Assembly: GCF_019635155.1 (NCBI RefSeq)
Contig: NZ_JAHBZY010000009.1
Location: 56,622 to 120,621 of the forward strand
DNA from: Nitrosomonas sp.
Lineage (GTDB): Bacteria > Pseudomonadota > Gammaproteobacteria > Burkholderiales > Nitrosomonadaceae
Reading direction: 5' to 3'
Length of the DNA: 64,000 nt
In this document: positions 1 to 64,000 of the stretch, piece after piece
Position numbering within the stretch: the first letter of the stretch is position 1
Layout of the letters: every line of letters starts with the position of its first letter
The notes under the pieces: model-generated
The model's database searches: none
Seen by the model: the letters and a program-made list of their open reading frames with translations, nothing else
Told to the model about the DNA's origin: nothing
Made by a program: the position numbers and the translations under genes

Positions 1-143
1 TTTGCACTATATCGCCGTGTTTTATAACAACCAAAGACTGCATTCATACCTGGATTACAGAAGTCCAAACCAATATGAAGCAGAAGCAGCAAAATCGATA
101 AAAGCAGCTTAACTGAGGTGTCCGGTTTTACTTGACCAGGTCA
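1..143 (+). mobile_element. Right end of an IS3-family insertion sequence
   Basis: The first 112 bases encode, in frame from position 2, the last 36 residues of an IS3-family OrfB transposase; the phrase FYNNQRLHSYLDYRSP is typical of the end of the rve integrase domain. The stop is at 110-112. The following bases to about 143 end in ACCAGGTCA and look like the terminal inverted repeat, since IS3 elements end in CA. The left part of the element is outside the window, so its ends and target duplication cannot be checked. It truncates the recombinase gene that follows. Confidence 0.85.
2..112 (+). CDS. IS3-family transposase OrfB, C-terminal part (cut by window edge)
   Basis: This is the 3' end of a DDE transposase that carries out cut-and-paste or copy-out transposition of the host element. 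The visible 36 residues contain the conserved tail NNQRLHSYLDYRSPNQYE found after the catalytic glutamate of IS3-family OrfB proteins. The catalytic DDE residues lie left of the window and cannot be judged. The frame is fixed by the motif; the gene ends at TAA 110-112. Confidence 0.8.
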   Translation: MHYIAVFYNNQRLHSYLDYRSPNQYEAEAAKSIKAA

Positions 144-932
144 CTACATATGTTGACTCGTGCAGATGTGCGTAATTGGGTGGCTAGCATGGATTGCTCG
201 AATAAGAGGATTATTAACATCTTGAGTCCACTACGCGCCGCCCTGCAAGATGCTCAACATGATGACCTAATACCGGTTAATCCGCTGTTTGGATGGACAT
301 ACAAACGCAATGAACCGCCAAAAGAGAAGATATACGTTGACCCGTTTAATGCAGAAGAGCAAGCGGCAATAATCAATGCTGCTGCAGGATCAACAAAAAA
401 CCAGTGCACTGTGTTTTTTTGGACTGGGATGAGGACCTCAGAGCTAATTGCCCTAGAATGGACGGATATTGACTGGAAACGGAAGAAAATAAAGATTAAC
501 AAGGCACATACCTACGCTGCCAAGAATGACGAATCCACAAAAACAAAATCAAGTAATCGGGAAATAGACATGCTTCCGCATGTGGAGGCTGCACTGATCA
601 ATCAAAAGCTACATACGCTATTACAAGGCGGAAAAGTATTCTTAAATCCGCACACCAGCAAACAATGGACTGGTGATCAACAAATCAGGAAAGGATGCTG
701 GATTCCATTATTGAAAAAAGCCGGGGTGCGTTACAGAAATCCGTATCAAACACGTCAAACTTTTGCATCAATGATGTTGTCGGCTGGTGAGAATATAGCT
801 TGGGTATCTGCGCAAATGGGTCATTCTAATGTGTTAATTACAGCTAAAACATATGCTCGCTGGATTAACAATAATGAGCAGCATGGGGTAAAAGGCAGTC
901 GAGATGTATGGGCAACATTTGGTCAGCATTGA
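132..932 (+). pseudogene. Tyrosine recombinase (phage/island integrase), 5' end lost to an IS
   Basis: This is the catalytic part of a site-specific tyrosine recombinase that would integrate and excise a mobile element. The open frame begins at a TTG inside the IS terminal repeat, so the first few residues are IS-derived and the N-terminal arm-binding domain is missing. The remaining core-binding and catalytic parts are present. Counting from the TTG, the catalytic set is R101 (TGMRTSEL), a lysine near 139, R208 (YQTRQTF, with Tyr in place of the usual His of HxxR), H221 (MGHSN) and the nucleophile Y231 (KTYARW). Recombinases of this subfamily use tRNA genes as targets, and the gene points at the tRNA-Ser only 31 bases away. 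It is probably inactive because the N-terminal domain is gone, though a truncated protein could be made. Confidence 0.85.
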
Positions 933-962
933 TAAATAGCTTATTGATTATGCTGTAAATAA

Positions 963-1054
963 TGGCGGAGAAAGCGGGATTCGAACCCGCGGTACGGTTT
1001 GAGCCGTACACACGCTTTCCAGGCGTGCACCTTCAACCACTCGGTCATTTCTCC
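963..1054 (-). tRNA. tRNA-Ser (anticodon GGA)
   Basis: On the minus strand the sequence folds as a class II tRNA. The acceptor stem pairs GGAGAAA with TTTCTCC, the anticodon loop reads CTGGAAA with anticodon GGA, the long variable arm has the stem GTACGG/CCGTAC, and the T loop is GGTTCGAATCC. The discriminator base is G and the terminal CCA is encoded (TGG at 963-965 on the plus strand). It decodes UCC and UCU serine codons. Its 3' end faces the truncated integrase, which suggests it is the attachment site of the element to the left. Confidence 0.96.
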
Positions 1055-1140
1055 AGGTTGTCATACAATTGGGGGCCAAGAATAAACCAGATATCATTTT
1101 CGGGCAAATTTGTTTTTGCAGCGGGCGGTGCTTGTTTTTG

Positions 1141-1608
1141 CTATTCGAGAAATTTCCAGATTGAAAAAGTCGCGCCTTGTCCGATGGTGGCGCCGCCCGG
1201 CTTATGGATCGTCCAAATGATCGCTTGCTCGACCAGAAAACGTTTGCCGCTGCTGGAAATTCTAATGCCACGGTAATCTGAGATATAGCCTTGGGTTTTT
1301 GCTTGTTCCAGCATGTGGGCGCGTTCTTCGCGGTTTGGCGGCTCGGCGGTGAGGCGTGACGGCGTTTGCGTGAATTGCTGCCAGTCCATTTCCCATAACA
1401 CTAGCGCTGCCTGATTTCCGTAATTCAGAATCGGATCCGCTTCGGTGCTGTGCGATGCGACGACAAATGGACTGTGGAATAGCCGGTACGCTTGTTCCTG
1501 TGCCGTGCCGCTTCGATCAATAAGCTCGTGCCGGAGCCAATGGGCATAGCTGTCGAGCAGATATTGACTCCATTGCACTACCGGTGGATTATTCCAATCG
1601 TTTCCCAT
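1141..1608 (-). CDS. MEKHLA domain-containing protein
   Basis: This 155-residue protein consists almost wholly of a MEKHLA domain, a PAS-like fold found alone in bacteria and at the end of plant HD-ZIP III transcription factors. The diagnostic stretches are PILNYGNQAALVLWEMDW (near residue 60), RLTAEPPNREER (near 85) and the strand GIRISSSGKRFLVEQAIIW (near 115-133). There is no signal peptide or membrane segment, so it is probably cytosolic. A role in ligand or redox sensing is plausible by analogy with PAS domains, but no function is established for the stand-alone bacterial forms. It lies between the tRNA and nadB and is not clearly in an operon. Confidence 0.8.
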   Translation of the reverse strand: MGNDWNNPPVVQWSQYLLDSYAHWLRHELIDRSGTAQEQAYRLFHSPFVVASHSTEADPILNYGNQAALVLWEMDWQQFTQTPSRLTAEPPNREERAHMLEQAKTQGYISDYRGIRISSSGKRFLVEQAIIWTIHKPGGATIGQGATFSIWKFLE

Positions 1609-1682
1609 AGTCGCTTAAACAATTACCGGTAGCGGGGGATACGATGAATAGTGCGATAGCAGTCAGTATGATTCATGGTGTT

Positions 1683-3278
1683 CTAACCACTTTTTCTGAG
1701 GATAGTATTGCGAGCTTCCGGCAAAGTCCCCGGATAGTCTTTGCTAAAGTGCAAGCCACGGCTTTCGTGACGAAGCATTGCGCAACGTACGATCAAGTCG
1801 GCGCTATCGACCAGATTACGCAATTCGAGCAGATCGCTGGTAACGCGGAAATTCGTATAGTACTCATTGATCTCTTCGCGTAGCAGCTCGATCCTGCGCT
1901 GCGCGCGTTGCAGCCGTTTCGTGGTGCGCACGATACCGACATAATTCCACATGAAGCGGCGCAATTCATCCCAATTGTGGGCAATGACAATTTCCTCGTC
2001 CGCGTCGGTAACCCGGCTTTCGTCCCAATCGGGGAGCGGCGGTGGCTCATTGGCGGGTTGGTTGATAATATCGTCGCCTACGGCTTGCGCCAATACCACG
2101 CACTCGAGCAGTGAGTTGCTTGCCAAGCGATTTGCGCCGTGCAAGCCGGTATGTGTGGTTTCACCGATGGCATAGAGATTGCTCAAATCGGTTCTGCCAT
2201 GTCGGTCGGTCATAACACCGCCGCACGTGTAGTGAGCGGCCGGAACAACCGGTATCGGTTCTCGGGTGATGTCGATACCCAATTCCAAACAACGTGCGTA
2301 AATCGTCGGAAAATGTTCTTTTAGAAACTCTGTCGGTTTATGCGAGATATCCAGATAAACGCAATCCAGGCCGCGTTTTTTCATTTCAAAGTCGATGGCG
2401 CGCGCGACGATGTCACGCGGTGCGAGTTCGGCGCGTTCATCATGGCGGGGCATGAAACGATCGCCGTTAGGCAGTTTCAATAATCCGCCTTCTCCACGAA
2501 CCGCTTCGCTGATTAAAAAAGACTTGGCATGGGGGTGATAAAGGCAGGTCGGGTGGAATTGGATGAACTCCATATTGGCGATTCTGCAACCGGCTCGCCA
2601 GCCCATCGCGATGCCGTCACCGGTGGCGGTATCCGGGTTGGTGGTATAAAGATAAACTTTATTCGCGCCACCGGTTGCCAATACCGTATTTTGAGCGATA
2701 AAAGTGAGTACCTGATCATTTTTCTTGTCGAGAACATAAGCGCCGAAGCAACGCTTCTGCCCGGTATTTTTATAATCCGGCAGTTTGTCGCTGGTAATCA
2801 GATCGATCGCGATATGATGTTCTAAAATGTGGATATTCGGATGCGCCCGGATCTGCCGGATCAACGCTTGCTGCACGGCTTTACCGGTAGCGTCCCCGCT
2901 ATGGATGATGCGCCGGGTGCTGTGGCCGCCTTCTTGCGTGAGGTGATATCCGGTTTCGTTGTTTGGGTCCGAAGTGAAAGCAACACCCTGGTTAATCAGC
3001 CAATGTATCGCCGCTGCCGCATGCTCGGCGACAAATCGGGTGATTGCTTCGTCGCATAAACCGGCTCCGGCGACTAAGGTGTCGCGCACATGCTGTTCGG
3101 GAGAATCCTCATGGGATAGCGCGGCTGCGATCCCGCCTTGCGCCCAGGAACTGGCGCCGGAGTCCGCCGCTTGCTTGGTGATGATGCAGACTTTTTGCTG
3201 ACTCGCCAGATGCAATGCCAGGGAAAATCCAGCCAATCCGCTGCCGATAATGAGCGTATCGAAATAGTTGTTAGACAT
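1683..3278 (-). CDS. nadB: L-aspartate oxidase
   Basis: NadB oxidises L-aspartate to iminoaspartate with FAD, the first step of the de novo route to quinolinate and NAD. The 531-residue length matches the family (about 540). The N-terminal dinucleotide-binding motif [12 protein letters not shown] is at residues 11-22. It is followed by [11 protein letters not shown] near 43, the [15 protein letters not shown] stretch near 118, HPTCLYHP in the substrate-binding region and [19 protein letters not shown] near the end of the FAD domain. The C-terminal helical domain is intact. These residues distinguish it from succinate dehydrogenase and fumarate reductase flavoproteins. nadA and nadC are not adjacent, so the gene seems to be transcribed alone. 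Confidence 0.95.
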
Positions 3279-3639
3279 TCAATCGATTAATATTTCAAGT
3301 AATTAAGTTACTTCCACCCATGCCGGGCGATTAAAACCCAAAGTCGCCAAAATTCCGGTCAAGCAACCGAAACCCATGCATCCAAAAAATGTTCAGGAAT
3401 AGCAAACGTCGTGATTATTGCAGCCGAAAATTAGCAAATCCAATTGCTTTGCAGTCAGCGAAGAATCGTAACACAATCGTAACATGTAAACCCGCAAGGA
3501 TGGGGATTAAGACCGGTTTGGGATGGGTGAAAGCCGGTTTAAAGTCGCAAATTTCACTCCGCGCTAAAATTCACAATGCGCTATGGTTGCGTCGTTCGTC
3601 GGAAACCGGACCACGGCAAAGCGGGAAGTAAGATGCAGA
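3279..3639. other. Intergenic region between nadB and yaeQ
   Basis: These 361 bases hold no gene that I can support. They should contain the nadB promoter, read on the minus strand. Short open frames exist on both strands but lack ribosome binding sites and recognisable protein sequence. The stretch near 3480-3540 is rich in GGTTT-type words, with no clear hairpin. Confidence 0.5.
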
Positions 3640-4173
3640 TCAAGCTTGCAACGTTACCCAACTCACTTCGCATTCCCCCGATTCTGCCGCCACAAACGCC
3701 GATTCCCCGATGATGGTGACGGAGATATCCATTGTGCGTTGCGCCAATTTTGCCAGCGTCTGAATTTGCGGCCAATCGAAGCGGAAGAGAGTTGCGGTCA
3801 GCACGGCGAATTTTGCTTGTTCTTGCGTCCACCAGACATTCGATTTGGAATTGAAACTGTACACTTTGACAGTTTGGGCGATGCGAGTGGCTTTCTTGAT
3901 GTGCTCCGGGGCGGGTTCGCCGACATCGATCCATAAGCCGATCCGGCCATCCGCAGTATGCGCCCAGAGATCAGGCTCTTCCGCGGTGCTCAAGCCTTTG
4001 GTAAACAGTAGCGATCCCTCGGCGTTGATGCAAAACGCGAGCATGCGCGCCATCATGCGTTCGATCGTTTCAGAGGGATGCTGCGCAACGGTTAAACTGA
4101 GCGTATCGTAATAATTGCGATTGAGATCGGTCAACGCAATTTTGAATTTATAGATGGTCGGTTTTAAGGCCAC
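3640..4173 (-). CDS. yaeQ: YaeQ family protein
   Basis: This 177-residue protein matches the YaeQ family (about 180 residues). It begins MALKPTIYKFKIALTDLNR and has the conserved internal sequences ERMMARMLAFCINAEG, TKGLSTAEEPDLW and GLWIDVGEPAPEHIKKA. Known YaeQ structures have a PD-(D/E)XK nuclease-like fold; the biochemical role is not settled, and early work in enterobacteria linked it to suppression of rfaH defects. No signal peptide or membrane segment is present. It is on the same strand as the downstream-facing ABC-F gene, from which it is separated by only 44 bases, so the two may share a transcript. Confidence 0.9.
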   Translation of the reverse strand: MALKPTIYKFKIALTDLNRNYYDTLSLTVAQHPSETIERMMARMLAFCINAEGSLLFTKGLSTAEEPDLWAHTADGRIGLWIDVGEPAPEHIKKATRIAQTVKVYSFNSKSNVWWTQEQAKFAVLTATLFRFDWPQIQTLAKLAQRTMDISVTIIGESAFVAAESGECEVSWVTLQA

Positions 4174-4217
4174 GGTCTCACCAAAGTGTGATTATTTCAG
4201 CCACTGATTGTTACAGA

Positions 4218-5822
4218 TCATTCAATTCCCTGCGATCGCAAGTAATCCTCGTAATTACCCCTGAAATCCTTGATGCCGTCCGGTGTCATTTCAAGAATGC
4301 GCGTGGCCAGCGAGGACACGAATTCACGGTCGTGGGAAATGAAAATCAACGTGCCGGTATATCGTTCCAACGCGCTGTTCAGCGATTCAATCGATTCCAT
4401 ATCGAGGTGGTTGGTCGGTTCGTCCATCAGCAACACATTGGGTTTCTGCAGGATCAGCTTACCGAACAGCATGCGGCCTTGTTCTCCGCCGGAAATCACG
4501 CGCGTGGATTTTTTTACGTCGTCGCCGGAAAACAATAACCGCCCCAGTGTGCCGCGAATCGTTTGATCGTCGTCACTACCTTTTCGCCACTGATCCATCC
4601 ATTCGGTCAGCGACATGTCTTCGGCGAAATCCGCCGCATGGTCTTGCGGGAAGTAACCGGGATTTGCTTTATCGGTCCATTTGATCTCGCCGTGATCCGG
4701 CGTTAAGTCACCGGCCAGGCAGCGCAGCAGCGTGGTTTTACCGATACCGTTCGGGCCGATGATGGCGACTTTCTCGCCCGCTTCGATGTTCAGATTAAAA
4801 TCCTTGAACAGCGGTTTGTCCATGTCGGGGAAGGCCTTACTAATGGCCAGGATGGAAACGGCCAAGCGATGCAGTTTTTCCTTGTCGTGAAATTCGAAGC
4901 GGATAAACGGATACTGACGGCTGGATGGTTTGACGTCCTCCAGCTTGATTTTCTCGATCTGCCGCGCGCGGCTGGTAGCTTGCCGGGCTTTCGACGCATT
5001 GGCGGAGAAGCGGCTGACAAACGACTGTAGATCGGCAATCTGCGCTTTCTTTTTGGCATTATCGGCCAGCATGCGCTCGCGCACCTGGGTCGAAGCGGTC
5101 ATGTAGTCGTCATAGTTGCCGGGATAAATGCGTAATTCGCCGTAATCCAAATCGGCCATGTGCGTGCACACGCTGTTCAAAAAATGCCGGTCGTGAGAAA
5201 TGATGATAATGGTGTTCTTGCTGTCGTTGATCACATCTTCCAGCCAGCGGATGGTATTGATATCGAGGTTATTGGTCGGCTCGTCGAGTAACAGGATGTC
5301 CGGATTGGAAAACAATGCCTGCGCCAATAACACGCGCAATTTATAACCCGGTGCGACGGCGCTCATCAAGCCTTGATGCTGAGAAGAAGGGATGCCGACA
5401 CCGAGCAATAGCTCCCCGGCGCGCGCTTCCGCCGAATAACCGTCCAACTCGGCAAACTCGGATTCCAGTCCGGCAGCGTGCATATAATCGTCTTCGGTGG
5501 CGTCCGGATTGGCGTAAATGGCGTCGCGCTCCTGCTTGATGCGCCATAAATCCGCGTGTCCCATCATCACCGTATCGATCACCAAATAGTCTTCAAACGC
5601 GAACTGATCCTGACGCAACTTGCCCACCCGCTCGCCACTGTCGACCGAAACATTACCAGCCGTCGGCTCCAGATCGCCACCGAGAATTTTCATGAACGTC
5701 GACTTACCGCAACCGTTCGCGCCGATCAACCCATAGCGGTTACTCCCGCCAAATTTAACGGAAACATTCTCAAATAGCGGCTTAGCGCCGAATTGCATGG
5801 TGATATTGGCGGTTGTAATCAA
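4218..5822 (-). CDS. ybiT: ABC-F family ATPase, YbiT type
   Basis: This 534-residue soluble protein has two ABC ATPase domains and no membrane segments, as in ABC-F translation factors that act at the ribosomal E site. Domain 1 has Walker [10 protein letters not shown] (about 34-42) and Walker [12 protein letters not shown]. Domain 2 has Walker [10 protein letters not shown], signature [10 protein letters not shown] and Walker [12 protein letters not shown]. The start [20 protein letters not shown] and the phrase [13 protein letters not shown] are characteristic of YbiT rather than Uup, EttA or YheS. Length agrees with E. coli YbiT (about 530). The gene follows a 279-base upstream gap that should hold its promoter. 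Confidence 0.93.
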
Positions 5823-6101
5823 AGTGGATACCTGCGGATGATGGTTACAAGAAAGGGGCGCACATTCTAAACGTTTTTCAATGAAATTGCTGGGTTATGG
5901 TGGGTGTTGATATCAATTGCGTGTAACTGGGATTGAAGGGTATGCTTCGCAAGAATTCAATTTTTCGGTATGGAACTACTACTTTGTTTGAGTTAAATTA
6001 TATTATCGAGAAAAGCAATAGCGCACCAATGCAGTTCTTGAAAAGCTTCTTCCTTCGTCTTACTAAGTTCCACGATAGGCTATGGATCATTATTTATTCT
6101 A

Positions 6102-6443
6102 ATGAATAACGAAACAAAAATTGTACATTGGTGGGAAATGGTTCTGCTCATCGCAGCATATGTAATTCCACTATTCTTTTGCTACTACAGCTATTTAACT
6201 GGTGAGGGCCATTGGTTTTCGCGTTCTGGTTCACTAATGGTAATCCTTGGCGCTTTTCTCGAATATAGGAATTTTGGCATCCAACAATACCTCCGTGAGA
6301 AAAGAGATGAGACATGGAAACCAGATCCAATAATAGTCAATCAATTAAGGTCGCGGAAACCTTTCGATATTTCAATATTGACATCCTTAGTGCTTGGAAC
6401 AGCAATATGGGGTTACGGTGATTTGCTATTCAGGAATACATAA
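6102..6443 (+). CDS. Small membrane protein of unknown function
   Basis: This 113-residue protein has three likely membrane segments: about residues 12-32 (WEMVLLIAAYVIPLFFCYY), 40-58 (SGSLMVILGAFLEYR) and 90-108 (ISILTSLVLGTAIWGYGDLLF). The charged middle, containing REKRDETWKPDP, should be cytoplasmic or periplasmic depending on orientation. I do not recognise a family. It has no co-directional partner closer than the VOC gene, from which it is separated by a repeated hairpin sequence. Its base composition is more AT-rich than the neighbours, which may indicate recent acquisition. Confidence 0.6.
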   Translation: MNNETKIVHWWEMVLLIAAYVIPLFFCYYSYLTGEGHWFSRSGSLMVILGAFLEYRNFGIQQYLREKRDETWKPDPIIVNQLRSRKPFDISILTSLVLGTAIWGYGDLLFRNT

Positions 6444-6531
6444 AATATGAACCCGCGTAAGGCGAAAGCTGAAAGCGTTCCGCCCGCATGATTTGACGGA
6501 TCACCCTTCGGGCATCCGTCCTACGAAGCTT
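6444..6531. repeat. Dispersed repeat with GGATCACCC/GGGCATCC hairpin, copy 1
   Basis: The segment ending in CATCCGTCCTACGAAGCT recurs at 11945-12062. Over 42 aligned bases (6490-6531 against 12021-12062) I count three differences. Bases 6496-6519 form a hairpin: ACGGAT pairs with ATCCGT and CCC with GGG around TTC. The weaker upstream part (AAGGC...TTCCGCC) is also shared between the copies. It is probably a small non-coding repeat of the REP/MITE kind, or a remnant of one. Confidence 0.7.
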
Positions 6532-6582
6532 CATCTCATCCGCTGAATTAATCAATTTTCCTAAATGCAAAGGAAATATGAC

Positions 6583-7068
6583 ATGACCAAGATTGCAAAG
6601 AACACGATCTGCCTCTGGTACGAAAACGACGCCGAGGGCGCTGCGCGATTTTACGCCGAGACATTCCCCGATTCGTCAGTCGGCGCGGTGCATCGCGCAC
6701 CGGGGAATTATCCATCGGGTAAGGAAGGGGACGTATTGACGGTCGAGTTCACCGTGATGGGCATCCCGTGCCTCGGACTCAATGGCGGGCCTGCGTTCAA
6801 GCACAACGAAGCCTTTTCGTTTCAAGTTGCAACCGAGGACCAAAGTGAAACGGATCGTTACTGGAACGCAATCGTCGGCAACGGCGGCCAGGAAAGCGAG
6901 TGCGGCTGGTGCAAGGACAAGTGGGGTATCTCTTGGCAGATTACACCGGTTGCCCTGACGAAAGCATTCACCAGTCCCGACCGCGCGGCCTCCAAACGCG
7001 CATTTGATGTGATGCTGACAATGAGAAAAATCGAAATTGCCACAATCGAAGCGGCATTTCGTGGTTGA
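6583..7068 (+). CDS. VOC superfamily (PhnB-like glyoxalase fold) protein
   Basis: This 161-residue protein belongs to the 3-demethylubiquinone-9 3-methyltransferase-like (PhnB-type) branch of the vicinal oxygen chelate fold. Key phrases are ICLWYENDAEGAARFYAETF, TVEFTVMGIPCLGLNGGP, FQVATEDQSETDRYW and CGWCKDKWGISWQITP. The branch lacks established catalytic activity, and the annotation as a methyltransferase in some databases is historical. I place the start at ATG 6583, which has AGGA eight bases upstream, in preference to the ATG at 6565. The last residues (MRKIEIATIEAAF) are the usual end of the family. Confidence 0.85.
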   Translation: MTKIAKNTICLWYENDAEGAARFYAETFPDSSVGAVHRAPGNYPSGKEGDVLTVEFTVMGIPCLGLNGGPAFKHNEAFSFQVATEDQSETDRYWNAIVGNGGQESECGWCKDKWGISWQITPVALTKAFTSPDRAASKRAFDVMLTMRKIEIATIEAAFRG

Positions 7069-7134
7069 GATGCGAGCGATCTGATAACCCGCATAAGAGG
7101 CTGGAATCAATGGGGCAGGATTCCATCGATTATC

Positions 7135-7563
7135 TTACGTGGGTAAATCCATCCAAGGGTTAATGATTGCAACGTTGCAGCCGGTAAAGTCTTTAACATT
7201 TCGTGTGGCAATTGCCGCTTGTTTGCTGCTGGCGATGGCGGCGATCATCAGATTCACGGCATCGGTATTGATTCCACTGCTTTCGCACGCTGCGGCAATT
7301 TCACCGTAGCGATAGACCGCTTCTTCATCAAAGGGAAAAATTCTACCGCTGAAAGCTTCCGCGATAAAATTCAAGAAATTGACGGTTAATTGAGTGCGTC
7401 GTTTACCCTCCGGCAATCGTGCCAACCCTCGTTGAATTTCTGCAATGGTAATTGCGGTGATCGCAAGATGAATCGGTTTTTGCGCTTTGATCCATCGTTT
7501 AACATTCGCGTCGGGTTGTTCGCGCATCAATTCCGAAATGACATTGGTATCCAGAACAATCAT
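7135..7563 (-). CDS. PIN-domain toxin, FitB/VapC type
   Basis: This 142-residue protein is a PIN-domain ribonuclease toxin of a type II toxin-antitoxin module. The acidic metal-binding set is visible: D5 (VLDTNVISEL), E42 (AEIQRGLARLP), D101 (NTDAVNLMIAA) and N122/D125 near the end (TRNVKDF). The early ELMREQPD and QRGLARLPEGKRR phrases are those of FitB-like toxins. Its start codon overlaps the stop of the antitoxin gene by four bases, so the pair is translationally coupled. Family members cleave RNA when the antitoxin is degraded. Confidence 0.9.
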   Translation of the reverse strand: MIVLDTNVISELMREQPDANVKRWIKAQKPIHLAITAITIAEIQRGLARLPEGKRRTQLTVNFLNFIAEAFSGRIFPFDEEAVYRYGEIAAACESSGINTDAVNLMIAAIASSKQAAIATRNVKDFTGCNVAIINPWMDLPT

Positions 7564-7808
7564 GCATCAAAATCAATGGTCTGACGCTTTGTGCCACGTG
7601 CTGGCAGGTCAAGTTCCACGCCATGTTTTGCACCAAAGTACTTTTCCGCGATTTGCGCAATGTCGGCGGACTTGAATTCGTTGGCTAGCGATGCCTTTTG
7701 CAGAATATGGCGCACGTAGGCTTCCAGGGAAACGCCCGCTTGAGCCGCATGCATGCGCAGCAATTCTTTGGTTTTGTCGGGTAAATCCCGGATCGTGATA
7801 CTGGCCAT
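7560..7808 (-). CDS. FitA-like ribbon-helix-helix antitoxin
   Basis: This 82-residue protein is the antitoxin partner of the PIN toxin that follows. The N-terminal MASITIRDLPDKTKELLRMH is a ribbon-helix-helix DNA-binding motif, as in FitA, followed by HAAQAGVSLEAYVRHIL. The acidic and charged C-terminal tail would wrap the toxin. I choose the ATG at 7808 over one eleven codons upstream, because it starts the conserved domain and has a purine-rich AAGAG ahead of it. Autoregulation of the operon by the antitoxin is expected for the family. Confidence 0.88.
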   Translation of the reverse strand: MASITIRDLPDKTKELLRMHAAQAGVSLEAYVRHILQKASLANEFKSADIAQIAEKYFGAKHGVELDLPARGTKRQTIDFDA

Positions 7809-8032
7809 ATTTTTCTCTTGAAGAATGTGCAAAAGATGCAATCAATGATGGCAAACTCAGACGATAAAATCAAGCAAGCAAGGCAGATAAGGTAGCAGGT
7901 CTTGCATTAACACATGACGCCAGAATCAGCGCGGCAAGTTGAGTACTATTGAATTCCCCGTACAAAAAGGAAATACGCTCAACAATCACGCAGAAACCAC
8001 AGAAGAAGTTGTGTTCACTGAATTTTAACTTT

Positions 8033-8419
8033 TTACCAAATACGTTGGATGCCATAGTGATCAAACAGATGCTCGTTACTGATGAGCGGTATGTTCAAGG
8101 CTTGTGCTTGTGCAATCAGCATGCGATCAAACGGATCGCGGTGCGGGCCGGGTAAGCTGCCGGCACGTAAGGCGTGATCGGCTGTGATGTCGAGCGGCGT
8201 AAATCCCTGATTGATCACACAAGCAAGAAAATTTGCTGCAACGGCTTGAGCGCCCGGTAATTTACCGATACGCACTTTGGTGGCAATTTCCCAGGCGGAT
8301 GCCGCACTAATCAGGATGCGGTGTTCATCCGTTTCAATCCAACGGCGGGCAACGAGTGACAAATGTTCGTCGCCGTCCAACCACCACAGCAAGGTATGCG
8401 TATCCATCAAAGCTTGCAA
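8033..8419 (-). CDS. PIN-domain toxin, VapC type
   Basis: This 128-residue PIN-domain protein belongs to the VapC toxins with the DPFDRMLIAQA motif. Acidic residues are D6 (LMDTHTLLWWL), E44 (SAWEIATKVRIGKL) and D95/D98 (HRDPFDRM), with N115 in LISNEHLF. Proteins of this subgroup normally pair with Phd/YefM-type antitoxins, and such a gene ends at the base just before this one starts. It should be a metal-dependent RNase held inactive by its partner. Confidence 0.9.
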   Translation of the reverse strand: MQALMDTHTLLWWLDGDEHLSLVARRWIETDEHRILISAASAWEIATKVRIGKLPGAQAVAANFLACVINQGFTPLDITADHALRAGSLPGPHRDPFDRMLIAQAQALNIPLISNEHLFDHYGIQRIW

Positions 8420-8653
8420 TTATTGCTCCCAAGCCGCCAATTCTTCGTCCGGCAACGGTTCAAAAAAAGCCTCGGTGACCGTGGCTTTGCCGCGCATGAC
8501 ACCAAATTGGCGCTTGTGCGGCACTGAATCCACAGGGACCAATTTAACGACAGGATTCTTCCCTTTTGCGATCACGACTTCTTCACCTGCGCACGCTTGC
8601 TCGATGAGCTGAGAAAGATGGGTTTTGGCGTTGTAAATGGTGTAAGTTTTCAT
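8420..8653 (-). CDS. Phd/YefM-family antitoxin
   Basis: This 77-residue protein begins MKTYTIYNAKTHLSQLIEQA, the dimerising and DNA-binding N-terminus of Phd/YefM antitoxins, followed by GEEVVIAKGKNPVVKLVPV. The acidic tail (EAFFEPLPDEELAAWE) is the expected toxin-neutralising segment. It abuts the VapC gene without a gap. The module lies immediately upstream of the FitAB pair on the same strand, so two unrelated antitoxin types stand in tandem. Confidence 0.9.
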   Translation of the reverse strand: MKTYTIYNAKTHLSQLIEQACAGEEVVIAKGKNPVVKLVPVDSVPHKRQFGVMRGKATVTEAFFEPLPDEELAAWEQ

Positions 8654-8756
8654 CGATTGGTTCCAAGTTGACTAGGAATAGTTAGTCAGGAATTATACTT
8701 TTTGCGGCTCACCTCAACAAGAACAAAAAGGGCCGTACTTTGCGTTCACATGAAAA

Positions 8757-9503
8757 TCACAAATAATGAAAAACGCTAATCAATGAAACCCCGCCAGCCG
8801 CATAGATGAGCGGGCTATCCCAAGTATGGGGAGAAAAAGCTTCGGCTAGCGTAATCAGGATCGGCATGACCAGTAGTGCCGCCAGTAGCTGAGTAGCACT
8901 GAAATATTGCTGAAACGCCAGTATTGCAATCACCGTTGTCACAAATACGCATGCGCTACCGAGATAGCTTCGAACATACTGTTGCTTGGTAAAAAGCGCA
9001 TAAGTGCTATATTTTTTCTTGCCAAATCGTATGCCGACGGGTTCCGCAAGCCCATCGCCGATGCCATTGGCAATGATGATGATCATCACGAGCGGCAGCA
9101 TTTCACGGCTTTCGAAATAAATCAGCAACGGGATCAATACCAGGTAACTGGCAATAAACTGGGTGTACAACCAAACCAAGGTGAATGGCCGATCTTCCGG
9201 TCGATCAAACGAGCTGAACATGACCGAAAGCACCCGGGAGTTATTTCGCATGGGTTTGATGAAGCATGTCAGAAAAACAAATGCGCCGATTAAATCGATG
9301 AGAAATGTTGCCGGACTGTACGGGTATTCAATGATTAGTGACAGTAACGAAGGCAGGAAGAAGAATGCGAAATGGTTAACTTTGCGCGTGTAGTTAACTT
9401 TAACATTGCGATGAATGACCAGTAATCCGCACGCATAATGAATCAAAAACAGTAACGCGTAGAAAATGGCGTGATGCACCCAGAATTCAAAGGGAATCGG
9501 CAT
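8757..9503 (-). CDS. Diacylglycerol/polyprenol kinase-like integral membrane protein
   Basis: This 248-residue protein has about seven hydrophobic segments. The stretch ANGIGDGLAEPVGIRFGKKK (about residues 144-163) matches the GDG-A-VG-RFG-KK motif of CTP-dependent polyprenol, dolichol and phytol kinases. Such enzymes phosphorylate lipid alcohols in the membrane. The substrate is not predictable here. The first segment contains HYACGLLVIHRNVKVNYTRK, and a conserved KVNHF pattern follows, also usual in the family. It stands alone, transcribed leftward towards the toxin-antitoxin modules. Confidence 0.7.
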   Translation of the reverse strand: MPIPFEFWVHHAIFYALLFLIHYACGLLVIHRNVKVNYTRKVNHFAFFFLPSLLSLIIEYPYSPATFLIDLIGAFVFLTCFIKPMRNNSRVLSVMFSSFDRPEDRPFTLVWLYTQFIASYLVLIPLLIYFESREMLPLVMIIIIANGIGDGLAEPVGIRFGKKKYSTYALFTKQQYVRSYLGSACVFVTTVIAILAFQQYFSATQLLAALLVMPILITLAEAFSPHTWDSPLIYAAGGVSLISVFHYL

Positions 9504-9652
9504 GTGCGAATGGACTATGGCTTCATCAGCTTAATCGAGATAACGGTTTTCAGTATCGCATTGTAGCTGAATATTGGAGCATGACCGGTTAGATAAACGT
9601 ATCGAGAGCACCAGGAGCAAATCGCTTGCGCAGGCAATGAATCAGCGTTTCC

Positions 9653-10270
9653 TCAGGTGCGGGGAATAATTCCCGCTTTCTTGCACGCCGGTCTCGATAA
9701 AATAGAATCCAAGTACCGCGCCACCTCGCGATAGGGTGAGAAATCGAATTCGCCGCCCAGCGCATAGGACAAAACACCCGTCATATTGATATCCGCGACG
9801 GTAAATTTGCCGGCCACCAAGAAATCTTTATCGGCGAGATGGTTGTTCAATACTTCAAGCGGTTTTTTCAGTTTCTTCTCAGCCACCTGGATGATGTCCG
9901 GATTTCTAACTTTCGCATCCAAAACCTTGCGGTGCAGAATCAGATCCACGCAGGCGGTTTCCATTTGCGTGACGGCGAAAAGACTCCATTTGTAGATCTG
10001 TGCTTCGTCTTCCAGTCGATCTGCCCACAGCTTCCCCGCGCCGTATTTTCTCGCCAGATAAAAATTAATCGCCATCGCTTCGGTCAGCACCAGATCGCCA
10101 TCGACCAGCGTGGGTACCTGCGCCAGCGGGTTCAGCTTTAAATACCCGGGTGCATCCTTCTCTTTCTCGAAGGGGTTGATCCGGACATGCTGGAAATCCA
10201 AGCCGAGCTCCGCCAGCGTGAACAAACCATATTTCGCGCGTGACCATTCAATGCCATATAAAGTAATCAT
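9653..10270 (-). CDS. Glutathione S-transferase family protein
   Basis: This 205-residue protein has the N-terminal thioredoxin-like domain (MITLYGIEWSRAKYGLFTL, cis-proline region AQVPTLVDGDLVLTEAMAI) and a C-terminal helical domain containing the capping-box phrase FTVADINMTGVL. It should bind glutathione and may conjugate or reduce electrophiles in the cytosol. The catalytic Ser/Cys is likely in the IEWSRAK loop near S10. It ends with CKKAGIIPR, as in many bacterial members. The upstream 264 bases to the next rightward gene form a divergent promoter region. Confidence 0.88.
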   Translation of the reverse strand: MITLYGIEWSRAKYGLFTLAELGLDFQHVRINPFEKEKDAPGYLKLNPLAQVPTLVDGDLVLTEAMAINFYLARKYGAGKLWADRLEDEAQIYKWSLFAVTQMETACVDLILHRKVLDAKVRNPDIIQVAEKKLKKPLEVLNNHLADKDFLVAGKFTVADINMTGVLSYALGGEFDFSPYREVARYLDSILSRPACKKAGIIPRT

Positions 10271-10534
10271 GATTTTGCTTGTAGCTTCCCTAACGCTTGT
10301 AATTGCATCGCGGATTCATTATTGCATGTGTTATGGTGGATGTTGATCCAAAAACTCGACGATCCTTCTTGCAACTTCACTGTGATGAGGTTTACGATTA
10401 TGATAAATATATAAAGAATAAGAAGATAAAATGGATGCTAAAAAATTAGCTAATACGCTTGGCGTAATATATCGCGTGCGTCATTTCGAATGTCTTATTG
10501 TAGGATGCGTTTGATTGGAAAAAGGGGGATATAC

Positions 10535-11905
10535 ATGTTGTGTGAAATAGAAGATTTTTATCAAACAACCGATGGGAATGATTGGTCCCCTGCAATCGAA
10601 AGAGCACAAGTCAATTTCCATGCCACGAATGATCCCAACGATCCACGCGGGTTCACGCTCCTTTTTCGTTCCAGAGAGTATCGTTTTACTAGTTCCATCC
10701 AACTCATTCGCGGGATGAAGTTGACTGGTTCTGGAGGACAAAGTTTTGCTGGTACGCGATTTCTGTTTCCTGCAGGAATAAGCGGAATCATTTGTCATAG
10801 ACCGGCGACTGCTCCAACGCCGGCTTATGGACGCGGGGATTGGTCGATCGTTGAGTGCTTACAGATCGTAGCAACAGGCAGGACGAATACTACTGCCGCA
10901 CACGGAGTGGTCATGTACGCAATGATGGCCTTGCGTGACGTCTACATTGAAGGATTCGGGGGAGACGGAATTCACATCCAGGCTGGTGACAGTGAGAGGC
11001 TGGGAACGAACGCGGATGCCTGGCAGATTTACAACTGCCGAGTCGAGTTATGTTCAGGTAATGGGTTGTTATTACAAGGTAGTGATGCAAACGCGGGCTG
11101 TGCAATCGGATTACATTGTTCTGACAATGGTGGTTGGGCGATTCGCGATGTCAGTAAGGTCGGAAATACTTTCATTGCCTGCTCATCGCATGAGAATGGA
11201 AGAGACGAGAGTGGTGATCCCCTCGTGCCCCGACTTGCATTCCAAGCCGTTGCACAGGATGAAGGCTCAACTATTCCACGCTCGTTATTCCTGAATTGCT
11301 ACTCGGAGGGGCGTTCTGAAATTGATGCTCCCAACATTGTATTGGGGGGATATATGGATATCAAGGGAAATGCCATCTGGTTACAACCAACAGATCTTGC
11401 GAGTTTTTCCAATGGTGTTCGAGGATTTAGTCCGATGGCATCTACCAAAATAAACCCTACAATGAAGAAGATGGTCAGTTGTAGTCTCGGTACAGCGGAG
11501 CAAATTCCCGCTGCACTTGATCTCCAAGCCTATGACGAGCAAGGGCAACCTATAGCTGCCCCATACCAACTGATCTACGAGCTTTGGCAAAAGGGCTGGT
11601 GGGAGTTAAGTTTTGCGAGATTGAATGGCAGCACACCGCTGCGCTTCAGCACTCAAGCGGCAGCGGAGGGCGACAGTCAGCTGTGGTTTGAACAAGGATT
11701 TTACATTGGGCTTATTGAGCGAGGCGAACGGGTACGTCTTCAGACGCGTAGCATCCCACCAACTGCAGGTTATTGGCAAAAAGGAGATAGAATCTTGAAT
11801 GTGGATCCAGTTCCAGGCGATCCTCAGAAAGGCTTTGCAGGCTGGATTTGTATCGAATCTGGAACCCCTGGGACATGGAAGGGATTCGGTTTGATCGAGT
11901 CGTGA
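10535..11905 (+). CDS. Right-handed beta-helix (pectate-lyase-like) surface protein
   Basis: This protein of 456 residues has an N-terminal pectate-lyase-superfamily repeat region: DGNDWSPAIERAQ near the start, a LIRGMKLTGSG turn, and ladders with asparagine and glycine turns around residues 110-260 (GFGGDGIHIQAGD, CSGNGLLLQGSDAN, CSDNGGWAIRDV). A separate C-terminal module contains GYWQKGDRILNVDPVPGD and ESGTPGTWKGFG, a cap found after beta-helices in phage tailspikes and some secreted bacterial proteins. I see no signal peptide. The start at 10535 is preceded by AGGGGGAT; an ATG at 10490 is possible but lacks one. It may be a polysaccharide-binding or -cleaving protein. No phage structural genes adjoin it. 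Confidence 0.75.
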   Translation: MLCEIEDFYQTTDGNDWSPAIERAQVNFHATNDPNDPRGFTLLFRSREYRFTSSIQLIRGMKLTGSGGQSFAGTRFLFPAGISGIICHRPATAPTPAYGRGDWSIVECLQIVATGRTNTTAAHGVVMYAMMALRDVYIEGFGGDGIHIQAGDSERLGTNADAWQIYNCRVELCSGNGLLLQGSDANAGCAIGLHCSDNGGWAIRDVSKVGNTFIACSSHENGRDESGDPLVPRLAFQAVAQDEGSTIPRSLFLNCYSEGRSEIDAPNIVLGGYMDIKGNAIWLQPTDLASFSNGVRGFSPMASTKINPTMKKMVSCSLGTAEQIPAALDLQAYDEQGQPIAAPYQLIYELWQKGWWELSFARLNGSTPLRFSTQAAAEGDSQLWFEQGFYIGLIERGERVRLQTRSIPPTAGYWQKGDRILNVDPVPGDPQKGFAGWICIESGTPGTWKGFGLIES

Positions 11906-11944
11906 TGAAAGAAACAGCACGATAGGTTGGAATGACACCAGGAA

Positions 11945-12062
11945 TCCGTGTAACTCGTATAAGGCAGAATTTGAAAGCATTCCGCCAAATGAGCATGATG
12001 ATATAGCTTGGCATTGGTTTTGATTTAACGAATCACCCATCGGGCATCCGTCCTACGAAGCT
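11945..12062. repeat. Dispersed repeat with GGGCATCCGT hairpin, copy 2
   Basis: This segment repeats the sequence at 6444-6531. The core 12021-12062 matches 6490-6531 with three differences, and it too can form a hairpin (12028-12051). It lies between the end of the beta-helix gene and the convergent end of the EEP-family gene, so it may serve as a bidirectional transcription stop, although no run of T follows. Confidence 0.65.
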
Positions 12063-12098
12063 GAAAAAAGCCACCAAAACGATCAATCCATCACATCC

Positions 12099-14297
12099 TT
12101 ACCGATTAGGATTCCGGCTCAGTTTGTAACTAATTTGATACTCCGCACCTTCCGCTTCGATGATGAGCGATGATTCCCTGCTGTTTTCGCCTTTTTTCAA
12201 TGCCGGAATCGTGGCGGTGAAGGGACCGTCGTCGTCATCGCCGCTGTCGAGTTCGAACACGGTGATGTTGAGCCGGTCGCTGAACGCGGTGTTTCTCGGG
12301 TAATAAGAATTGAGCATGCGCCGTTCGTCGTCGTCGAAGTCTTCGTCGGTGAAGTCGAGGAAGTTGGTCGCCATGTCGTCGGCGGTTAGGGTGAGGTGGA
12401 TTTCATCCGCGCCGAGGCCGCTTTGATCTTCGATGCTGTAGATTTCCAGGTGATTCAGGTAGGAAATGCTGTAGCGGTAACCGGCGAGAAATTCGAAATC
12501 CGTTATCTGGCTGCGTTCCAGCAGCATGTAAACATCCTGGATGTCGGCGGCGCGGTCATAGCCGATCAGCGTGAGCGCGTCTTCGTTCGTTACTTGCTCA
12601 AAAGGCGCTGGCGCGGCGATGCCTTCGAACAGGCTGAGGCGGATTTTCCGGTTGAAGTCGTTTTGGATGTAAAACTCCACCCGGTAAGGATTGCCGCTCA
12701 GCAATTGCTCGGCCAGCGGCGCGCGGAACCAGCATTCGTCGTTTTTGCCGTTTTTCTGACCCACGGGTAAGCGCGGGTCTTTGGGGTCGTCGTTCGGCAA
12801 TAGGCCGATAGCGAGGAAACGATTCTCGCCGGTGTGTTTGATGAAGGAAAAAGCGATGCTGCCGGTGAATTGCTCTTTTGTTTCAGTGGCTTTCAGGCGG
12901 ATGAACATCGGTTTATGCACATCGACCTGATCGCCCGTTTCAGCAAGCTGGAATTCGTGCCGCAGACCGTTTAGCCAGTCGAGGTCGAGTCCTATTTCTG
13001 TCCATTTGACTTGATTGTACGGGTCGATTTTGGTCGACATAGCGTTCTCAAAATAAAACGCGGCTTCCAGATTGGGCGAGTAAGTGAAGGTGTAGGTGCC
13101 CGGTTCGCGGATATAAATCCACTGGAACACGCCGGGGGAAGGGATTTTCAGGTCGTTGGCGATATTGACTTTGACCGGTGAATCCGGCGTCTGAAAATGC
13201 CTGAAGTCGCTTTGCAGTTTGGCTTGATTCGGTGTGTTGTACGGAAATTGCCAATGTACTTGCGCCAAAATGCCTTTGTGGTCGCTTTGGATTCGTTCGA
13301 ATGCCATATCCAGCGCGGAGAAATTCGACGGCAGAATGCGCATGTGTTGCGCCACCAGATGGCGCGGCGTTTCGCCCACGGCATCGGTGCGTTGCTTCGG
13401 AAAGCAGATGTAATCCAGCCGCTCTTTCAATCCCGCCGGCAAATGCTCGCCTTCTTTCAGGTTGGTGTTGGTCAACCCCGGATCGGCTTCCATGAAAGCG
13501 CCGGGCGGCGTCATGAACGTGCGCCAGCCGTCGATCAGTTGCTCGGTGAAAATCAGATGGTTTTGCCGGGCGGTAATGCCTAGCGAGGAAATATTGTACG
13601 GGCCGCCGTTATTGATAAACACGTTGGTCCATTCGCCATGGCCATCGGTGGAGTAGGGCGGCGTATCGCCGCGGATGTTCAAATCGCCGAGCACGATGAC
13701 CTTATCCCAATTGGTGTTGTTTTCCGGCGCGCCGAGGAGGTCGATCAAAGCGCTTTCGATGACTTTCAATTGCCGCAGGCGGATGATGTGGTGTTCGCCG
13801 ACTTCGTCGTAAAACGCCTGCAAGTGTGTCAAGGCGATGGTAACGGCTTCAAAATGCAGGCCGGTGCTGATTTGAACGATGGCCACGCCTTTTTCCGCCC
13901 AACTGTCACTGCCAGCGCTCATCGGGTAAGAAAAAAGACTATTGTAGGGATAATACCGGCTGAGATTACCGGAAAAGTTTTTTTCCGACGGCGGCAATGC
14001 GAAGAACTCGAATTTGCTGAATATTGCCAGCCCGCCATCGTCCAGGTCGCCGCTGCCGCCGTCGAACGACACGATGTAATGCGGATACAGATGCTTCAAT
14101 CCATCTTCCAGTATTTCTTTCGCATCTTCGTTATCCGCTTCGTTGAATACCACCACGTCGGGGTGCTCGTCAAACGCGAAATTACCGGGATCGAGTGCTT
14201 TGACTGCCGCTTTCGCGCGCCATTCGGCGTCGCTGTGCGGGCCTGCGGGCCAGGCCTGAGCCTGGATGTTCATGGTGAAGATTCTGAAATTTCGCAT
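12099..14297 (-). CDS. Endonuclease/exonuclease/phosphatase-family hydrolase, large
   Basis: This 732-residue protein has an N-terminal EEP (DNase I-like) domain, residues about 1-350. Visible catalytic residues are N10 (FTMNIQAQAWP), E53 (VVVFNEAD), H158 (ALTHLQAF), D205/N207 (VLGDLNIRGD), D295 (LDYICFP) and D339/H340 (QSDHKGILAQVHW). Family members cut phosphodiester bonds in nucleic acids, sphingomyelin or inositol phosphates; the layout recalls bacterial sphingomyelinase-like enzymes. The remaining half (350-732) looks like beta-sandwich modules, including a region around 380-440 with IYIREPGTYTFTYSPN that resembles pre-peptidase C domains. No signal peptide is apparent. Substrate cannot be told from sequence. 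Confidence 0.75.
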   Translation of the reverse strand: MRNFRIFTMNIQAQAWPAGPHSDAEWRAKAAVKALDPGNFAFDEHPDVVVFNEADNEDAKEILEDGLKHLYPHYIVSFDGGSGDLDDGGLAIFSKFEFFALPPSEKNFSGNLSRYYPYNSLFSYPMSAGSDSWAEKGVAIVQISTGLHFEAVTIALTHLQAFYDEVGEHHIIRLRQLKVIESALIDLLGAPENNTNWDKVIVLGDLNIRGDTPPYSTDGHGEWTNVFINNGGPYNISSLGITARQNHLIFTEQLIDGWRTFMTPPGAFMEADPGLTNTNLKEGEHLPAGLKERLDYICFPKQRTDAVGETPRHLVAQHMRILPSNFSALDMAFERIQSDHKGILAQVHWQFPYNTPNQAKLQSDFRHFQTPDSPVKVNIANDLKIPSPGVFQWIYIREPGTYTFTYSPNLEAAFYFENAMSTKIDPYNQVKWTEIGLDLDWLNGLRHEFQLAETGDQVDVHKPMFIRLKATETKEQFTGSIAFSFIKHTGENRFLAIGLLPNDDPKDPRLPVGQKNGKNDECWFRAPLAEQLLSGNPYRVEFYIQNDFNRKIRLSLFEGIAAPAPFEQVTNEDALTLIGYDRAADIQDVYMLLERSQITDFEFLAGYRYSISYLNHLEIYSIEDQSGLGADEIHLTLTADDMATNFLDFTDEDFDDDERRMLNSYYPRNTAFSDRLNITVFELDSGDDDDGPFTATIPALKKGENSRESSLIIEAEGAEYQISYKLSRNPNR

Positions 14298-14360
14298 GAT
14301 GGGATCGCTCTCAACGGTGGATGATTGACGATGCTGACCGGTCGGATATAAGAGTCGTGT

Positions 14361-15311
14361 TTACGGGGTGATTGCAGGGTGGTGCGATACGGCTTCGAGG
14401 AAGCTGCGCAAATGCGGTAACAGCAGCGATGGTTTTTCTTCTTGCACGGCGTGACCGACATCGCTCATGATGACGAGTTTTGAGTTCGGCAGATTTTCAT
14501 GCAAGCGTTTGCCGACGGCTAGCGGCACGATTTCGTCCTCCCGGCTCCAGACAATCAGGGCAGGGATGGTAAGACTCGCGTAATTGTCTGAGAATTGCTG
14601 CAAATCAGTCGGCAGCATTTGCCGCGCCGAAGTGAGTAGCGCGTATTTGGCATCGGGTTTGCCGAGATCGGCGGCATAGTGGTCGACAGCCTCTTGCGGA
14701 ATCAGATCGTCATTAAAATACACTTTTTGCAGAAGATCTTTTACTTGGAAGGTATTGGGTACTGCATAGGTGATTAATGGCCCCAATACCGGGGTTGCGA
14801 GTATTTTGACAAAACCGGGCAGTTCCTGCGGATAGGCAACGCTGTCGATGAGTACCAGGCTTTTTTGCAGGCCCGGATTGGAATTCGCTAAATAGATCGA
14901 TACCGCTAACGCCACGCCGCCGCCATAGGAATGGCCAACGACGTGAAGATTCTTCAAATCGTTTTCGAGAATGAAGTTTCTGACCAATCGGGCCTGTTCG
15001 TAAACGGAATAGGCGTCATCGCGTGGCTTGGGTGAATCGCCGAAGCCTTTCAAGTCGATGGTGATGACCCGGTTCTTTTGCGCCAGCGGCTCAACGATAT
15101 ACCGCCAGCTATAGCTGCTTGCGCCAAAGCCATGAATCAGCAACACCGGTTCGCCGGTGCCAGTGCTCCAGGACGCCAATTCCAGTTCGTTGGTTTTGTC
15201 CGGGACGCGGTATTGTGTCCAGTCGGGAATGTTTTTATCCATGACCGCGCAGCCGCTGAAGATGAATACTGTCAGCAGCAGCGCGAGCTTTAGCGGGAGA
15301 TTGTTTTTCAT
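14361..15311 (-). CDS. Alpha/beta-hydrolase, predicted lipoprotein
   Basis: This 316-residue protein starts with a lipoprotein signal (LLLTVFIFSGC, lipid-modified C21), placing it at a membrane facing the periplasm. The alpha/beta-hydrolase domain has the oxyanion region LLIHGFGASSYSWR (57-70), the nucleophile elbow GHSYGG with S128, the acid D259 (SREDEIVP) and the histidine H287 (DVGHAVQEEKP). An esterase, lipase or haloalkane dehalogenase-like role is possible. Its start overlaps by four bases the end of the membrane protein gene upstream, so the two are co-transcribed and translationally coupled. Confidence 0.88.
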   Translation of the reverse strand: MKNNLPLKLALLLTVFIFSGCAVMDKNIPDWTQYRVPDKTNELELASWSTGTGEPVLLIHGFGASSYSWRYIVEPLAQKNRVITIDLKGFGDSPKPRDDAYSVYEQARLVRNFILENDLKNLHVVGHSYGGGVALAVSIYLANSNPGLQKSLVLIDSVAYPQELPGFVKILATPVLGPLITYAVPNTFQVKDLLQKVYFNDDLIPQEAVDHYAADLGKPDAKYALLTSARQMLPTDLQQFSDNYASLTIPALIVWSREDEIVPLAVGKRLHENLPNSKLVIMSDVGHAVQEEKPSLLLPHLRSFLEAVSHHPAITP

Positions 15312-15700
15312 GTCAAAGCGCGGATCAGCATCGTCAGATCAAAGATGGCGCCGCCAAAAAAAGCGATTGCACCGAAAATTGGCAATACGGCAATGATATT
15401 GCAAGCTTTTTTCAGCCGGCTGGCTTCATCGTCATTTTCTATTTTCATATGGCGCGGGATGGATACGATCACATAGCTGATCAAGCAAAGAAAGATGATG
15501 TTTCCGATAGTGAGCGGTAGCAGGTTGGTCAGATAAATTTCCACGGGGCCGAGCGTTTGTTCCGAACAATGCCCGCATTTGTCGATCAACTCAAACATCA
15601 TGTCGCGCCTGGCGTTGATGATTTGAAAGAAGCTCAGTGTGGTATTGACCGCGCCCCATAAAGCCGCCAATAACACAATCGGAAGTCCTAATTTATCCAT
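15308..15700 (-). CDS. Membrane protein of unknown function
   Basis: This 130-residue protein has three likely membrane segments: residues about 5-27, 57-80 and 100-125. The loop between the first two carries a CGHC pair (DKCGHCSEQTL) that could bind a metal or form a disulfide. I do not recognise the family. Its last codons overlap the start of the alpha/beta-hydrolase gene by four bases, so the two products may act together at the membrane. Confidence 0.65.
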   Translation of the reverse strand: MDKLGLPIVLLAALWGAVNTTLSFFQIINARRDMMFELIDKCGHCSEQTLGPVEIYLTNLLPLTIGNIIFLCLISYVIVSIPRHMKIENDDEASRLKKACNIIAVLPIFGAIAFFGGAIFDLTMLIRALT

Positions 15701-15814
15701 AGCGAATGTTTATTCCAATCAACATGTTTCCAATCATGCCTGGTTGAAGGTTATCACGGGAAGAATTAAAACGAAATGCGTTGTTATCATGACGCATGAG
15801 AATGGAGTGTTTTC

Positions 15815-17089
15815 TTAATGCGCTTGACCGGTTTTTGCAGGATTCAGGCCCTTTGCAGCGATCAATATTCCAAGTACCGCCAGCCATGCAACGATCGGAA
15901 ATGCATGCAAATAACTGCCGGTGATGTCTTTGATGCTGCCGGATAACAGCGTCCCGATAATGGCGCCGGCACCGTAAGCGGTAAACACCAGACCATAATT
16001 TTGTGCGTAATACTGCTTGCCGAAAAAGATACCGGTCGCGGTGGGCGCTAACGCCAGCCAGCCGCCCAGGCACATCCACAACACGCAAAATGCAAACAGG
16101 TATAGCACGGCATTGCCTTGCCCGAAAAAGAACACGAGCAACGATGCGCTTAGAATCATCGCGAATGAAATGATCGCGGTATACCGTGGCCCCAGCTTAT
16201 CGGTTAAAACGCCGAACAGCGGCCGCCCGAGCCCGTTGAATACCGCGAACAGTGACACCGCGAATGCGGCGGTGGTCGTGTCCAACTGCGCCAGTTCGGT
16301 GCCGACCGGCGATGCGATGCCGATCGCCATTAATCCCGCTAAACAGCCGATTGTGTACGTTGCCCACAGTGCGTAAAAGTTCGTGGTTTTCAACATGGCT
16401 TGCCGGTCTAAATTGAACGCGGACGGTGCCGGTGCTGCGGCAAGGGTTTCGGGCTCCGCAGAATTCCATTCGCGCGGCGGGAAACGCAGCAACTGCGCTA
16501 GCAGCATGATAATGACCGTGAATATAATTCCAAGATACAGAAAGGTATGCATGATCCCGATGTCCGGTTGATGAATCATCGTTTTCATTAGCGGCGCGAT
16601 GAGTAATGCCGATACGCCAAAACCCATGACCGTCAACCCGATCGACAAACCGCTATGCCGCGGAAACCATTTGGCGACCACGGCGATCGGGCAACCATAC
16701 ACAATACCGACTCCCGCGCCGCCGATGATGCCATATAACAGTGTCAGCGTGACGATATTCACGGAAAAGCTCGCCGCAATCCATCCGGCTCCTGCCAGGA
16801 AGCCGCCGAGCGTGGCTGTCATTCTCGGTCCCCAACGTTCGATCAGATTACCCGCCAATGGCATCGCGATCGCAAATACCGCCAGAAAAACCATGAACGG
16901 ATAACCGCTTTGAACCGACGTAATGCCCCAAAAGCTTTCCAGCGGTTTTCTGAAAATACTGAAGGCATAAATCGATCCCAAACAAACATTGATCAATAGC
17001 CCGATCGCTACAAATACCCATCGGCCTTTTGCCGCGGCTATGCCGAATAATTTCAAATCGCACCGGGTTATTTCGGTTTCTTTATTCAT
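15815..17089 (-). CDS. OFA-family MFS transporter (oxalate/formate antiporter-like)
   Basis: This 424-residue protein has twelve hydrophobic segments and the features of the OFA branch of the major facilitator superfamily: NVCLGSIYAFSIFRKPLE in the first segment, a GNLIERWGPR loop 2-3 motif, GGAGVGIVYGCPIAVVAKWFP in segments 4-5, and the second-half loop GVLTDKLGPRYTA. Known members move oxalate/formate, lactate or other small monocarboxylates. The substrate here is not defined by sequence. It stands alone with a gap on both sides. Confidence 0.88.
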   Translation of the reverse strand: MNKETEITRCDLKLFGIAAAKGRWVFVAIGLLINVCLGSIYAFSIFRKPLESFWGITSVQSGYPFMVFLAVFAIAMPLAGNLIERWGPRMTATLGGFLAGAGWIAASFSVNIVTLTLLYGIIGGAGVGIVYGCPIAVVAKWFPRHSGLSIGLTVMGFGVSALLIAPLMKTMIHQPDIGIMHTFLYLGIIFTVIIMLLAQLLRFPPREWNSAEPETLAAAPAPSAFNLDRQAMLKTTNFYALWATYTIGCLAGLMAIGIASPVGTELAQLDTTTAAFAVSLFAVFNGLGRPLFGVLTDKLGPRYTAIISFAMILSASLLVFFFGQGNAVLYLFAFCVLWMCLGGWLALAPTATGIFFGKQYYAQNYGLVFTAYGAGAIIGTLLSGSIKDITGSYLHAFPIVAWLAVLGILIAAKGLNPAKTGQAH

Positions 17090-17331
17090 TTTTTGTTTTT
17101 CAGTTGATGGTATCGGTGGACGCTAAACCACTTTTGATAATCTTACCGGTTCTTTGGATTTGAGGGGAGTCAATCCGGAAGATAATCACGATTACTGCAA
17201 CGTGAACAATGCGATATTGCGGGTATGAGAGTTAACTGATTGCGCAATACTTACCGTCCGGCGTAATAAGTATTGTGTTTTACTTTTTCGTAACAAAAAA
17301 CTGTACGATCGAAAGGTTGGGAATAGCAGAC

Positions 17332-17350
17332 GAGCCGCATTGCGCGGCTC
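17332..17350. terminator. Possible terminator hairpin downstream of the methyltransferase gene
   Basis: GAGCCGC (17332-17338) pairs with GCGGCTC (17344-17350) around ATTGC. It lies 14 bases past the stop of the leftward methyltransferase gene. No clear T run follows on the minus strand, so it is either a weak terminator or an mRNA-stabilising hairpin. Confidence 0.4.
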
Positions 17351-17363
17351 TTGCGTAGTAGTG

Positions 17364-18329
17364 CTACCTTACTCCGGCATTTTCCACGACTTCCGGTTGC
17401 GATTCCGCCGATTGATTCAATGCTTCCAGTGCTAATTCCAGAACGGGTGTTTGTTTGCTGATCAGGCGGACTTGCAGCGAATCCGTCAATGCATTGAGCG
17501 GCGCGCCGCCTTGATAGCTGAAGCGGATGGCAATTTGGTCGCCTTTGGAAACCTGCATGGATTCCGGCAATGGGAAGACGATGTATTGCGTATGCCAGTC
17601 GATGGTGCTGCATGTCGTCACATTGATCGCCAGTAAATTTTTGGTGATGAGACGCAAAGCATTGAGCTGACCGTCTTCGGTAATCAGAATTTCTCCATCC
17701 CATTGGCAGGTTTGACTATAGGGTTCGGCATACGCCAGCATTTGAAATACTTCGGGGTCTCCCAAACCTTTGCTTCGTTCCTGAATGACGTAAGGATTCT
17801 GGAATTGAATCGTCGGCGCGTAAAACCCGGAAAAATGAAAATCGTGTTCCAGCGGTTGAATCGCTTGGATACTTGCTTCCGGCACAAAGACCGGCAGCGG
17901 TTCGCCGAATTTCTTCAGGTAGCGTTGTTTGAAAGAATCGATCACCGGCATTTGTTTTTCACGTAACAAACCGGTATGCAACATTTCACAAATCACCACA
18001 TCGACCGGTTCCGGTGGCAAGTAGTGCATGGCGTCGGCTTGGATAAGCTCGACTTTGCCGCCGTTTTGGTTTTGCGCCAGGAGATTGCGCGCGGCGTTAA
18101 TCAACTCCGGGTTGCGTTCAACGCAATAAACCTTTTGCGCTTTTTGCGCAGCGAAGAACGATTGCACGCCGGTGCCACCGCCTAGTTCCAACACCTTGGT
18201 ACCCGGCTTGACCAATAAATCGATCGCCTCTTTAAAGCCTTGCATGCGAGCTGTGTCGTTTAGCATATTGTGATGATAATGCAGCGGTATGAATTGACCG
18301 AGCTCCAAACTTTCATATTTATTTTTCAT
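17364..18329 (-). CDS. SAM-dependent methyltransferase, PRMT-like
   Basis: This 321-residue protein has a class I methyltransferase fold. Motif I is VLELGGGTGVQSFFAAQ (about 46-62), the acidic post-I residue is in VYCVERNPELI, and the motif around 105-115 (VDVVICEMLHTGLL) resembles the double-E loop of protein arginine methyltransferases. The C-terminal half (about 175-290) looks like a PRMT-type beta barrel (GDQIAIRFSYQGG). The family transfers methyl groups to arginine or to small molecules; bacterial members are poorly studied. The second catalytic glutamate of true PRMTs is not evident. It stands immediately before the defence-type block but on the opposite strand. Confidence 0.72.
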   Translation of the reverse strand: MKNKYESLELGQFIPLHYHHNMLNDTARMQGFKEAIDLLVKPGTKVLELGGGTGVQSFFAAQKAQKVYCVERNPELINAARNLLAQNQNGGKVELIQADAMHYLPPEPVDVVICEMLHTGLLREKQMPVIDSFKQRYLKKFGEPLPVFVPEASIQAIQPLEHDFHFSGFYAPTIQFQNPYVIQERSKGLGDPEVFQMLAYAEPYSQTCQWDGEILITEDGQLNALRLITKNLLAINVTTCSTIDWHTQYIVFPLPESMQVSKGDQIAIRFSYQGGAPLNALTDSLQVRLISKQTPVLELALEALNQSAESQPEVVENAGVR

Positions 18330-18512
18330 GGGGGTTCCTGAGTGTTGAATACTGCCGGTTTATAATGAATTGCTTTCAAAACTGACAGCAATGATCATGC
18401 CAACCGGTGACAGGCGCATGATGACGGGGTCTGGCGTTTTTCAGCCGGGGTTCTGGGAGCGCATTGCCGCTCAGACCGGCAAATGTTGCCGTATTAAAAG
18501 GGGAAAATTGTA

Positions 18513-18560
18513 ATGACAGAACCGACGATTACGTGCCCGGACTTCGGTGTGGGTCTTTAA
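18513..18560 (+). pseudogene. Remnant copy of the DUF2130 gene start
   Basis: The bases 18513-18542 repeat the first 30 bases of the DUF2130 gene at 22259-22288 with two differences. They encode MTEPTITCPDF and then diverge to a stop at 18558-18560. The copy stands just upstream of the helicase gene, with a purine-rich AAAAGGGG upstream as a relic ribosome site. It shows that a DUF2130-like gene once began here, and that the helicase was brought in between, or the gene start was duplicated during the insertion. Confidence 0.75.
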
Positions 18561-18578
18561 TGCATCAACGCTTGCAGT

Positions 18579-21500
18579 ATGCCGACGCATAAAAATTATG
18601 GACAAACCTGGTGGGGCGCGCAGTGGCTAAACGCGTTGTCGCAAATCGATTTTGACAACCGGCTGCCGCGGGGGCGCAGTTATGCCAATAAAGGTTCGGT
18701 GACGAAAATTGAGATTCAGCAGGGAAATATACATGCCAAAGTGAAAGGCTCCCGTTCGCAACCTTACACGGTGAGAATCGAGGTTCCGGCTATGCCGATA
18801 CCACAGGTCAAGGGTTTGCTTGACGCCCTGGCGCATGATCCGATGATTATCTCGAGAATGCTCAACCGTGAGCTGGATTCCGCTGTTCTGGAGCATGCCA
18901 AAATGCTGAACATCGATATCTTTCCGGCACGCTGGTCGGATCTATCCATGTACTGTTCTTGTCCGGATTGGGCGGTGCCTTGCAAACACCTGGCCGCAGT
19001 GATTTATTTGATTAGCCGCGAAATTGACGGTAATCCTTTCATTGTGTTTTTGTTGAAGGGAGTCGATCTTATTCAGGAATTGGAAGCCCGCCATATTTCG
19101 ATTGAAAGCGAAGCCAGGGCTGCGCTACCGGCAGCCGGGGATTTGCTGGCTCAATCTCAATCGCATCAACATGCAACGGCGGTGCTGGATGCCGTTGACG
19201 TTGCGGACTATAGCACGTTGGACTATTCCACTTTGCCTGACCTTTCGGTTTCTCTGGTGAATGTGCTACCTGCAAATCCTGCCTTCTTTCAGCAGGGCGA
19301 TTTTCGTGTCATTTATGAGAAGGTGATGAAACGAGTGACCAAGCAGGCACGGCTTTCACTCAATACTGCCGTGGAGGTTGATCGCGCGAAATCTGTAATT
19401 ACCACTGCGGATAAGCCGCATCTATCTCTCGATACCGGCTATCAGCCCATCCTTACCGGAATGACGACGTCATTGCGCTGGCTGGATTGGGTAACCGGTC
19501 TGCAACAAATTGCCGAAGCTGATTTGCCGGATCTGCAGCCCGAAGTTGCGGCTATGTTTCATGCGTGCATGGTCAGTTTGCATTTGCTGGCCAAGGGCGC
19601 AACTTTGCCACAGGTATTCAATGCCGGTGAACTAGGGGTGGGATTGCGCTGGTTGCCGGCGATGCTGGATGAAACAGTGAGCGCTTTGATCGGTCGATTG
19701 GCGGCGCGATTGCCATCCGGATTATTGGCTTTTCACGCTGATAAGAAAGTGATCGATCTCTCGGGAGAAGTACAAGCTGTGGCGCTATGCAGTTTATTTC
19801 TAAACGAGTTTATGCATCGATGGAGTGATGCTGGTGCTGAAAAGCCATATGGCAACAAACTGATTGATCTGTTTTTTGGCCAGGGTTACGCACGGTTTGA
19901 AGGGCCTGGGGAAGGCGAGATAGGTAGCGGGGTGCAATTGTGGCTGGCGCGCTTTCATATGAATCATCAGGCCCATGTGCCGGTGCTGCGATTAGAGGAA
20001 GAAAATATTGGATTCAGCTTGTCGCTGGGCGTTGCGGCACGTAATGATCTGCTACAGGAACCTGCTTCATTTGCTAGTCTGTTGATCGATCCGGCATGGC
20101 AGGAGAGTCGTTATAGTGTATTGAAAACAGTGGCATTGCTGGCGGAATTTTTACCGGATTTTAATAGCTACATCAGCACCGGCGCAACAACGCCGATAGC
20201 GCTGAGCTCCGAAGCGCTCCCGGCATTTTTGTTTGATGTGCTGCCGGTGATCCGGTTGCTTGGAATACCCGTGTTATTGCCTAAGACCCTAGACCGCGTG
20301 CTGCGGCCCAAGCTATCGATGAAACTATCCGGCAAGAATACCGGAAGCTCCGGTTACCTCAATGCGAATGATGTTTTCGGTTTTGACTGGACGGTGGCGA
20401 TTGGTCATAGCCAGCTCTCGCATGCCGAGTTTGAAGAACTGGTCAAAACTGCTCACGGAATTGTGCGCTTCAGGGGTGATTATGTTTATCTCGATCCTGC
20501 GGAAATTGAACGGTTGCGTTTGCAATTGGAAAAGCCGCCGCATGTTACGCAAGCGGAACTGCTACGAATTGCTCTGACCGGGGAGTATCTGGGCACGCCG
20601 GTAACGCTGGATGCGCGAGCGCAAGCCATTATTCGTGAATTCATCGAAGTTAATAATGTGCCACTGCCGGTAGGACTGAATGCAACTTTGCGGCCATACC
20701 AAGAACGCGGCTATGCCTGGTTGTACCGCAATATCCGTATTGGGTTTGGCAGTGTGATTGCCGACGACATGGGTCTGGGCAAGACACTCCAGGTGATTGT
20801 CACCTTGCTGAGACTCAAAGAGGAAGGAAGGCTGGAAGAGGCGAAAGCGCTCGTGATCGTGCCAACCAGCTTGCTGACCAACTGGGTGAAAGAGATTGCA
20901 CGCTTTGCACCAACGCTGAAGGTGGGTGTTTTTCATGGCGCGGAGCGTGTGCTGGAGATAGAACGATCTGATCTGTTGCTGACGACCTACGGCGTGGCGC
21001 GATCTGACCTGTCCAAGCTCAAGAAATTATCCTGGCATATCGTCGTCGTCGATGAAGCGCAAAACATCAAAAACCCGGCTGCTGAGCAAACTAAAGCTGT
21101 CAAGGCGATTCCGGCGGCAAGTTTCGTTGCCTTGACCGGAACGCCGGTTGAAAACCGGTTATCCGAATACTGGAGCATCATGGATTTTGCCAATCGCGGT
21201 TTTCTGGGGAATCTCACCGGTTTTACCAAAGAGTTTGCGACACCGATACAAAGCCACCATGATCAGCACGCGGCGAATCGTTTTAAACGCATCACTAGTC
21301 CGTTCTTGCTGCGACGGCTTAAGTCGGATAAAAGCATTATCAGCGATTTGCCCGACAAAATTGAGCAGAATCAATATTGCGAATTGACGGAAAAACAAGC
21401 GGCATTATATGAATCCGTCGTGCGTGAAGCGCTGCAGGTGATCAACGGTGAATCCGACACATTCAAACGCCAAGGATTGGTGCTGCAAATGATCATGGCC

Positions 21501-22085
21501 TTGAAGCAAATCTGTAATCATCCGGCGCAATACCTCAAAAAAGGAGATTCCAGCGCCAACTTATCGGGCAAAGCCGGATTGTTTCTTGATCTGCTTGACC
21601 CCTTGCTTGCCGCGCATGAGAAGGTGCTGGTGTTTACGCAATTCCGCGAAGCGGGTGAGTTGCTGTCGGGCTGGATCAAAGAACGATTCGGCCGGGAGCC
21701 GCAATTTCTGCACGGCGGTGTTGCACGAAAAATACGCGATGACATGGTAGATCGTTTTCAGAACGACCGTACCGAACGCATATTTCTGCTGTCGCTCAAA
21801 GCCGGGGGCACCGGTCTCAATCTGACAGCCGCCGCCAATGTGATCCACTTTGATCTGTGGTGGAATCCGGCGGTTGAAGCGCAAGCAACCGACCGGGCCT
21901 ACCGTATCGGACAGCAGCATAACGTACAAGTGCATCGCCTGATTACCCGCGCCACCTTCGAGGAACGCATCAATGACATGATTCAATCCAAGCGGAATTT
22001 GGCTGATATGACCGTGGGCAACGGGGAAAAATGGATCGGGAATCTGAGCAATAGCGAACTGAAAGATATCTTTAGTTTAAGGTAA
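18579..22085 (+). CDS. SWIM zinc-finger SNF2-family DNA helicase/translocase
   Basis: This 1168-residue protein has an N-terminal SWIM zinc finger with C126, C128, C135 and H137 (YCSCPDWAVPCKHL), a long middle region (about 170-680) and a C-terminal SNF2 ATPase motor. Motor motifs are Walker A ADDMGLGKT (near 728-737), the II box VVVDEAQNIKN (near 822), LTGTPVENRLSEYWSIMDF, and in the second lobe GGTGLNLTAAANVIHFD with WWNPAVEAQATDRAYRIGQ (near 1075-1112). It belongs to the HepA/SNF2 group that moves along double-stranded DNA. SWIM-SNF2 proteins are frequent in defence islands and DNA-modification loci. The start ATG 18579 gives the family N-terminus (YGQTWWGAQWLNAL). Confidence 0.92.
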   Translation: MPTHKNYGQTWWGAQWLNALSQIDFDNRLPRGRSYANKGSVTKIEIQQGNIHAKVKGSRSQPYTVRIEVPAMPIPQVKGLLDALAHDPMIISRMLNRELDSAVLEHAKMLNIDIFPARWSDLSMYCSCPDWAVPCKHLAAVIYLISREIDGNPFIVFLLKGVDLIQELEARHISIESEARAALPAAGDLLAQSQSHQHATAVLDAVDVADYSTLDYSTLPDLSVSLVNVLPANPAFFQQGDFRVIYEKVMKRVTKQARLSLNTAVEVDRAKSVITTADKPHLSLDTGYQPILTGMTTSLRWLDWVTGLQQIAEADLPDLQPEVAAMFHACMVSLHLLAKGATLPQVFNAGELGVGLRWLPAMLDETVSALIGRLAARLPSGLLAFHADKKVIDLSGEVQAVALCSLFLNEFMHRWSDAGAEKPYGNKLIDLFFGQGYARFEGPGEGEIGSGVQLWLARFHMNHQAHVPVLRLEEENIGFSLSLGVAARNDLLQEPASFASLLIDPAWQESRYSVLKTVALLAEFLPDFNSYISTGATTPIALSSEALPAFLFDVLPVIRLLGIPVLLPKTLDRVLRPKLSMKLSGKNTGSSGYLNANDVFGFDWTVAIGHSQLSHAEFEELVKTAHGIVRFRGDYVYLDPAEIERLRLQLEKPPHVTQAELLRIALTGEYLGTPVTLDARAQAIIREFIEVNNVPLPVGLNATLRPYQERGYAWLYRNIRIGFGSVIADDMGLGKTLQVIVTLLRLKEEGRLEEAKALVIVPTSLLTNWVKEIARFAPTLKVGVFHGAERVLEIERSDLLLTTYGVARSDLSKLKKLSWHIVVVDEAQNIKNPAAEQTKAVKAIPAASFVALTGTPVENRLSEYWSIMDFANRGFLGNLTGFTKEFATPIQSHHDQHAANRFKRITSPFLLRRLKSDKSIISDLPDKIEQNQYCELTEKQAALYESVVREALQVINGESDTFKRQGLVLQMIMALKQICNHPAQYLKKGDSSANLSGKAGLFLDLLDPLLAAHEKVLVFTQFREAGELLSGWIKERFGREPQFLHGGVARKIRDDMVDRFQNDRTERIFLLSLKAGGTGLNLTAAANVIHFDLWWNPAVEAQATDRAYRIGQQHNVQVHRLITRATFEERINDMIQSKRNLADMTVGNGEKWIGNLSNSELKDIFSLR

Positions 22086-22258
22086 ACTTTACTTCAATAT
22101 TTGAAAAGCCTCTGAATGATCGTCATTTCGAGCACAGCGGGAAATCCTGCTGATTGCAAACGATTCTTCACAACATCCGGAATGACAAATGCAGGTTTCT
22201 CAGAGCAACCTTTTAATAAATCGCGCAATCTCACGCTATCGACTGGAGAAACAGTGTT
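22086..22258. repeat. Intergenic repeat-like segment (GTCATTTCGAG ... GGAATGAC)
   Basis: Between the helicase and DUF2130 genes lies a segment with GTCATTTCGAGC near 22121 and the inverse CCGGAATGAC near 22180. Such sequences are common as short inverted-repeat elements in proteobacterial genomes. No second copy is clear in this window, so the claim rests on the partial inverted ends only. Confidence 0.35.
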
Positions 22259-23539
22259 ATGACAGAACCGACGATTACTTGCCCGAACTGTAAAACCGAA
22301 ATCAAACTGACTGAATCGCTGGCGGCGCCTTTGATCGAATCGACCCGCAAGCAATTTGAGCAGCGGTTGGCGCAAAAAGATGGCGAGATTCAGCAACGCG
22401 AGCAAGCGATGCGAGACAAGGAAAAGTTACTGACGGAGGAAAAGCGTAAGTTCGACGATCAAGTGGCGCTGCAAGTGTCCGAACAATTGAAAGCGGAGCG
22501 CGTGCGGGTAATCGCGGAAGAATCGCGCAAAGCGAAGCAGGCTAGCGCTGCCGAGCTGGAGAGCAAAGTGCGGGAGTTGATCGAATTGCAAGAAATCCTC
22601 AAATCCCGTGACGAGAAACTGGCGCAGGCGCAGCAGGCGCAAGCGGAGCTCATCAAGAAGCAACGCGAGCTGGACGACGCCAAACGCGAACTGGAATTGA
22701 CGGTTGCCAAGCGGGTACAGGAAGGCTTGGTGGAAGTGCGGTTACTAGCTAAAAAAGAAGCCGAAGACGAACAAAAATTCAAAGTGCTGGAGAAGGAGCA
22801 AACCATTGCCGCGATGCAGAAACAGATCGAAGATCTTAAACGCCGAGCCGAGCAAGGTTCGCAGCAATTACAGGGGGAAGTGCAGGAGCTCGAACTGGAA
22901 AGCTTGTTGCGCATGAAATTTCCGCTCGATGCGATCGAGCCGGTGCCGAAAGGCGAATTCGGCGGCGATGTATTGCACCGCGTGATCGGCGCGGGAGGGC
23001 AAGCCGGCGGCACCTTGTTATGGGAGTTCAAACGCACCAAAAACTGGAGCGATGCCTGGCTGGTGAAACTGCGCGACGATCAACGTGCCGCCAAAGCGGA
23101 AGTGGCGGTCATCGTCAGCCATACCTTGCCGAAAGGCGTGGAAACCTTTGAATTGATCGAAGGCGTCTGGGTTACGCACCCGCGCGCCGCGTTGCCGGTT
23201 GCGATGATCCTGCGGCAATCATTGCTGGAGATCGCGCTGGCGCGCCAATCCTCCGAAGGTCAGCAGAGCAAAACCGAAATGGTCTACCAATACCTCACCG
23301 GCCCGCGCTTCCGCCAGCGCGTCGAAGCCATTGTTGAAGCGTTTTCCACCATGCAGGAAGATCTCGACAAGGAACGCAAAGCGATCATGAAGCAATGGGC
23401 CAAGCGCGAGGAACAAATTGAGCGCGTAATGAGTGCAACGGTCGGCATGTACGGCGATTTACAAGGCATTGCCGGGAAATCGTTGCAGGAGATTGAGGGG
23501 TTGGAATTTCCTGCTCTTGAAGACAACAAAAACTTATAA
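22259..23539 (+). CDS. DUF2130 domain protein with long coiled coil
   Basis: This 426-residue protein begins with a CxxC pair (TCPNCKTEI), followed by an extended coiled coil (about residues 25-215, rich in E, K, Q and R) and the C-terminal DUF2130 domain. The latter contains LRMKFPLDAIEPVPKGEFGG (near 222) and GGTLLWEFKRTKNWSDAWL (near 248), and continues to MYGDLQGIAGKSLQEIEGL. The family fold is suggested to be of the restriction-endonuclease type (the GGTLLWEFKRTK strand carries an E-x-K pair), though no activity is established. Its position between helicase and AAA/protease genes, on the same strand, suggests a link to nucleic-acid processing or defence. Confidence 0.88.
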   Translation: MTEPTITCPNCKTEIKLTESLAAPLIESTRKQFEQRLAQKDGEIQQREQAMRDKEKLLTEEKRKFDDQVALQVSEQLKAERVRVIAEESRKAKQASAAELESKVRELIELQEILKSRDEKLAQAQQAQAELIKKQRELDDAKRELELTVAKRVQEGLVEVRLLAKKEAEDEQKFKVLEKEQTIAAMQKQIEDLKRRAEQGSQQLQGEVQELELESLLRMKFPLDAIEPVPKGEFGGDVLHRVIGAGGQAGGTLLWEFKRTKNWSDAWLVKLRDDQRAAKAEVAVIVSHTLPKGVETFELIEGVWVTHPRAALPVAMILRQSLLEIALARQSSEGQQSKTEMVYQYLTGPRFRQRVEAIVEAFSTMQEDLDKERKAIMKQWAKREEQIERVMSATVGMYGDLQGIAGKSLQEIEGLEFPALEDNKNL

Positions 23540-23612
23540 AATTGGGGGCTATGAGACTCAGGTAATGAGCCTGTCAGTAGAGTAGAATTAAGAAATTTGG
23601 GGGAGGATTATT

Positions 23613-24596
23613 ATGGCGAGCGCTAAAGTGCTACGGCAACTAATTAGGGCAGGAAGTGACGGGGATATTGCGGCATTCAAGGCCGCATCGAAGTCCATTA
23701 TTGAAGAAGAACGGCAGAAGCAGCACCACTTGCTTGCCAACGATCTGGAGCAGATTCTATACGGCGAATCAAAACCTGTTACTTCAAGCTCGCTCTCGCG
23801 CCTGCTACCAAGCTTGCCAACAGACAAGGAACGTGGATTGCCATTGCTGGACATTCGGCAGTCACAGCGTTCGCTGGAAGAGCTTGTTCTCTCCAAGGTG
23901 GCGCTTGCAGCCATAGAAGATGTATTAGAAGAGCATCGTCGAGCAGATATTCTTAGGACTTATGGATTGCAGCCTTCATCCAAGGTGCTTTTCTTTGGCC
24001 CTCCTGGGTGTGGCAAGACCATGGCAGCCGAAGTAATCGCATATGAATTGGACTTGCCCCTTGCTATTGTGCGGATCGACACATTGGTTTCATCCTATCT
24101 TGGTGAGACCGCGGCCAATTTGCGCAAGGTCTTTGATTTCATCGAGCAGAATGCAGTAGTCGCCCTGTTTGATGAGTTTGATGCTTTGGGTAAAGAGCGT
24201 GCCGACAATAGTGAGCATGGCGAATTACGGCGTGTAGTCAATGCCGTGTTGCAAATGATGGATGCCTATCGAGGGAAAAGCCTTCTAATCGCTGCCACCA
24301 ATCATGAACAGATATTGGATAGCGCAGTATGGCGGCGATTCGATGATACACTGAAATTCCCTTTACCTTCTGCCGAATTGCTGCCCAAGATATTGCAACT
24401 GAAACTTCGAGGCGTGAGACGAGAGTTTGAAGTTGCTGTGCCGGAGTTGGCCAAGATGTTTAAAGGGCTAAGCCCAGCAGACATCGAGCGGATTGTGCGG
24501 CGTGCTATAAAACGCATGATTCTTCGCAATCAAGAATTCCTTACCGTGAAAGATTTGTCTCAAGCAAAAGAAAGGGAAACACGGTCTGCTCGTTAA
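23613..24596 (+). CDS. AAA ATPase, IetA-like partner of a subtilisin-like protease
   Basis: This 327-residue AAA+ ATPase has Walker A FGPPGCGKTMAAE (near 128-140), Walker B VALFDEFDALG (near 184), sensor 1 LIAATNHEQ (near 228), an arginine-rich VWRRFDD segment and the sensor 2 region GLSPADIERIVRRA (near 290). It resembles the FtsH/spastin-like AAA clade that unfolds proteins. A predicted serine protease gene starts 18 bases downstream. The pair AAA ATPase plus S8 protease is that of the IetAS cassette, which has been reported to protect against phage. I therefore think it is the ATPase subunit that controls the protease; that assignment is an inference from pairing. Confidence 0.85.
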   Translation: MASAKVLRQLIRAGSDGDIAAFKAASKSIIEEERQKQHHLLANDLEQILYGESKPVTSSSLSRLLPSLPTDKERGLPLLDIRQSQRSLEELVLSKVALAAIEDVLEEHRRADILRTYGLQPSSKVLFFGPPGCGKTMAAEVIAYELDLPLAIVRIDTLVSSYLGETAANLRKVFDFIEQNAVVALFDEFDALGKERADNSEHGELRRVVNAVLQMMDAYRGKSLLIAATNHEQILDSAVWRRFDDTLKFPLPSAELLPKILQLKLRGVRREFEVAVPELAKMFKGLSPADIERIVRRAIKRMILRNQEFLTVKDLSQAKERETRSAR

Positions 24597-24614
24597 TCAA
24601 ATCTGGGAGAATAC

Positions 24615-26993
24615 ATGGCTGGTGCCTATGAGCATATTCGCATTGAGAAAGAGCCACTTATCAATGATCGACGCACAGCGAAGCAGAGAAGTATTAAAGG
24701 AATTGTTCGCCCTGATCCGGCAGCCCATGGACGATTTCTAGGCACGGCATTACGCGGGGCAGCCCAAGTTGCCAAAGCGCAGCCAGGTGCAGAAGACGGA
24801 AATCTCGTTCTCAAATTGAGTTATTCCGGCAGCCTCGATCTCGGCAAGCTCAATAAGCATGGTATCGAGTTCATCAGCCAGGAAGACAAAACTGTTTGCA
24901 TTGTCTTCACATCAGAACAAGGCTTGGCTGAATTTGCCGATCATCTTGCCCGATTGGGGCTTCCTGAAGGTCAGGATCTAAGCTATCAGAATTTGTTGCT
25001 TGCTCTTGATGGCATTGGCAATTGGTGTCGAGAAGACAGGGAAAGCTGGGCGATCAAACATTTTGGCATTCCTTATTCGGCCACGTTCAAGCTAGATGTT
25101 GAGCTATGGCCGTTGGGTGGTGTGCATAGCCCGGAGCGGACATCAACCGTGCATCGGTTTGAGGAATGGATCAAAACTCATGGTATTCATCAGATTGACC
25201 GGATTAACCGTGATAGCCTTTTATTGTATCGGCTTGATGTAACGAAAGAACAAGCCGCGCATCTTTTGGAACATAGAGATGTTCGTCTGGTGGACTTGCC
25301 GCCACGCACCGGAATTACCTACCAGCAAATGGATGTACCTGTTACGCCTCATGTTGATGGGATCAGTTCACCTCCATCGGGAGCAGCGAGAATCTGCATC
25401 CTCGACAGTGGTATCAACAGCAATCACCCGCTGCTACGTGCGGCATTCGGTGAGGCCGAAAGTTACATAGCGGGACAAGACGCCGAAGACGAAGTCGGGC
25501 ACGGTACTGCCGTGGCCGGGATTGTCTTGTACGGAAATATTGAAGAATGCCTTGCCGCGGATCAATGGAAGCCTGAGCTGGTGCTGTGCAGCGGCAAGAT
25601 CATGACCAAAGCTGCAGGTACGAATGAGGCAGTGTTTGATGAGAAAACCATTGAGCAGACCATCGAAAAAGCCGTCGAGTATTTCGCCGGGGAGTTGGGT
25701 TGCCGGATTTTTAATCTTTCCCTTGGAAACGAGAACGTCCCCTACGATGGGCGACATATTCGGGGGATTGCCTATACGCTAGACAGGCTGGCGCGCGAAT
25801 ACGATATCCTGTTTGTTGTCTCGGCTGGCAACTTTCGCGGTACCGAAACGATACCTCAGTCCGATTGGCGGGCAGAGTATCCAGAATACCTATTGATCCC
25901 TGAGTCGTTCATTATCGACCCGGCACCAGCATTGAATGTGCTCACTGTCGGTGCATTGGCAAATCACACCGCAAACGCAGACGAGCAGCGATACGGGGAT
26001 AGGTATATTAATGCGCTAAGCCCAGCATCGGAGGATCAGCCCGCTCCATTTACACGCCACGGCCCTTCTATCAAGGGCGCGATCAAACCAGACCTGGTCG
26101 CGCATGGTGGGAATTTGGTATCGCCGATGCGGCAGGAAGGCCAGCAATTTCGAAAAGACAATCGTCGCCTTGGCGTTCTGGTTCCGAATCATGACTTCAT
26201 CGGAGCTACTCTGCTCAAAGACATTTCCGGCACGAGTTTTTCTGCACCTTATATCACTCATTTGGCCGGGCGATTGCTCAACACTTATCCCCGCGCATCA
26301 GCAAACCTACTGAGGGCATTGCTGGTCAACCACGCCGATGTTCCGCCAGCTTGCATTGCGGCCTTTCCCGGGCAGATGCAAGAACACCTGCGTCAAGTTG
26401 TTGGCTATGGCAAGGTGAATACCGACACGCTGTTCCGCTCTACCGATGACAAGGTAGTACTCCTTGCCGAATCGGCTATCGAGAACGATAGCCATCAGTT
26501 TTACGAACTGCCATTGCCTGATGAGTTTTTACGCAGCAACCGCGCCACACGCCAGATCAGGGTGACACTGGCTTATTGCCCACCCGTGAAGACTACGCGC
26601 ATGGAGTATTTGGGTACGAAGATCAGCTATCGCTTGGTCAAGGGGGGGTCTCTCGATGAAGTGCAGCGGCAATTCAATCAGAAATTGAAAAAGGAGGAAG
26701 ATTCCACCGGCGATGCCGCAGCCAGCAATCGGACTATTACGTCACAAGAACGTGAACGATGCACGGTACAGTCCTCAATCTGGACATTGAAACAACTATC
26801 ACCAAAGCAGAAATGGTTCGTCGTGGTTACCCGACAAGACAAAGAGTGGGGACGCGCAATTTGTCTGGATGAAGAAAACTACGCCCTGGTGGTCTCGGTC
26901 AGCGACCGCGAAAATCTTGAGGCTCGGCTGCACGCCCAAATTCAAGCCCGTGTTCGTGAGCAAGTTCAGGCTAGAGTGCGTCTTGGCGCTTGA
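24615..26993 (+). CDS. S8-family (subtilisin-like) serine protease, IetS-like
   Basis: This 792-residue protein carries a complete subtilase triad: D264 (ICILDSGINSNHP), H296 (DEVGHGTAVAG) and S541 (DISGTSFSAPY). The oxyanion Asn is likely in VVSAGNFRG (near 405). Unlike secreted subtilisins it has no signal peptide, so it probably works in the cytosol. The first 250 residues are an uncharacterised domain, and the last 150 contain a beta-rich and then basic, coiled-coil-like tail (QARVREQVQARVRL). A strong GGGAGA ribosome site stands eight bases before the ATG. It is co-oriented and nearly contiguous with the AAA ATPase gene, so a regulated defence protease is the most economical reading. Confidence 0.87.
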   Translation: MAGAYEHIRIEKEPLINDRRTAKQRSIKGIVRPDPAAHGRFLGTALRGAAQVAKAQPGAEDGNLVLKLSYSGSLDLGKLNKHGIEFISQEDKTVCIVFTSEQGLAEFADHLARLGLPEGQDLSYQNLLLALDGIGNWCREDRESWAIKHFGIPYSATFKLDVELWPLGGVHSPERTSTVHRFEEWIKTHGIHQIDRINRDSLLLYRLDVTKEQAAHLLEHRDVRLVDLPPRTGITYQQMDVPVTPHVDGISSPPSGAARICILDSGINSNHPLLRAAFGEAESYIAGQDAEDEVGHGTAVAGIVLYGNIEECLAADQWKPELVLCSGKIMTKAAGTNEAVFDEKTIEQTIEKAVEYFAGELGCRIFNLSLGNENVPYDGRHIRGIAYTLDRLAREYDILFVVSAGNFRGTETIPQSDWRAEYPEYLLIPESFIIDPAPALNVLTVGALANHTANADEQRYGDRYINALSPASEDQPAPFTRHGPSIKGAIKPDLVAHGGNLVSPMRQEGQQFRKDNRRLGVLVPNHDFIGATLLKDISGTSFSAPYITHLAGRLLNTYPRASANLLRALLVNHADVPPACIAAFPGQMQEHLRQVVGYGKVNTDTLFRSTDDKVVLLAESAIENDSHQFYELPLPDEFLRSNRATRQIRVTLAYCPPVKTTRMEYLGTKISYRLVKGGSLDEVQRQFNQKLKKEEDSTGDAAASNRTITSQERERCTVQSSIWTLKQLSPKQKWFVVVTRQDKEWGRAICLDEENYALVVSVSDRENLEARLHAQIQARVREQVQARVRLGA

Positions 26994-27099
26994 TTGAAAG
27001 AACTTTATGCAGAGGTTTGAAATTATTGCAGAAGACTGACAAGCTAGAATTCACGGTTTTACAATAGGCTAGCCGTAAGAATATGAAGGAGGGAGTGAT

Positions 27100-28815
27100 A
27101 TGTCCGCCACAAACTTTAAAACCGAAAACAATACCTACCGGAAGCTGATCGGTAACGGACTGACTTATCGTATCCCACGTTTTCAGCGTGACTACAGTTG
27201 GACGGAAGACGAGTGGGAAGATTTGTGGATGGATATTCTTGGTACAGTTCGAGAAGGCGGTGAGCCGGCGCATTACATGGGCTATCTGGTGTTGCAATCG
27301 CAGGATGATAAGAATTTTGATGTCATTGACGGTCAGCAGCGCTTGACGACATTGACGCTGATTGTTTTGGCGATACTCAAGAATCTCAAGCGGCTGGTCG
27401 ACGGAAAAAATAATCCTGAGCATAATCAGCAACGCATCGAGCAAATACGCCAAACCTATATCGGCTATTTGGATCCGGTGACATTGGTGTCGCGCAGCAA
27501 ACTAACGCTGAACCGTAATAACGATCATTATTTTCAAACGTACCTGATGCCGCTTGGGCATTTGCCGCAGCGCGGTTTTCGTGCTTCCGAGCACGGCTTA
27601 CGCAAGGCGTTTGAATGGTTTGATAAACGTGTACGTGAGCACGCCAAAAAAGCAAGCGGTGACGAAGGTGTCGCGTTGGCTAGTTTGGTTGAGACGATGA
27701 GTGATCGATTATTTTTCACTGTCATCAGTGTGACGGACGAGCTCAATGCTTATAAGGTGTTTGAAACGCTCAATGCACGTGGAGTGCGTCTTTCATCCAC
27801 GGATTTGTTGAAAAATTATCTGTTTTCGGTACTGCACCGGGATGGCGAGCATGCGCATGAAATGAACGCGCTGGAAGATCGCTGGGAAGCGATGATAAGC
27901 CGGCTTGGCAGTGAGAGTTTTCCGGATTTTCTGCGGGTGCATTGGATCAGCCGGAAAACTTCGGTGCGTCAGTCCGAGTTATTCAAGACCATCCGTGCTC
28001 AGATTATTGACCGTGAATCCGTGTTTGAATTGCTGCGCGGCATGGAAGAAGATATGGATACTTATTTGGCGTTGACCAACCCGGAAGTGTCGTTATGGGC
28101 GCCGAATCTCAAAGGATTTGTGCAGAATTTGCGGATGTTCAGCGTGCGTCAACCGTTTTCTCTGTTACTGGCGGCGCATCGCAGATTTTCATCGGACGAT
28201 TTTGAGAGCTTGTTGCGCAGTTGCGTGATGATTTCGTTTCGATACAATGTTATCGGCAGTTTGCCAACGCATGAACAAGAACATGTCTATCATAGCGTAG
28301 CGCAGAAAATTTCCAATGGTGGCTTAACAACAGCTCCTGAAACGCTGGATGTTATGAAGCCGATTTATCCAAATGATGACAAGTTTCGTGGCGATTTCTC
28401 GGAAAAAATATTGCGTACTACCAATTCCCGTAACGCGCGCATTGTCCGTTACATCTTATGCGCCCTGGAGTCTCAGTTGAACGGACAAGATTATGATTTT
28501 GAGAGTGACAGCATCACGATTGAGCACATCTTGCCGCAAAATCCGACGTCAGGCTGGTCCGCTTTTAACGAAGAGGAGGCGGATGCCATGGTTTACCGTC
28601 TTGGTAATATGACTTTGCTTACTAAAGGCCAGAACCGTGATTTGGGTAATGCTGAATTTACTATTAAAAAACCAGTGCTGGCCGCCAGTAATTTTGAGCT
28701 TACCCGTAATGTGGTGAAAGATAACGTTGATTGGACGCCGGAACGCATCGCCGCACGCCAGAAGGCGATGGCTAAAGTCGCTACTAGTGTTTGGCGGATC
28801 ACCCAACTTTCTTAA
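27100..28815 (+). CDS. DUF262/DUF1524 protein, single-chain GmrSD-like nuclease
   Basis: This 571-residue protein joins two domains. The N-terminal DUF262 domain (about 1-320) has IPRFQRDYSWTEDEWEDLW and the nucleotide-handling motif DVIDGQQRLTTL (near 74-86). The C-terminal DUF1524 domain (about 400-560) has the HNH-type motif TIEHILPQNP (near 472) and RLGNMTLLTKGQNRDLGN. In GmrSD-type IV restriction these lie in separate or fused chains and cut DNA with glucosylated or otherwise modified bases. The fused form is common. It follows the AAA/protease pair by 107 bases on the same strand, completing a run of defence-like genes. The target modification is not predictable. Confidence 0.9.
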   Translation: MSATNFKTENNTYRKLIGNGLTYRIPRFQRDYSWTEDEWEDLWMDILGTVREGGEPAHYMGYLVLQSQDDKNFDVIDGQQRLTTLTLIVLAILKNLKRLVDGKNNPEHNQQRIEQIRQTYIGYLDPVTLVSRSKLTLNRNNDHYFQTYLMPLGHLPQRGFRASEHGLRKAFEWFDKRVREHAKKASGDEGVALASLVETMSDRLFFTVISVTDELNAYKVFETLNARGVRLSSTDLLKNYLFSVLHRDGEHAHEMNALEDRWEAMISRLGSESFPDFLRVHWISRKTSVRQSELFKTIRAQIIDRESVFELLRGMEEDMDTYLALTNPEVSLWAPNLKGFVQNLRMFSVRQPFSLLLAAHRRFSSDDFESLLRSCVMISFRYNVIGSLPTHEQEHVYHSVAQKISNGGLTTAPETLDVMKPIYPNDDKFRGDFSEKILRTTNSRNARIVRYILCALESQLNGQDYDFESDSITIEHILPQNPTSGWSAFNEEEADAMVYRLGNMTLLTKGQNRDLGNAEFTIKKPVLAASNFELTRNVVKDNVDWTPERIAARQKAMAKVATSVWRITQLS

Positions 28816-28843
28816 GATCGAATCAATAGTGATCGGCAATATG

Positions 28844-30901
28844 TCACGGAATCAACTTCAATTCGTCCAACCAGACTTTCGCTTCCGCGTCCGATGGTGC
28901 GCGCCAGTCGCCGCGTGGTGATAATGAGCCGCCGGAGCCGACTTTCGGGGCATTGGGAATGCATGAGCGTTTGAATTGGCTGGTTTGAAAAAAGCGTGAC
29001 AGAAACACGCCGAGCCATTGCTTGATGGTGGCGAGGTCGTATTCATTCCGCGATTGTTCGGTGATGCCGTCCGGCCAGTGGCCGGTCAGCCGGTTACCCC
29101 AGGCATGGTTTGCGAGAAATGCAATTTTTTCCGGACGGAAGCCGAAGCGAGTGACGTAGTAGAGGTTAAAATCCTGTAACTCGTAAGGACCGATGATTTG
29201 CTGCGTGCTTTGCAATGGTTTGTCGGGTGATTGTGTGGGAATCAGTTCCGGTGAAATCTCAGTATCCAGGATGGCGGCTAATGCCTCGTTGGTGGCGTCG
29301 TTAAACTGCCGGCTGCCGATAGTCCAGCGGATCAAATGCTGGATCAATGTTTTCGGGACGGATGCATTGATGTTGTAATGCGACATGTGATCGCCGACGC
29401 CGTAGGTGCACCAGCCGAGCGCGAGTTCGCTGAGATCGCCGGTGCCGAGTACCAGCGCGTGATGGAAATTGGCGAGGCGGAATAAGTGCGAGCTGCGTTC
29501 CCCTGCTTGCACGTTTTCAAAGGCGATGTCGTATTGAGGCTTGCCGTCAGTAAATGGGTGCTCGATATCTTTCAACATTTGCAGGCAAGACGGGCGAATG
29601 TCGATTTCCTGACCGGTGACGCCGAGTGCGGCCATTAGCCGATGCGCATTGGCTCTGGTCGCTTCGCCCGTGGCGAAGCCCGGCAGGGTATAAGCTAGAA
29701 TGTTGGTGCGTGGCAACTCTAACCGGTCCATCGTGTGGGCTGCGGCAATGAGCGCGTGCGCCGAGTCCAAACCGCCGGAAACGCCGATCACGATCTGCTC
29801 GGTTTTGGTGAATGCGAGTCGTTTCATCAATCCATGAACCTGAATTTGGTACGCTTCATAGCAATGCTCGTCGCGTTTTGCCGGATTGTCGGGAACGTAC
29901 GGGAAACGTGCTACCGGGCGATGTAACGGCACGGTGTCTTCCGGCACGGCAAACTCGAATTCGATCCGGCGGAGGCTGCGCAATTGCTCCCGATGCAGTT
30001 GCACCGTATCGTTGAAACTGGTGGTGCGCATACGGTCCTGGATCAGCCGCTCGAGATCGATATCGGCGGTGATGATTTGCTGTTGATCGGAGAAACGCTC
30101 GGATTCCGCGAGCAGCTGATGGTTTTCGTAAATCATCGCATGGCCATCCCATGCCAAATCGGTGGTTGATTCACCGGGACCGGCAGCGGCGTACATGTAA
30201 GCTGCCAGGCATTTGCTTGATTGCATGGCGCATAGGTTGCGCCGGTAATCGGCTTTGCCGATGGTGATGTTGCTGGCCGATAAATTGGTAAGAACGGTGG
30301 CGCCAGCAAGCGCGGCGTAAGTGCTGGGCGGCAGCGGCGTCCACAGATCTTCGCAAATCTCGGTATGGAAGGAAAAATGCGCAAAGTTGGTTGCGTTGAA
30401 GATCAAATCAGCGCCGAACGGAACAGTATGCCCGAGAAAGCTTACTTCACGGGTGAGCGCGGCATGTGCCGGTGTAAATTGCCGCTTTTCATAAAATTCC
30501 CGGTAATTCGGCAAATAGGTTTTCGGCACGATACCGAGGATACGGCCGCGATAAATCACCAGCGCGCAGTTAAATAACTTGCCTTCTAATTGCAACGGCG
30601 CGCCAACTTGTAGAACCGGCGTAAGTTCCCGACTGGCTTCAACGATGCGGCCGATACCCGCAATCACTGCATTGAGTAAGGCTTGCTGATGCAATAGATC
30701 GTCAGCGGAGTAGGATGAGATACTCAGTTCCGGAAAGAGTGCGATGGCCGATTTGAGCTTGGATGCACGCATTGCAAGTTCAATGATGTGATCGACGTTG
30801 AATACCGGATCGGCAACTTTGAGATACGGAATGCAGGCTGATACCCGGATAAAGTGGTGCGAGTAAATCGAATGGAAATTTTTCAAGAATGCCTCCGTCA
30901 T
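28844..30901 (-). CDS. nadE: NAD+ synthase, glutamine-hydrolysing
   Basis: This 685-residue enzyme converts nicotinic acid adenine dinucleotide to NAD with ATP, taking ammonia from glutamine. The N-terminal nitrilase domain has the Glu-Lys-Cys triad in [10 protein letters not shown] (near 57), [19 protein letters not shown] (near 128) and [12 protein letters not shown] (near 182). The synthetase domain has the P-loop [17 protein letters not shown] (near 374), and [20 protein letters not shown] (near 500). The length is that of the long, glutamine-dependent form. With nadB and nadK in the same window it covers three steps of NAD(P) supply, although they are not in one operon. Confidence 0.95.
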
Positions 30902-31391
30902 ATCGCCGTGTTGGGCTCATGCGTGAATAACAAAGCAAATGTTACACGCACTGGGATAATTCTGGCAAAACGATCCATTCGTTTGGATTGGTGCGTTTGG
31001 GTAAATCCATGCAAGCAGATGCGGTAGTTTGTTCCATTATGTTTCAGATCCTGAATGGACTCATGCTGAAACAGTCAGAATCAGGGGTTTTTGATTAGAA
31101 TCAATGAAAATGGAGTGTTTGCGGCGATAATGCCAAGCGGGTAGTAAAGAAATGGCTTTAGCAAATTGCTGCTCGTCAGTATGAACGATTGAGGCCGCGG
31201 GATAACATAATTTCACAGCCAAGATGATTATTGTATATGCAATGTGGAGGGAATTAGGTATATACTGAAAGTGTGTTGGTAGAAGTGGGGGAAGAATAAG
31301 CAATTACATTCTTCACTTGTTGTTATCCAGCCACTGAGATTTTTCAGAAGTCATTGTGTTTTTTAATAACATTCAAACAGGAGAAATCATC
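30902..31391. other. Intergenic region between nadE and the SmbP-like gene
   Basis: These 490 bases contain no gene that I can support. They must hold the divergent promoters of nadE and of the small metal-binding protein gene. The AT-rich stretch 31205-31330 is a plausible place for the rightward promoter. A leftward open frame of 80 codons at 31061-31303 has no family resemblance and no ribosome site. Confidence 0.45.
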
Positions 31392-31736
31392 ATGAGATTA
31401 CTATCAACTGCAGTTGCAATCAGTGCATTGGCTTTAATTATGAATGCCCAAGCTTGGGCATCCGATGCGGGACACACATCGGAAGCAATGGAGCATGCTG
31501 GAAAAGCTCAGGCTCATGGAGAAATGGGACATGCCAAAGAATCGCTGGAGCATGCCAAAGACAGTTTAGCGCATGCTAAAGCGGCAAGGGATGATCATGC
31601 CGCATCGCACAAGCACATGGATGAAGCGATCAAACATTTAGAAGAAGCGATCAAACATGCTGAGATGGGCCATGGTCAAGAGTCTGCTAAACATTCGGAA
31701 GAAGCGATGAAACATATGCGCCAATCCGGGCATTGA
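31392..31736 (+). CDS. smbP: Small metal-binding protein, SmbP-like
   Basis: This 114-residue protein has a signal peptide (LLSTAVAISALALIMNAQAWA) and a mature part of short helical repeats rich in His and Glu: EAMEHAGKAQAHGEMGHAKE, SLEHAKDSLAHAKAARDDH, EAIKHLEEAIKHAEMGHGQE and SAKHSEEAMKHM. This is the pattern of SmbP, a periplasmic copper- and other-metal-binding four-helix protein first described in Nitrosomonas europaea. It should buffer metal ions in the periplasm. The start chosen has AGGAGAAATC before ATG 31392. Because SmbP is known mainly from ammonia oxidisers, it is the best taxonomic marker here. Confidence 0.9.
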   Translation: MRLLSTAVAISALALIMNAQAWASDAGHTSEAMEHAGKAQAHGEMGHAKESLEHAKDSLAHAKAARDDHAASHKHMDEAIKHLEEAIKHAEMGHGQESAKHSEEAMKHMRQSGH

Positions 31737-31748
31737 TGGATTAAATCC

Positions 31749-31776
31749 ATTTCCCCTCAAGGAATCGAGGGGAAAT
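31749..31776. terminator. Bidirectional terminator between smbP and hemH
   Basis: ATTTCCCCTC (31749-31758) pairs perfectly with GAGGGGAAAT (31767-31776) around an eight-base loop. It sits between the ends of two convergent genes. A TTAGTTTTT run follows on the plus strand about ten bases on, and an A-rich start on that strand gives T residues on the minus strand. It probably stops transcription from both sides. Confidence 0.75.
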
Positions 31777-31783
31777 GCAGCAA

Positions 31784-32869
31784 TTAGTTTTTCGCGCCCA
31801 TTTCTAACGCCAGTTTTCTTGATAACTGCGCTGCTTCCTCAGAAATTCCCATATCCAGCCACCCCTGCAAATGGGTACACGTTATATCCGCTATCGCTGC
31901 TATCCAATCATGACGTTCGTTGAGGCACGGAATGTAATGGAACTCCTGTCCACCGGCCTGAATGAAAGTATGCTTTGCTTCAATTGCAATTTCTTCCAGA
32001 GTTTCCAGGCAATCCGAAACGAAACCGGGACAAACGATATCCACGCGCCGTGTTTGCGCTTTGCCTAATTGCTCCAGCGTGACCGCCGTATAGGGTGTCA
32101 GCCATTGCGCTCTGCCAAAACGCGATTGAAAGCATACGACATATTGTTCGGTTTGCAGTGCCAACGCTTCGGCCAGTAAGCGCCCGGTTTTCTGGCAATA
32201 GCAATGGTAAGGGTCTCCCTTGTCCAGGCTGGACCGCGGGGTGCCATGAAAACTGATGATCAGCTTGTCGGGCCGGCCATGAACTTCCCAATAGTCGCGT
32301 ACATTCTGTGCCAGTGCAGCGATATAACCCGGGTGATCGTAATAGTGCTTGACAGTGCGAATCGCGGGTTGATTACGCATTTTTCCCAATACGGCAAATA
32401 CATTGTCCATGGCTGCCGCGGTACTGCTGGCAGCATACTGCGGGAACAATGGGATGACAAGAATGCGTTCGCAACCTTGCGCTTGCATATCGGCCAATAC
32501 CGTCGCGACCGAGGGTTTGCCGATATTCATTGCATATTCGACAATAGGCGGATTGTTTAACCGGGTTTGCAATGCTTCCCGCAGCAGTTTGATCTGCCGT
32601 TCGGTGTGCACTTTCAACGGAGAACCTTCCGGCATCCAGATTTTTGCGTATTTTTCCGCCGATTTCTTGGGCCGGAAAGGCAGGATGAAGCCGTGCAAAA
32701 TTGGCCACCAAATCAGTCGCGGCATTTCGATAACACGCCGATTACTCAAAAATTCCTTGAGATAGGGGCGTAGTGCTACGGCAGTCGGCGCGTCGGGTGT
32801 TCCTAAGTTAATGAGCAGCACACCGGTTCGACTCGGTGAGCCGTGCTGGTAATTTGATTTGACTGACAT
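31784..32869 (-). CDS. hemH: Ferrochelatase
   Basis: This 361-residue protein inserts ferrous iron into protoporphyrin IX, the last step of haem synthesis. Its N-terminus contains [20 protein letters not shown], and the catalytic histidine lies in [20 protein letters not shown] (near 208). The second conserved stretch is [19 protein letters not shown] (near 277), with the metal-site glutamate. No signal peptide is present. Haem demand is high in ammonia oxidisers that make many c-type cytochromes, and the ccm genes lie in the same window. Confidence 0.95.
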
Positions 32870-32905
32870 CGGGATTTAAGTTGAATTTGATTACAGGATC
32901 ATCGA

Positions 32906-33925
32906 TTATTGCTGAGATAAACCGCTGGAGAGCAGCCGGGCGGTAATATCCACGATGGGAATAATTCGCTCGTAAGCCATGCGTCTGGGGCCGATTACGC
33001 CGACCATACCAACCACTCCGCCTTCCATTTCATAGGGAGCGGTTATGACGCTGAATTCTTTCAGTGACGTAACCTCGGATTCTCCACCGATAAAAATTTT
33101 AACACCATGAGCTTGCCGGCTTAGTTCGAGTAATTGCAAGAGCTTTGTTTTGCGCTCGAATAATTCAAACAAATTCTTCAAACTCGTTAAATTTTCGGAG
33201 AGATCGTCGATTTGCAGTAAATTATGCTCGCCAGCGAGCACTACCGCTTCGCTACTCTCATTGATGGCATCGCCGCCGACTTCAATCGCCGCGCTCATGA
33301 GGGTGATCATTTCGCTGCGCAATTGCTTCAATTCAGTGCCCAATCGGCCTCTGATTTCGTCCAGGGTGCATCCTGCATAGTGCTGATTGATAAAATTACC
33401 GGCTTCAATCAGGTCGGATTGATTGTACGGCGTATTGGTAAAGATAATACGGTTTTGCACATCCCCTTCGGGGGTAACGATGATCAGCAAAATGCGTTTT
33501 TCCGAGAGTGCCATGAATTCAACGTAGCGGAAGATCGCTCCTTTGCGTTTCGGTGTCACGACAACACCTGCAAAACGGGTCAATTCCGAGAGTAGTTGTG
33601 AAGCGGCATTGATTAAACGCGAAGGGTTGTCTGGGTGTAGCTGATTTTCCAAATGATTCAATTCCGTTTTGTCCAGCTTCTTCACGACGAGCAACGTGTC
33701 CACAAAGAAACGATAACCCCTGGGTGTCGGAACTCTTCCGGCGGAAGTATGCGGGCTGGCGACCAATCCCATTTCTTCAAGATCCGCCATGACATTACGG
33801 ATAGTGGCCGGACTCAAGTCTAAGCCGGAAAATTTGGATAACGCCCGGGAACCCACCGGTTGCCCTTCGTGGATATACCGTTCCACTAGGGTTTTTAATA
33901 GTATTTGCGCACGCTCGTTTAACAT
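32906..33925 (-). CDS. hrcA: Heat-inducible transcription repressor HrcA
   Basis: This 339-residue protein has an N-terminal winged helix (LVERYIHEGQPVGSRALSKF, then LSPATIRNVMADLEEMGLV, about 12-60) and the GAF-like middle and C-terminal domains typical of HrcA (SPHTSAGRVPTPRGYRFFVD; GVVGMVGVIGPRRMAYERII at the end). HrcA binds CIRCE inverted repeats upstream of groESL or dnaK operons and is kept folded by GroEL. I find no CIRCE element in the flanking sequence, and no chaperone gene is adjacent, so its targets lie elsewhere. Confidence 0.95.
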   Translation of the reverse strand: MLNERAQILLKTLVERYIHEGQPVGSRALSKFSGLDLSPATIRNVMADLEEMGLVASPHTSAGRVPTPRGYRFFVDTLLVVKKLDKTELNHLENQLHPDNPSRLINAASQLLSELTRFAGVVVTPKRKGAIFRYVEFMALSEKRILLIIVTPEGDVQNRIIFTNTPYNQSDLIEAGNFINQHYAGCTLDEIRGRLGTELKQLRSEMITLMSAAIEVGGDAINESSEAVVLAGEHNLLQIDDLSENLTSLKNLFELFERKTKLLQLLELSRQAHGVKIFIGGESEVTSLKEFSVITAPYEMEGGVVGMVGVIGPRRMAYERIIPIVDITARLLSSGLSQQ

Positions 33926-34219
33926 GGTTTTATTTTACACCAGTCAGCTGGGTTTATATTTGAATGCAAGTAATCAATCGTCCAATTTTGTGTATGCTAA
34001 ACTTCAGCGGTGTTCGTATTCCAGTCGCCTAGACGGATTGAATCCACTGGGAAAGCTGGATGTTTTCTCAAGGAATATTTCCTGTTAAATATGTACAAAT
34101 GGTGATTTTACAACGCTATATGGGGTATTACTGGCTAACTTATTTTATTTTAACGGTAATGACGGTATTAATATTTAATTCCAACCCAGAGCAATAATAG
34201 TTAATCATATTTTCCTGTT

Positions 34220-35092
34220 ATGAATTCATCATTTTCGACCATTGCATTGGTCGGTAAACATAAAAATCCCGAAATCGCGATACCGCTGCTTAATCTGGCT
34301 GAATACTTGACGACCAAAAAATACAAAGTGTTATTTGATCACCTGACAGCCGCAAATATTTGCACGGATTTATATCCGGCACTATCACTGGAGGAGATCG
34401 GTGCGGAAGCGGATTTAGCAGTGGTGATGGGCGGCGATGGCACGATGTTAAACATCGCACGCATGCTGGTTGCTTACGATGTGCCGTTGATCGGCATTAA
34501 CCAAGGCCGATTGGGTTTTCTGACCGATTTATCCATCGATACCATGTTCGAAACATTGGATGAAATGCTGGCGGGAAGCTATATCACGGAAAGGCGTATG
34601 TTGCTTTATACGGAGATCCTTCGTGAGAATGCCAATGTTTTTAGTAGTCTGGCATTTAACGATGTGGTGCTGTATCGCGGCATGAGCAGCGGAATGATTG
34701 AGCTGGAGGTTAAAGTTAACGGTGAATATGTGAATACCCCGCGATCCGATGGATTAATCGTAAACACTCCTACAGGATCAACGGCATACGCGTTGTCTTC
34801 CGGTGGCCCGATTTTGCATCCCAATTTGGATTTAATTGCGCTGGTGCCGATTTGTCCGCATACCCTCAGTAATCGGCCGATCGTGATCGGTCCGGATGCT
34901 GTCGTTGAAATCCGGATGATTAGTTGTCAACAAGTCAGAATAAATTGCGATAGCCATTCCGGATTTGATTTGGAACCTACCGACAAAATTTTTATACGGC
35001 GCTTTCCTCAATCGGTTCGGCTGCTCCATTCCGTTCATCATAGCTATTACCGGATGCTAAGAGAAAAATTGGGTTGGAGCGAGTTTCCATGA
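34220..35092 (+). CDS. nadK: NAD kinase
   Basis: This 290-residue protein phosphorylates NAD to NADP using ATP or polyphosphate. The key motif GGDGTMLNIARML is at about 72-84, followed by GINQGRLGFLTDL, NDVVLYRGMSSGMIELE, and the NAD-binding SDGLIVNTPTGSTAYALSSGGPI (near 175-197). Length matches the family. It is followed 22 bases later by recN on the same strand, an order common in betaproteobacteria, next to the divergently transcribed hrcA. Confidence 0.95.
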   Translation: MNSSFSTIALVGKHKNPEIAIPLLNLAEYLTTKKYKVLFDHLTAANICTDLYPALSLEEIGAEADLAVVMGGDGTMLNIARMLVAYDVPLIGINQGRLGFLTDLSIDTMFETLDEMLAGSYITERRMLLYTEILRENANVFSSLAFNDVVLYRGMSSGMIELEVKVNGEYVNTPRSDGLIVNTPTGSTAYALSSGGPILHPNLDLIALVPICPHTLSNRPIVIGPDAVVEIRMISCQQVRINCDSHSGFDLEPTDKIFIRRFPQSVRLLHSVHHSYYRMLREKLGWSEFP

Positions 35093-35114
35093 TCGCGCGA
35101 CGAATTTCGCTATC

Positions 35115-36788
35115 ATGCTGAGACAGATAAGTATCAGAAACTTTGTCATTGTCGATCAGATCGATCTCGATGTGATGCCCGGTTTTACGGTACTGACCGG
35201 TGAAACAGGCGCCGGGAAATCGATGCTAATCGATGCGCTGACTTTGATCCTGGGGGAACGCAGCGATGTCAATCAGATCCGGCAAGAATGCGAACGGGCC
35301 GAGATCAGCGTTACTTTTGATATTCGCGACTTGCCTTCGTTGGTGCATTGGTTAAACGACAATGATTTACAGGGTGAGCCGGATAACTGCTTGATGCGCC
35401 GCATCATTGAAAGTAACGGCCGATCGCGCAATTATATCAATGGTCATGCGGTGACATTGCAACAATTGCGAATGGCGGGGGATTTTCTGATCGCGATTCA
35501 CAGCCAACATGCGCATCAGATACTATTACAAAAAGATGCGCAACGGGAATTGCTGGATGCATTTGCCGGTTGCAGCGAACTGGCGCGAACGGTCAAATTG
35601 GCTTATCAGCACTGGAGAAACTGTCAACAGCAAAGAATCGACATGGAAGAACGTGCGGCGGAATTGCTCGGTCAGCGCGAACAGCTTGAATGGCAGCTGG
35701 AAGAATTGTCTGCAGTGCGTTTTTCATTGGAAGAGTGGCAGTCATTGCAAGCGGATCATGGCCGGTTGTCGCATTTGGCGGCGTTAATGGAAACGGCGGA
35801 GATGGCGATCAATACGTTGTCCGACAGCGAATCGTCGGTGCTGGAGCAACTGAATGCTGTGATTATGCAATTACAAAATTTGCAAGAATATGATCAGCAA
35901 TTAAAGCCTATCGCCGACTTGCTTGATTCAGGACATATTCAAGTACGGGAAAGCTTGTACGAGTTGAAACACTATCGTCAGAACCTGGAGTTGGATCCCC
36001 AGGTATTGCAGCAAATCGAGCAGCGAATGTCGGCGATCCACGCGACCGCCAGGAAATTTCGCATGAATCCGGAACAACTGCCTGCATTGATGGAATCGCT
36101 ATCCCGGCAACTGAAAATGCTCGGTTCAGACGCCGATATTGATCGCTTGCAGGCACTCGAAACGGCTGCGTGGTCCGATTATCATCAACAGGCCGCGCAG
36201 TTGACGGTTATCCGCCAGAATGCCAGCCACGCGTTATCGCAGCAAGTGACTACGGCGATGCAAACTCTCGCGATGGAAGGCGGCCAATTTTCTGTTGCAT
36301 TGATTTCATTGGAACAGGGTAACGCCGATGGCTTGGAACACATTGAATTTCAAGTTGTGGCGCACCAGGGGTTGCCGCTACGGCCGCTGGCCAAAGTTGT
36401 TTCAGGAGGCGAGTTATCAAGAATTAGCCTGGCTATTCAAGTAATAACCAGCGGAGTCGGCGCTGTGCCCACCCTGGTTTTTGACGAAGTCGACGTCGGT
36501 ATCGGCGGAAAAGTTGCTGAAATCGTCGGTCAGCTATTAAAAAAACTAGGGCAGGAACGGCAAGTAGTGTGCGTTACGCACTTGCCGCAAGTGGCCGCAG
36601 CCGGTGATCAGCAATGGCAAGTCGTGAAATCCGTTCGTTCCGGAGAAGCCGCACAGGTTGTGAGTCATATCTCAATCTTGGATTCGCAGCAACGCGTCGA
36701 CGAAATCGCCCGGATGCTGGGGGGTGCTCAAATCACTGAAACAACACGGCGGCATGCTGCAGAAATGTTGCAAAGCGAAATCAAGTGA
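35115..36788 (+). CDS. recN: DNA repair protein RecN
   Basis: RecN is an SMC-like ATPase that joins DNA ends during repair of double-strand breaks. The 557 residues start MLRQISIRNFVIVDQIDL, with Walker A LTGETGAGKSMLIDAL (near 29-44). A coiled-coil arm follows (about 165-370). The C-terminal ATPase half has the signature KVVSGGELSRISLAIQ (near 431) and Walker B TLVFDEVDVGIGG (near 454). The usual length is about 555. It probably shares a transcript with nadK. Confidence 0.96.
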   Translation: MLRQISIRNFVIVDQIDLDVMPGFTVLTGETGAGKSMLIDALTLILGERSDVNQIRQECERAEISVTFDIRDLPSLVHWLNDNDLQGEPDNCLMRRIIESNGRSRNYINGHAVTLQQLRMAGDFLIAIHSQHAHQILLQKDAQRELLDAFAGCSELARTVKLAYQHWRNCQQQRIDMEERAAELLGQREQLEWQLEELSAVRFSLEEWQSLQADHGRLSHLAALMETAEMAINTLSDSESSVLEQLNAVIMQLQNLQEYDQQLKPIADLLDSGHIQVRESLYELKHYRQNLELDPQVLQQIEQRMSAIHATARKFRMNPEQLPALMESLSRQLKMLGSDADIDRLQALETAAWSDYHQQAAQLTVIRQNASHALSQQVTTAMQTLAMEGGQFSVALISLEQGNADGLEHIEFQVVAHQGLPLRPLAKVVSGGELSRISLAIQVITSGVGAVPTLVFDEVDVGIGGKVAEIVGQLLKKLGQERQVVCVTHLPQVAAAGDQQWQVVKSVRSGEAAQVVSHISILDSQQRVDEIARMLGGAQITETTRRHAAEMLQSEIK

Positions 36789-36816
36789 ACGAACGCAGCA
36801 ATTTTCCGGAACAGTC

Positions 36817-38364
36817 TTAACGAATAAAGTGACGAGTTCCTATCATATCGACGATCATGCGCCGGTAGGATTCGGATTTGCGGATTTGCAGCAGTTCGAG
36901 ATTGCTGAGGTTGTCGGTCAGAACCATTCCGTTCGATTGATTGATTGCCAGATGACGATCTTTTAACCAATTGCGTTGCTCTGGCGGGATTGATGCAGCA
37001 CTCAAATCGAGTGCGTGATGAGTGGCGAGAAAGATAAAATCATTAAAATTTTCACTTGGGTCGGAAATGAATACTCGCTGATGCGGAAAAACCTGCGCCA
37101 GCGTTTTTGCGACCGACGCCAAAGCGGCGTTTTGTCCATTGTCGTAAAATGCGACGAAATTGAGCGCCAACATCCCTTGTTTCGTCAGCAAGTCACGCAG
37201 TTGAGCAATGGCTTCAACTGTCAGCAAATGAGTAGGTTCTGCTCCGCCGGTAAAAACATCCAAAATGATTAAATCATAAGGCCCTTTCAACTGGCGGACT
37301 TCGTAGCGCGCATCGCCGATGATTTGACGGCCTGTCGGGGTGAATTCGAAATATTTGCTGGCGGCTTCGGATACTGCAGGATCAATTTCCAGCGTATCCG
37401 TTTCGATACCGAACTCCTTCAAGGCCGCAACCATGTGACCGGCGCCTTGGCCGATCAACAATGCATTCCTTATTGTCGGTATTAATGCCGGGATTACCGT
37501 CACAATTTTCTGATAAGTCAAAAGATTTTCCCCGTGATTGAGACTGGCGGCGCCGATTGTCGAGGCATCGACGGTTAGCAGGCGCATATTTTCATGCGGT
37601 TGATCTATGACTCGAACCCAGCCGTATAAGCTTTCGCGTTCAAACACGGTTTGAGAAGCATCATCGGATTCCGTTTTACCGGAACCGGCTATCTGCGGAT
37701 AGAGCGCCAGGCCGATCACGAACATCAATGTAGTGGGTGCCCAGGTGATTACGGATTTCTGATATTTCCGCTCGATAACCGTAACAATTGTTGCCAAGGC
37801 GAATAAAGCGAGTCCCAGTCCAATAAAAATTTCTCGAGAGCCGATCAGTGGAAACAAATAAAACCCCAGAAACAGTGTTCCGATGACGCTGCCCACGGTG
37901 CTGACCGCATAGATCGAGCCGGTACTGGCGCCTACGCTGGCCAATGTGGAGGTTGATAATTTGACGGCGAATGGCCCAACCATCCCGAGCATGATCAGGC
38001 TGGGGGAAAACAATATCAGTGTGCTCATAAAACTGCCGAGGCGTAATCCTAAAGAATCCGTCGCCAATAGTACCGGTCCGGTGAGCCAAGGGATAATGAG
38101 CGTTAATAGTCCGGCTGCCGCAATGATGAACGACAACCCGGAACGTGTCCGATCCGCCCAGATACCCCCCCAGTAATAACCTAATGCGAGCGCAATCAGC
38201 GTGACGGAAATAAGTGAAGTCCATACGTAAAGACTGGCCCCGTAGAAAGGTGCAATCAAGCGTGTTCCTAGCAATTCGATGACCATGACGGCCGCACCGG
38301 TTAAAAAAACAGTGCAGTATACCCAGACACGGTCGAACAATTTTGTCGATAAATTTGAACTCAT
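36817..38364 (-). CDS. Membrane-anchored spermidine synthase-like protein
   Basis: This 515-residue protein has six or seven membrane segments in residues about 12-215 (starting VYCTVFLTGAAVMVIELLGTRLIAPFYG), then a soluble spermidine-synthase-like Rossmann domain (about 260-470). The latter has NALLIGQGAGHMVAALKEFG (near 295), TLEIDPAVSEAASKYF and YDLIILDVFTGGAEPTHLLT (near 355). Fusions of this kind occur in many bacteria, and their substrate is unknown; aminopropyl transfer to a polyamine is possible. The gene is divergent from the secreted-protein operon starting at 38724; two palindromes lie in the gap between them. Confidence 0.85.
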   Translation of the reverse strand: MSSNLSTKLFDRVWVYCTVFLTGAAVMVIELLGTRLIAPFYGASLYVWTSLISVTLIALALGYYWGGIWADRTRSGLSFIIAAAGLLTLIIPWLTGPVLLATDSLGLRLGSFMSTLILFSPSLIMLGMVGPFAVKLSTSTLASVGASTGSIYAVSTVGSVIGTLFLGFYLFPLIGSREIFIGLGLALFALATIVTVIERKYQKSVITWAPTTLMFVIGLALYPQIAGSGKTESDDASQTVFERESLYGWVRVIDQPHENMRLLTVDASTIGAASLNHGENLLTYQKIVTVIPALIPTIRNALLIGQGAGHMVAALKEFGIETDTLEIDPAVSEAASKYFEFTPTGRQIIGDARYEVRQLKGPYDLIILDVFTGGAEPTHLLTVEAIAQLRDLLTKQGMLALNFVAFYDNGQNAALASVAKTLAQVFPHQRVFISDPSENFNDFIFLATHHALDLSAASIPPEQRNWLKDRHLAINQSNGMVLTDNLSNLELLQIRKSESYRRMIVDMIGTRHFIR

Positions 38365-38450
38365 GATGGAGCGTATGTAGATGAAAGAAGGGTGGATATC
38401 AGCGATTAGCGCGATTTTTATATTTTAAAGATAGCATCTCGATTATGAAA

Positions 38451-38467
38451 TGCGACAAATTGTCGCA
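38451..38467. promoter_or_regulatory. Palindromic operator-like site 1
   Basis: TGCGACAAATTGTCGCA is a perfect eight-base inverted repeat around one central A. A near-identical site lies 86 bases downstream. It lies 84 bases upstream of the leftward gene start and about 255 bases upstream of the rightward one. Perfect paired dyads at this spacing suggest binding sites for a dimeric regulator. The regulator is unknown. Confidence 0.7.
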
Positions 38468-38536
38468 GCTAAGTGCGTATGTGAAAATAAAACATCGTGA
38501 GATTCTGCAACGCTTTAACCAAGCGATTTCAAAGGG

Positions 38537-38553
38537 TGCGACAATTTGTCGCA
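38537..38553. promoter_or_regulatory. Palindromic operator-like site 2
   Basis: TGCGACAATTTGTCGCA repeats site 1 with only the central base changed. Its start is 86 bases from the start of site 1, about eight turns of the helix, so both sites could lie on the same face of the DNA. It lies 171 bases before the first gene of the secreted-protein cluster. Confidence 0.7.
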
Positions 38554-38723
38554 TTGTCATTTGCTTGATTCGGAAATATGATCGGCTCCAGAAAACAAGG
38601 ATTGTGCAGTTCTGAATGATTGACTGGGGAGTCATTTTCAGTTCATGGCAAGATCGGATCTATAGGATGTTTTCACAAAAAATGAAAAATGATTAAGGCA
38701 AAATAACAAATTAAGGGATCGAT

Positions 38724-39467
38724 ATGAAGAAAATCAAACAGCTCAATTTATTTTCTCACAGTGCTCTGGCAATTGCCGCTTTTGCGGGCACAACGCAGTT
38801 CGCTATGGCGCATACGCGGCTGGAAACCGCAACTGTTGCGGAAAATACCCGCATAACCAATAACGTCATCATCAGTCATGGTTGCGGTGAAGAGAACGTG
38901 ATTGGTACGAGCGTAGTATTTCCTGATGGCGTGGATTCCACTATTCTGGTAGATGGAAATCCGCATACGGGTTCTTTGACGGATTTTGTGCAGAATTGGG
39001 GAAATCTGATGCAGCAGAACTTTAGTACAGCGGTTTTTAGTTCTCAGGATGAAAAAACCGATTCGTTGGGTAATGTGGTCGGTTTTTGGGCGGGTGGCGG
39101 TAATTCATTGCCGCATACTTTGAATGGTTATATTCCATTCCGAGCCGGTGCTGTTGTTATAGAACCGACTTCCTGCGCGAAAAGCGTCAAGTTTTATATT
39201 TCGATTGCGGATATTTGCGAAATCACTGATACCGCAGGATTCAGTGAAGCGACGGTTAATTTATGGACCCATAATAACCTGGGCACCGCATACGATCGCG
39301 TAAGTACGACCGACGACGGTCCTGCGTCATACATCGTTACCCGTACCAGTGCATTACCGACATCTTGCGGTGCAACAGGGGTGGAGGTGGAAGTAAAACC
39401 TTCGGCTGCGCAAATAAACCGCGATATGCCGATCAAATTTAACGGCACGCAAGTATGGCCTAAATAA
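38724..39467 (+). CDS. Secreted protein with predicted N-terminal histidine, paralogue A1
   Basis: This 247-residue protein has a Sec signal peptide ending in QFAMA, so the mature chain would start HTRLETATV. Further conserved positions are the HGC in NVIISHGCGEEN, a second His in NPHTGSLTDFVQNWGN, two Cys pairs (SCAKSV, DICEITD, LPTSCG) and a WPK end. It shares about half its residues with the next protein (39564-40349), including FPDG-DS, GFW-GGG, VIEP-SCAK and VKPSAAQ-NRD. An N-terminal His plus internal His can form a copper histidine brace, as in CopC or lytic monooxygenases. The HGC followed by FPDG pattern recalls YcnI/DUF1775 proteins faintly. I infer a periplasmic copper-binding role with no firm family. 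Confidence 0.75.
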   Translation: MKKIKQLNLFSHSALAIAAFAGTTQFAMAHTRLETATVAENTRITNNVIISHGCGEENVIGTSVVFPDGVDSTILVDGNPHTGSLTDFVQNWGNLMQQNFSTAVFSSQDEKTDSLGNVVGFWAGGGNSLPHTLNGYIPFRAGAVVIEPTSCAKSVKFYISIADICEITDTAGFSEATVNLWTHNNLGTAYDRVSTTDDGPASYIVTRTSALPTSCGATGVEVEVKPSAAQINRDMPIKFNGTQVWPK

Positions 39468-39486
39468 TCGACAAGTTCGTTTGGCA

Positions 39487-39527
39487 AAACCTCACCCATC
39501 CCTCCTGTTTTGTTCCGGGTGAGGTTT
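39487..39527. terminator. Stem-loop between paralogues A1 and A2
   Basis: AAACCTCACCC (39487-39497) pairs perfectly with GGGTGAGGTTT (39517-39527) around a 19-base loop, followed by CATTTACTG. It lies 19 bases after the stop of A1 and 37 bases before the start of A2. It may be a terminator or a partial attenuator that sets the ratio of the two products, since the genes otherwise look like one operon. Confidence 0.65.
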
Positions 39528-39563
39528 CATTTACTGAGTTGTGTGTCGAATAGGAGTTTTTAA

Positions 39564-40349
39564 ATGTTTAAATTGGCTGTCTTGAATTACCGCACTTTTG
39601 CTTTAGCAGGGATTCTAGGGCTGGTGGTTGTTTGGCAATCCGCTCATGCGCATACGCGTCTGAAAACACCGGTAATTCAGGAGAACGCAGCAAACCATGG
39701 CAGCAACTATAATGATGTCGTAATTGCACATGGTTGTCAGAATACTACCGATGGTGCTTCAACCATAAGTACGCTGGGTACGGTGGTAGTGTTTCCGGAT
39801 GGCAAGGATTCCATAATAACCACTGGTACCGTTAGCGGTACTGCGCATACCGGCACCTTATCGGATTTTGTTACCAACTGGGGTAATCCCGTGACGATTA
39901 TTCAAGATGGCAGTATTTTTTCTCATCAAGAATACATTCAAGATTCGCTTGGCAACAAACTGGGTTTTTGGTCGGGTGGCGGTAGTAAATTGAAAGCCGG
40001 TTATCGAGGACTCATTCCTTTTACTACTGCAGGCGTGGTGATTGAACCAGCTTCTTGCGCCAAGAACGTGACCTTTATTGTTTCGATCGTGGATGTTTGT
40101 GAAATTACTGATTCGAACGGATTCAGCAATGAGACGGTGCAAATGTGGACGCCTGCGGTTGGCTCCATATATGATGGTGAAGGGTTGCATGGCTATGATT
40201 CACCAGCGACGCTGACAATTGCTCGCTCGATTGCACCGTTGCCTTCTTCATGTGGTGAAGGCGTGGATGTGTTTGTAAAACCTTCAGCCGCTCAACTGAA
40301 TCGCGATTTGCGAATCATATTGGATGGTGCGCAGTTGTGGCCGAAATAA
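39564..40349 (+). CDS. Secreted protein with predicted N-terminal histidine, paralogue A2
   Basis: This 261-residue protein is a paralogue of A1. Its signal peptide ends VVWQSAHA, giving a mature start HTRLKTPVI. It keeps the HGC motif (VIAHGCQNT), the AHTGTLSDFVTNWGN segment, the cysteines (SCAKNV, VCEITD, SSCGEG) and the WPK terminus. The pairing of two copies suggests division of labour, for example binding different partners or metals, or a heteromer. It has GGAG (GAATAGGAG) about ten bases before its ATG. Confidence 0.75.
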   Translation: MFKLAVLNYRTFALAGILGLVVVWQSAHAHTRLKTPVIQENAANHGSNYNDVVIAHGCQNTTDGASTISTLGTVVVFPDGKDSIITTGTVSGTAHTGTLSDFVTNWGNPVTIIQDGSIFSHQEYIQDSLGNKLGFWSGGGSKLKAGYRGLIPFTTAGVVIEPASCAKNVTFIVSIVDVCEITDSNGFSNETVQMWTPAVGSIYDGEGLHGYDSPATLTIARSIAPLPSSCGEGVDVFVKPSAAQLNRDLRIILDGAQLWPK

Positions 40350-40525
40350 GTAAGCATCTATGTTTTGACGTGGTGAAGGCGACGGATTCATCTGTATTTT
40401 ATGCGGGTGGGTCCGATTGCCTTTTTAGTTGAATGATCAATCAGATAAATTATGGAATGAACTTTGTTCTCTGTTTTATGGCAGTAACATTATAATTGTC
40501 GCGTTATTACGCAAGGATTCTTATC

Positions 40526-40984
40526 ATGTTTCATATTTCCTTAAAGAAAACACTCGTGTGTATGGTCTCGACGATGATGCTTGGCTATGCCGGTTTAGGC
40601 AGTGCGCATGATGCCGGTGCGACGATGGATCCGAGCGGCACAGTGGCGGCTTTTACCGGTTATGCGCTGGTGACTTGTTTTGACGATGGTAACGGCCCGG
40701 CAGATTATCTGGTCGCAAGTGTTAGAGATTTATCTTCGCCAGAAGATAAGTTGCTGGTTAATTTACAGATTATCAAAGGCAACCGGGCAATCAATACAAC
40801 CGACCCGGTTTCGGGTGATGCGGATTATAGCCCTGAAGTTAAAGTTCATGGCGGCAATGGTGTTTACTTGTTGCTGGTTAACAAAACAAAAGCCGGAGTA
40901 CGATCATTCGCTGTTTCTTATCATTGCATGACAGCGAGTAATGCCCACACCGGTACGGATATAACCGTTCAGCAGTTTGAGTAA
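40526..40984 (+). CDS. Small secreted protein with predicted N-terminal histidine, paralogue B1
   Basis: This 152-residue protein has a signal peptide ending AGLGSA, so the mature chain would begin HDAGATMDPSG. It contains a Cys pair (LVTCFDDG, SYHCMTAS), histidines in KVHGGNGVY and ASNAHTGTD, and a compact beta-rich composition. I choose the ATG at 40526, with AAGGA about nine bases upstream, over an ATG ten codons earlier. It is about 75% identical to the next protein. It is unrelated in sequence to A1/A2, yet has the same N-terminal His feature. I do not recognise a family. Confidence 0.72.
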   Translation: MFHISLKKTLVCMVSTMMLGYAGLGSAHDAGATMDPSGTVAAFTGYALVTCFDDGNGPADYLVASVRDLSSPEDKLLVNLQIIKGNRAINTTDPVSGDADYSPEVKVHGGNGVYLLLVNKTKAGVRSFAVSYHCMTASNAHTGTDITVQQFE

Positions 40985-41001
40985 TAATGACAGGATTCCG
41001 G

Positions 41002-41463
41002 ATGATGCCTTGCGTTTCTAAAATGAAAACCATAAAGCTTGCCGCATTAATGGTGTTGCTTGGTTGTGTCAATTTAAGCAAAGCGCATGAAGCCGGCACT
41101 GTCATGGATTCCGGCGGCACGGTGGCGGGTTTTACCGGTTACGCCTTGGTCACTTGCTATGATAACGGCAATGGTCCGGCGGATCACCTGCTCGCAAGTG
41201 TTAGAGATTTATCGAAGCCGCAAGATGGATTGCTGGTCAATTTACAGGTCATTAAAGGCAATCGGGCGATCAGTACAACCGATGCGGTTTCAGGTGACGC
41301 GAGTTACAGCCCCGAAGTTAAAATTCATGGTGGGAATGGATCCTATTTGTTACTGGTAAACAAAACAAAAGCAGGTGCGCGATCGTTCGCCGTTTCTTAT
41401 CACTGTATAACGGCAAGCGATACCCACACCGGAACGGATATAGCCGTTCAGCAATTTGAATAA
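41002..41463 (+). CDS. Small secreted protein with predicted N-terminal histidine, paralogue B2
   Basis: This paralogue of B1 has a mature start HEAGTVMDSGG after a signal ending NLSKA. It keeps the Cys pair (LVTCYDNG, SYHCITAS) and the histidines KIHGGNGSY and ASDTHTGTD. The signal peptide contains LLGC, a weak lipobox, so a lipoprotein form cannot be excluded. The start ATG 41002 has AGGA six bases upstream. The high identity of B1 and B2 suggests a recent tandem duplication. Confidence 0.72.
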   Translation: MMPCVSKMKTIKLAALMVLLGCVNLSKAHEAGTVMDSGGTVAGFTGYALVTCYDNGNGPADHLLASVRDLSKPQDGLLVNLQVIKGNRAISTTDAVSGDASYSPEVKIHGGNGSYLLLVNKTKAGARSFAVSYHCITASDTHTGTDIAVQQFE

Positions 41464-41526
41464 GGATGCATGGATTGTGAGTCTGAGTCTGAATAATGCA
41501 ACAAACTGGATAATAGGACTGAACAA

Positions 41527-42030
41527 ATGAAAAAAATAAGATTATTGGGAATGGCGGCCTTATTGTTTCTAGGCAGCACTAGTTTGCTCGCTGAGCACCT
41601 CGAACGTATCTCTTCCGCATGCGATCTGACGACGCTTGATGGCAAACCGGCGCTGGAACTGCAGGATCTGAGAGGGAAAGTGGTTTATATGGATTTCTGG
41701 GCATCGTGGTGCCCTCCCTGTGTGAAGTCTTTTGCATTCTTAAATCAACTGGAACAGGAAATGGGGGAGCAAGGTGTACATGTTATTGGTGTTAACCTCG
41801 ATGAAAAAGTGAAGGATGCGCAGGAATTTCTTACGAAACACCCGGCGAATTTCTCGATTGTTGCCGATCCGAGTAAAGAATGCGCCAAGGCTCTTGAAGT
41901 GATGGCAATGCCTACTTCTTACATCATTGACAAGAAAGGGAATATTCGCCATGTGCACCAAGGTTTCCGTCCGGGAGAAACGGAGGAATTGCGGGCTCTG
42001 GTAACTCAATTGGTGGACGAACGCCCATAG
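41527..42030 (+). CDS. TlpA/ResA-like thioredoxin-fold protein
   Basis: This 167-residue protein has a signal sequence (LLGMAALLFLGSTSLLA) and a thioredoxin domain with the active-site FWASWCPPCVKSF (near 57-69). GVNLDEKVKDAQEFL and the cis-Pro stretch MAMPTSYIIDKKGNIRHVH follow. Such periplasmic proteins reduce disulfides, or keep metal-binding cysteines reduced. The neighbours contain conserved cysteine pairs (A1, A2, B1, B2) and a Cys-rich lipoprotein, so they are the likely substrates. Confidence 0.85.
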   Translation: MKKIRLLGMAALLFLGSTSLLAEHLERISSACDLTTLDGKPALELQDLRGKVVYMDFWASWCPPCVKSFAFLNQLEQEMGEQGVHVIGVNLDEKVKDAQEFLTKHPANFSIVADPSKECAKALEVMAMPTSYIIDKKGNIRHVHQGFRPGETEELRALVTQLVDERP

Positions 42031-42032
42031 GA

Positions 42033-42281
42033 ATGGTAATGATTCCCTTCATTAGAACATTCTTTTTTCGAAAGACTGCATTGATGTTTCTGATATTTGG
42101 GGTTACATTAACCGGCTGTGTTCATGTGGCGCCCTGGGAACGCGGTAATCTCGCAAAATCTCAAATGGAAATTGATCCATTTCCACTCCAAAGCGAAATA
42201 CAAGCTCACAATTACAGTAGCCGCGAAGCAGCGCCAAGCCATAAATCTTCTTCCGGTGGCGGCGGTTGTGGTTGCTATTAA
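42033..42281 (+). CDS. DUF4266 small lipoprotein
   Basis: This 82-residue protein has a lipoprotein signal (FGVTLTGC, lipid site C29), then VHVAPWERGNLAKSQMEIDP, SREAAPSHKSSS and a GGGGCGCY end. This is the DUF4266 layout. The C-terminal CGC could hold a metal or a covalent cofactor. The family occurs with TlpA-like, DUF3570 and ApbE genes, exactly as here, so a shared pathway is supported by context. Confidence 0.85.
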   Translation: MVMIPFIRTFFFRKTALMFLIFGVTLTGCVHVAPWERGNLAKSQMEIDPFPLQSEIQAHNYSSREAAPSHKSSSGGGGCGCY

Positions 42282-42290
42282 GTAAGCTGA

Positions 42291-45047
42291 GTGCTGGTTG
42301 CGGTTGATTTAAAGGTAACAAATTTGCAGCGGAAAAGAAGACTCAAAAAACATAATTACCAGCATCAACCTGATTATCCTGATTTACCATCCGTTAAGCC
42401 GCGCAATTCCACTCTACAGGCTTTAACATCTGCAGCATTGGTATTACCGGGCTTGTTGATGTCGTCCGGGCATGCAGCTGGACCGGATCGGATTAATTTT
42501 CAATATAGCCGCTATCAGGAAGGCGAGCGCAATCTATACGGTGTTCCACAAAGCTTAAAACCGATTACCGCCGATGTTTTGCATGGTAGCGGTATTTTTT
42601 CGATAACAGACCGTACCCGATTTACTTTCAGCTATACCCAAGATACCTGGTCTGGCGCAACGCCGGTGACGACCGCGCCTTTAGCTGCCAATAGTAATAA
42701 TCCAGTTTCTCGAAATACTGATTCTGGATCGGTGATTGTCGGGGCTTCTCCTTTTATTAACAGTAAATTTCTACTGCTGGATCATGATTTGAATCCGATC
42801 GGGAAAGACCCCATTACCAGGGAATCCACCGGTGCAATCGATACCCGGTCGGTGCTGGTAATGTCTTCCGCATCTCCGGAAACACGCAATCAGGCCAATT
42901 TTGGTTTGAGTCGTGAATGGAATGAAGCAACTTTCAATATCGGTGGCGGCTTTTCCAGTGAACGGGACTATCAATCGACATTCGGCAATATCGGCGGTCG
43001 AGTGGATTTTAATCAGAAGCTGACAAGCCTGAAGTATGGTGCGGGTTATACTGACAGCCAGATCGGCGCGATTCTGGATCATGATGCTTCGCCATATATT
43101 ACCAAAAATGCTTTTGCCGGGCATATTGAGGAGCGCGGCGGCTCGGAGATTCTGAAAGGCAAGCGTCATGATTGGGTTGGTAACTTGGGTATCACGCAGG
43201 TACTGAACAAAAATGCTTTGCTGGATGCGAATTTTAGCTATACCCATAGTAGCGGATATTTGGAAAACCCCTACAAAGTGATGACGGTTATCTTTGTCGA
43301 TCCTGCTGAATTGAATAATAACCGGAACACTCTCATTACTGGAGACGTGCGCGCACTTTTGGAGCAGCGCCCAGACAGTCGCAATCAGTTCGCATTCAAT
43401 GCTAAATATATACAATATATCAATGCCCTAAATGCAGCATTGCATTTAGGGTACCGGGTGTCAGCAGATGACTGGGGTATCAACACCCACACCTTTGATG
43501 CGAGTTGGGTGCAACCGCTTGGTGGCGGCTGGATGTTGACCCCTCGGATTCGTTATTATTCGCAGGATTCCGCGAGTTTTTATCGACCTTATTTATTTTC
43601 CATGCAAAGTTATTCAAAGCAGGAAATCGATAGTTTGGGGCGGCAAATTTGGTTTAATGAGAAAAACCCCACTATTCAGTATTTCGGTTCCGATCAATTT
43701 AATCTGGTTGACCAGAATGGCAATCCTGTTGACCCCTTTTCTGCGAATCCGGTCCCCAAAACGATTGCGTATGATGCCGGGAAGCTGCCTGAAAATTTCT
43801 CCAGCGACCACCGGCTGGCTGGTTTTGGCGCATTGAGCGGTGGTGTTACGCTGAGTAAGCTGATTGGCAGGGGCATCGCGTTGGAAGCGGGGTTCGAATA
43901 CTACACGCGTGCCAGTTCGATGCAAATCGGCGGCGGCAATAGCAGCTTTGCCGACTTTGATTATTATGTGGCCAACGCTGCGTTGAAGTTCGATATGGAA
44001 CCAAGTAATCCGCCGCTTGCAGGCGGTCGATCATCGCACCATCATGATTCATCCTCGCATCATCATAAGCTTCCGCCGGCCGGTATCATGTTCGGCCACA
44101 TGCTCGACAAACCCGGTGATTTTATGGCGGGTTACCGATATATGCACAATTGGACGAACGGCAGCATGATGCATGGCGACCACCAAATAAGCGATCAAAC
44201 GATTGTTGCACAAGGATGCAGCGATGCGGCACCATGCCGTTTCACGCCTACCTTCATGAATATGAGCATGCATATGCTCGATCTTATGTATGCGCCGACG
44301 AAGTGGCTGAATGTCATGTTAATGCCGACGTTTATGACCATGGACATGAATCTGCGTGAATTGACCGGTCGTCCGTCATCCACTACAGAAACGCATGAAC
44401 ATAGTGGCATCGCAGGCCACGAAACGGGCGCGGTCGGCGATACCTATCTATCGTCTCTGGTGAGGTTGCTCGATATCCCCGGACATCGCATGCATATCAA
44501 TCTTGGTTTGAGTGCGCCGACTGGCAAAGTGGATATCAAGTTACGGCGAGTGTTTAGAATCGACGGCGGTTTGATCCATTTCGGCATGCAGCAAGGCAGC
44601 GGTACTTGGGATTTTATGCCAAGCCTGACGTATGCCGGCGAGTACAACCGCTGGTCTTGGGGCGCGCAATTTGGAGGCATCAAGCGTTTGGAGAGTCAGA
44701 ACAAATCCGGCTACCGGCTGGGCGATACCATACAAGCGACATCATGGGTCGGTTTCGATATCAATCGCTGGCTGACTGCTTCGGTACGAGGTGCGTATAC
44801 TTGGCAAGACGCCATTCACCGGGATTTCAATCAATTCAATGCGCGCATCGGCCCCATGGATTTTCCATCCAATTATGGCGGTCAATTTTGGGATGTCGGA
44901 TTTGGTTTAAACGCAGCCGTTCCGCGCGGGCGGTTTGCAGGCAATCGCCTCGGTTTCGAATGGATACAACCGGTAAGTAACGACTTTAATGGATTTCAAT
45001 TGGATCGCAAGGGCGCATTGGCAGCAACCTGGAGTTATCAGTTTTAA
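42291..45047 (+). CDS. Outer-membrane double beta-barrel: DUF3570 fused to Met/His-rich barrel
   Basis: This 918-residue protein ends in an aromatic residue (ATWSYQF), as outer-membrane barrels do. Residues about 45-590 are DUF3570-like, starting LQALTSAALVLPGLLMSSG then IFSITDRTRFTFSYTQDTWSG. Residues about 600-918 form a second barrel of a type usually encoded separately: MLDKPGDFMAGYRYMHNW, MSMHMLDLMYAPTKWLNV, LMPTFMTMDMNL, INLGLSAPTGKVD. The linker is a histidine run (SSHHHDSSSHHHK). The many Met and His residues recall CopB/PcoB copper barrels. The start is uncertain: GTG 42291 is used here, but a later TTG at 42324 is possible. I infer a copper-related outer-membrane channel or anchor. 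Confidence 0.82.
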   Translation: MLVAVDLKVTNLQRKRRLKKHNYQHQPDYPDLPSVKPRNSTLQALTSAALVLPGLLMSSGHAAGPDRINFQYSRYQEGERNLYGVPQSLKPITADVLHGSGIFSITDRTRFTFSYTQDTWSGATPVTTAPLAANSNNPVSRNTDSGSVIVGASPFINSKFLLLDHDLNPIGKDPITRESTGAIDTRSVLVMSSASPETRNQANFGLSREWNEATFNIGGGFSSERDYQSTFGNIGGRVDFNQKLTSLKYGAGYTDSQIGAILDHDASPYITKNAFAGHIEERGGSEILKGKRHDWVGNLGITQVLNKNALLDANFSYTHSSGYLENPYKVMTVIFVDPAELNNNRNTLITGDVRALLEQRPDSRNQFAFNAKYIQYINALNAALHLGYRVSADDWGINTHTFDASWVQPLGGGWMLTPRIRYYSQDSASFYRPYLFSMQSYSKQEIDSLGRQIWFNEKNPTIQYFGSDQFNLVDQNGNPVDPFSANPVPKTIAYDAGKLPENFSSDHRLAGFGALSGGVTLSKLIGRGIALEAGFEYYTRASSMQIGGGNSSFADFDYYVANAALKFDMEPSNPPLAGGRSSHHHDSSSHHHKLPPAGIMFGHMLDKPGDFMAGYRYMHNWTNGSMMHGDHQISDQTIVAQGCSDAAPCRFTPTFMNMSMHMLDLMYAPTKWLNVMLMPTFMTMDMNLRELTGRPSSTTETHEHSGIAGHETGAVGDTYLSSLVRLLDIPGHRMHINLGLSAPTGKVDIKLRRVFRIDGGLIHFGMQQGSGTWDFMPSLTYAGEYNRWSWGAQFGGIKRLESQNKSGYRLGDTIQATSWVGFDINRWLTASVRGAYTWQDAIHRDFNQFNARIGPMDFPSNYGGQFWDVGFGLNAAVPRGRFAGNRLGFEWIQPVSNDFNGFQLDRKGALAATWSYQF

Positions 45048-45089
45048 GTTAGGATAGGGGGGAGCATTGAGCTTCGAAACCGGAATTGC

Positions 45090-45995
45090 ATGGCGCGCCT
45101 AAATTTCTTTCATTATGATTTTAATGCGATGGGATCGCCGTGCTCGATTCAGCTATATGCGCGTAATGATAAATCAGCGCAACGCGCCGCCAAAATTGCG
45201 ATGGATGATGTCTCCCGCCTGGAAGCGAAATATTCCCGGTACCGGGAAGATAGCTTGATATCTTCAATTAATCGTATTGCGGCTGATGGTGGGCAGCTTC
45301 CGGTCGACGATGAAACGGCCGGTTTACTGGATTATGCATCTACCTGTTATCAGCAAAGCGATGGCTTGTTTGATATCACATCCGGTATTCTGCGGCGCGC
45401 TTGGAATTTTAAATCCGGTAAAATACCGGAATCTAAAGCTATTCAGGCGCTGCTCAGCAAGGTTGGCTGGGATAAAATTGCTTGGCTACGGCCTGTTTTA
45501 TCATTTAACACTGCCGGAATGGAAATCGATTTTGGCGGTGTCGTGAAAGAATATGCAGTCGATCGCGCGGCATCACTTTGTTATGAAACTGGCATTCGCC
45601 ACGGTATTGTGAATCTTGGCGGCGATATCAAAGTGATCGGTCCGCATGTTGATGGCACACCCTGGCGTGTTGCCATTCGACATCCGCGTATCCCTGGCAG
45701 TATTTTGCAGACGCTGTTGTTGCATTCCGGCGCACTGGCAAGCAGCGGTGATTATGAGCGGTGTATCACACTCGATGGTATCCGTTATGGTCATGTGCTC
45801 AATCCTAAAACCGGCTGGCCGGTACGTTATATGGCGGCAGTGAGCGTTATTGGAGAGTTTTGCGTGGTTGCCGGTAGTGCATCGACAATCGGCATGCTGA
45901 AAGAAGAAGACGGGCCTGCTTGGTTAAGGTCGCTGGGTTTGCCGCATTTATGGGTGAATGTATCGGGAGAATCGGGCGGAACTTTGATGAAATAA
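45090..45995 (+). CDS. apbE: FAD:protein FMN transferase
   Basis: This 301-residue protein attaches FMN to a Thr or Ser of partner proteins. Typical regions are FNAMGSPCSIQLYAR (near 11), SRYREDSLISSINR (near 50), EIDFGGVVKEYAVDRAASL (near 147-165), GIVNLGGDIKVIG (near 176) and LASSGDYERC with GHVLNPKTGWPV near 230-250. No signal peptide is obvious, while most ApbE proteins are exported lipoproteins; the short N-terminus may be incomplete. Its place at the end of the DUF4266/DUF3570 cluster is the usual one, so an FMN-modified partner is likely. Confidence 0.9.
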   Translation: MARLNFFHYDFNAMGSPCSIQLYARNDKSAQRAAKIAMDDVSRLEAKYSRYREDSLISSINRIAADGGQLPVDDETAGLLDYASTCYQQSDGLFDITSGILRRAWNFKSGKIPESKAIQALLSKVGWDKIAWLRPVLSFNTAGMEIDFGGVVKEYAVDRAASLCYETGIRHGIVNLGGDIKVIGPHVDGTPWRVAIRHPRIPGSILQTLLLHSGALASSGDYERCITLDGIRYGHVLNPKTGWPVRYMAAVSVIGEFCVVAGSASTIGMLKEEDGPAWLRSLGLPHLWVNVSGESGGTLMK

Positions 45996-46095
45996 AAATA
46001 TGATGACAGGATGATATCGCCCGGCGAGTGATATAAAAGTCGGTCATGAATTTTATGACAACTGCAATCACTTGGGTTTTTTTGCCCAAATTTAA

Positions 46096-46743
46096 TCAAC
46101 GTTCTTCCGAGACCCAACGGGTTGCATAACGGATTAAGTCCGCACCGTCTTTTAAGTTTAATTTAATTCGTATGTTAAAACGGTGTGTTTCAATGGTTTT
46201 AATGCTACGGCAGAGTAATTTTGCAATTTCCTGACTGCTGTGTCCTTGTCCGATTAAGTGAAGCACTTCAAATTCGCTGGGAGTCAGCGAATTGATCAAT
46301 TGCTCGGGTTCCGAACCTCCGGATGCAATTTTCTTTAACAATTTCTCCTGCATGTTTTTGCTTAAGTAAATGTTCCCTTTAAGAACTTCACGGATTGCAG
46401 CGAGCAATGTTTCACCCGGCTCTTGTTTCATCACATAACCGCGAGCGCCGGCACGTAATGCGCGTTCCGCATATACCGATTCATCGTGCATCGACACAAA
46501 AAGTACAGGAAGTGTCGGAATCAAGGCGTGCATGCTTTTTATCACTTCGAAACCAGAAACGGTCGTAAGGGTGACATCTAATAAAACGATATCCGCTGAT
46601 CCGGTTTTTTTGAGGATGCGAAGTGCTTCATCGCCATCACCTGCCTCGGCAAATACTTCAAGATCCGGTTCCATATTGATCATCATGGCCATGCCATGCC
46701 GGAGCATGGCATGATCATCGACTAGCATTATTCTTGCTTTCAT
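46096..46743 (-). CDS. LuxR/NarL-family response regulator
   Basis: This 215-residue protein has a receiver domain (MLVDDHAMLRHGMAMM, with the phospho-acceptor Asp in DIVLLDVTLTTVSGFE near 54-69, and the switch Lys in VMKQEPGETL near 108) and a C-terminal LuxR-type helix-turn-helix (SLTPSEFEVLHLIGQGHSSQ near 148, KTIETHRFNIRIKLNLKDG near 187). It is encoded 13 bases after the sensor kinase on the same strand, and is its partner. The pair is convergent with the metal-associated cluster, so it may control it; this is not shown by sequence. Confidence 0.93.
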   Translation of the reverse strand: MKARIMLVDDHAMLRHGMAMMINMEPDLEVFAEAGDGDEALRILKKTGSADIVLLDVTLTTVSGFEVIKSMHALIPTLPVLFVSMHDESVYAERALRAGARGYVMKQEPGETLLAAIREVLKGNIYLSKNMQEKLLKKIASGGSEPEQLINSLTPSEFEVLHLIGQGHSSQEIAKLLCRSIKTIETHRFNIRIKLNLKDGADLIRYATRWVSEER

Positions 46744-46756
46744 AGGGTTGAGAGAT

Positions 46757-49204
46757 TTATCCTATTTGCATTTCAATACGAACTTCCGTGCCGCCTTCGG
46801 CGCGAGAGAGGAAGTCCAACTTGGCGCCTAGCTGTCTTGCGCGATACTGCATGATTTTTATTCCCATTCCTGATGTTGTGATTGTATCGGGCGTCAGATT
46901 CGCTACAGGGAAACCGCTACCGTCATCTGCAATTGATAACTTTAGTATGCCGCCGTCAAGCGTTAATGATATTTCAATATGCTGCGCTTTTCCATGACGA
47001 ATTGCATTATTGGTTGCTTCTTGTGCAATCCGATAAAGATTGAGCGCTACAATTTCGTCGCTAACGTTTGGATCATTTCTGCTTGAGAAATCGCATACGA
47101 TGTTATAAGTCGTTGAAATCCGATTCGCAAGTTTTTGCAGCGCGGATATCAAGCCATTGGTTTCTAATTCAAATGGAAGTAATCCTTGTGCAAGCTGTTT
47201 GATTTGAATGACTGAGATCTGTGCTTGTGAAGCAATTGCAGCAGCAATTTCCGCCATATTCGAATTTCCAATGGTTGCAATCTGTTTTTCTAAGGCTCTT
47301 GCTTGATAACTGATTGCGGCAATTTGCTGACCGAGGTTGTCATGCAATTCCTGCCCGATTGTATGCGACTGTTCTTCCGCAATGAGTACGATCGCTTGTT
47401 CCAGCCGTTTGCGTTCAAGCCAACTTTCCAGATCACTTGCGACTGCATTGACGAGTTTTTGCTCCTCCAGCATGAGGAATGGTTTATCGTTAGGATAGTA
47501 TACACGCAATTGGCCGCGTACTTTGCCATTGACAGTGATTGAAGACCAGCATGTACAAGCGGGATCCCGCTCTGCGCGCCAGGAATGCTGCTTTCTGCTG
47601 ACAATTTTGGTTTTAGATGGAAATTGCCGATTTATTACCTGATCAAAATTCCCAGAGGGAAAACGCCAGCCATCCAATTCGATTACGGCATTTGCTATTT
47701 CCGGGAATTGCATCGCCGGTATTAGATGCTCAAAAATATTATGGCATACGCTATCAATCGAAGATTCCATACCGATGCCTCGCCGAATTTCATAAAGGCA
47801 AGTGATTTCTTTCAGGCGTTCACGCAATAGCTCATCAACTTGTTTGCGTTCCAGCCATCTGGAAAGATCATTGGTAATGGAATCGATCAGTTTTTGTTCT
47901 TCCTGATGGAAAAATGGCTTGTCGTTTGAAGATAAAACAGTTAACTGACCGCATACTTTGCCAATGACCCAAATTTTCGATTCTAATCCATGCGTAAAGT
48001 TTTGAGTTTGAGCATGGGAAACAATACGTTTGCCATTTAGCTCGATTATGATAGCAGTCTGTTCCGGGTACTGCATGGCTGGAATCAGATGCTCAATAAT
48101 CTGCTGACACACCTTTTCCTCCGACAAATCCAGTGTGAAACCACGCCGTATCTCATAAAGACATGTAATTTCCTTTAGGCGCTCGCGAAGTTCTATTTCT
48201 TTTTGGCTGAGTTCAAGGGAAATTTGTTCGGCAATTTCTTTGGCACCACGTGCTTCGCGTTCCGATTTGATCAATTTTTGCACAAACCAGTTTAATAGCA
48301 GAATTTCAGCGATAATCAGTCCGGCAAGATAAAGGATAATGACTCTAAGTTGTTCATTGATCGGTCTGAACAATTCATCTTCATCCAGCTTTAGGATGAT
48401 GCCAAGACCGATCTGACGCAATGGCGCGTATGCCTCAATGACCGGCACGTTGCGATAGTCTCTGACCGCAATCACACCACTTTCGCCATTGAGCGCAAAG
48501 CTGATCGGCAAAGTGCCAACTTCAGTAATACGCATTAGATGCGCGAATTTCACGCCATCAATCTGACTGATCAAGCAAGCCATTTCATGATCACCTGATG
48601 CCGGAGGGGCGCATAGGATGAATTCACTGGTTTTGCCAATCGATCTTATTTCGCTGAATCTGCGGGTTAGTTGCGGCAATTTTATTTCGGTTGTGATCGA
48701 GCCGATTCGTTGTTTGTCTTGATCAAAAACATCCATCGTGGTGCGTAAAATAAACTGCTTATCCCAGATGATGTAGGTGTCTTGAAATTTATTGAGAGGA
48801 ATGGATTGTGCTTGCCGGTCTGAAAAGCGACCGACTTTCGACAGCACGTTGCCTCGCTGATCATGAACAACTGCAGCTGTAAAACCAGCCTCTGGTAAAG
48901 AATGAACATTACGCTCCAAATCCTGCAAAGCGCTGCTGTTTATTGATTGCGCATTAAGTTGTTGTATCGACTGGATTAGAAAAGGACGAAGTGTCAATGT
49001 GTGGGTATTCTCAAGTCCTTTTTGGATTTGACTTTCAATCAATAGTGCTTTGCCTTGCAAAGCCACACTCAATCCTCGGCCAAGCACGGATTCAATTTGC
49101 TGCCGCATGGCGCTATACACTGCGATACCAGTTGTGAGTGTAAGACCTAGTAATAATAATCCGCCAATAATACTGATCTTGCGGTTGTCGCGAATAAAAA
49201 GCAA
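46757..49204 (-). CDS. Sensor histidine kinase with two tandem GAF-like domains
   Basis: This 815-residue membrane kinase has a first membrane segment at about 12-32 (IIGGLLLLGLTLTTGIAVYS), an extracytoplasmic sensor region (33-290) of Cache type with PNAYA-like motifs (APLRQIGLGIILKLDEDEL), and a second segment at about 292-315. Two GAF-like domains follow (about 340-460 and 465-595), each beginning LRERLKEITCLYEIRRG, evidence of internal duplication. The transmitter is of HisKA_3 type with the phospho-His in IGQELHDNLGQQIAAI (near 640), then the ATP domain (NAIRHGKAQHIEI, DDGSGFP). It is NarX-like in layout and pairs with the LuxR-type regulator downstream. Confidence 0.9.
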   Translation of the reverse strand: MLFIRDNRKISIIGGLLLLGLTLTTGIAVYSAMRQQIESVLGRGLSVALQGKALLIESQIQKGLENTHTLTLRPFLIQSIQQLNAQSINSSALQDLERNVHSLPEAGFTAAVVHDQRGNVLSKVGRFSDRQAQSIPLNKFQDTYIIWDKQFILRTTMDVFDQDKQRIGSITTEIKLPQLTRRFSEIRSIGKTSEFILCAPPASGDHEMACLISQIDGVKFAHLMRITEVGTLPISFALNGESGVIAVRDYRNVPVIEAYAPLRQIGLGIILKLDEDELFRPINEQLRVIILYLAGLIIAEILLLNWFVQKLIKSEREARGAKEIAEQISLELSQKEIELRERLKEITCLYEIRRGFTLDLSEEKVCQQIIEHLIPAMQYPEQTAIIIELNGKRIVSHAQTQNFTHGLESKIWVIGKVCGQLTVLSSNDKPFFHQEEQKLIDSITNDLSRWLERKQVDELLRERLKEITCLYEIRRGIGMESSIDSVCHNIFEHLIPAMQFPEIANAVIELDGWRFPSGNFDQVINRQFPSKTKIVSRKQHSWRAERDPACTCWSSITVNGKVRGQLRVYYPNDKPFLMLEEQKLVNAVASDLESWLERKRLEQAIVLIAEEQSHTIGQELHDNLGQQIAAISYQARALEKQIATIGNSNMAEIAAAIASQAQISVIQIKQLAQGLLPFELETNGLISALQKLANRISTTYNIVCDFSSRNDPNVSDEIVALNLYRIAQEATNNAIRHGKAQHIEISLTLDGGILKLSIADDGSGFPVANLTPDTITTSGMGIKIMQYRARQLGAKLDFLSRAEGGTEVRIEMQIG

Positions 49205-49361
49205 GATGCCCTCCCTGGATGTCCGGTTTATATCGACTGAATGCGTTTACAGTAAGCTACAAGAGAAATTAAACATTCTAGTTACCACTCGGTGAGTGCT
49301 TCGAAGATCTACAATGCTATGAATCTCATCGATACGGTATAATAGCTTTTTATTTCATCGA

Positions 49362-49988
49362 ATGATAAAAATCATGTTGCAAGGGATTAACCTCGCTTGC
49401 GTTCGCGGGGACCGTGAGTTGTTTAGAGATATTAATTTTTCTGTCGAAGCAGGTTGCTTAATGCAAGTGAGCGGTCCTAATGGCAGTGGAAAAACCAGTC
49501 TGCTCCGAATGTTGTGTGGTTTATCTAATCCTGCTGCAGGTGAGATTCGTTGGTGTAATACACCGGTTCGTTCGCTCGAAGGAGAATATTTTTCTGATAT
49601 GACCTATATCGGCCATTTAAGCGGTACAAAAGATGATCTTACTGTTAGTGAGAATTTACGCATATCGAGTGCGTTGGCCGGTGTTGAGATAAGCTTTTCG
49701 CAAGCGGCTGAGGCACTTGCTTTTATTGGATTGGGCGGTAGGGATAATTTACCGGTAAAAGTTTTGTCGCAAGGTCAGCGTCGTCGTGTGGCGTTGGCGC
49801 GCTTGCTCGTTTGTAAAACTACATTATGGATTTTGGACGAACCTCTGGTTGCATTGGATGTGGCTGCCGTTCAGTTGATAAAGGAGGTGCTGGAGCGGCA
49901 TTTGCAGCAGAATGGCATTGTGGTGATGACGACACATCAGGAAATCGATATCACGGCTTCTTCAAAAATGCAGTTGCATCTTGCTTGA
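49362..49988 (+). CDS. ccmA: Haem exporter ATPase CcmA
   Basis: This 208-residue ABC ATPase has Walker A VSGPNGSGKTSLLRML (near 37), the signature KVLSQGQRRRVALARLL (near 130) and Walker B LWILDEPLVALDV (near 152). With CcmB, CcmC and CcmD it forms the complex that releases haem-loaded CcmE for c-type cytochrome assembly. An alternative ATG lies four codons on (49374); no good ribosome site separates them. It overlaps the start of ccmB by eight bases. Confidence 0.94.
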   Translation: MIKIMLQGINLACVRGDRELFRDINFSVEAGCLMQVSGPNGSGKTSLLRMLCGLSNPAAGEIRWCNTPVRSLEGEYFSDMTYIGHLSGTKDDLTVSENLRISSALAGVEISFSQAAEALAFIGLGGRDNLPVKVLSQGQRRRVALARLLVCKTTLWILDEPLVALDVAAVQLIKEVLERHLQQNGIVVMTTHQEIDITASSKMQLHLA

Positions 49989-50655
49989 TAAATATATGTT
50001 TATATGGATTATTAAGCGCGATTTGTTATTGGCTGTACGCCGGCAATCTGATGTGCTGATCACACTTTTTTTCTTTATTATTGTAGTCAGCTTATTTCCG
50101 CTAAGTGTCGGACCGGAGATGAATTTGCTTCGAACAATGGCGCCCGGAGTAGTGTGGGTAGCAGCTTTGTTAGCATCCATGCTGTCGCTCGGTAGAATGT
50201 TTTCTAATGATTATTTGGATGGAACGTTGGAGCAGATGCTGTTATCGCCGCAATCATTATCGATTCTTGTTCTTGGTAAAGCATTTGCGCACTGGATAGT
50301 GTCGGGTGTTCCACTCGTGTTGATGGCGCCCGTTCTAGGTATTCAATATGATTTGCCGTTTGACGCATTACTTGTGTTAACAGGCGCATTATTGCTGGGG
50401 ACACCCGTGTTGAGTTTGATAGGAGCCATAGGTGCCGCCCTGACACTTGGATTGAGAGGCGGGGGTGTATTGGTATCTCTCTTAGTGTTGCCACTATACA
50501 TCCCAATCCTGATTTTTGGAGCAGGCGCGGTTGAAGCAAATATGGCCGGTATTGCATTTGATGCGCATTTGTCACTGATTGGCGCATTTCTGCTGGCTTC
50601 ACTTGTTTTTGCACCATGGGCGGCGGCTGCGTCGCTACGAGTTTCTTTAGAATAA
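49981..50655 (+). CDS. ccmB: Haem exporter membrane protein CcmB
   Basis: This 224-residue protein has six membrane segments and the family sequences IKRDLLLAVRRQSDVLITLFF (N-terminus), SLGRMFSNDYLDGTLEQMLL (near 72) and LPLYIPILIFGAGAVEA (near 170-186). It is the membrane half of the CcmAB transporter. A 223-base gap follows before ccmC, which may hold a second promoter. Confidence 0.94.
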   Translation: MLDKYMFIWIIKRDLLLAVRRQSDVLITLFFFIIVVSLFPLSVGPEMNLLRTMAPGVVWVAALLASMLSLGRMFSNDYLDGTLEQMLLSPQSLSILVLGKAFAHWIVSGVPLVLMAPVLGIQYDLPFDALLVLTGALLLGTPVLSLIGAIGAALTLGLRGGGVLVSLLVLPLYIPILIFGAGAVEANMAGIAFDAHLSLIGAFLLASLVFAPWAAAASLRVSLE

Positions 50656-50878
50656 GATGAAAAACGATGATGAACCATTGATTGGTTTATAAGAGCGCTA
50701 TTTAAAAAGCAGCATATTCTTTTTTGTCTGTTTTCTTCTAAAATATTCTATTTGTAAAGCGTGCAGATAAAGAAAGCAATTTTTGATTTTTACTTTTTGG
50801 TATAGAATGAGCCGCTGCAAAATTAGGGTAAGTTATAGATAGAATTAAAATTTATTATAAAGGTTGTTAATATATAAA

Positions 50879-51622
50879 ATGGCGATCAATTGGTTCAAAT
50901 ATTCGTCCCCTGCTAGTTTTTATACACTTGCAGGAAAAATGATCCCAATCTTTGTCATAGCTGCGGTGATTTTTTTGGTAGCGGGGCTTTATATCGGTTT
51001 CTTTGTGGCACCTACAGATTTTCAGCAAGGTGAAGCTTATCGGATTATTTTTATTCATGTGCCGGCTGCTTGGATGTCAATGTTTCTTTACGTGGTGATG
51101 GCTTTCTGGGCCGCAATAGGGTTGGCTTTTAATACAAGACTATCCTCCATGTTCGCAACCGCGATTGCACCGACTGGTGCTATGTTCACTTTTCTAGCAT
51201 TATGGACCGGCGCCCTGTGGGGCAAGCCCATGTGGGGTACGTGGTGGGTATGGGATGCACGGTTAACCTCGGAACTGATTTTATTTTTTTTGTATATTGG
51301 CTTTATGTCGTTACAGGCAGCGATTGATGATCCACGCCGGGCTGATAAAGCGGGGGCGATCATCGCAATTGTCGGCGTAGTTAATATTCCGATTATTTAT
51401 TTCTCGGTTCAATGGTGGAATACTCTGCATCAGGGAGCATCTGTAAGTATTAATCAAGCACCCGCAATGGCATCGACGATGTTGACGGGGATGCTTGTTA
51501 TGGTACTAGCAAGCTGGATGTACTCCATTGCAGTCATATTAAAAAGAGTGCGCGTTATTATCCTGGAAAGAGAGAGTCACTCAGCTTGGGTAACAGAATT
51601 ACAAAAGAAGGGGGCTGTTTAA
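50879..51622 (+). CDS. ccmC: Haem-handling protein CcmC
   Basis: This 247-residue membrane protein contains the tryptophan-rich haem-binding signature (GTWWVWDARLTSELILFFLY near 123), flanked by the histidines in FIHVPAAWMSMF and in WWNTLHQGASVS. It hands haem to CcmE. I start at ATG 50879, which gives the family N-terminus MAINWFKYSSP; an earlier in-frame TTG at 50864 would be less usual. Its stop overlaps the ccmD start (TAATG). Confidence 0.94.
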   Translation: MAINWFKYSSPASFYTLAGKMIPIFVIAAVIFLVAGLYIGFFVAPTDFQQGEAYRIIFIHVPAAWMSMFLYVVMAFWAAIGLAFNTRLSSMFATAIAPTGAMFTFLALWTGALWGKPMWGTWWVWDARLTSELILFFLYIGFMSLQAAIDDPRRADKAGAIIAIVGVVNIPIIYFSVQWWNTLHQGASVSINQAPAMASTMLTGMLVMVLASWMYSIAVILKRVRVIILERESHSAWVTELQKKGAV

Positions 51623-51792
51623 TGAACTGGTCGAGTTGGTCGGAGTTTTTCTCAATGGGGGGATATGGGCTCTATGTTTGGGGTTCGTATGCGGTGGTAT
51701 TTCTTTGTATCGTTGCTGAAGTTTTGTTAATTTCAAATCGACGTAGAACTTTGGAAAAACAATACGGTCACATTCACGACTTGAATAAATAG
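51622..51792 (+). CDS. ccmD: Haem exporter small subunit CcmD
   Basis: This 56-residue protein has one membrane segment (GGYGLYVWGSYAVVFLCIVAEV, trimmed here: GGYGLYVWGSYAVVFLCI) and a basic tail SNRRRTLEKQ. The sequence and length are those of CcmD, which stabilises the CcmABC-CcmE complex. The start codon overlaps the stop of ccmC by one base, which indicates translational coupling. Confidence 0.9.
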   Translation: MNWSSWSEFFSMGGYGLYVWGSYAVVFLCIVAEVLLISNRRRTLEKQYGHIHDLNK

Positions 51793-51801
51793 AGACTAAA
51801 A

Positions 51802-52251
51802 ATGAAACCCCGTCATAAAAAGCTTGTAATTATTGCCTCTAGCGTAACTGCGTTAGGAATTGCATCAGTCTTAGTATTGAATGCATTTCAAAGTAATCTG
51901 GTATTTTTCTTTAGTCCGACACAAGTTGTTGCTAAAGAGGCGCCCATAGGTAAAAGTTTCCGTATCGGCGGTCTTGTTGCGGATGGTAGTGTGAAGCGTG
52001 AAGATGGATCAACGACTGTACACTTTGCGATTACTGACACCGCAGAAACAATCCCGGTTGTCTATACTGGCATTTTGCCCGATTTGTTTAAGGAAGGTAA
52101 GGGTGTTGTCGCGCAAGGAAAAATATCGAACCAAGGTGTATTTCTCGCTGATGAGGTTCTCGCTAAACATGATGAGAACTACATGCCGCCTGAGGCTGCT
52201 GAAGCTTTAGAGAAAGCAGCAAAAGCACAAAAAGCATCTCTCATACAATAG
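51802..52251 (+). CDS. ccmE: Cytochrome c haem chaperone CcmE
   Basis: This 149-residue protein has an N-terminal membrane anchor ([19 protein letters not shown]) and an OB-fold domain ([37 protein letters not shown]). The covalent haem ligand histidine and nearby Tyr lie in [13 protein letters not shown] (near 119-131). It carries haem from CcmC to CcmF/H. It starts ten bases after ccmD. Confidence 0.95.
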
Positions 52252-52324
52252 TTTTTCAAGGTAGATTATTACCTCTGGGAATTTCTTTTTTAAATCCTGA
52301 AAAATTTTCAATTGGTACAACATC

Positions 52325-54379
52325 ATGATTCCAGAAATAGGTAACTTTTCATTAATTCTCGCTCTTTTATTAGCCATCATACAGGGAACACTCCCCATAA
52401 TTGGTGCGGCAAGAGGTATTCCCTCCTGGATTGCTCTCGCGAGACCGGTAGTGCAAGGCCAATTTGTATTCGTTCTGATAGCGTTCTTTTGCTTGGCTTA
52501 TTCATTTGTTACCAGCGACTTTTCAGTATTGAATGTGGCAAAGAATTCGAATACGGAGTTGCCTCTTCATTTTCGAATAGCGGCTACCTGGGGGTCGCAT
52601 GAAGGTTCCTTGTTGTTATGGGTGTTAATGTTAGCTAGTTGGTCTGTTGCGGTCAGTATTTTTAGTAAACAACTACCGGATGATGTTGTCGCACGTGTGC
52701 TTGGCGTGTTGGGGCTTGTTGCGATTGGTTTTTATGTGTTCATGTTATTTACCTCAAATCCGTTTGATCGTTTATTGCCTGCAGCGTTTGAAGGAAGTGA
52801 TTTGAATCCTCTGTTGCAGGACGTAGGTATGGTTGTTCATCCACCGATGCTTTATATGGGCTATGTTGGTTTCTCAATTGCATTTGCATTTGCTATCGCG
52901 GCTTTATTAAGCGGGAAGTTGGATGCGGCTTGGGCTCGATGGTCTCGGCCTTGGACGATTGTAGCCTGGGTATTTTTGACATTTGGCATAATGCTCGGAA
53001 GCTGGTGGGCTTATTATGAGCTAGGCTGGGGTGGTTGGTGGTTCTGGGATCCGGTTGAAAATGCATCGTTCATGCCATGGTTGGTTGGGACTGCTTTGGT
53101 TCATTCATTAGCCGTTACAGAAAAACGGGGCAGTTTTAAGAGTTGGACGGTATTATTAGCTATTAGCGCATTTGCGCTAAGCTTATTGGGCACCTTTTTG
53201 GTGCGTTCGGGTGTTTTGACTTCTGTACACGCATTTGCAACCGATCCAGCACGAGGTATTTTTATCCTTGTTTTCCTAGTCGTTGTTATCAGTTGCTCAT
53301 TGATACTGTTTGCTTGGCGTGCGCCTAAAGTCGGACTGGGTGGTAAATTTGACTTGCTTTCTCGAGAATCCATGCTGTTGACGAATAATATTTTATTATT
53401 AGTTGCGGCTGCCAGTGTGTTGTTGGGAACATTGTATCCACTAATTATTGACGCACTTGGATTGGGCAAGCTATCAGTAGGCCCTCCTTATTTTGAAGCA
53501 GTTTTTGTTCCTGTTATGACGCCGGCAATCTTCCTTATTGGTGTAGGCCCTATATCACGATGGAAACAAATGAGTTTGCCGGCATTGGCTGTGCGTTTAC
53601 GTTGGGCATTTGCGGTGAGTGTCGTTTCTGCACTGATAGCGCCCTATTTTATGGGTGAATGGAAACCGATGATCAGTTTCGGTTTATTGTTAGCGTTTTG
53701 GATCATTGTTTGCATATTTGTAAGTATCAAGCATCGCGTGAGTTCTAGCGGTGAAGGTAATTTCATTTCCAAATTATTAAAACAATCAAGAAGTTATTAT
53801 GGCATGCATCTGGCGCATTTAGGTGTGGCTGTATTTATTATCGGTGTGACATTAGTCAATGGTTATGAAACTGAAAAAGATGTGCGCATGGAGATTGGAA
53901 GTAAGGTAACAGTCGGAGGTTATACTTTTCAATTTAATGGTACCAGTGATGTCATAGGTCCAAACTATAAGGCCGTACGTGGAGACATCGCTGTTATCAA
54001 AGACGATCAATTTGTTCGTAATCTGTATCCAGAAAAACGTACTTATAATGCATCGGGTATGGCCATGACAGAGGCGGCCATTGACACTGGATTATTCCGC
54101 GATCTTTATGTCGCTTTAGGCGAACCGCTTGCAAATGGTGCTTGGGTTGTTCGTGCCTATCACAAACCATTTGTTGATTGGATATGGCTGGGATGTATCT
54201 TAATGGCAATCGGTGGAATCACTTCAATTACAGATCGACGTTATCGTCTGAAGATAACTAAAAAGAATCAGTTAACCACCAAAGACGAAGAAATTGAACG
54301 GCTACCTGAAGAAGCTCCTGTTGTTATTGCACCTGCGACTAATAAAGCTGAGTTAGCAACGGAGTCAAGTAAAATATGA
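52325..54379 (+). CDS. ccmF: Cytochrome c haem lyase subunit CcmF
   Basis: This 684-residue protein has many membrane segments and the WWD-type signature GGWWFWDPVENASFMPWL (near 238), with conserved His in AATWGSHEGSLLLWVL (near 89), LVHPPMLYMGY-like VVHPPMLYMGYVG and DPARG. It attaches haem to apocytochrome. Its last codons overlap ccmG by four bases. The tail beyond the final membrane segment is Glu/Lys-rich and unconserved. Confidence 0.95.
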   Translation: MIPEIGNFSLILALLLAIIQGTLPIIGAARGIPSWIALARPVVQGQFVFVLIAFFCLAYSFVTSDFSVLNVAKNSNTELPLHFRIAATWGSHEGSLLLWVLMLASWSVAVSIFSKQLPDDVVARVLGVLGLVAIGFYVFMLFTSNPFDRLLPAAFEGSDLNPLLQDVGMVVHPPMLYMGYVGFSIAFAFAIAALLSGKLDAAWARWSRPWTIVAWVFLTFGIMLGSWWAYYELGWGGWWFWDPVENASFMPWLVGTALVHSLAVTEKRGSFKSWTVLLAISAFALSLLGTFLVRSGVLTSVHAFATDPARGIFILVFLVVVISCSLILFAWRAPKVGLGGKFDLLSRESMLLTNNILLLVAAASVLLGTLYPLIIDALGLGKLSVGPPYFEAVFVPVMTPAIFLIGVGPISRWKQMSLPALAVRLRWAFAVSVVSALIAPYFMGEWKPMISFGLLLAFWIIVCIFVSIKHRVSSSGEGNFISKLLKQSRSYYGMHLAHLGVAVFIIGVTLVNGYETEKDVRMEIGSKVTVGGYTFQFNGTSDVIGPNYKAVRGDIAVIKDDQFVRNLYPEKRTYNASGMAMTEAAIDTGLFRDLYVALGEPLANGAWVVRAYHKPFVDWIWLGCILMAIGGITSITDRRYRLKITKKNQLTTKDEEIERLPEEAPVVIAPATNKAELATESSKI

Positions 54380-54906
54380 TGCGTTACTTGATTCCGCTGT
54401 TTGCATTTATGGTGCTGGCGGTGTTTTTAATGATCGGTCTGACATTAAATCCTCGCCAAGTTCCATCACCGCTGATTGATAAGCCAGCACCAAAGTTTCA
54501 ACTAAATCAACTCCATGATTCCGATAAAGTTATGTCATCGGATGATAATCTTGGTAAGGTTTGGATGCTGAATGTTTGGGCTTCCTGGTGTGTGGCTTGC
54601 CGTGATGAACATCCACTATTGGTACAGTTAGCAAATGCCGGGATTGTTCCAATCTACGGCTTGAATTATAAAGACGATCGTAACACTGCATTACAATGGT
54701 TAAAACGTTACGGTGATCCTTATCAGATCAGTATTGTCGATTCTGATGGAAAAGTAGGTATTAATTATGGTGTTTATGGAGTTCCTGAAACTTATGTTAT
54801 AGACAAAAAAGGAATTATCAGACACAAACAAATTGGACCAGTAACTGTCGATTCTTTGGAAAAAACAATCCTTCCTCTAATAAAAGAATTGCAAGATCAG
54901 GTGTAG
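54376..54906 (+). CDS. ccmG: Periplasmic thioredoxin CcmG/DsbE
   Basis: This 176-residue protein has an N-terminal anchor (YLIPLFAFMVLAVFLMIGLT) and a thioredoxin domain with active site NVWASWCVACRDEHPLL (near 71), GVYGVPETYVIDKKG in the cis-Pro region and IGPVT. It reduces the CXXCH cysteines of apocytochromes before haem attachment. It overlaps ccmF by four bases. Confidence 0.95.
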   Translation: MMRYLIPLFAFMVLAVFLMIGLTLNPRQVPSPLIDKPAPKFQLNQLHDSDKVMSSDDNLGKVWMLNVWASWCVACRDEHPLLVQLANAGIVPIYGLNYKDDRNTALQWLKRYGDPYQISIVDSDGKVGINYGVYGVPETYVIDKKGIIRHKQIGPVTVDSLEKTILPLIKELQDQV

Positions 54907-54936
54907 ATTATTTGAGAGAAAGGGTGCTGTTTTACT

Positions 54937-55437
54937 ATGACATTTTTAACACATTGTAAGTCGACAAAAGTAAGTTTTGTTTTTTTGTTACTTTTATTGA
55001 TTCCATTGATCGGATGGTCAAAAGAGGCTATACCAGTCGCAGAAGATCCTGAAATAGAGAAGCGGATGCTGGAACTAACCATGGATTTGCGATGTTTAGT
55101 TTGCCAGAATGAGACAATTTCAGATTCTCGTGCGGAATTCTCAAATGATATCCGACGCGAAATACGAGAACAAATCAAAGCTAATAAAACAGATGATGAA
55201 ATAGTTCAATTTCTGGTGGATCGTTATGGAGATTTTATTCTTTATAATCCTCCGGTGAAGCCAACCACAATTCTATTGTGGTTTGGTCCTGTTGTTTTAT
55301 TTTTGATCAGTATTGGTTCATTAATTTTTTATTTAAGACGTCGACGAGTGCAGATTGAGGAAGTATTACTTTCACAGGCACAGCGTGAGAAAGCGGAGGC
55401 ATTACTTAAAGAAGATAATAAAGGTAAAAACGTATGA
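54937..55437 (+). CDS. ccmH: Cytochrome c maturation protein CcmH
   Basis: This 166-residue protein has a signal peptide (VSFVFLLLLLIPLIGWS) and the redox motif MDLRCLVCQNETISDS (near 52), followed by the three-helix domain and a C-terminal membrane segment (TTILLWFGPVVLFLISIGS). It forms part of the thioreduction and haem-ligation complex. It overlaps the next gene by four bases. Confidence 0.94.
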   Translation: MTFLTHCKSTKVSFVFLLLLLIPLIGWSKEAIPVAEDPEIEKRMLELTMDLRCLVCQNETISDSRAEFSNDIRREIREQIKANKTDDEIVQFLVDRYGDFILYNPPVKPTTILLWFGPVVLFLISIGSLIFYLRRRRVQIEEVLLSQAQREKAEALLKEDNKGKNV

Positions 55438-56783
55438 CTGCTTTCTGGGTTATCTCTGGAATTTTCATTGTGACAGCGTTGTTATTTGTGATTCCAACGC
55501 TGCTTAGAAATAAAAAAAATATTGCGAGAGATATTGAGCATGACGCTGTTAATATAACCGTATATAGGGATCAAATTGCGGAGCTTGATAGAGATTTGCA
55601 AAATGATATTTTGAGCCAAGAGCAATATGATAAAAGTAAACAGGAGCTGCAACAGCGAATGCTGCAAGATGTCGTTGAACAAGAGACAATAACCCCTCAG
55701 AGAAACAAGAAATATCAAAATATAGTCGTTTCAATTTTTATTGCGCTTGGATTGCCGTTAGCCGCTGTTTTTTTGTATTTGAATATTGGTGATACTCGTG
55801 GATTGTTACCGCAGGCTCAACTTGCCAGTGCAACCAATATGAATCGCGGCGGAGGCAGTGATAACCTTTCCGATATGGGGGGGCATGATTTTTCCGCAGC
55901 ATTGGAAAACCTTATAGCCAGGTTAAGCAGTAATCCTGAAGACATTGAAGGATGGGTAATGCTAGCGCGTACTTATACTGCAATGGAACGTTATACTGAA
56001 GCAAGTAATACTTACGCAAAGTTAAGCGAACTGATCCCCAATAACCCTCAAATATTGAGTGATTATGCGCGCACATTAGCACTTAAGAATCAAGGAACCT
56101 TAGCTGGAAAACCAACTGAATTACTTCATGAAGCGTTAAAAATTGACCCGCTTTTCCCACCGGCTCTGGCACTGGCCGGTCATGCGGAATTTGAACAAGA
56201 AAAATATGAAGATGCTTCTGTATACTGGGAGAAACTATTAACGACTATTCCTCCTGATTCTCCTCTGGCAAAATCCGTAAAGGATAGCATTGCAGAAGCC
56301 AGATTGCTCGCCTTTGGAGGAAAAGCAACAAGTCATGAACAATCGACACGATCTGTCGAAATGGTGGAATCTAAAGAGGAAGCTGTGGTTGTTCAACCTG
56401 GAAGTGAAACTAAGAACAACTCAGCAGCTACGGCAGGGTCGATTTCTGTTTCAGGTCAGGTAACGATTCAACCTGAATTGGTAGCTAAAGCTTCACCAAA
56501 CGATACTTTGTTCATTTTTGCGCGCGCCAAAACAGGTCCTAAAATGCCGCTTGCAATTTTGCGCCTCAAAGCGAGCGATCTACCAGCGACGTTTACATTG
56601 ACAGATGATATGGCAATGACACCGACTATGAAAATGTCAAGTTTCCCAGAAGTTGTAATTGAGGCAAGAATTTCAAAATCCGGTCAAGCAGTTCCTGCAA
56701 GTGGTGATCTTCAGGGATTTAGTGAACCAGTTCAACTGGGTTACAATAACATTTCGATTGTCATCGACACACAGATTCCATAA
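55434..56783 (+). CDS. ccmI: Cytochrome c biogenesis protein CcmI (CycH)
   Basis: This 449-residue protein has two membrane segments (near 3-22 and 98-118) flanking a cytoplasmic loop, then a TPR region (about 160-280: EGWVMLARTYTAMERYTEAS, ALKIDPLFPPALALAGHAEF) and a C-terminal beta domain (SVSGQVTIQPELVAKASPND near 340; MTPTMKMSSFPEVVIEARIS). It delivers apocytochromes to the lyase. It completes an uninterrupted ccmABCDEFGHI order, apart from the CcmB-CcmC gap. Confidence 0.93.
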   Translation: MTAFWVISGIFIVTALLFVIPTLLRNKKNIARDIEHDAVNITVYRDQIAELDRDLQNDILSQEQYDKSKQELQQRMLQDVVEQETITPQRNKKYQNIVVSIFIALGLPLAAVFLYLNIGDTRGLLPQAQLASATNMNRGGGSDNLSDMGGHDFSAALENLIARLSSNPEDIEGWVMLARTYTAMERYTEASNTYAKLSELIPNNPQILSDYARTLALKNQGTLAGKPTELLHEALKIDPLFPPALALAGHAEFEQEKYEDASVYWEKLLTTIPPDSPLAKSVKDSIAEARLLAFGGKATSHEQSTRSVEMVESKEEAVVVQPGSETKNNSAATAGSISVSGQVTIQPELVAKASPNDTLFIFARAKTGPKMPLAILRLKASDLPATFTLTDDMAMTPTMKMSSFPEVVIEARISKSGQAVPASGDLQGFSEPVQLGYNNISIVIDTQIP

Positions 56784-56791
56784 TTGATCTC

Positions 56792-57259
56792 ATGCTAAAA
56801 CTTAACCAAGCGGTGGAAAATTTTAAATTACCTTCAACTGGTGGGCAAGATTTTAATTTGTCTGATCATCTAGGTAAGAATGTAATAATCTATTTTTATC
56901 CCAAAGATGATACTCCCGGATGTACCGTCGAGGGGCAGGATTTTCGCGACAATTGGGATGCATTCAATCAAAAAAATTGCATCATAATTGGTATTTCACG
57001 TGATAGTGTCAAATCCCACGAAAGTTTTAAATCCAAAATGCAATTTCCTTTTGAATTGTTGAGTGACAGCGATGAAACGGCTTGTAGCTTATTTGATGTT
57101 ATGAAGATGAAAAATATGTACGGTAAGCAGGTTCGTGGCATAGAACGCAGCACTTTTGTTATAGATACTCAAGGGATTCTAAGAAAAGAATGGCGTGGTG
57201 TTAAAGTACCAGGGCATGTTCGGGAGGTCTTAGAATATCTTACCGCGCACTCAAGCTAA
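56792..57259 (+). CDS. bcp: Thioredoxin-dependent peroxiredoxin (Bcp/PrxQ)
   Basis: This 155-residue protein reduces peroxides with a peroxidatic cysteine in PKDDTPGCTVEGQDFRDN (near 45). In E. coli Bcp the resolving cysteine is five residues later, but here that position is not Cys; a cysteine near 94 (SDETACSLFDV) may serve instead, as in some PrxQ types. The end RGIERSTFVIDTQGILRKEW is typical. It starts nine bases after ccmI and probably belongs to the same transcript. Confidence 0.92.
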   Translation: MLKLNQAVENFKLPSTGGQDFNLSDHLGKNVIIYFYPKDDTPGCTVEGQDFRDNWDAFNQKNCIIIGISRDSVKSHESFKSKMQFPFELLSDSDETACSLFDVMKMKNMYGKQVRGIERSTFVIDTQGILRKEWRGVKVPGHVREVLEYLTAHSS

Positions 57260-57437
57260 TTAATTCTCTTATTCTTTAAGCTATAAACAACTATTGACAA
57301 TCGGCGACTCTCTTTCATGGAAGAAGGGTTCCACTTAAGAGGCTATAACTTGTTAGCACACGTTATTAATGGCGTTAAATTTGTTAATATGAGTAGTCGC
57401 GACCCGATCTGACAATCACCAGATTTTTGACTATAAC

Positions 57438-57671
57438 TCAGGAATCGCTTGCGCAATTCCTAACCTGCGGCGAATTTTCCAGTATTTTCTTGAAGATATT
57501 ATTCTCAATTTCAAGAGCTGATTGCGGTCGATAAAAATAATATCCTTGGAAACGCTTACAACCTTGTTGTGTCAAGATAGCTACTTGTTCGTCTGTCTCC
57601 ACTCCTTCTGCTATTACATCCATATTCAAGCTATGTGCCATTGCAATAATGGCAGCGGTAATAGCGGAATG
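57438..57671 (-). pseudogene. C-terminal fragment of an EAL-domain (cyclic-di-GMP phosphodiesterase) gene
   Basis: The minus strand here encodes AITAAIIAMAHSLNMDVIAEGVETDEQ and LTQQGCKRFQGYYFYRP, the second half of an EAL domain. The frame runs from about 57671, where homology stops at the IS edge, to a stop at 57438-57440. The catalytic ExL and the first metal ligands are missing, so the fragment is inactive. The rest of the gene is not on the other side of the insertion cluster (a relaxase remnant lies there), so part of it was deleted or moved. Confidence 0.8.
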
Positions 57672-58039
57672 GTAGTCCCCCCAGAAAATAACAGGAGTCA
57701 AAAGTAGAATTTTCTAGTACTTTATGGAGAGGAGATTCTGCGATGAAGCAATCGAAATTCAGTGACAGCCAGATCATGGCGATACTCAAACAGGCAGAGG
57801 CAGGGGTGCCGGTACCTGAGCTGTGTCGTGAACATGGCATGAGCAATGCGACATTTTACAAATGGCGCAGTAAATATGGTGGTATGGATGCATCGATGAT
57901 AGCCCGGCTCAAAGAGCTAGAAGAGGAGAATCGGCGGTTGAAAAAGATGTATGCCGAAGAGCGGCTAAAATCCGAGCTACGCAAGGAGGCGCTCGAAAAA
58001 AAGTGGTAGCGCCCAGGCAGCGGCGCGTCATGGCTAAAC
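57671..58039 (+). mobile_element. Truncated IS3-family element (IS407-like), left part
   Basis: The element starts near 57671 with GGTAGTCCCCCCAGAAAA. It holds a complete orfA and the first dozen codons of orfB (about 58006-58040, VVAPRQRRVMAKQ), after which the sequence switches. The change near 58040 (TGTTAATCAACATGC) looks like the end of another insertion, probably the IS21-type element. The right end of this IS3 element is missing. Confidence 0.65.
57743..58009 (+). CDS. IS3-family transposase OrfA
   Basis: This 88-residue protein has the OrfA helix-turn-helix (SDSQIMAILKQAEAGVPVPE, HGMSNATFYKWRSKYGG) and a leucine-zipper-like tail (LKELEEENRRLKKMYAEERL). In intact elements it is joined to OrfB by frameshifting. 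Here orfB is cut off, so no functional transposase can be made. GGAGAGGAGA precedes the ATG. Confidence 0.88.
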   Translation: MKQSKFSDSQIMAILKQAEAGVPVPELCREHGMSNATFYKWRSKYGGMDASMIARLKELEEENRRLKKMYAEERLKSELRKEALEKKW

Positions 58040-58154
58040 AGTGTTAATCAACATGCAAAAATTACCAGGGAAGAGCTGGAATCAACATTGAAAAGTTTCC
58101 AGCTTGTTAATGAAAGAATCCGGTATTTATCCGGAGAACCCTGGAGTGATAGAC

Positions 58155-58540
58155 ATGGAGCAAATAGCCGAAATCAGGCGATGTTATTTATAAATAAAGA
58201 AAGTATCAGCAAGATCGCTGCTGCTGGACCCTTCCCGGCAGACGGTGCGGAAGGCATTAAAGAGTCAGGAAACAAACCCGTTTACCAGCGTAAATTCAGC
58301 CGACACCGAAGCTGGGTTCTTTTAAACAACAATTGATCAGTTGGTTAGAGTTTGATGCGAAGCTGCCTAGACGCCAACGCAGGACTGCACAACGTCTGTA
58401 TGAATGTTTGCAGGTCGAAGGCTATCAAGGCTCCTATGGTCCCGTACAACGGTTTGTACAAGACTGGAAACAACAAGCATCGCACCGGCCATCGACAACC
58501 CAGGCTTTTGTTCCTTTGGCGTTTCCGGCAGGTGAAACCT
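58155..58540 (+). pseudogene. Decayed IS21-family transposase IstA, N-terminal part
   Basis: Joining three frames gives an IstA N-terminus: MEQIAEIRRCYL, then ESISKIA and LLLDPSRQTVRKALKSQE (a helix-turn-helix), then LISWLEFDAKLPRRQRRTAQ and RLYECLQVEGYQGSYGPVQR. The frame changes near 58190, 58215 and 58325 show decay. The end is cut at 58541 by the following IS3 element. The istB gene is absent. Confidence 0.75.
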
Positions 58541-58579
58541 TGAATCGCCCCGGGTTTTCCGGAGACTATTTGTCTTGAG

Positions 58580-59356
58580 TCAAACCGTGTCGGTTGACTC
58601 CCCTGGTTGTCGATAATATGCCATTTCAAATTCTGCTGGCGGAATATTTCCGATCGGTTCCAGTAATCGGCGATTGTTAAACCAATCCACCCATTCCAAA
58701 GTGGCAAACTCCACATCGTCGATATTACGCCAAGGGCCGCGATGCCGAATAACCTCGGTCTTGAATAATCCGTTAATTGTTTCGGCCAGTGCATTGTCAT
58801 AAGAATCTCCGACACTGCCAACAGAAGCTTCAATATTGGCTTCAGCCAGACGTTCCGTATAGCGAATCGACAAATATTGGCAGCCGCGGTCGCTGTGATG
58901 AATTAATTCCTTGATTTCCCGACGCGCCCACAATGCCTGTTCCAGTGCGTCGAGCACCAGATCGGTTTGCAATGACCGGCTAACACGCCAACCAACAATA
59001 TAACGGGCAAAAACATCGATGAGGAAAGCCACATAAACAAATCCCGACCACGTTGCAACATAGGTAATATCTGCCACCCACAATTGATTGGGTCGGGTTG
59101 CTGTAAATTGCCGGTTAACCTTGTCGGTTGGCCGATAGAGTGAATCATCCGCAACAGTCGTCCAACATTTCTTGCCGCGCCGGATACCTTGTATCCCAAG
59201 GTGCTTCATCAATCGCTCGACCGCAGCGAGCAAGCACCAAATGCCTTCTGAACAACGCCATACTTTGCGGGCGCCATAAACCCGAAAGTTGCTTTCCCAA
59301 ACCCGTTGTATTTCCAGTTCTAGCTTCATGTCCCGCTTGATGCGATCGGGCAACAA
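58580..59356 (-). CDS. IS3-family transposase OrfB, possibly frameshifted at its start
   Basis: This 258-residue part contains the integrase core with DDE residues in WVADITYVATWSGFVYVAF, IHHSDRGCQYLSIRYTERL and DNALAETINGLFKTEVI. The usual N-terminal segment is found upstream in two frames (GGIRGPNSICRQ in one, IAPSSYYENKRRGRDPDLL in the next), with the switch near 59400. This suggests a frameshift that separates the start of orfB from its core. The stop is followed shortly by the terminal repeat. Confidence 0.85.
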   Translation of the reverse strand: MLPDRIKRDMKLELEIQRVWESNFRVYGARKVWRCSEGIWCLLAAVERLMKHLGIQGIRRGKKCWTTVADDSLYRPTDKVNRQFTATRPNQLWVADITYVATWSGFVYVAFLIDVFARYIVGWRVSRSLQTDLVLDALEQALWARREIKELIHHSDRGCQYLSIRYTERLAEANIEASVGSVGDSYDNALAETINGLFKTEVIRHRGPWRNIDDVEFATLEWVDWFNNRRLLEPIGNIPPAEFEMAYYRQPGESTDTV

Positions 59357-59481
59357 ATCCGGATCTCGCCCACGCCTTTTATTTTCGTAATAACTCGATG
59401 GGGCAATTCAGCTTGTCTGCAGATTGAATTTGGACCCCGTATTCCGCCTTGTTTTTTCACAAACAACCACCATCATTTCGA

Positions 59482-59793
59482 TCAGCGGTCGAGCTCCGCC
59501 TGCGCAAAATAAGCCGATGCCTTACGCAATATTTCGTTAGCACGCTTTAATTCCCGGTTCTCCCGTTCCAATTCCTTGAGCCGTTCACGATCCGATGTCG
59601 ACATACCTCCCCGAATTCCCTGATCCGCTTCCGCTCTTCTTACCCAGGTCCGCAATGTCTCTGCTGTGCAGCCAATCTTCGATGCAATCGATTTGATTGC
59701 CGACCATTGCGATTCATGCTCTTTTTGCTGCTCAAATACCAATCTTACCGCTCGTTCCCGTACTTCCGGTGAATAACTGATTTGATCTTTCAT
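59482..59793 (-). CDS. IS3-family transposase OrfA
   Basis: This 103-residue protein has the OrfA helix-turn-helix ([40 protein letters not shown]) and a coiled tail ending [15 protein letters not shown], typical of the IS3 subgroup. It is the DNA-binding part of the transposase. In the family it is fused to OrfB by -1 frameshifting before its stop. Confidence 0.9.
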
Positions 59794-59843
59794 CTTTCCC
59801 TCCTCTCAAATCATTTTATCTCCGGAAAACCCGGGGCGATTCA

Positions 59844-60420
59844 GCTCGGTGATCCCGCACAGCTTCCCAGCGTGGAGGAAACAAAAGCAAATATTGATAA
59901 GCAGCTTCTTGAGCGGATGCAAAGTTTCACTGCCGAAATCCGAAAGCACAGCCACACTTGTATGGAACCACTGCTGGAACAGAAAACAAGAATGAAAGCG
60001 CGGTATCAAACCGAGCGGGATAATCTTGCTGATACACAGAAGCAACGCTGGCAACAGGAAAGCGAAGACCGGCAAGCTCGATTGAACAAAGGCATCCGGG
60101 GCCTGTGGGATCGTTTGACCGGACAACATGGCCAAGTGATGGATCAAAACGAACGGGAAGCCTGGCAGGCATTGATACGCGACAGGCAACAGCGGGACGA
60201 TCTGATTCAGCGCCAGCTGGAAGAGCGCCGTGCTTTGCAACTGAATATCAGGAATGCGCGGCAGGACCGGAACCAGGAAATCGATCACCTGAAAACGGTG
60301 ATGTTTTCAGCGTTATCGCCTGAAATGAAATCCCGGCTTCAGGAACAATTCGAACAGAAATCTCATCGGCAGAATAAGCAACCACTCAATCAGAACAATG
60401 ACTACAATCTGTCGATGTAA
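59844..60420 (+). pseudogene. C-terminal fragment of a MobA/TraA-type relaxase
   Basis: The frame immediately right of the IS encodes a charged, helical tail: RYQTERDNLADTQKQRWQQE, FNKGIRGLWDRL-like LNKGIRGLWDRLTGQHGQVM, DQNEREAWQALIRDRQQRDD and LIQRQLEERRALQLNIRNAR. This is the pattern at the end of conjugative relaxases of the MobA/TraA kind. The relaxase catalytic domain is missing, cut by the IS. No stop intervenes from 59844 to TAA 60418-60420. It shows that the segment to the right came from a conjugative or mobilisable element. Confidence 0.75.
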
Positions 60421-60435
60421 CGGCACAAGCAAGAT

Positions 60436-60738
60436 TCAGTGAATACGCGGCTCAAATTGGATTTTCACCGAATAACCGAGTGCACGGGCGTAATCCTCCA
60501 CGGTAGCGAGTCTTGGCGAGACATTCGAGTGCAAGCTTTCCAATCGGGAGATATTGCTTTTTTTGGTACCCAGCAGATCGGCCATCTGCTCTTGCGTTAC
60601 ACCGGCCTTTTTACGCAAGGCAATCATCTGGCGTTTCATCTCGAATGCCATTGAGAGTGCGTCGTATTCGGCTCTGACTTCGGGATCTTGTAAAGCCGTT
60701 TGCTGAAATTTATCGAATGTCGGGCGTTTAGTTGTCAT
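60436..60738 (-). CDS. HigA-like XRE-family antitoxin
   Basis: This 100-residue protein has a helix-turn-helix of the XRE type (LRKKAGVTQEQMADLLGTKK, SNISRLESL, near 40-70) and ends ALGYSVKIQFEP. It follows a RelE/HigB-type toxin gene with an eleven-base overlap and would neutralise the toxin and repress the operon. Toxin-first order is usual in HigBA modules. Confidence 0.88.
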   Translation of the reverse strand: MTTKRPTFDKFQQTALQDPEVRAEYDALSMAFEMKRQMIALRKKAGVTQEQMADLLGTKKSNISRLESLHSNVSPRLATVEDYARALGYSVKIQFEPRIH

Positions 60739-61060
60739 CGCTTTGTACCTCTTTCAGTCGTTTTTGTACCGTTTCCATATGATGTTTCGGTATTTTATTG
60801 TCCTTCTTGATCACCGTTAGCAGAATCACGATTTCCTTGTTTCTGACGGCGCAAAACACCGACCGGGAAATGCCTTCACGTCCTTTGGCGCGGATTTCGA
60901 ACAATCCCTTGCCTAACGGGGCAGTATGGGGTCGTCCCAGATCGGGGCCGAATTCCTGAATGAGTTCCGCAATACGCAGGAAATTGGCAAGAATTCCTGG
61001 TGGCAATGCCAGCGTTTCCGCCTCGACCTTCTCGTTATAGAACGTGATCGTCCATGTCAT
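60728..61060 (-). CDS. HigB/Gp49-like RelE-family toxin
   Basis: This 110-residue protein has the Gp49/HigB pattern: ALPPGILANFLRIAELIQEF, PLGKGLFEIRAKGREGISRS and VILLTVIKKDNKIPKHHMET. Such toxins cut mRNA on the ribosome. I choose ATG 61060 (MTWTITFYNEK) rather than an upstream in-frame start. It overlaps the antitoxin gene by eleven bases. The module may stabilise the mobile segment. Confidence 0.88.
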   Translation of the reverse strand: MTWTITFYNEKVEAETLALPPGILANFLRIAELIQEFGPDLGRPHTAPLGKGLFEIRAKGREGISRSVFCAVRNKEIVILLTVIKKDNKIPKHHMETVQKRLKEVQSDDN

Positions 61061-61160
61061 AATTAAAGTTATCAAATATGATAACAATAGTCAAGCCAGT
61101 CATTCGAATGACTGGCTTATTCCACACCAACCCAGCAACCTCTAGCAGAAAGATAAACCA

Positions 61161-61685
61161 ATGATCAGGACTTTCTTCCAAAAGAAGAAACGGCTACCGC
61201 TGTTTCTCGTCCCCAGAGTACGCAAGCGCCATGTACTGCCCATTTACAAAGACCATGAGACGCAGTGGAAGCTTTTTGCCGAAGGAGCGCTCAGAAATCA
61301 AGTGTTCCATGACGAAGTGATGCATCGGGGAAACAAGTGCCTGGCCTGTGATCAATTGCTTACCACTGGCAAGACCAAATATCCTCACATCGAAAAGCAT
61401 CATCACTGCTATTTGCGGCTGTGTGCCGGTAATATTCTGCCTGACGATTCAAGCGATATTTATCGCGAGGTCAGAAATGCCGAGTTTCCGCATGTTCCAG
61501 ATTGCAGGCAGTGTAAAGTGAACAATCCTGAGTATTTTGAAGGTTGCATTAAAAAAATCTTTCCCGTTCACGGCAAATGCCATGGCCATATTCATGAAGT
61601 GGAGAGATACCGGTTTGATAAGCTCGCTGAAAAATTACAGAGAGATTTTGCTTATCCCGGTTCTGGTACGAACGAATGCGTATAA
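61161..61685 (+). CDS. Cys/His-rich protein of unknown function
   Basis: This 174-residue protein has eight cysteines in two zinc-ribbon-like groups: C60 and C63 (CLACDQLL) with C83 and C88 (HHHCYLRLC), then C115 and C118 (CRQC), C129 and C140 (CHGHIHE). Histidine runs (KHHHCYL) and the spacing resemble an HNH-type or treble-clef zinc site. It has a basic start (KKKRLPLFLVPRVRKRH). I recognise no family. Nuclease or metal-sensing roles are both conceivable. Confidence 0.6.
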   Translation: MIRTFFQKKKRLPLFLVPRVRKRHVLPIYKDHETQWKLFAEGALRNQVFHDEVMHRGNKCLACDQLLTTGKTKYPHIEKHHHCYLRLCAGNILPDDSSDIYREVRNAEFPHVPDCRQCKVNNPEYFEGCIKKIFPVHGKCHGHIHEVERYRFDKLAEKLQRDFAYPGSGTNECV

Positions 61686-61776
61686 TTTCCGAGCATCTGT
61701 ATATATAGCAACAGGTGGATCAAGCGCAGTATGCTATTGGGGTTTATGACATTACCGTTCAAAGGAGAAAAATACT

Positions 61777-62181
61777 ATGAATCTTCCATTTCAAAGTGAT
61801 GCACTGGGTAAATTAACATTGCGCCTCACCGTCGGCGTACTGATGCTATTTCATGGCGTCCATAAGGTACTCAATCCAGGCTCTCTCGATTTTATCGGCA
61901 AACAGCTTACCAGCATGGATTTACCCCAGGCTTTAGCGTACGGAGTTTATCTGGGAGAAGTGGTCGCCGCGCTGATGATTATTCTGGGAATCTTTTCCCG
62001 GCTTGGCGGGTTGCTTGTTTTCGGTAATATGATATTTGCAATCGTGCTGGCGCATCGCAGTCAATTATTCGCATTTACCGATCACGGTGGATATGCGCTG
62101 GAGTTGCAGGTTTTCTTCATGCTGACAGGACTTGCAGTATTCTTTCTGGGAAGCGGCAGATTGGCCGTTAAGCCTGATTAA
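61777..62181 (+). CDS. DoxX family membrane protein
   Basis: This 134-residue protein has four membrane segments and the DoxX signature near the start (RLTVGVLMLFHGVHKVLNPG, residues about 13-32), then YGVYLGEVVAALMIILGIFS and LGGLLVFGNMIFAIVLAH. DoxX-like proteins take part in quinone or redox-linked membrane processes, usually with unknown partners. The ribosome site AAAGGAG precedes the ATG. It converges with the gene on the right. Confidence 0.88.
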   Translation: MNLPFQSDALGKLTLRLTVGVLMLFHGVHKVLNPGSLDFIGKQLTSMDLPQALAYGVYLGEVVAALMIILGIFSRLGGLLVFGNMIFAIVLAHRSQLFAFTDHGGYALELQVFFMLTGLAVFFLGSGRLAVKPD

Positions 62182-62221
62182 ACGTTTGCGAACTTACTGA
62201 TAAACTGCGGAGGGATTTACC

Positions 62222-64000
62222 TTATCTCAATCCCGGCATGGGTAAGTGTGAGTAGTGTATGGATCGCTCTTCGGAAATAAGTGTTCTGTGCTCGGCATTC
62301 TGAGGGTGATCTTTGATATAAACCTGCACTTCATGCAAGCCGCCATGTTTCTCGATTTCGGCGAAATGTTTCGAAAAAAGCTCTCGGGATGTTTTAACCT
62401 CGACAAGGGCTGCAACCTCGGGCGGCATATCAGGGGTAACGCTGCTTGGCAGGGTGTTAAAAGCTGCCTGTGCGTCCAGCGCCGGTTTGCGGTCGAACCA
62501 TCCTGTCAGAAATTGCTTCGTTTTTTGCACGGAGTTTGTCAAACTCTCAGCAGTTTCATCGGCAAACTGAACGGCTCCGCTTTTGATTTGCGCATAATTG
62601 TCATAGATTTTTTCCGTGAGATAGCCAGTGCCGACTCCGCCACCCAGCGCACCGATACCGGCACCGATAGTTGTTCCGACGCCGGGCATGATCATCGTGC
62701 CGATGGCCGCCCCGGCTGCGGCTCCACCCAAAGAGCCGATATTGGACGCCGTTTCAATCGTGGCCGATTTTTCAGCTGCGTTCAGATCGCCGTGTGCAAG
62801 GTCGATTTGCGTCTCGCCATAGGGCACGGCGGCCTCGTAAACCACTTGCGCGGCCTCGGCTTTCGATCCGCCCGCCGCCAGCGCGAACGCGCCTGCCAGT
62901 CCGCCAATGACAACGCCTACCACTGGCCCGGCCTTCCTCCCAAAATTGGCAAGGCTTTCGGCGGCATTCTTCAGGCCATTCGGAGTTTCGACTTTCAGGC
63001 TTGCGCCCAGCTCGGCATATCGTTGCGGCGCGATGCCCTGGCGTTCCAGCATGTCGGAGAGCTGTTGCGGGTCTATAGTAATAACGCTTTGTGTCGATGC
63101 GTCCCAGCGGACCGTAGGTCGTTCCAGAGCGGATGTGTCCACCGCGAGCCGTTCCGGCTCCACACCATATTGCCGCGCCAGACCCTTGTATCCCTCGCCG
63201 CCATAAGCTTCGGCCCGGTGCACGAACGGCACGCCGTAACGGGTATCGGCTTCTATCGTCACGCCGGGGCGAAATGCGGGGTCGGATTTAAGGCGGTCGG
63301 CATAATCGGCATGCAGTCTGTTCCGTCCTTTGTCGCTCAGTAGATCGTCAAGCCCCGGCACCTTCGCTGCGCCGTAATCGTGAACGTCGCGTGTGAAATC
63401 CCTCAGACGAGCATATTGCTCGTTTTCCAAAGCCGTTAAGGGCCGATTTTCAAGGACAGTTCTTTTATCCAGCGTATTCATTTCTTCATACGCATCATGC
63501 GTGAACTCGCTTGCCGCCAGCAGGTCGCGCTGATTGATCTGGATTTCCGCCAGATGGCCGTTTTCCAGACGCACGGTCATATTGATGTCGCGGTAATGTG
63601 TAGCGCTGGGGACAGCGAAACGGTCCTTGGTCTCCACAATACCAAGCGCCGCACGTTTCTCGGGGTCGGCCAACACTTCACGAATGGAACGGATTTGTTC
63701 CGGCGTGTCGATCACAATGCGCCCACGCGCAATATCTGTGATGTCTGCTGCTTTTAAAAGATCAAGGCCAGGCTGAGTATCGCTGGCCAGCTTTGCAGCG
63801 GTACGATCCCAGGTCTTAACGGGTCCTTGATCGAAAGTGGCTTCTCCCAGGATGCCCGGAAAATCCCGGCGCAGGGTTTCGGCTATTTTGTTGCCGCTGT
63901 CTTTCAGGAAAGGCTGGGATGCGTGACCTTCCTCGTAAAGGCGTGTGAATGCCCCGTCACCCTCAACGACAGCCTGTCTCGGCTTTTCACTCAATACATA
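62222..64000 (-). CDS. RelA/SpoT-like synthetase domain joined to glycine-zipper segment (5' end outside window)
   Basis: The frame runs from 62222 to the right edge, with a possible TTG start at 63994 but no stop before the edge, so the true start may lie outside. Counting from that TTG, residues about 55-175 resemble a (p)ppGpp synthetase: K60-R64 in VKTWDRTAAKL, D87 and R92 in ITDIARGRIVIDTPEQI, RDINMTVRLENGHLAEIQIN with E150, and SEFTHDAYEEMN. Residues 356-376 form a hydrophobic segment (GPVVGVVIGGLAGAF), and 419-458 a glycine zipper (GGAAAGAAIGTMIM, GAGIGALGGGVGTGYL). The tail is soluble. This may be a mobile-element effector or toxin that acts through nucleotide alarmones; the fold assignment is mine. 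Confidence 0.65.
   Translation of the reverse strand, partial: YVLSEKPRQAVVEGDGAFTRLYEEGHASQPFLKDSGNKIAETLRRDFPGILGEATFDQGPVKTWDRTAAKLASDTQPGLDLLKAADITDIARGRIVIDTPEQIRSIREVLADPEKRAALGIVETKDRFAVPSATHYRDINMTVRLENGHLAEIQINQRDLLAASEFTHDAYEEMNTLDKRTVLENRPLTALENEQYARLRDFTRDVHDYGAAKVPGLDDLLSDKGRNRLHADYADRLKSDPAFRPGVTIEADTRYGVPFVHRAEAYGGEGYKGLARQYGVEPERLAVDTSALERPTVRWDASTQSVITIDPQQLSDMLERQGIAPQRYAELGASLKVETPNGLKNAAESLANFGRKAGPVVGVVIGGLAGAFALAAGGSKAEAAQVVYEAAVPYGETQIDLAHGDLNAAEKSATIETASNIGSLGGAAAGAAIGTMIMPGVGTTIGAGIGALGGGVGTGYLTEKIYDNYAQIKSGAVQFADETAESLTNSVQKTKQFLTGWFDRKPALDAQAAFNTLPSSVTPDMPPEVAALVEVKTSRELFSKHFAEIEKHGGLHEVQVYIKDHPQNAEHRTLISEERSIHYSHLPMPGLR

Follow-up and report, generated by a model that had tools for sequence, protein, structure and literature searches.

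A candidate RegBA-controlled operon for copper handling in Nitrosomonas, joining YcnI-like and other histidine-first secreted proteins to a flavin/thiol redox module

Why would a Nitrosomonas genome place four small secreted proteins, each with an export signal that appears to end just before a histidine, directly ahead of a thioredoxin, a lipoprotein, an outer-membrane barrel, and a flavin transferase? Ammonia monooxygenase requires copper, and to our knowledge, how copper is supplied and delivered outside the cytoplasm of ammonia-oxidizing bacteria is an open question. The locus lies in the window, by which we mean the whole stretch of 64,000 nucleotides that was analyzed, taken from a genome of 49 contigs and 3.09 Mb. 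It comprises eight plus-strand open reading frames between positions 38724 and 45995, in the order A1, A2, B1, B2, TlpA-like thioredoxin, DUF4266, DUF3570 fusion, and ApbE (Table 1). An earlier note, made from the sequence alone, had described this arrangement, and all eight frames were found where it had placed them and in the same order. Pfam agrees with its names for the last four, while A1, A2, B1, and B2 gave chance-level matches only in Pfam and NCBIfam. We read the operon, at about even odds (a probability of roughly 0.5), as a system under RegBA control that links the handling of copper outside the cytoplasm to flavin/thiol electron transfer. The copper element of this reading derives from the resemblance of A to the copper protein YcnI and from context. 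Computed support comes from the export signals of A and the histidine that follows them, from a fold and site spacing common to A and YcnI/DUF1775 proteins, from the export signals of B with its two invariant histidines and one mostly kept, from palindromes upstream that fit a RegA consensus, and from the way A and B travel with TlpA, DUF4266, DUF3570, and ApbE.

Table 1. Coordinates of the operon's features and upstream sites (positions in the window)
Feature	Description	Position	Strand	Remarks
A1	YcnI/DUF1775-like secreted protein	38724..39467	+	mature from His at 38811
A2	A1 paralogue	39564..40349	+	mature from His at 39651
B1	secreted beta-sandwich protein	40526..40984	+	mature from His at 40607
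B2	B1 paralogue	40987..41463	+	His at 41086; probable start is the inner ATG at 41023
TlpA	TlpA/ResA-like thioredoxin (CPPC)	41527..42030	+	Pfam Redoxin/AhpC-TSA, E 4e-26
DUF4266	lipoprotein with C-terminal CGCY (CxC)	42033..42281	+	Pfam E 2.6e-18
DUF3570 fusion	fused DUF3570 and Met/His-rich barrel-like part	42291..45047	+	Pfam E 1.4e-109 on residues 43-559 only
SGAT	candidate ApbE flavinylation motif [S/T]GA[S/T]	42651..42662	+	
Barrel-like part	C-terminal part of the DUF3570 fusion	44001..45047	+	
ApbE	FMN transferase	45090..45995	+	Pfam E 4.6e-72; no recognizable signal peptide
Operator 1	candidate RegA-type, TGCGACA-AAT-TGTCGCA	38451..38467	.	exact match
Operator 2	candidate RegA-type, TGCGACA-ATT-TGTCGCA	38537..38553	.	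exact match

The longest open reading frame for B1 begins further upstream, at a TTG at 40496.

The thioredoxin-DUF4266-DUF3570-ApbE module in the second half of the operon is already known. According to passages of Meheust et al. 2021 (PMC8238504), ApbE flavinylates DUF3570, and the clusters consist of thioredoxin, DUF4266, DUF3570, and ApbE, with or without DsbD; the co-occurrence of these four genes that the earlier note had given as known is this flavinylation system. The Nitrosomonas operon resembles the published clusters in having the four genes side by side in the same order, a CxC near the end of DUF4266 (39 of 43 unique members), and the [S/T]GA[S/T] motif, present at least once in 28 of the 31 unique fusion proteins and twice in three of these. 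It differs in that the window protein has one such motif where the paper has two, that DsbD is missing from the eight genes, that the A and B genes precede the module, and that a second barrel-like part, rich in Met and His, is fused to DUF3570. That the barrel is rich in these residues was borne out by its composition, with 5.8% Met and 5.0% His in residues 560-918 versus 1.0% and 2.0% in residues 60-559. The 31 fused proteins, which are the unique DUF3570 proteins longer than 800 aa, span 854-935 aa, and DUF3570 frames across the genomes of the genus are mostly 824-950 aa long; we interpret the shorter ones as broken or truncated copies.

Elsewhere in the phylum the module looks different. 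DUF3570 was recognized in 27 of 30 fetched loci, all four genes fell within seven genes in 14 of the 27, and DUF3570 measured 377-465 aa. No A or B homologue was present in these 27 loci, so a general rule that DUF3570 clusters have histidine-first neighbors was dropped; crude calls of a signal followed by histidine were scattered over TlpA (5 loci) and unrelated genes. The neighbors of relatives of the barrel are likewise mixed: a PCuAC gene stands beside a weak relative (E 2.4e-4), a relative in Methylosinus adjoins FeoB, PepSY_TM, and TonB genes, and one in Ruegeria adjoins ccm (cytochrome c maturation) and DsbD genes.

To assess how well the histidine start is kept, we took the A and B sequences of those loci that had been fetched, a selection from all matches, and clustered them at less than 85% identity, which left 66 of 165 A and 49 of 111 B sequences. 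A histidine occupies the aligned column right after the signal in 61 of 66 A proteins, the other five being two truncated frames and three members of a divergent subfamily that by eye have HMYTQ, HLFTN, or HMFTN after a signal of their own. Two of the family-A alignments (A1 and A3, the latter omitting 8 of the 66) were trimmed to open at this histidine, so that His1 in them is there by construction. Among B proteins, 44 of 49 have His1 and five have Asp. Signal peptides were called with a crude rule made for this analysis, and the best site placed histidine at +1 in 84/97 A proteins, 24/69 B proteins, and 12/329 other proteins of the Nitrosomonas loci; when any acceptable site was allowed, the counts rose to 95/97, 58/69, and 29/329. 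The rule thus favors another site for most B proteins. In the B2 protein of the window, an LLG-Cys that fits the usual lipobox pattern lies seven residues ahead of the histidine, on which basis B2 may be a lipoprotein that begins with a lipid-bearing cysteine rather than a histidine-first protein. That cysteine is absent from a second B copy in another genome (G042, locus L003).

The earlier claim that all four signals end before a histidine therefore holds well for A, in which the histidine is widely kept, and less well for B, given the lipobox-like start of B2 and the best sites that mostly fall elsewhere. Its argument that four such starts were unlikely to arise by chance stands insofar as histidine-first proteins are above chance in these families, but the four proteins are two paralogue pairs and amount to about two independent events, which shifts the weight to conservation. 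On that measure, the proposed N-terminal histidine site is retained in most members of both families without being strict, as the five B proteins with Asp illustrate. A conserved candidate for the second ligand sought in homologues is present in both families, as His23 in A and as His106 and His114 in B.

For A, the structural evidence points to a known copper protein. An AlphaFold2 model of mature A1, built from 27 sequences, reached a pLDDT of 92.1 and a pTM of 0.89, and when it was compared by Foldseek with 350,542 PDB chains, YcnI chains took ranks 1-5 at E values from 4.5e-5 (7me6) to 1.7e-4, which gives the model the cupredoxin-like fold of YcnI. TM scores were 0.67-0.74 by target length (0.74 for the copper-bound 7mek) and 0.43-0.46 by query, at an rmsd of 5.1-5.6 and 10-11% identity, with a fold match that spans part of A. 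An unrelated cohesin came sixth, 3esm, which we take to be a DUF1775 structure, came seventh, and further cohesins lay below. Sequence searches were silent by comparison: the Pfam model PF07987 matched 0 of 58 A members at E values up to 1, so we call the family YcnI-like and not a member of DUF1775, and a search of PDB sequences with the A1/A2 and B1/B2 families returned nothing credible (best E 0.087 for A and 0.33 for B). The A profile did touch the N-terminus of a protein elsewhere in the order (L127) at E 0.0078, a value at chance level for 349 genomes and therefore used as a lead only; the protein turned out to be DUF1775-like. Together with nine proteins found with PF07987 in 9 of 150 genomes of the order, it formed a comparison set of ten DUF1775 proteins. 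Hhalign aligned A with this set at E 3.7e-5 and a probability of 71% over columns 1-54, bringing His1, His23, and Cys25 into register. The controls gave E 0.33 for A against B and 0.44 for B against DUF1775; homology between A and B and an assignment of B to DUF1775 were both dropped on these values, in keeping with the earlier view of two unrelated families.

All 66 clustered A proteins keep the second histidine (mature position 23 in A1 and 27 in A2), a cysteine two residues beyond it, three further cysteines, and two tryptophans, among them Trp152 in A1 numbering, which lies beyond the columns reached by the hhalign alignment. The same-order DUF1775 proteins have His-Gly-Cys or His-Ala-Cys at positions 23-25, numbered as in A1, in 10 of 10 cases, and Cys25 and probably Cys136 of A match their two cysteines. 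In Bacillus subtilis YcnI, according to PMC8424229, the ligands of Cu(II) are the N-terminal His27 and Glu50 (mature position 24), with Trp137 alongside, and DUF1775 proteins without the Glu, mostly proteobacterial, keep the His and Trp and may use another ligand set. A lacks the Glu at mature position 24 and has His23-Gly24 there, so that its histidine adjoins the place of the YcnI copper ligand, one residue before it. From this placing we infer that His23 may be the replacing ligand in A and in the same-order DUF1775 proteins.

A is a divergent, enlarged YcnI/DUF1775-like domain. It has the fold of YcnI, an export signal that ends before a histidine, and, for some DUF1775 genes, a promoter palindrome in common with them. 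It departs from these proteins in size (some 220 residues, where the YcnI chains have 127-129), in two extra cysteines and its failure against the Pfam model, and in its confinement to one genus, many of whose genomes carry several paralogues; the operon differs from YcnI/DUF1775 settings in that CopC, CopD, and PCuAC are missing from its eight genes. The copper idea of the earlier note is thus strengthened for A, by the YcnI fold, the placing of His1, His23, and Cys25, and the palindrome found at some DUF1775 genes. The kinship with YcnI, the palindromes, and the link to regBA are additions to that note. A genes also adjoin FG-GAP-like (c7) and PEP-CTERM-like (c14) genes, named by eye.

B is a new beta-sandwich with two further invariant histidines. 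Cys24, Asp41, Gly83, Gly85, Tyr87, His106, Cys107, His114, and Thr117 are invariant in 49 of 49 clustered members, and the AlphaFold model of B1 (18 sequences) has a pLDDT of 93.7. Foldseek returned general beta-sandwiches only, the best at E 1.6e-3 to CBM61, and a TM score by query of 0.60 to 9ues; both were dropped as the family of B, the resemblance being that of beta-sandwiches in general. A distant B (E 4e-8), the sole one in 250 genomes of the order, was found in a genome of another family (G139). By eye it keeps the N-terminal His, the His106-Cys107 pair, and His114, and its gene adjoins that of a third histidine-first protein; a DUF4266-DUF3570 unit lies on either side, and genes like TlpA and ApbE are close at hand (ApbE by HMM, most names by eye). 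Both DUF3570 barrels of that genome are fused, as in Nitrosomonas.

The invariant cysteines of A and B also fit a different role, in support of envelope thiol redox or cytochrome maturation. TlpA and DUF4266 would then maintain disulfides in A and B, which would be structural or adhesive surface proteins whose histidine start is a relic. The surroundings lend this some weight: a cluster that looks ccm-like by its sequence lies about 3.4 kb from the operon in the window, the barrel relative in Ruegeria sits beside ccm and DsbD genes, and A paralogues stand beside the FG-GAP-like and PEP-CTERM-like genes. We think this role quite unlikely, since the retention of His23 in 66/66 A proteins and of His106 and His114 in 49/49 B proteins seems to go beyond structural need.

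The control region speaks to a regulator. When k-mers were counted in 25 upstream regions, no two of them identical, GACAATTTG turned up in 19, against a largest 9-mer count of 4 in 20 mononucleotide shuffles, and the count exposed the palindrome TGCGACA-N3-TGTCGCA. For the window, the chance expectation is 0.45 palindromes with up to two mismatches, and two were reached in 7 of 100 shuffles. The whole 3.09-Mb genome has three exact copies, two of them at the operon, and five with one mismatch, numbers on which a dispersed repeat was dropped as an explanation; a backward-pattern control gave none. Across the genus, 65 of 85 genomes have an exact palindrome and two have the control pattern, while several of the 20 genomes without an exact copy carry the operon. 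In relatives, the palindrome adjoins an A or B gene in 13 of 29 loci returned for exact sites. When one mismatch was tolerated, it occurred within 400 bp upstream of 58/84 A, 9/57 B, and 9/48 TlpA genes, none of the DUF3570 (0/32), DUF4266 (0/23), or ApbE (0/27) genes, and 43/690 other genes, a figure that includes genes that run divergently from A and use the same promoter.

The remaining genomic copies lie at the following places. One single-mismatch site starts 90 bp before a regBA-like gene pair; in NCBIfam the two genes score best with ActS/PrrB/RegB (E 8.7e-84) and ActR/PrrA/RegA (E 1.1e-59), both below the curated cut-offs, and by these best models the genome carries a RegBA-type system. 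Another precedes an amidohydrolase whose signal ends before His under the crude rule, a third precedes an unnamed protein with a signal-then-His start (by eye only), and the other two lie inside genes or at a gene end. The protein downstream of the third exact palindrome looks, by eye, similar to c7, a neighbor of A elsewhere. The core 15-mer of the operon sites, GCGACAATTTGTCGC, has no mismatch to the Rhodobacter capsulatus RegA consensus and one to that of RegR; 0.019% of random 15-mers fit the R. capsulatus consensus. Upstream of the operon, the mismatches number 0 to SSGNVRDNHYSNCSS and 1-2 to GNGRCRTTNNGNCGC. The operon thus resembles a RegB/RegA (PrrBA, ActSR) regulon in the fit of its core 15-mer and in the site before the regBA-like pair, and differs from published RegA sites in that its palindromes, candidate sites by sequence, are perfect and far less degenerate. 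Acidithiobacillus ferrooxidans RegA follows no published consensus site, which urges caution in the use of any consensus. The binding of copper by R. capsulatus RegA, described in PMC9147068, is no more than suggestive of a copper role here.

The palindrome extends beyond the operon's own families. Of the ten DUF1775 genes, two from one genus have it exactly, a third with one mismatch, and a fourth with two, in all four cases 129-156 bases ahead of the point where the mature protein begins, and the remaining six show 5-6 mismatches. It also precedes genes that by their sequences look FecI-, TonB-, and PepSY-like, in five Nitrosomonas genomes without B and DUF3570. These genes bring in reductive iron acquisition, in which the flavinylated DUF3570 protein and TlpA would reduce ferric iron at the surface, with A and B binding iron or another metal or shielding the site. 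The FeoB, PepSY_TM, and TonB genes beside the Methylosinus barrel relative fit this picture, as do 25 DUF3570 clusters tied to VIT1 iron transporters in passages of PMC8238504. The fold of A, however, is that of a copper protein, the palindrome also precedes some DUF1775 genes, the eight genes include no iron transporter or cytochrome, and a search for a Fur box upstream of the operon gave at best 10-13 of 19 positions and no pattern, so that no Fur-like box stood out. We hold iron acquisition to be an unlikely, if serious, alternative to copper handling.

Both families are closely tied to the genus and to the redox module. Among 125 genomes of the bacterial family, A occurs in 78 and B in 74, all within the 85 genomes of Nitrosomonas and none in the 40 genomes of three other genera. 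No credible A was found outside the genus in 349 genomes of the order and 279 of the phylum (overlapping sets), where the top matches, the DUF1775 N-terminus mentioned above and a stop-ridden frame at E 0.0083, were at chance level, and a plasmid search matched neither A nor B. Within the genus, 73 genomes have both A and B, five A only, one B only (at a contig end), and six neither. The earlier note had proposed a genome search for A and B with the DUF3570 module: B and DUF3570 occur together in 73 of 85 genomes and are both missing from ten, and the single genomes with B only and DUF3570 only (G055 and G058) have the operon broken by a contig end (Fisher p 4e-11, kinship ignored).

At the level of genes, 15 contig-edge instances were set aside, and of the 45 B genes that were left, 37 have TlpA no more than 3.5 kb away and eight are near A without TlpA. 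Eight of the 37 belong to a second locus without DUF3570, in which a BNR protein (c8) sits with B and TlpA. This protein opens a further possibility, defense against copper or mercury stress, whereby secreted A and B would sequester Cu(II) and the redox module would protect the envelope. Relatives of c8 at 25-28% identity, 15 listed of 60 records, are on plasmids, and both of the two records examined have a multicopper oxidase next to the protein, joined in one by CopC and CopD and in the other by mer genes. The eight genes include no efflux pump or copper-sensing regulator, and RegA-type control points to redox or respiration, which leads us to regard stress defense as improbable.

Copper handling coupled to electron transfer would then work as follows. 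A is predicted to bind Cu(II) in a histidine brace that would draw on the N-terminal amine together with His1 and His23 and have an invariant Trp close to it, a YcnI-like site in which His would take the place of Glu50. B would offer a metal site through His1, His106, and His114. ApbE would attach FMN to the DUF3570 part of the outer-membrane barrel, and TlpA, the CxC of DUF4266, and FMN could pass electrons to or from the copper sites or disulfides of A and B, a route by which copper could undergo reduction, release, and transport at the outer membrane. RegBA would turn the operon on according to quinone or redox state. Handling in this sense could mean the acquisition of copper, its loading, or its storage. 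A bolder version casts the operon as a reductive copper-acquisition machine of ammonia oxidizers under RegBA control, in which Cu(II) would be gathered by secreted proteins of two unrelated bis-histidine-brace families, then reduced and imported by a flavinylated double barrel at the outer membrane that the thioredoxin and the CxC lipoprotein supply with electrons, a protein-based alternative to chalkophores; we offer this only tentatively and consider it doubtful.

In the open-license literature, we did not find the YcnI-like A family, B, the barrel fusion, or the palindrome, unnamed families being unsearchable by name, nor anything joining Nitrosomonas with ApbE, copper, and thioredoxin or with copper and DUF1775. 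Nitrosomonas goes unnamed in the outline and main-text passages of the paper on histidine-first discovery (PMC12537917). What the operon provides is a set of small, named candidates whose ligands can be predicted: His1 and His23 for A, and His1, His106, and His114 for B. It physically joins copper-type proteins to a flavin/thiol electron-transfer module and comes with a candidate regulator. His23 also suggests what may stand in for the Glu that proteobacterial DUF1775 proteins lack, a point that PMC8424229 leaves undecided. For Nitrosomonas itself, the operon is a testable candidate for the handling of copper outside the cell.

Beyond A and B, the two unrelated secreted families of the operon, further proteins appear to begin with histidine once the signal peptide is removed. 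One, unrelated to either family, adjoins a B gene and two DUF4266/DUF3570 units in a genome from another family of the order (locus L167); a Pfam family was sought for it and none was found. An amidohydrolase in the operon's own genome (C23, locus L271) also has an apparent His start after its signal, as does an unnamed protein of that locus, judged by eye only. A second type of locus combines a B protein beginning HQL with TlpA and a divergent BNR/sialidase-like protein, found in 12 copies among the fetched loci, some being the same place fetched twice. Two plasmid relatives of the latter were examined; one adjoins CopC, CopD and a multicopper oxidase, and the other a multicopper oxidase and mer genes.

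Features within the window and in other fetched loci
Feature	Locus	Position	Strand	Remarks
Third His-first protein	L167	8446-9066		YAHEPRVIGGDC; judged by eye, His directly follows the signal
Amidohydrolase and unnamed protein	L271	4720-6336 and 19518-20000		Own genome (C23); one-mismatch palindromes upstream
B, BNR/sialidase-like protein and TlpA	L074 and similar loci	6045-7244		Second locus type
ApbE	Window	45090-45995	+	Window's copy
NarL-type response regulator and histidine kinase	Window	46096-49204	Opposite to operon	Directly after operon
Cytochrome c maturation-like cluster	Window	49362-56783		Close to operon

By visual inspection, PCuAC-like genes directly adjoin DUF1775 genes in four genomes of one genus (L148, L150, L151 and L152), the same adjacency that PMC8424229 reports for DUF1775 in general.

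Among the mapped loci, the response regulator/histidine kinase pair occurs only in the nearest relatives. The maturation-like cluster comprises putative ccmABC, F, G, H and I genes, and a Ruegeria relative of the DUF3570-fused barrel likewise adjoins ccm genes.

Under our crude rule, a recognizable signal peptide was found in none of 28 unique Nitrosomonas ApbE proteins near DUF3570 genes and in 1 of 21 outside Nitrosomonas (L167 and L185-L209). ApbE near these genes lacks a recognizable signal, yet its substrate is exported; export of the substrate may come after flavinylation.

The candidate operator palindrome TGCGACA-N3-TGTCGCA also lies upstream of other genes, presumably TonB-, FecI-sigma- and PepSY-like, in five genomes of Nitrosomonas that lack both B and DUF3570 (L244, L245, L246, L247 and L259), which hints at a wider metal-uptake regulon.
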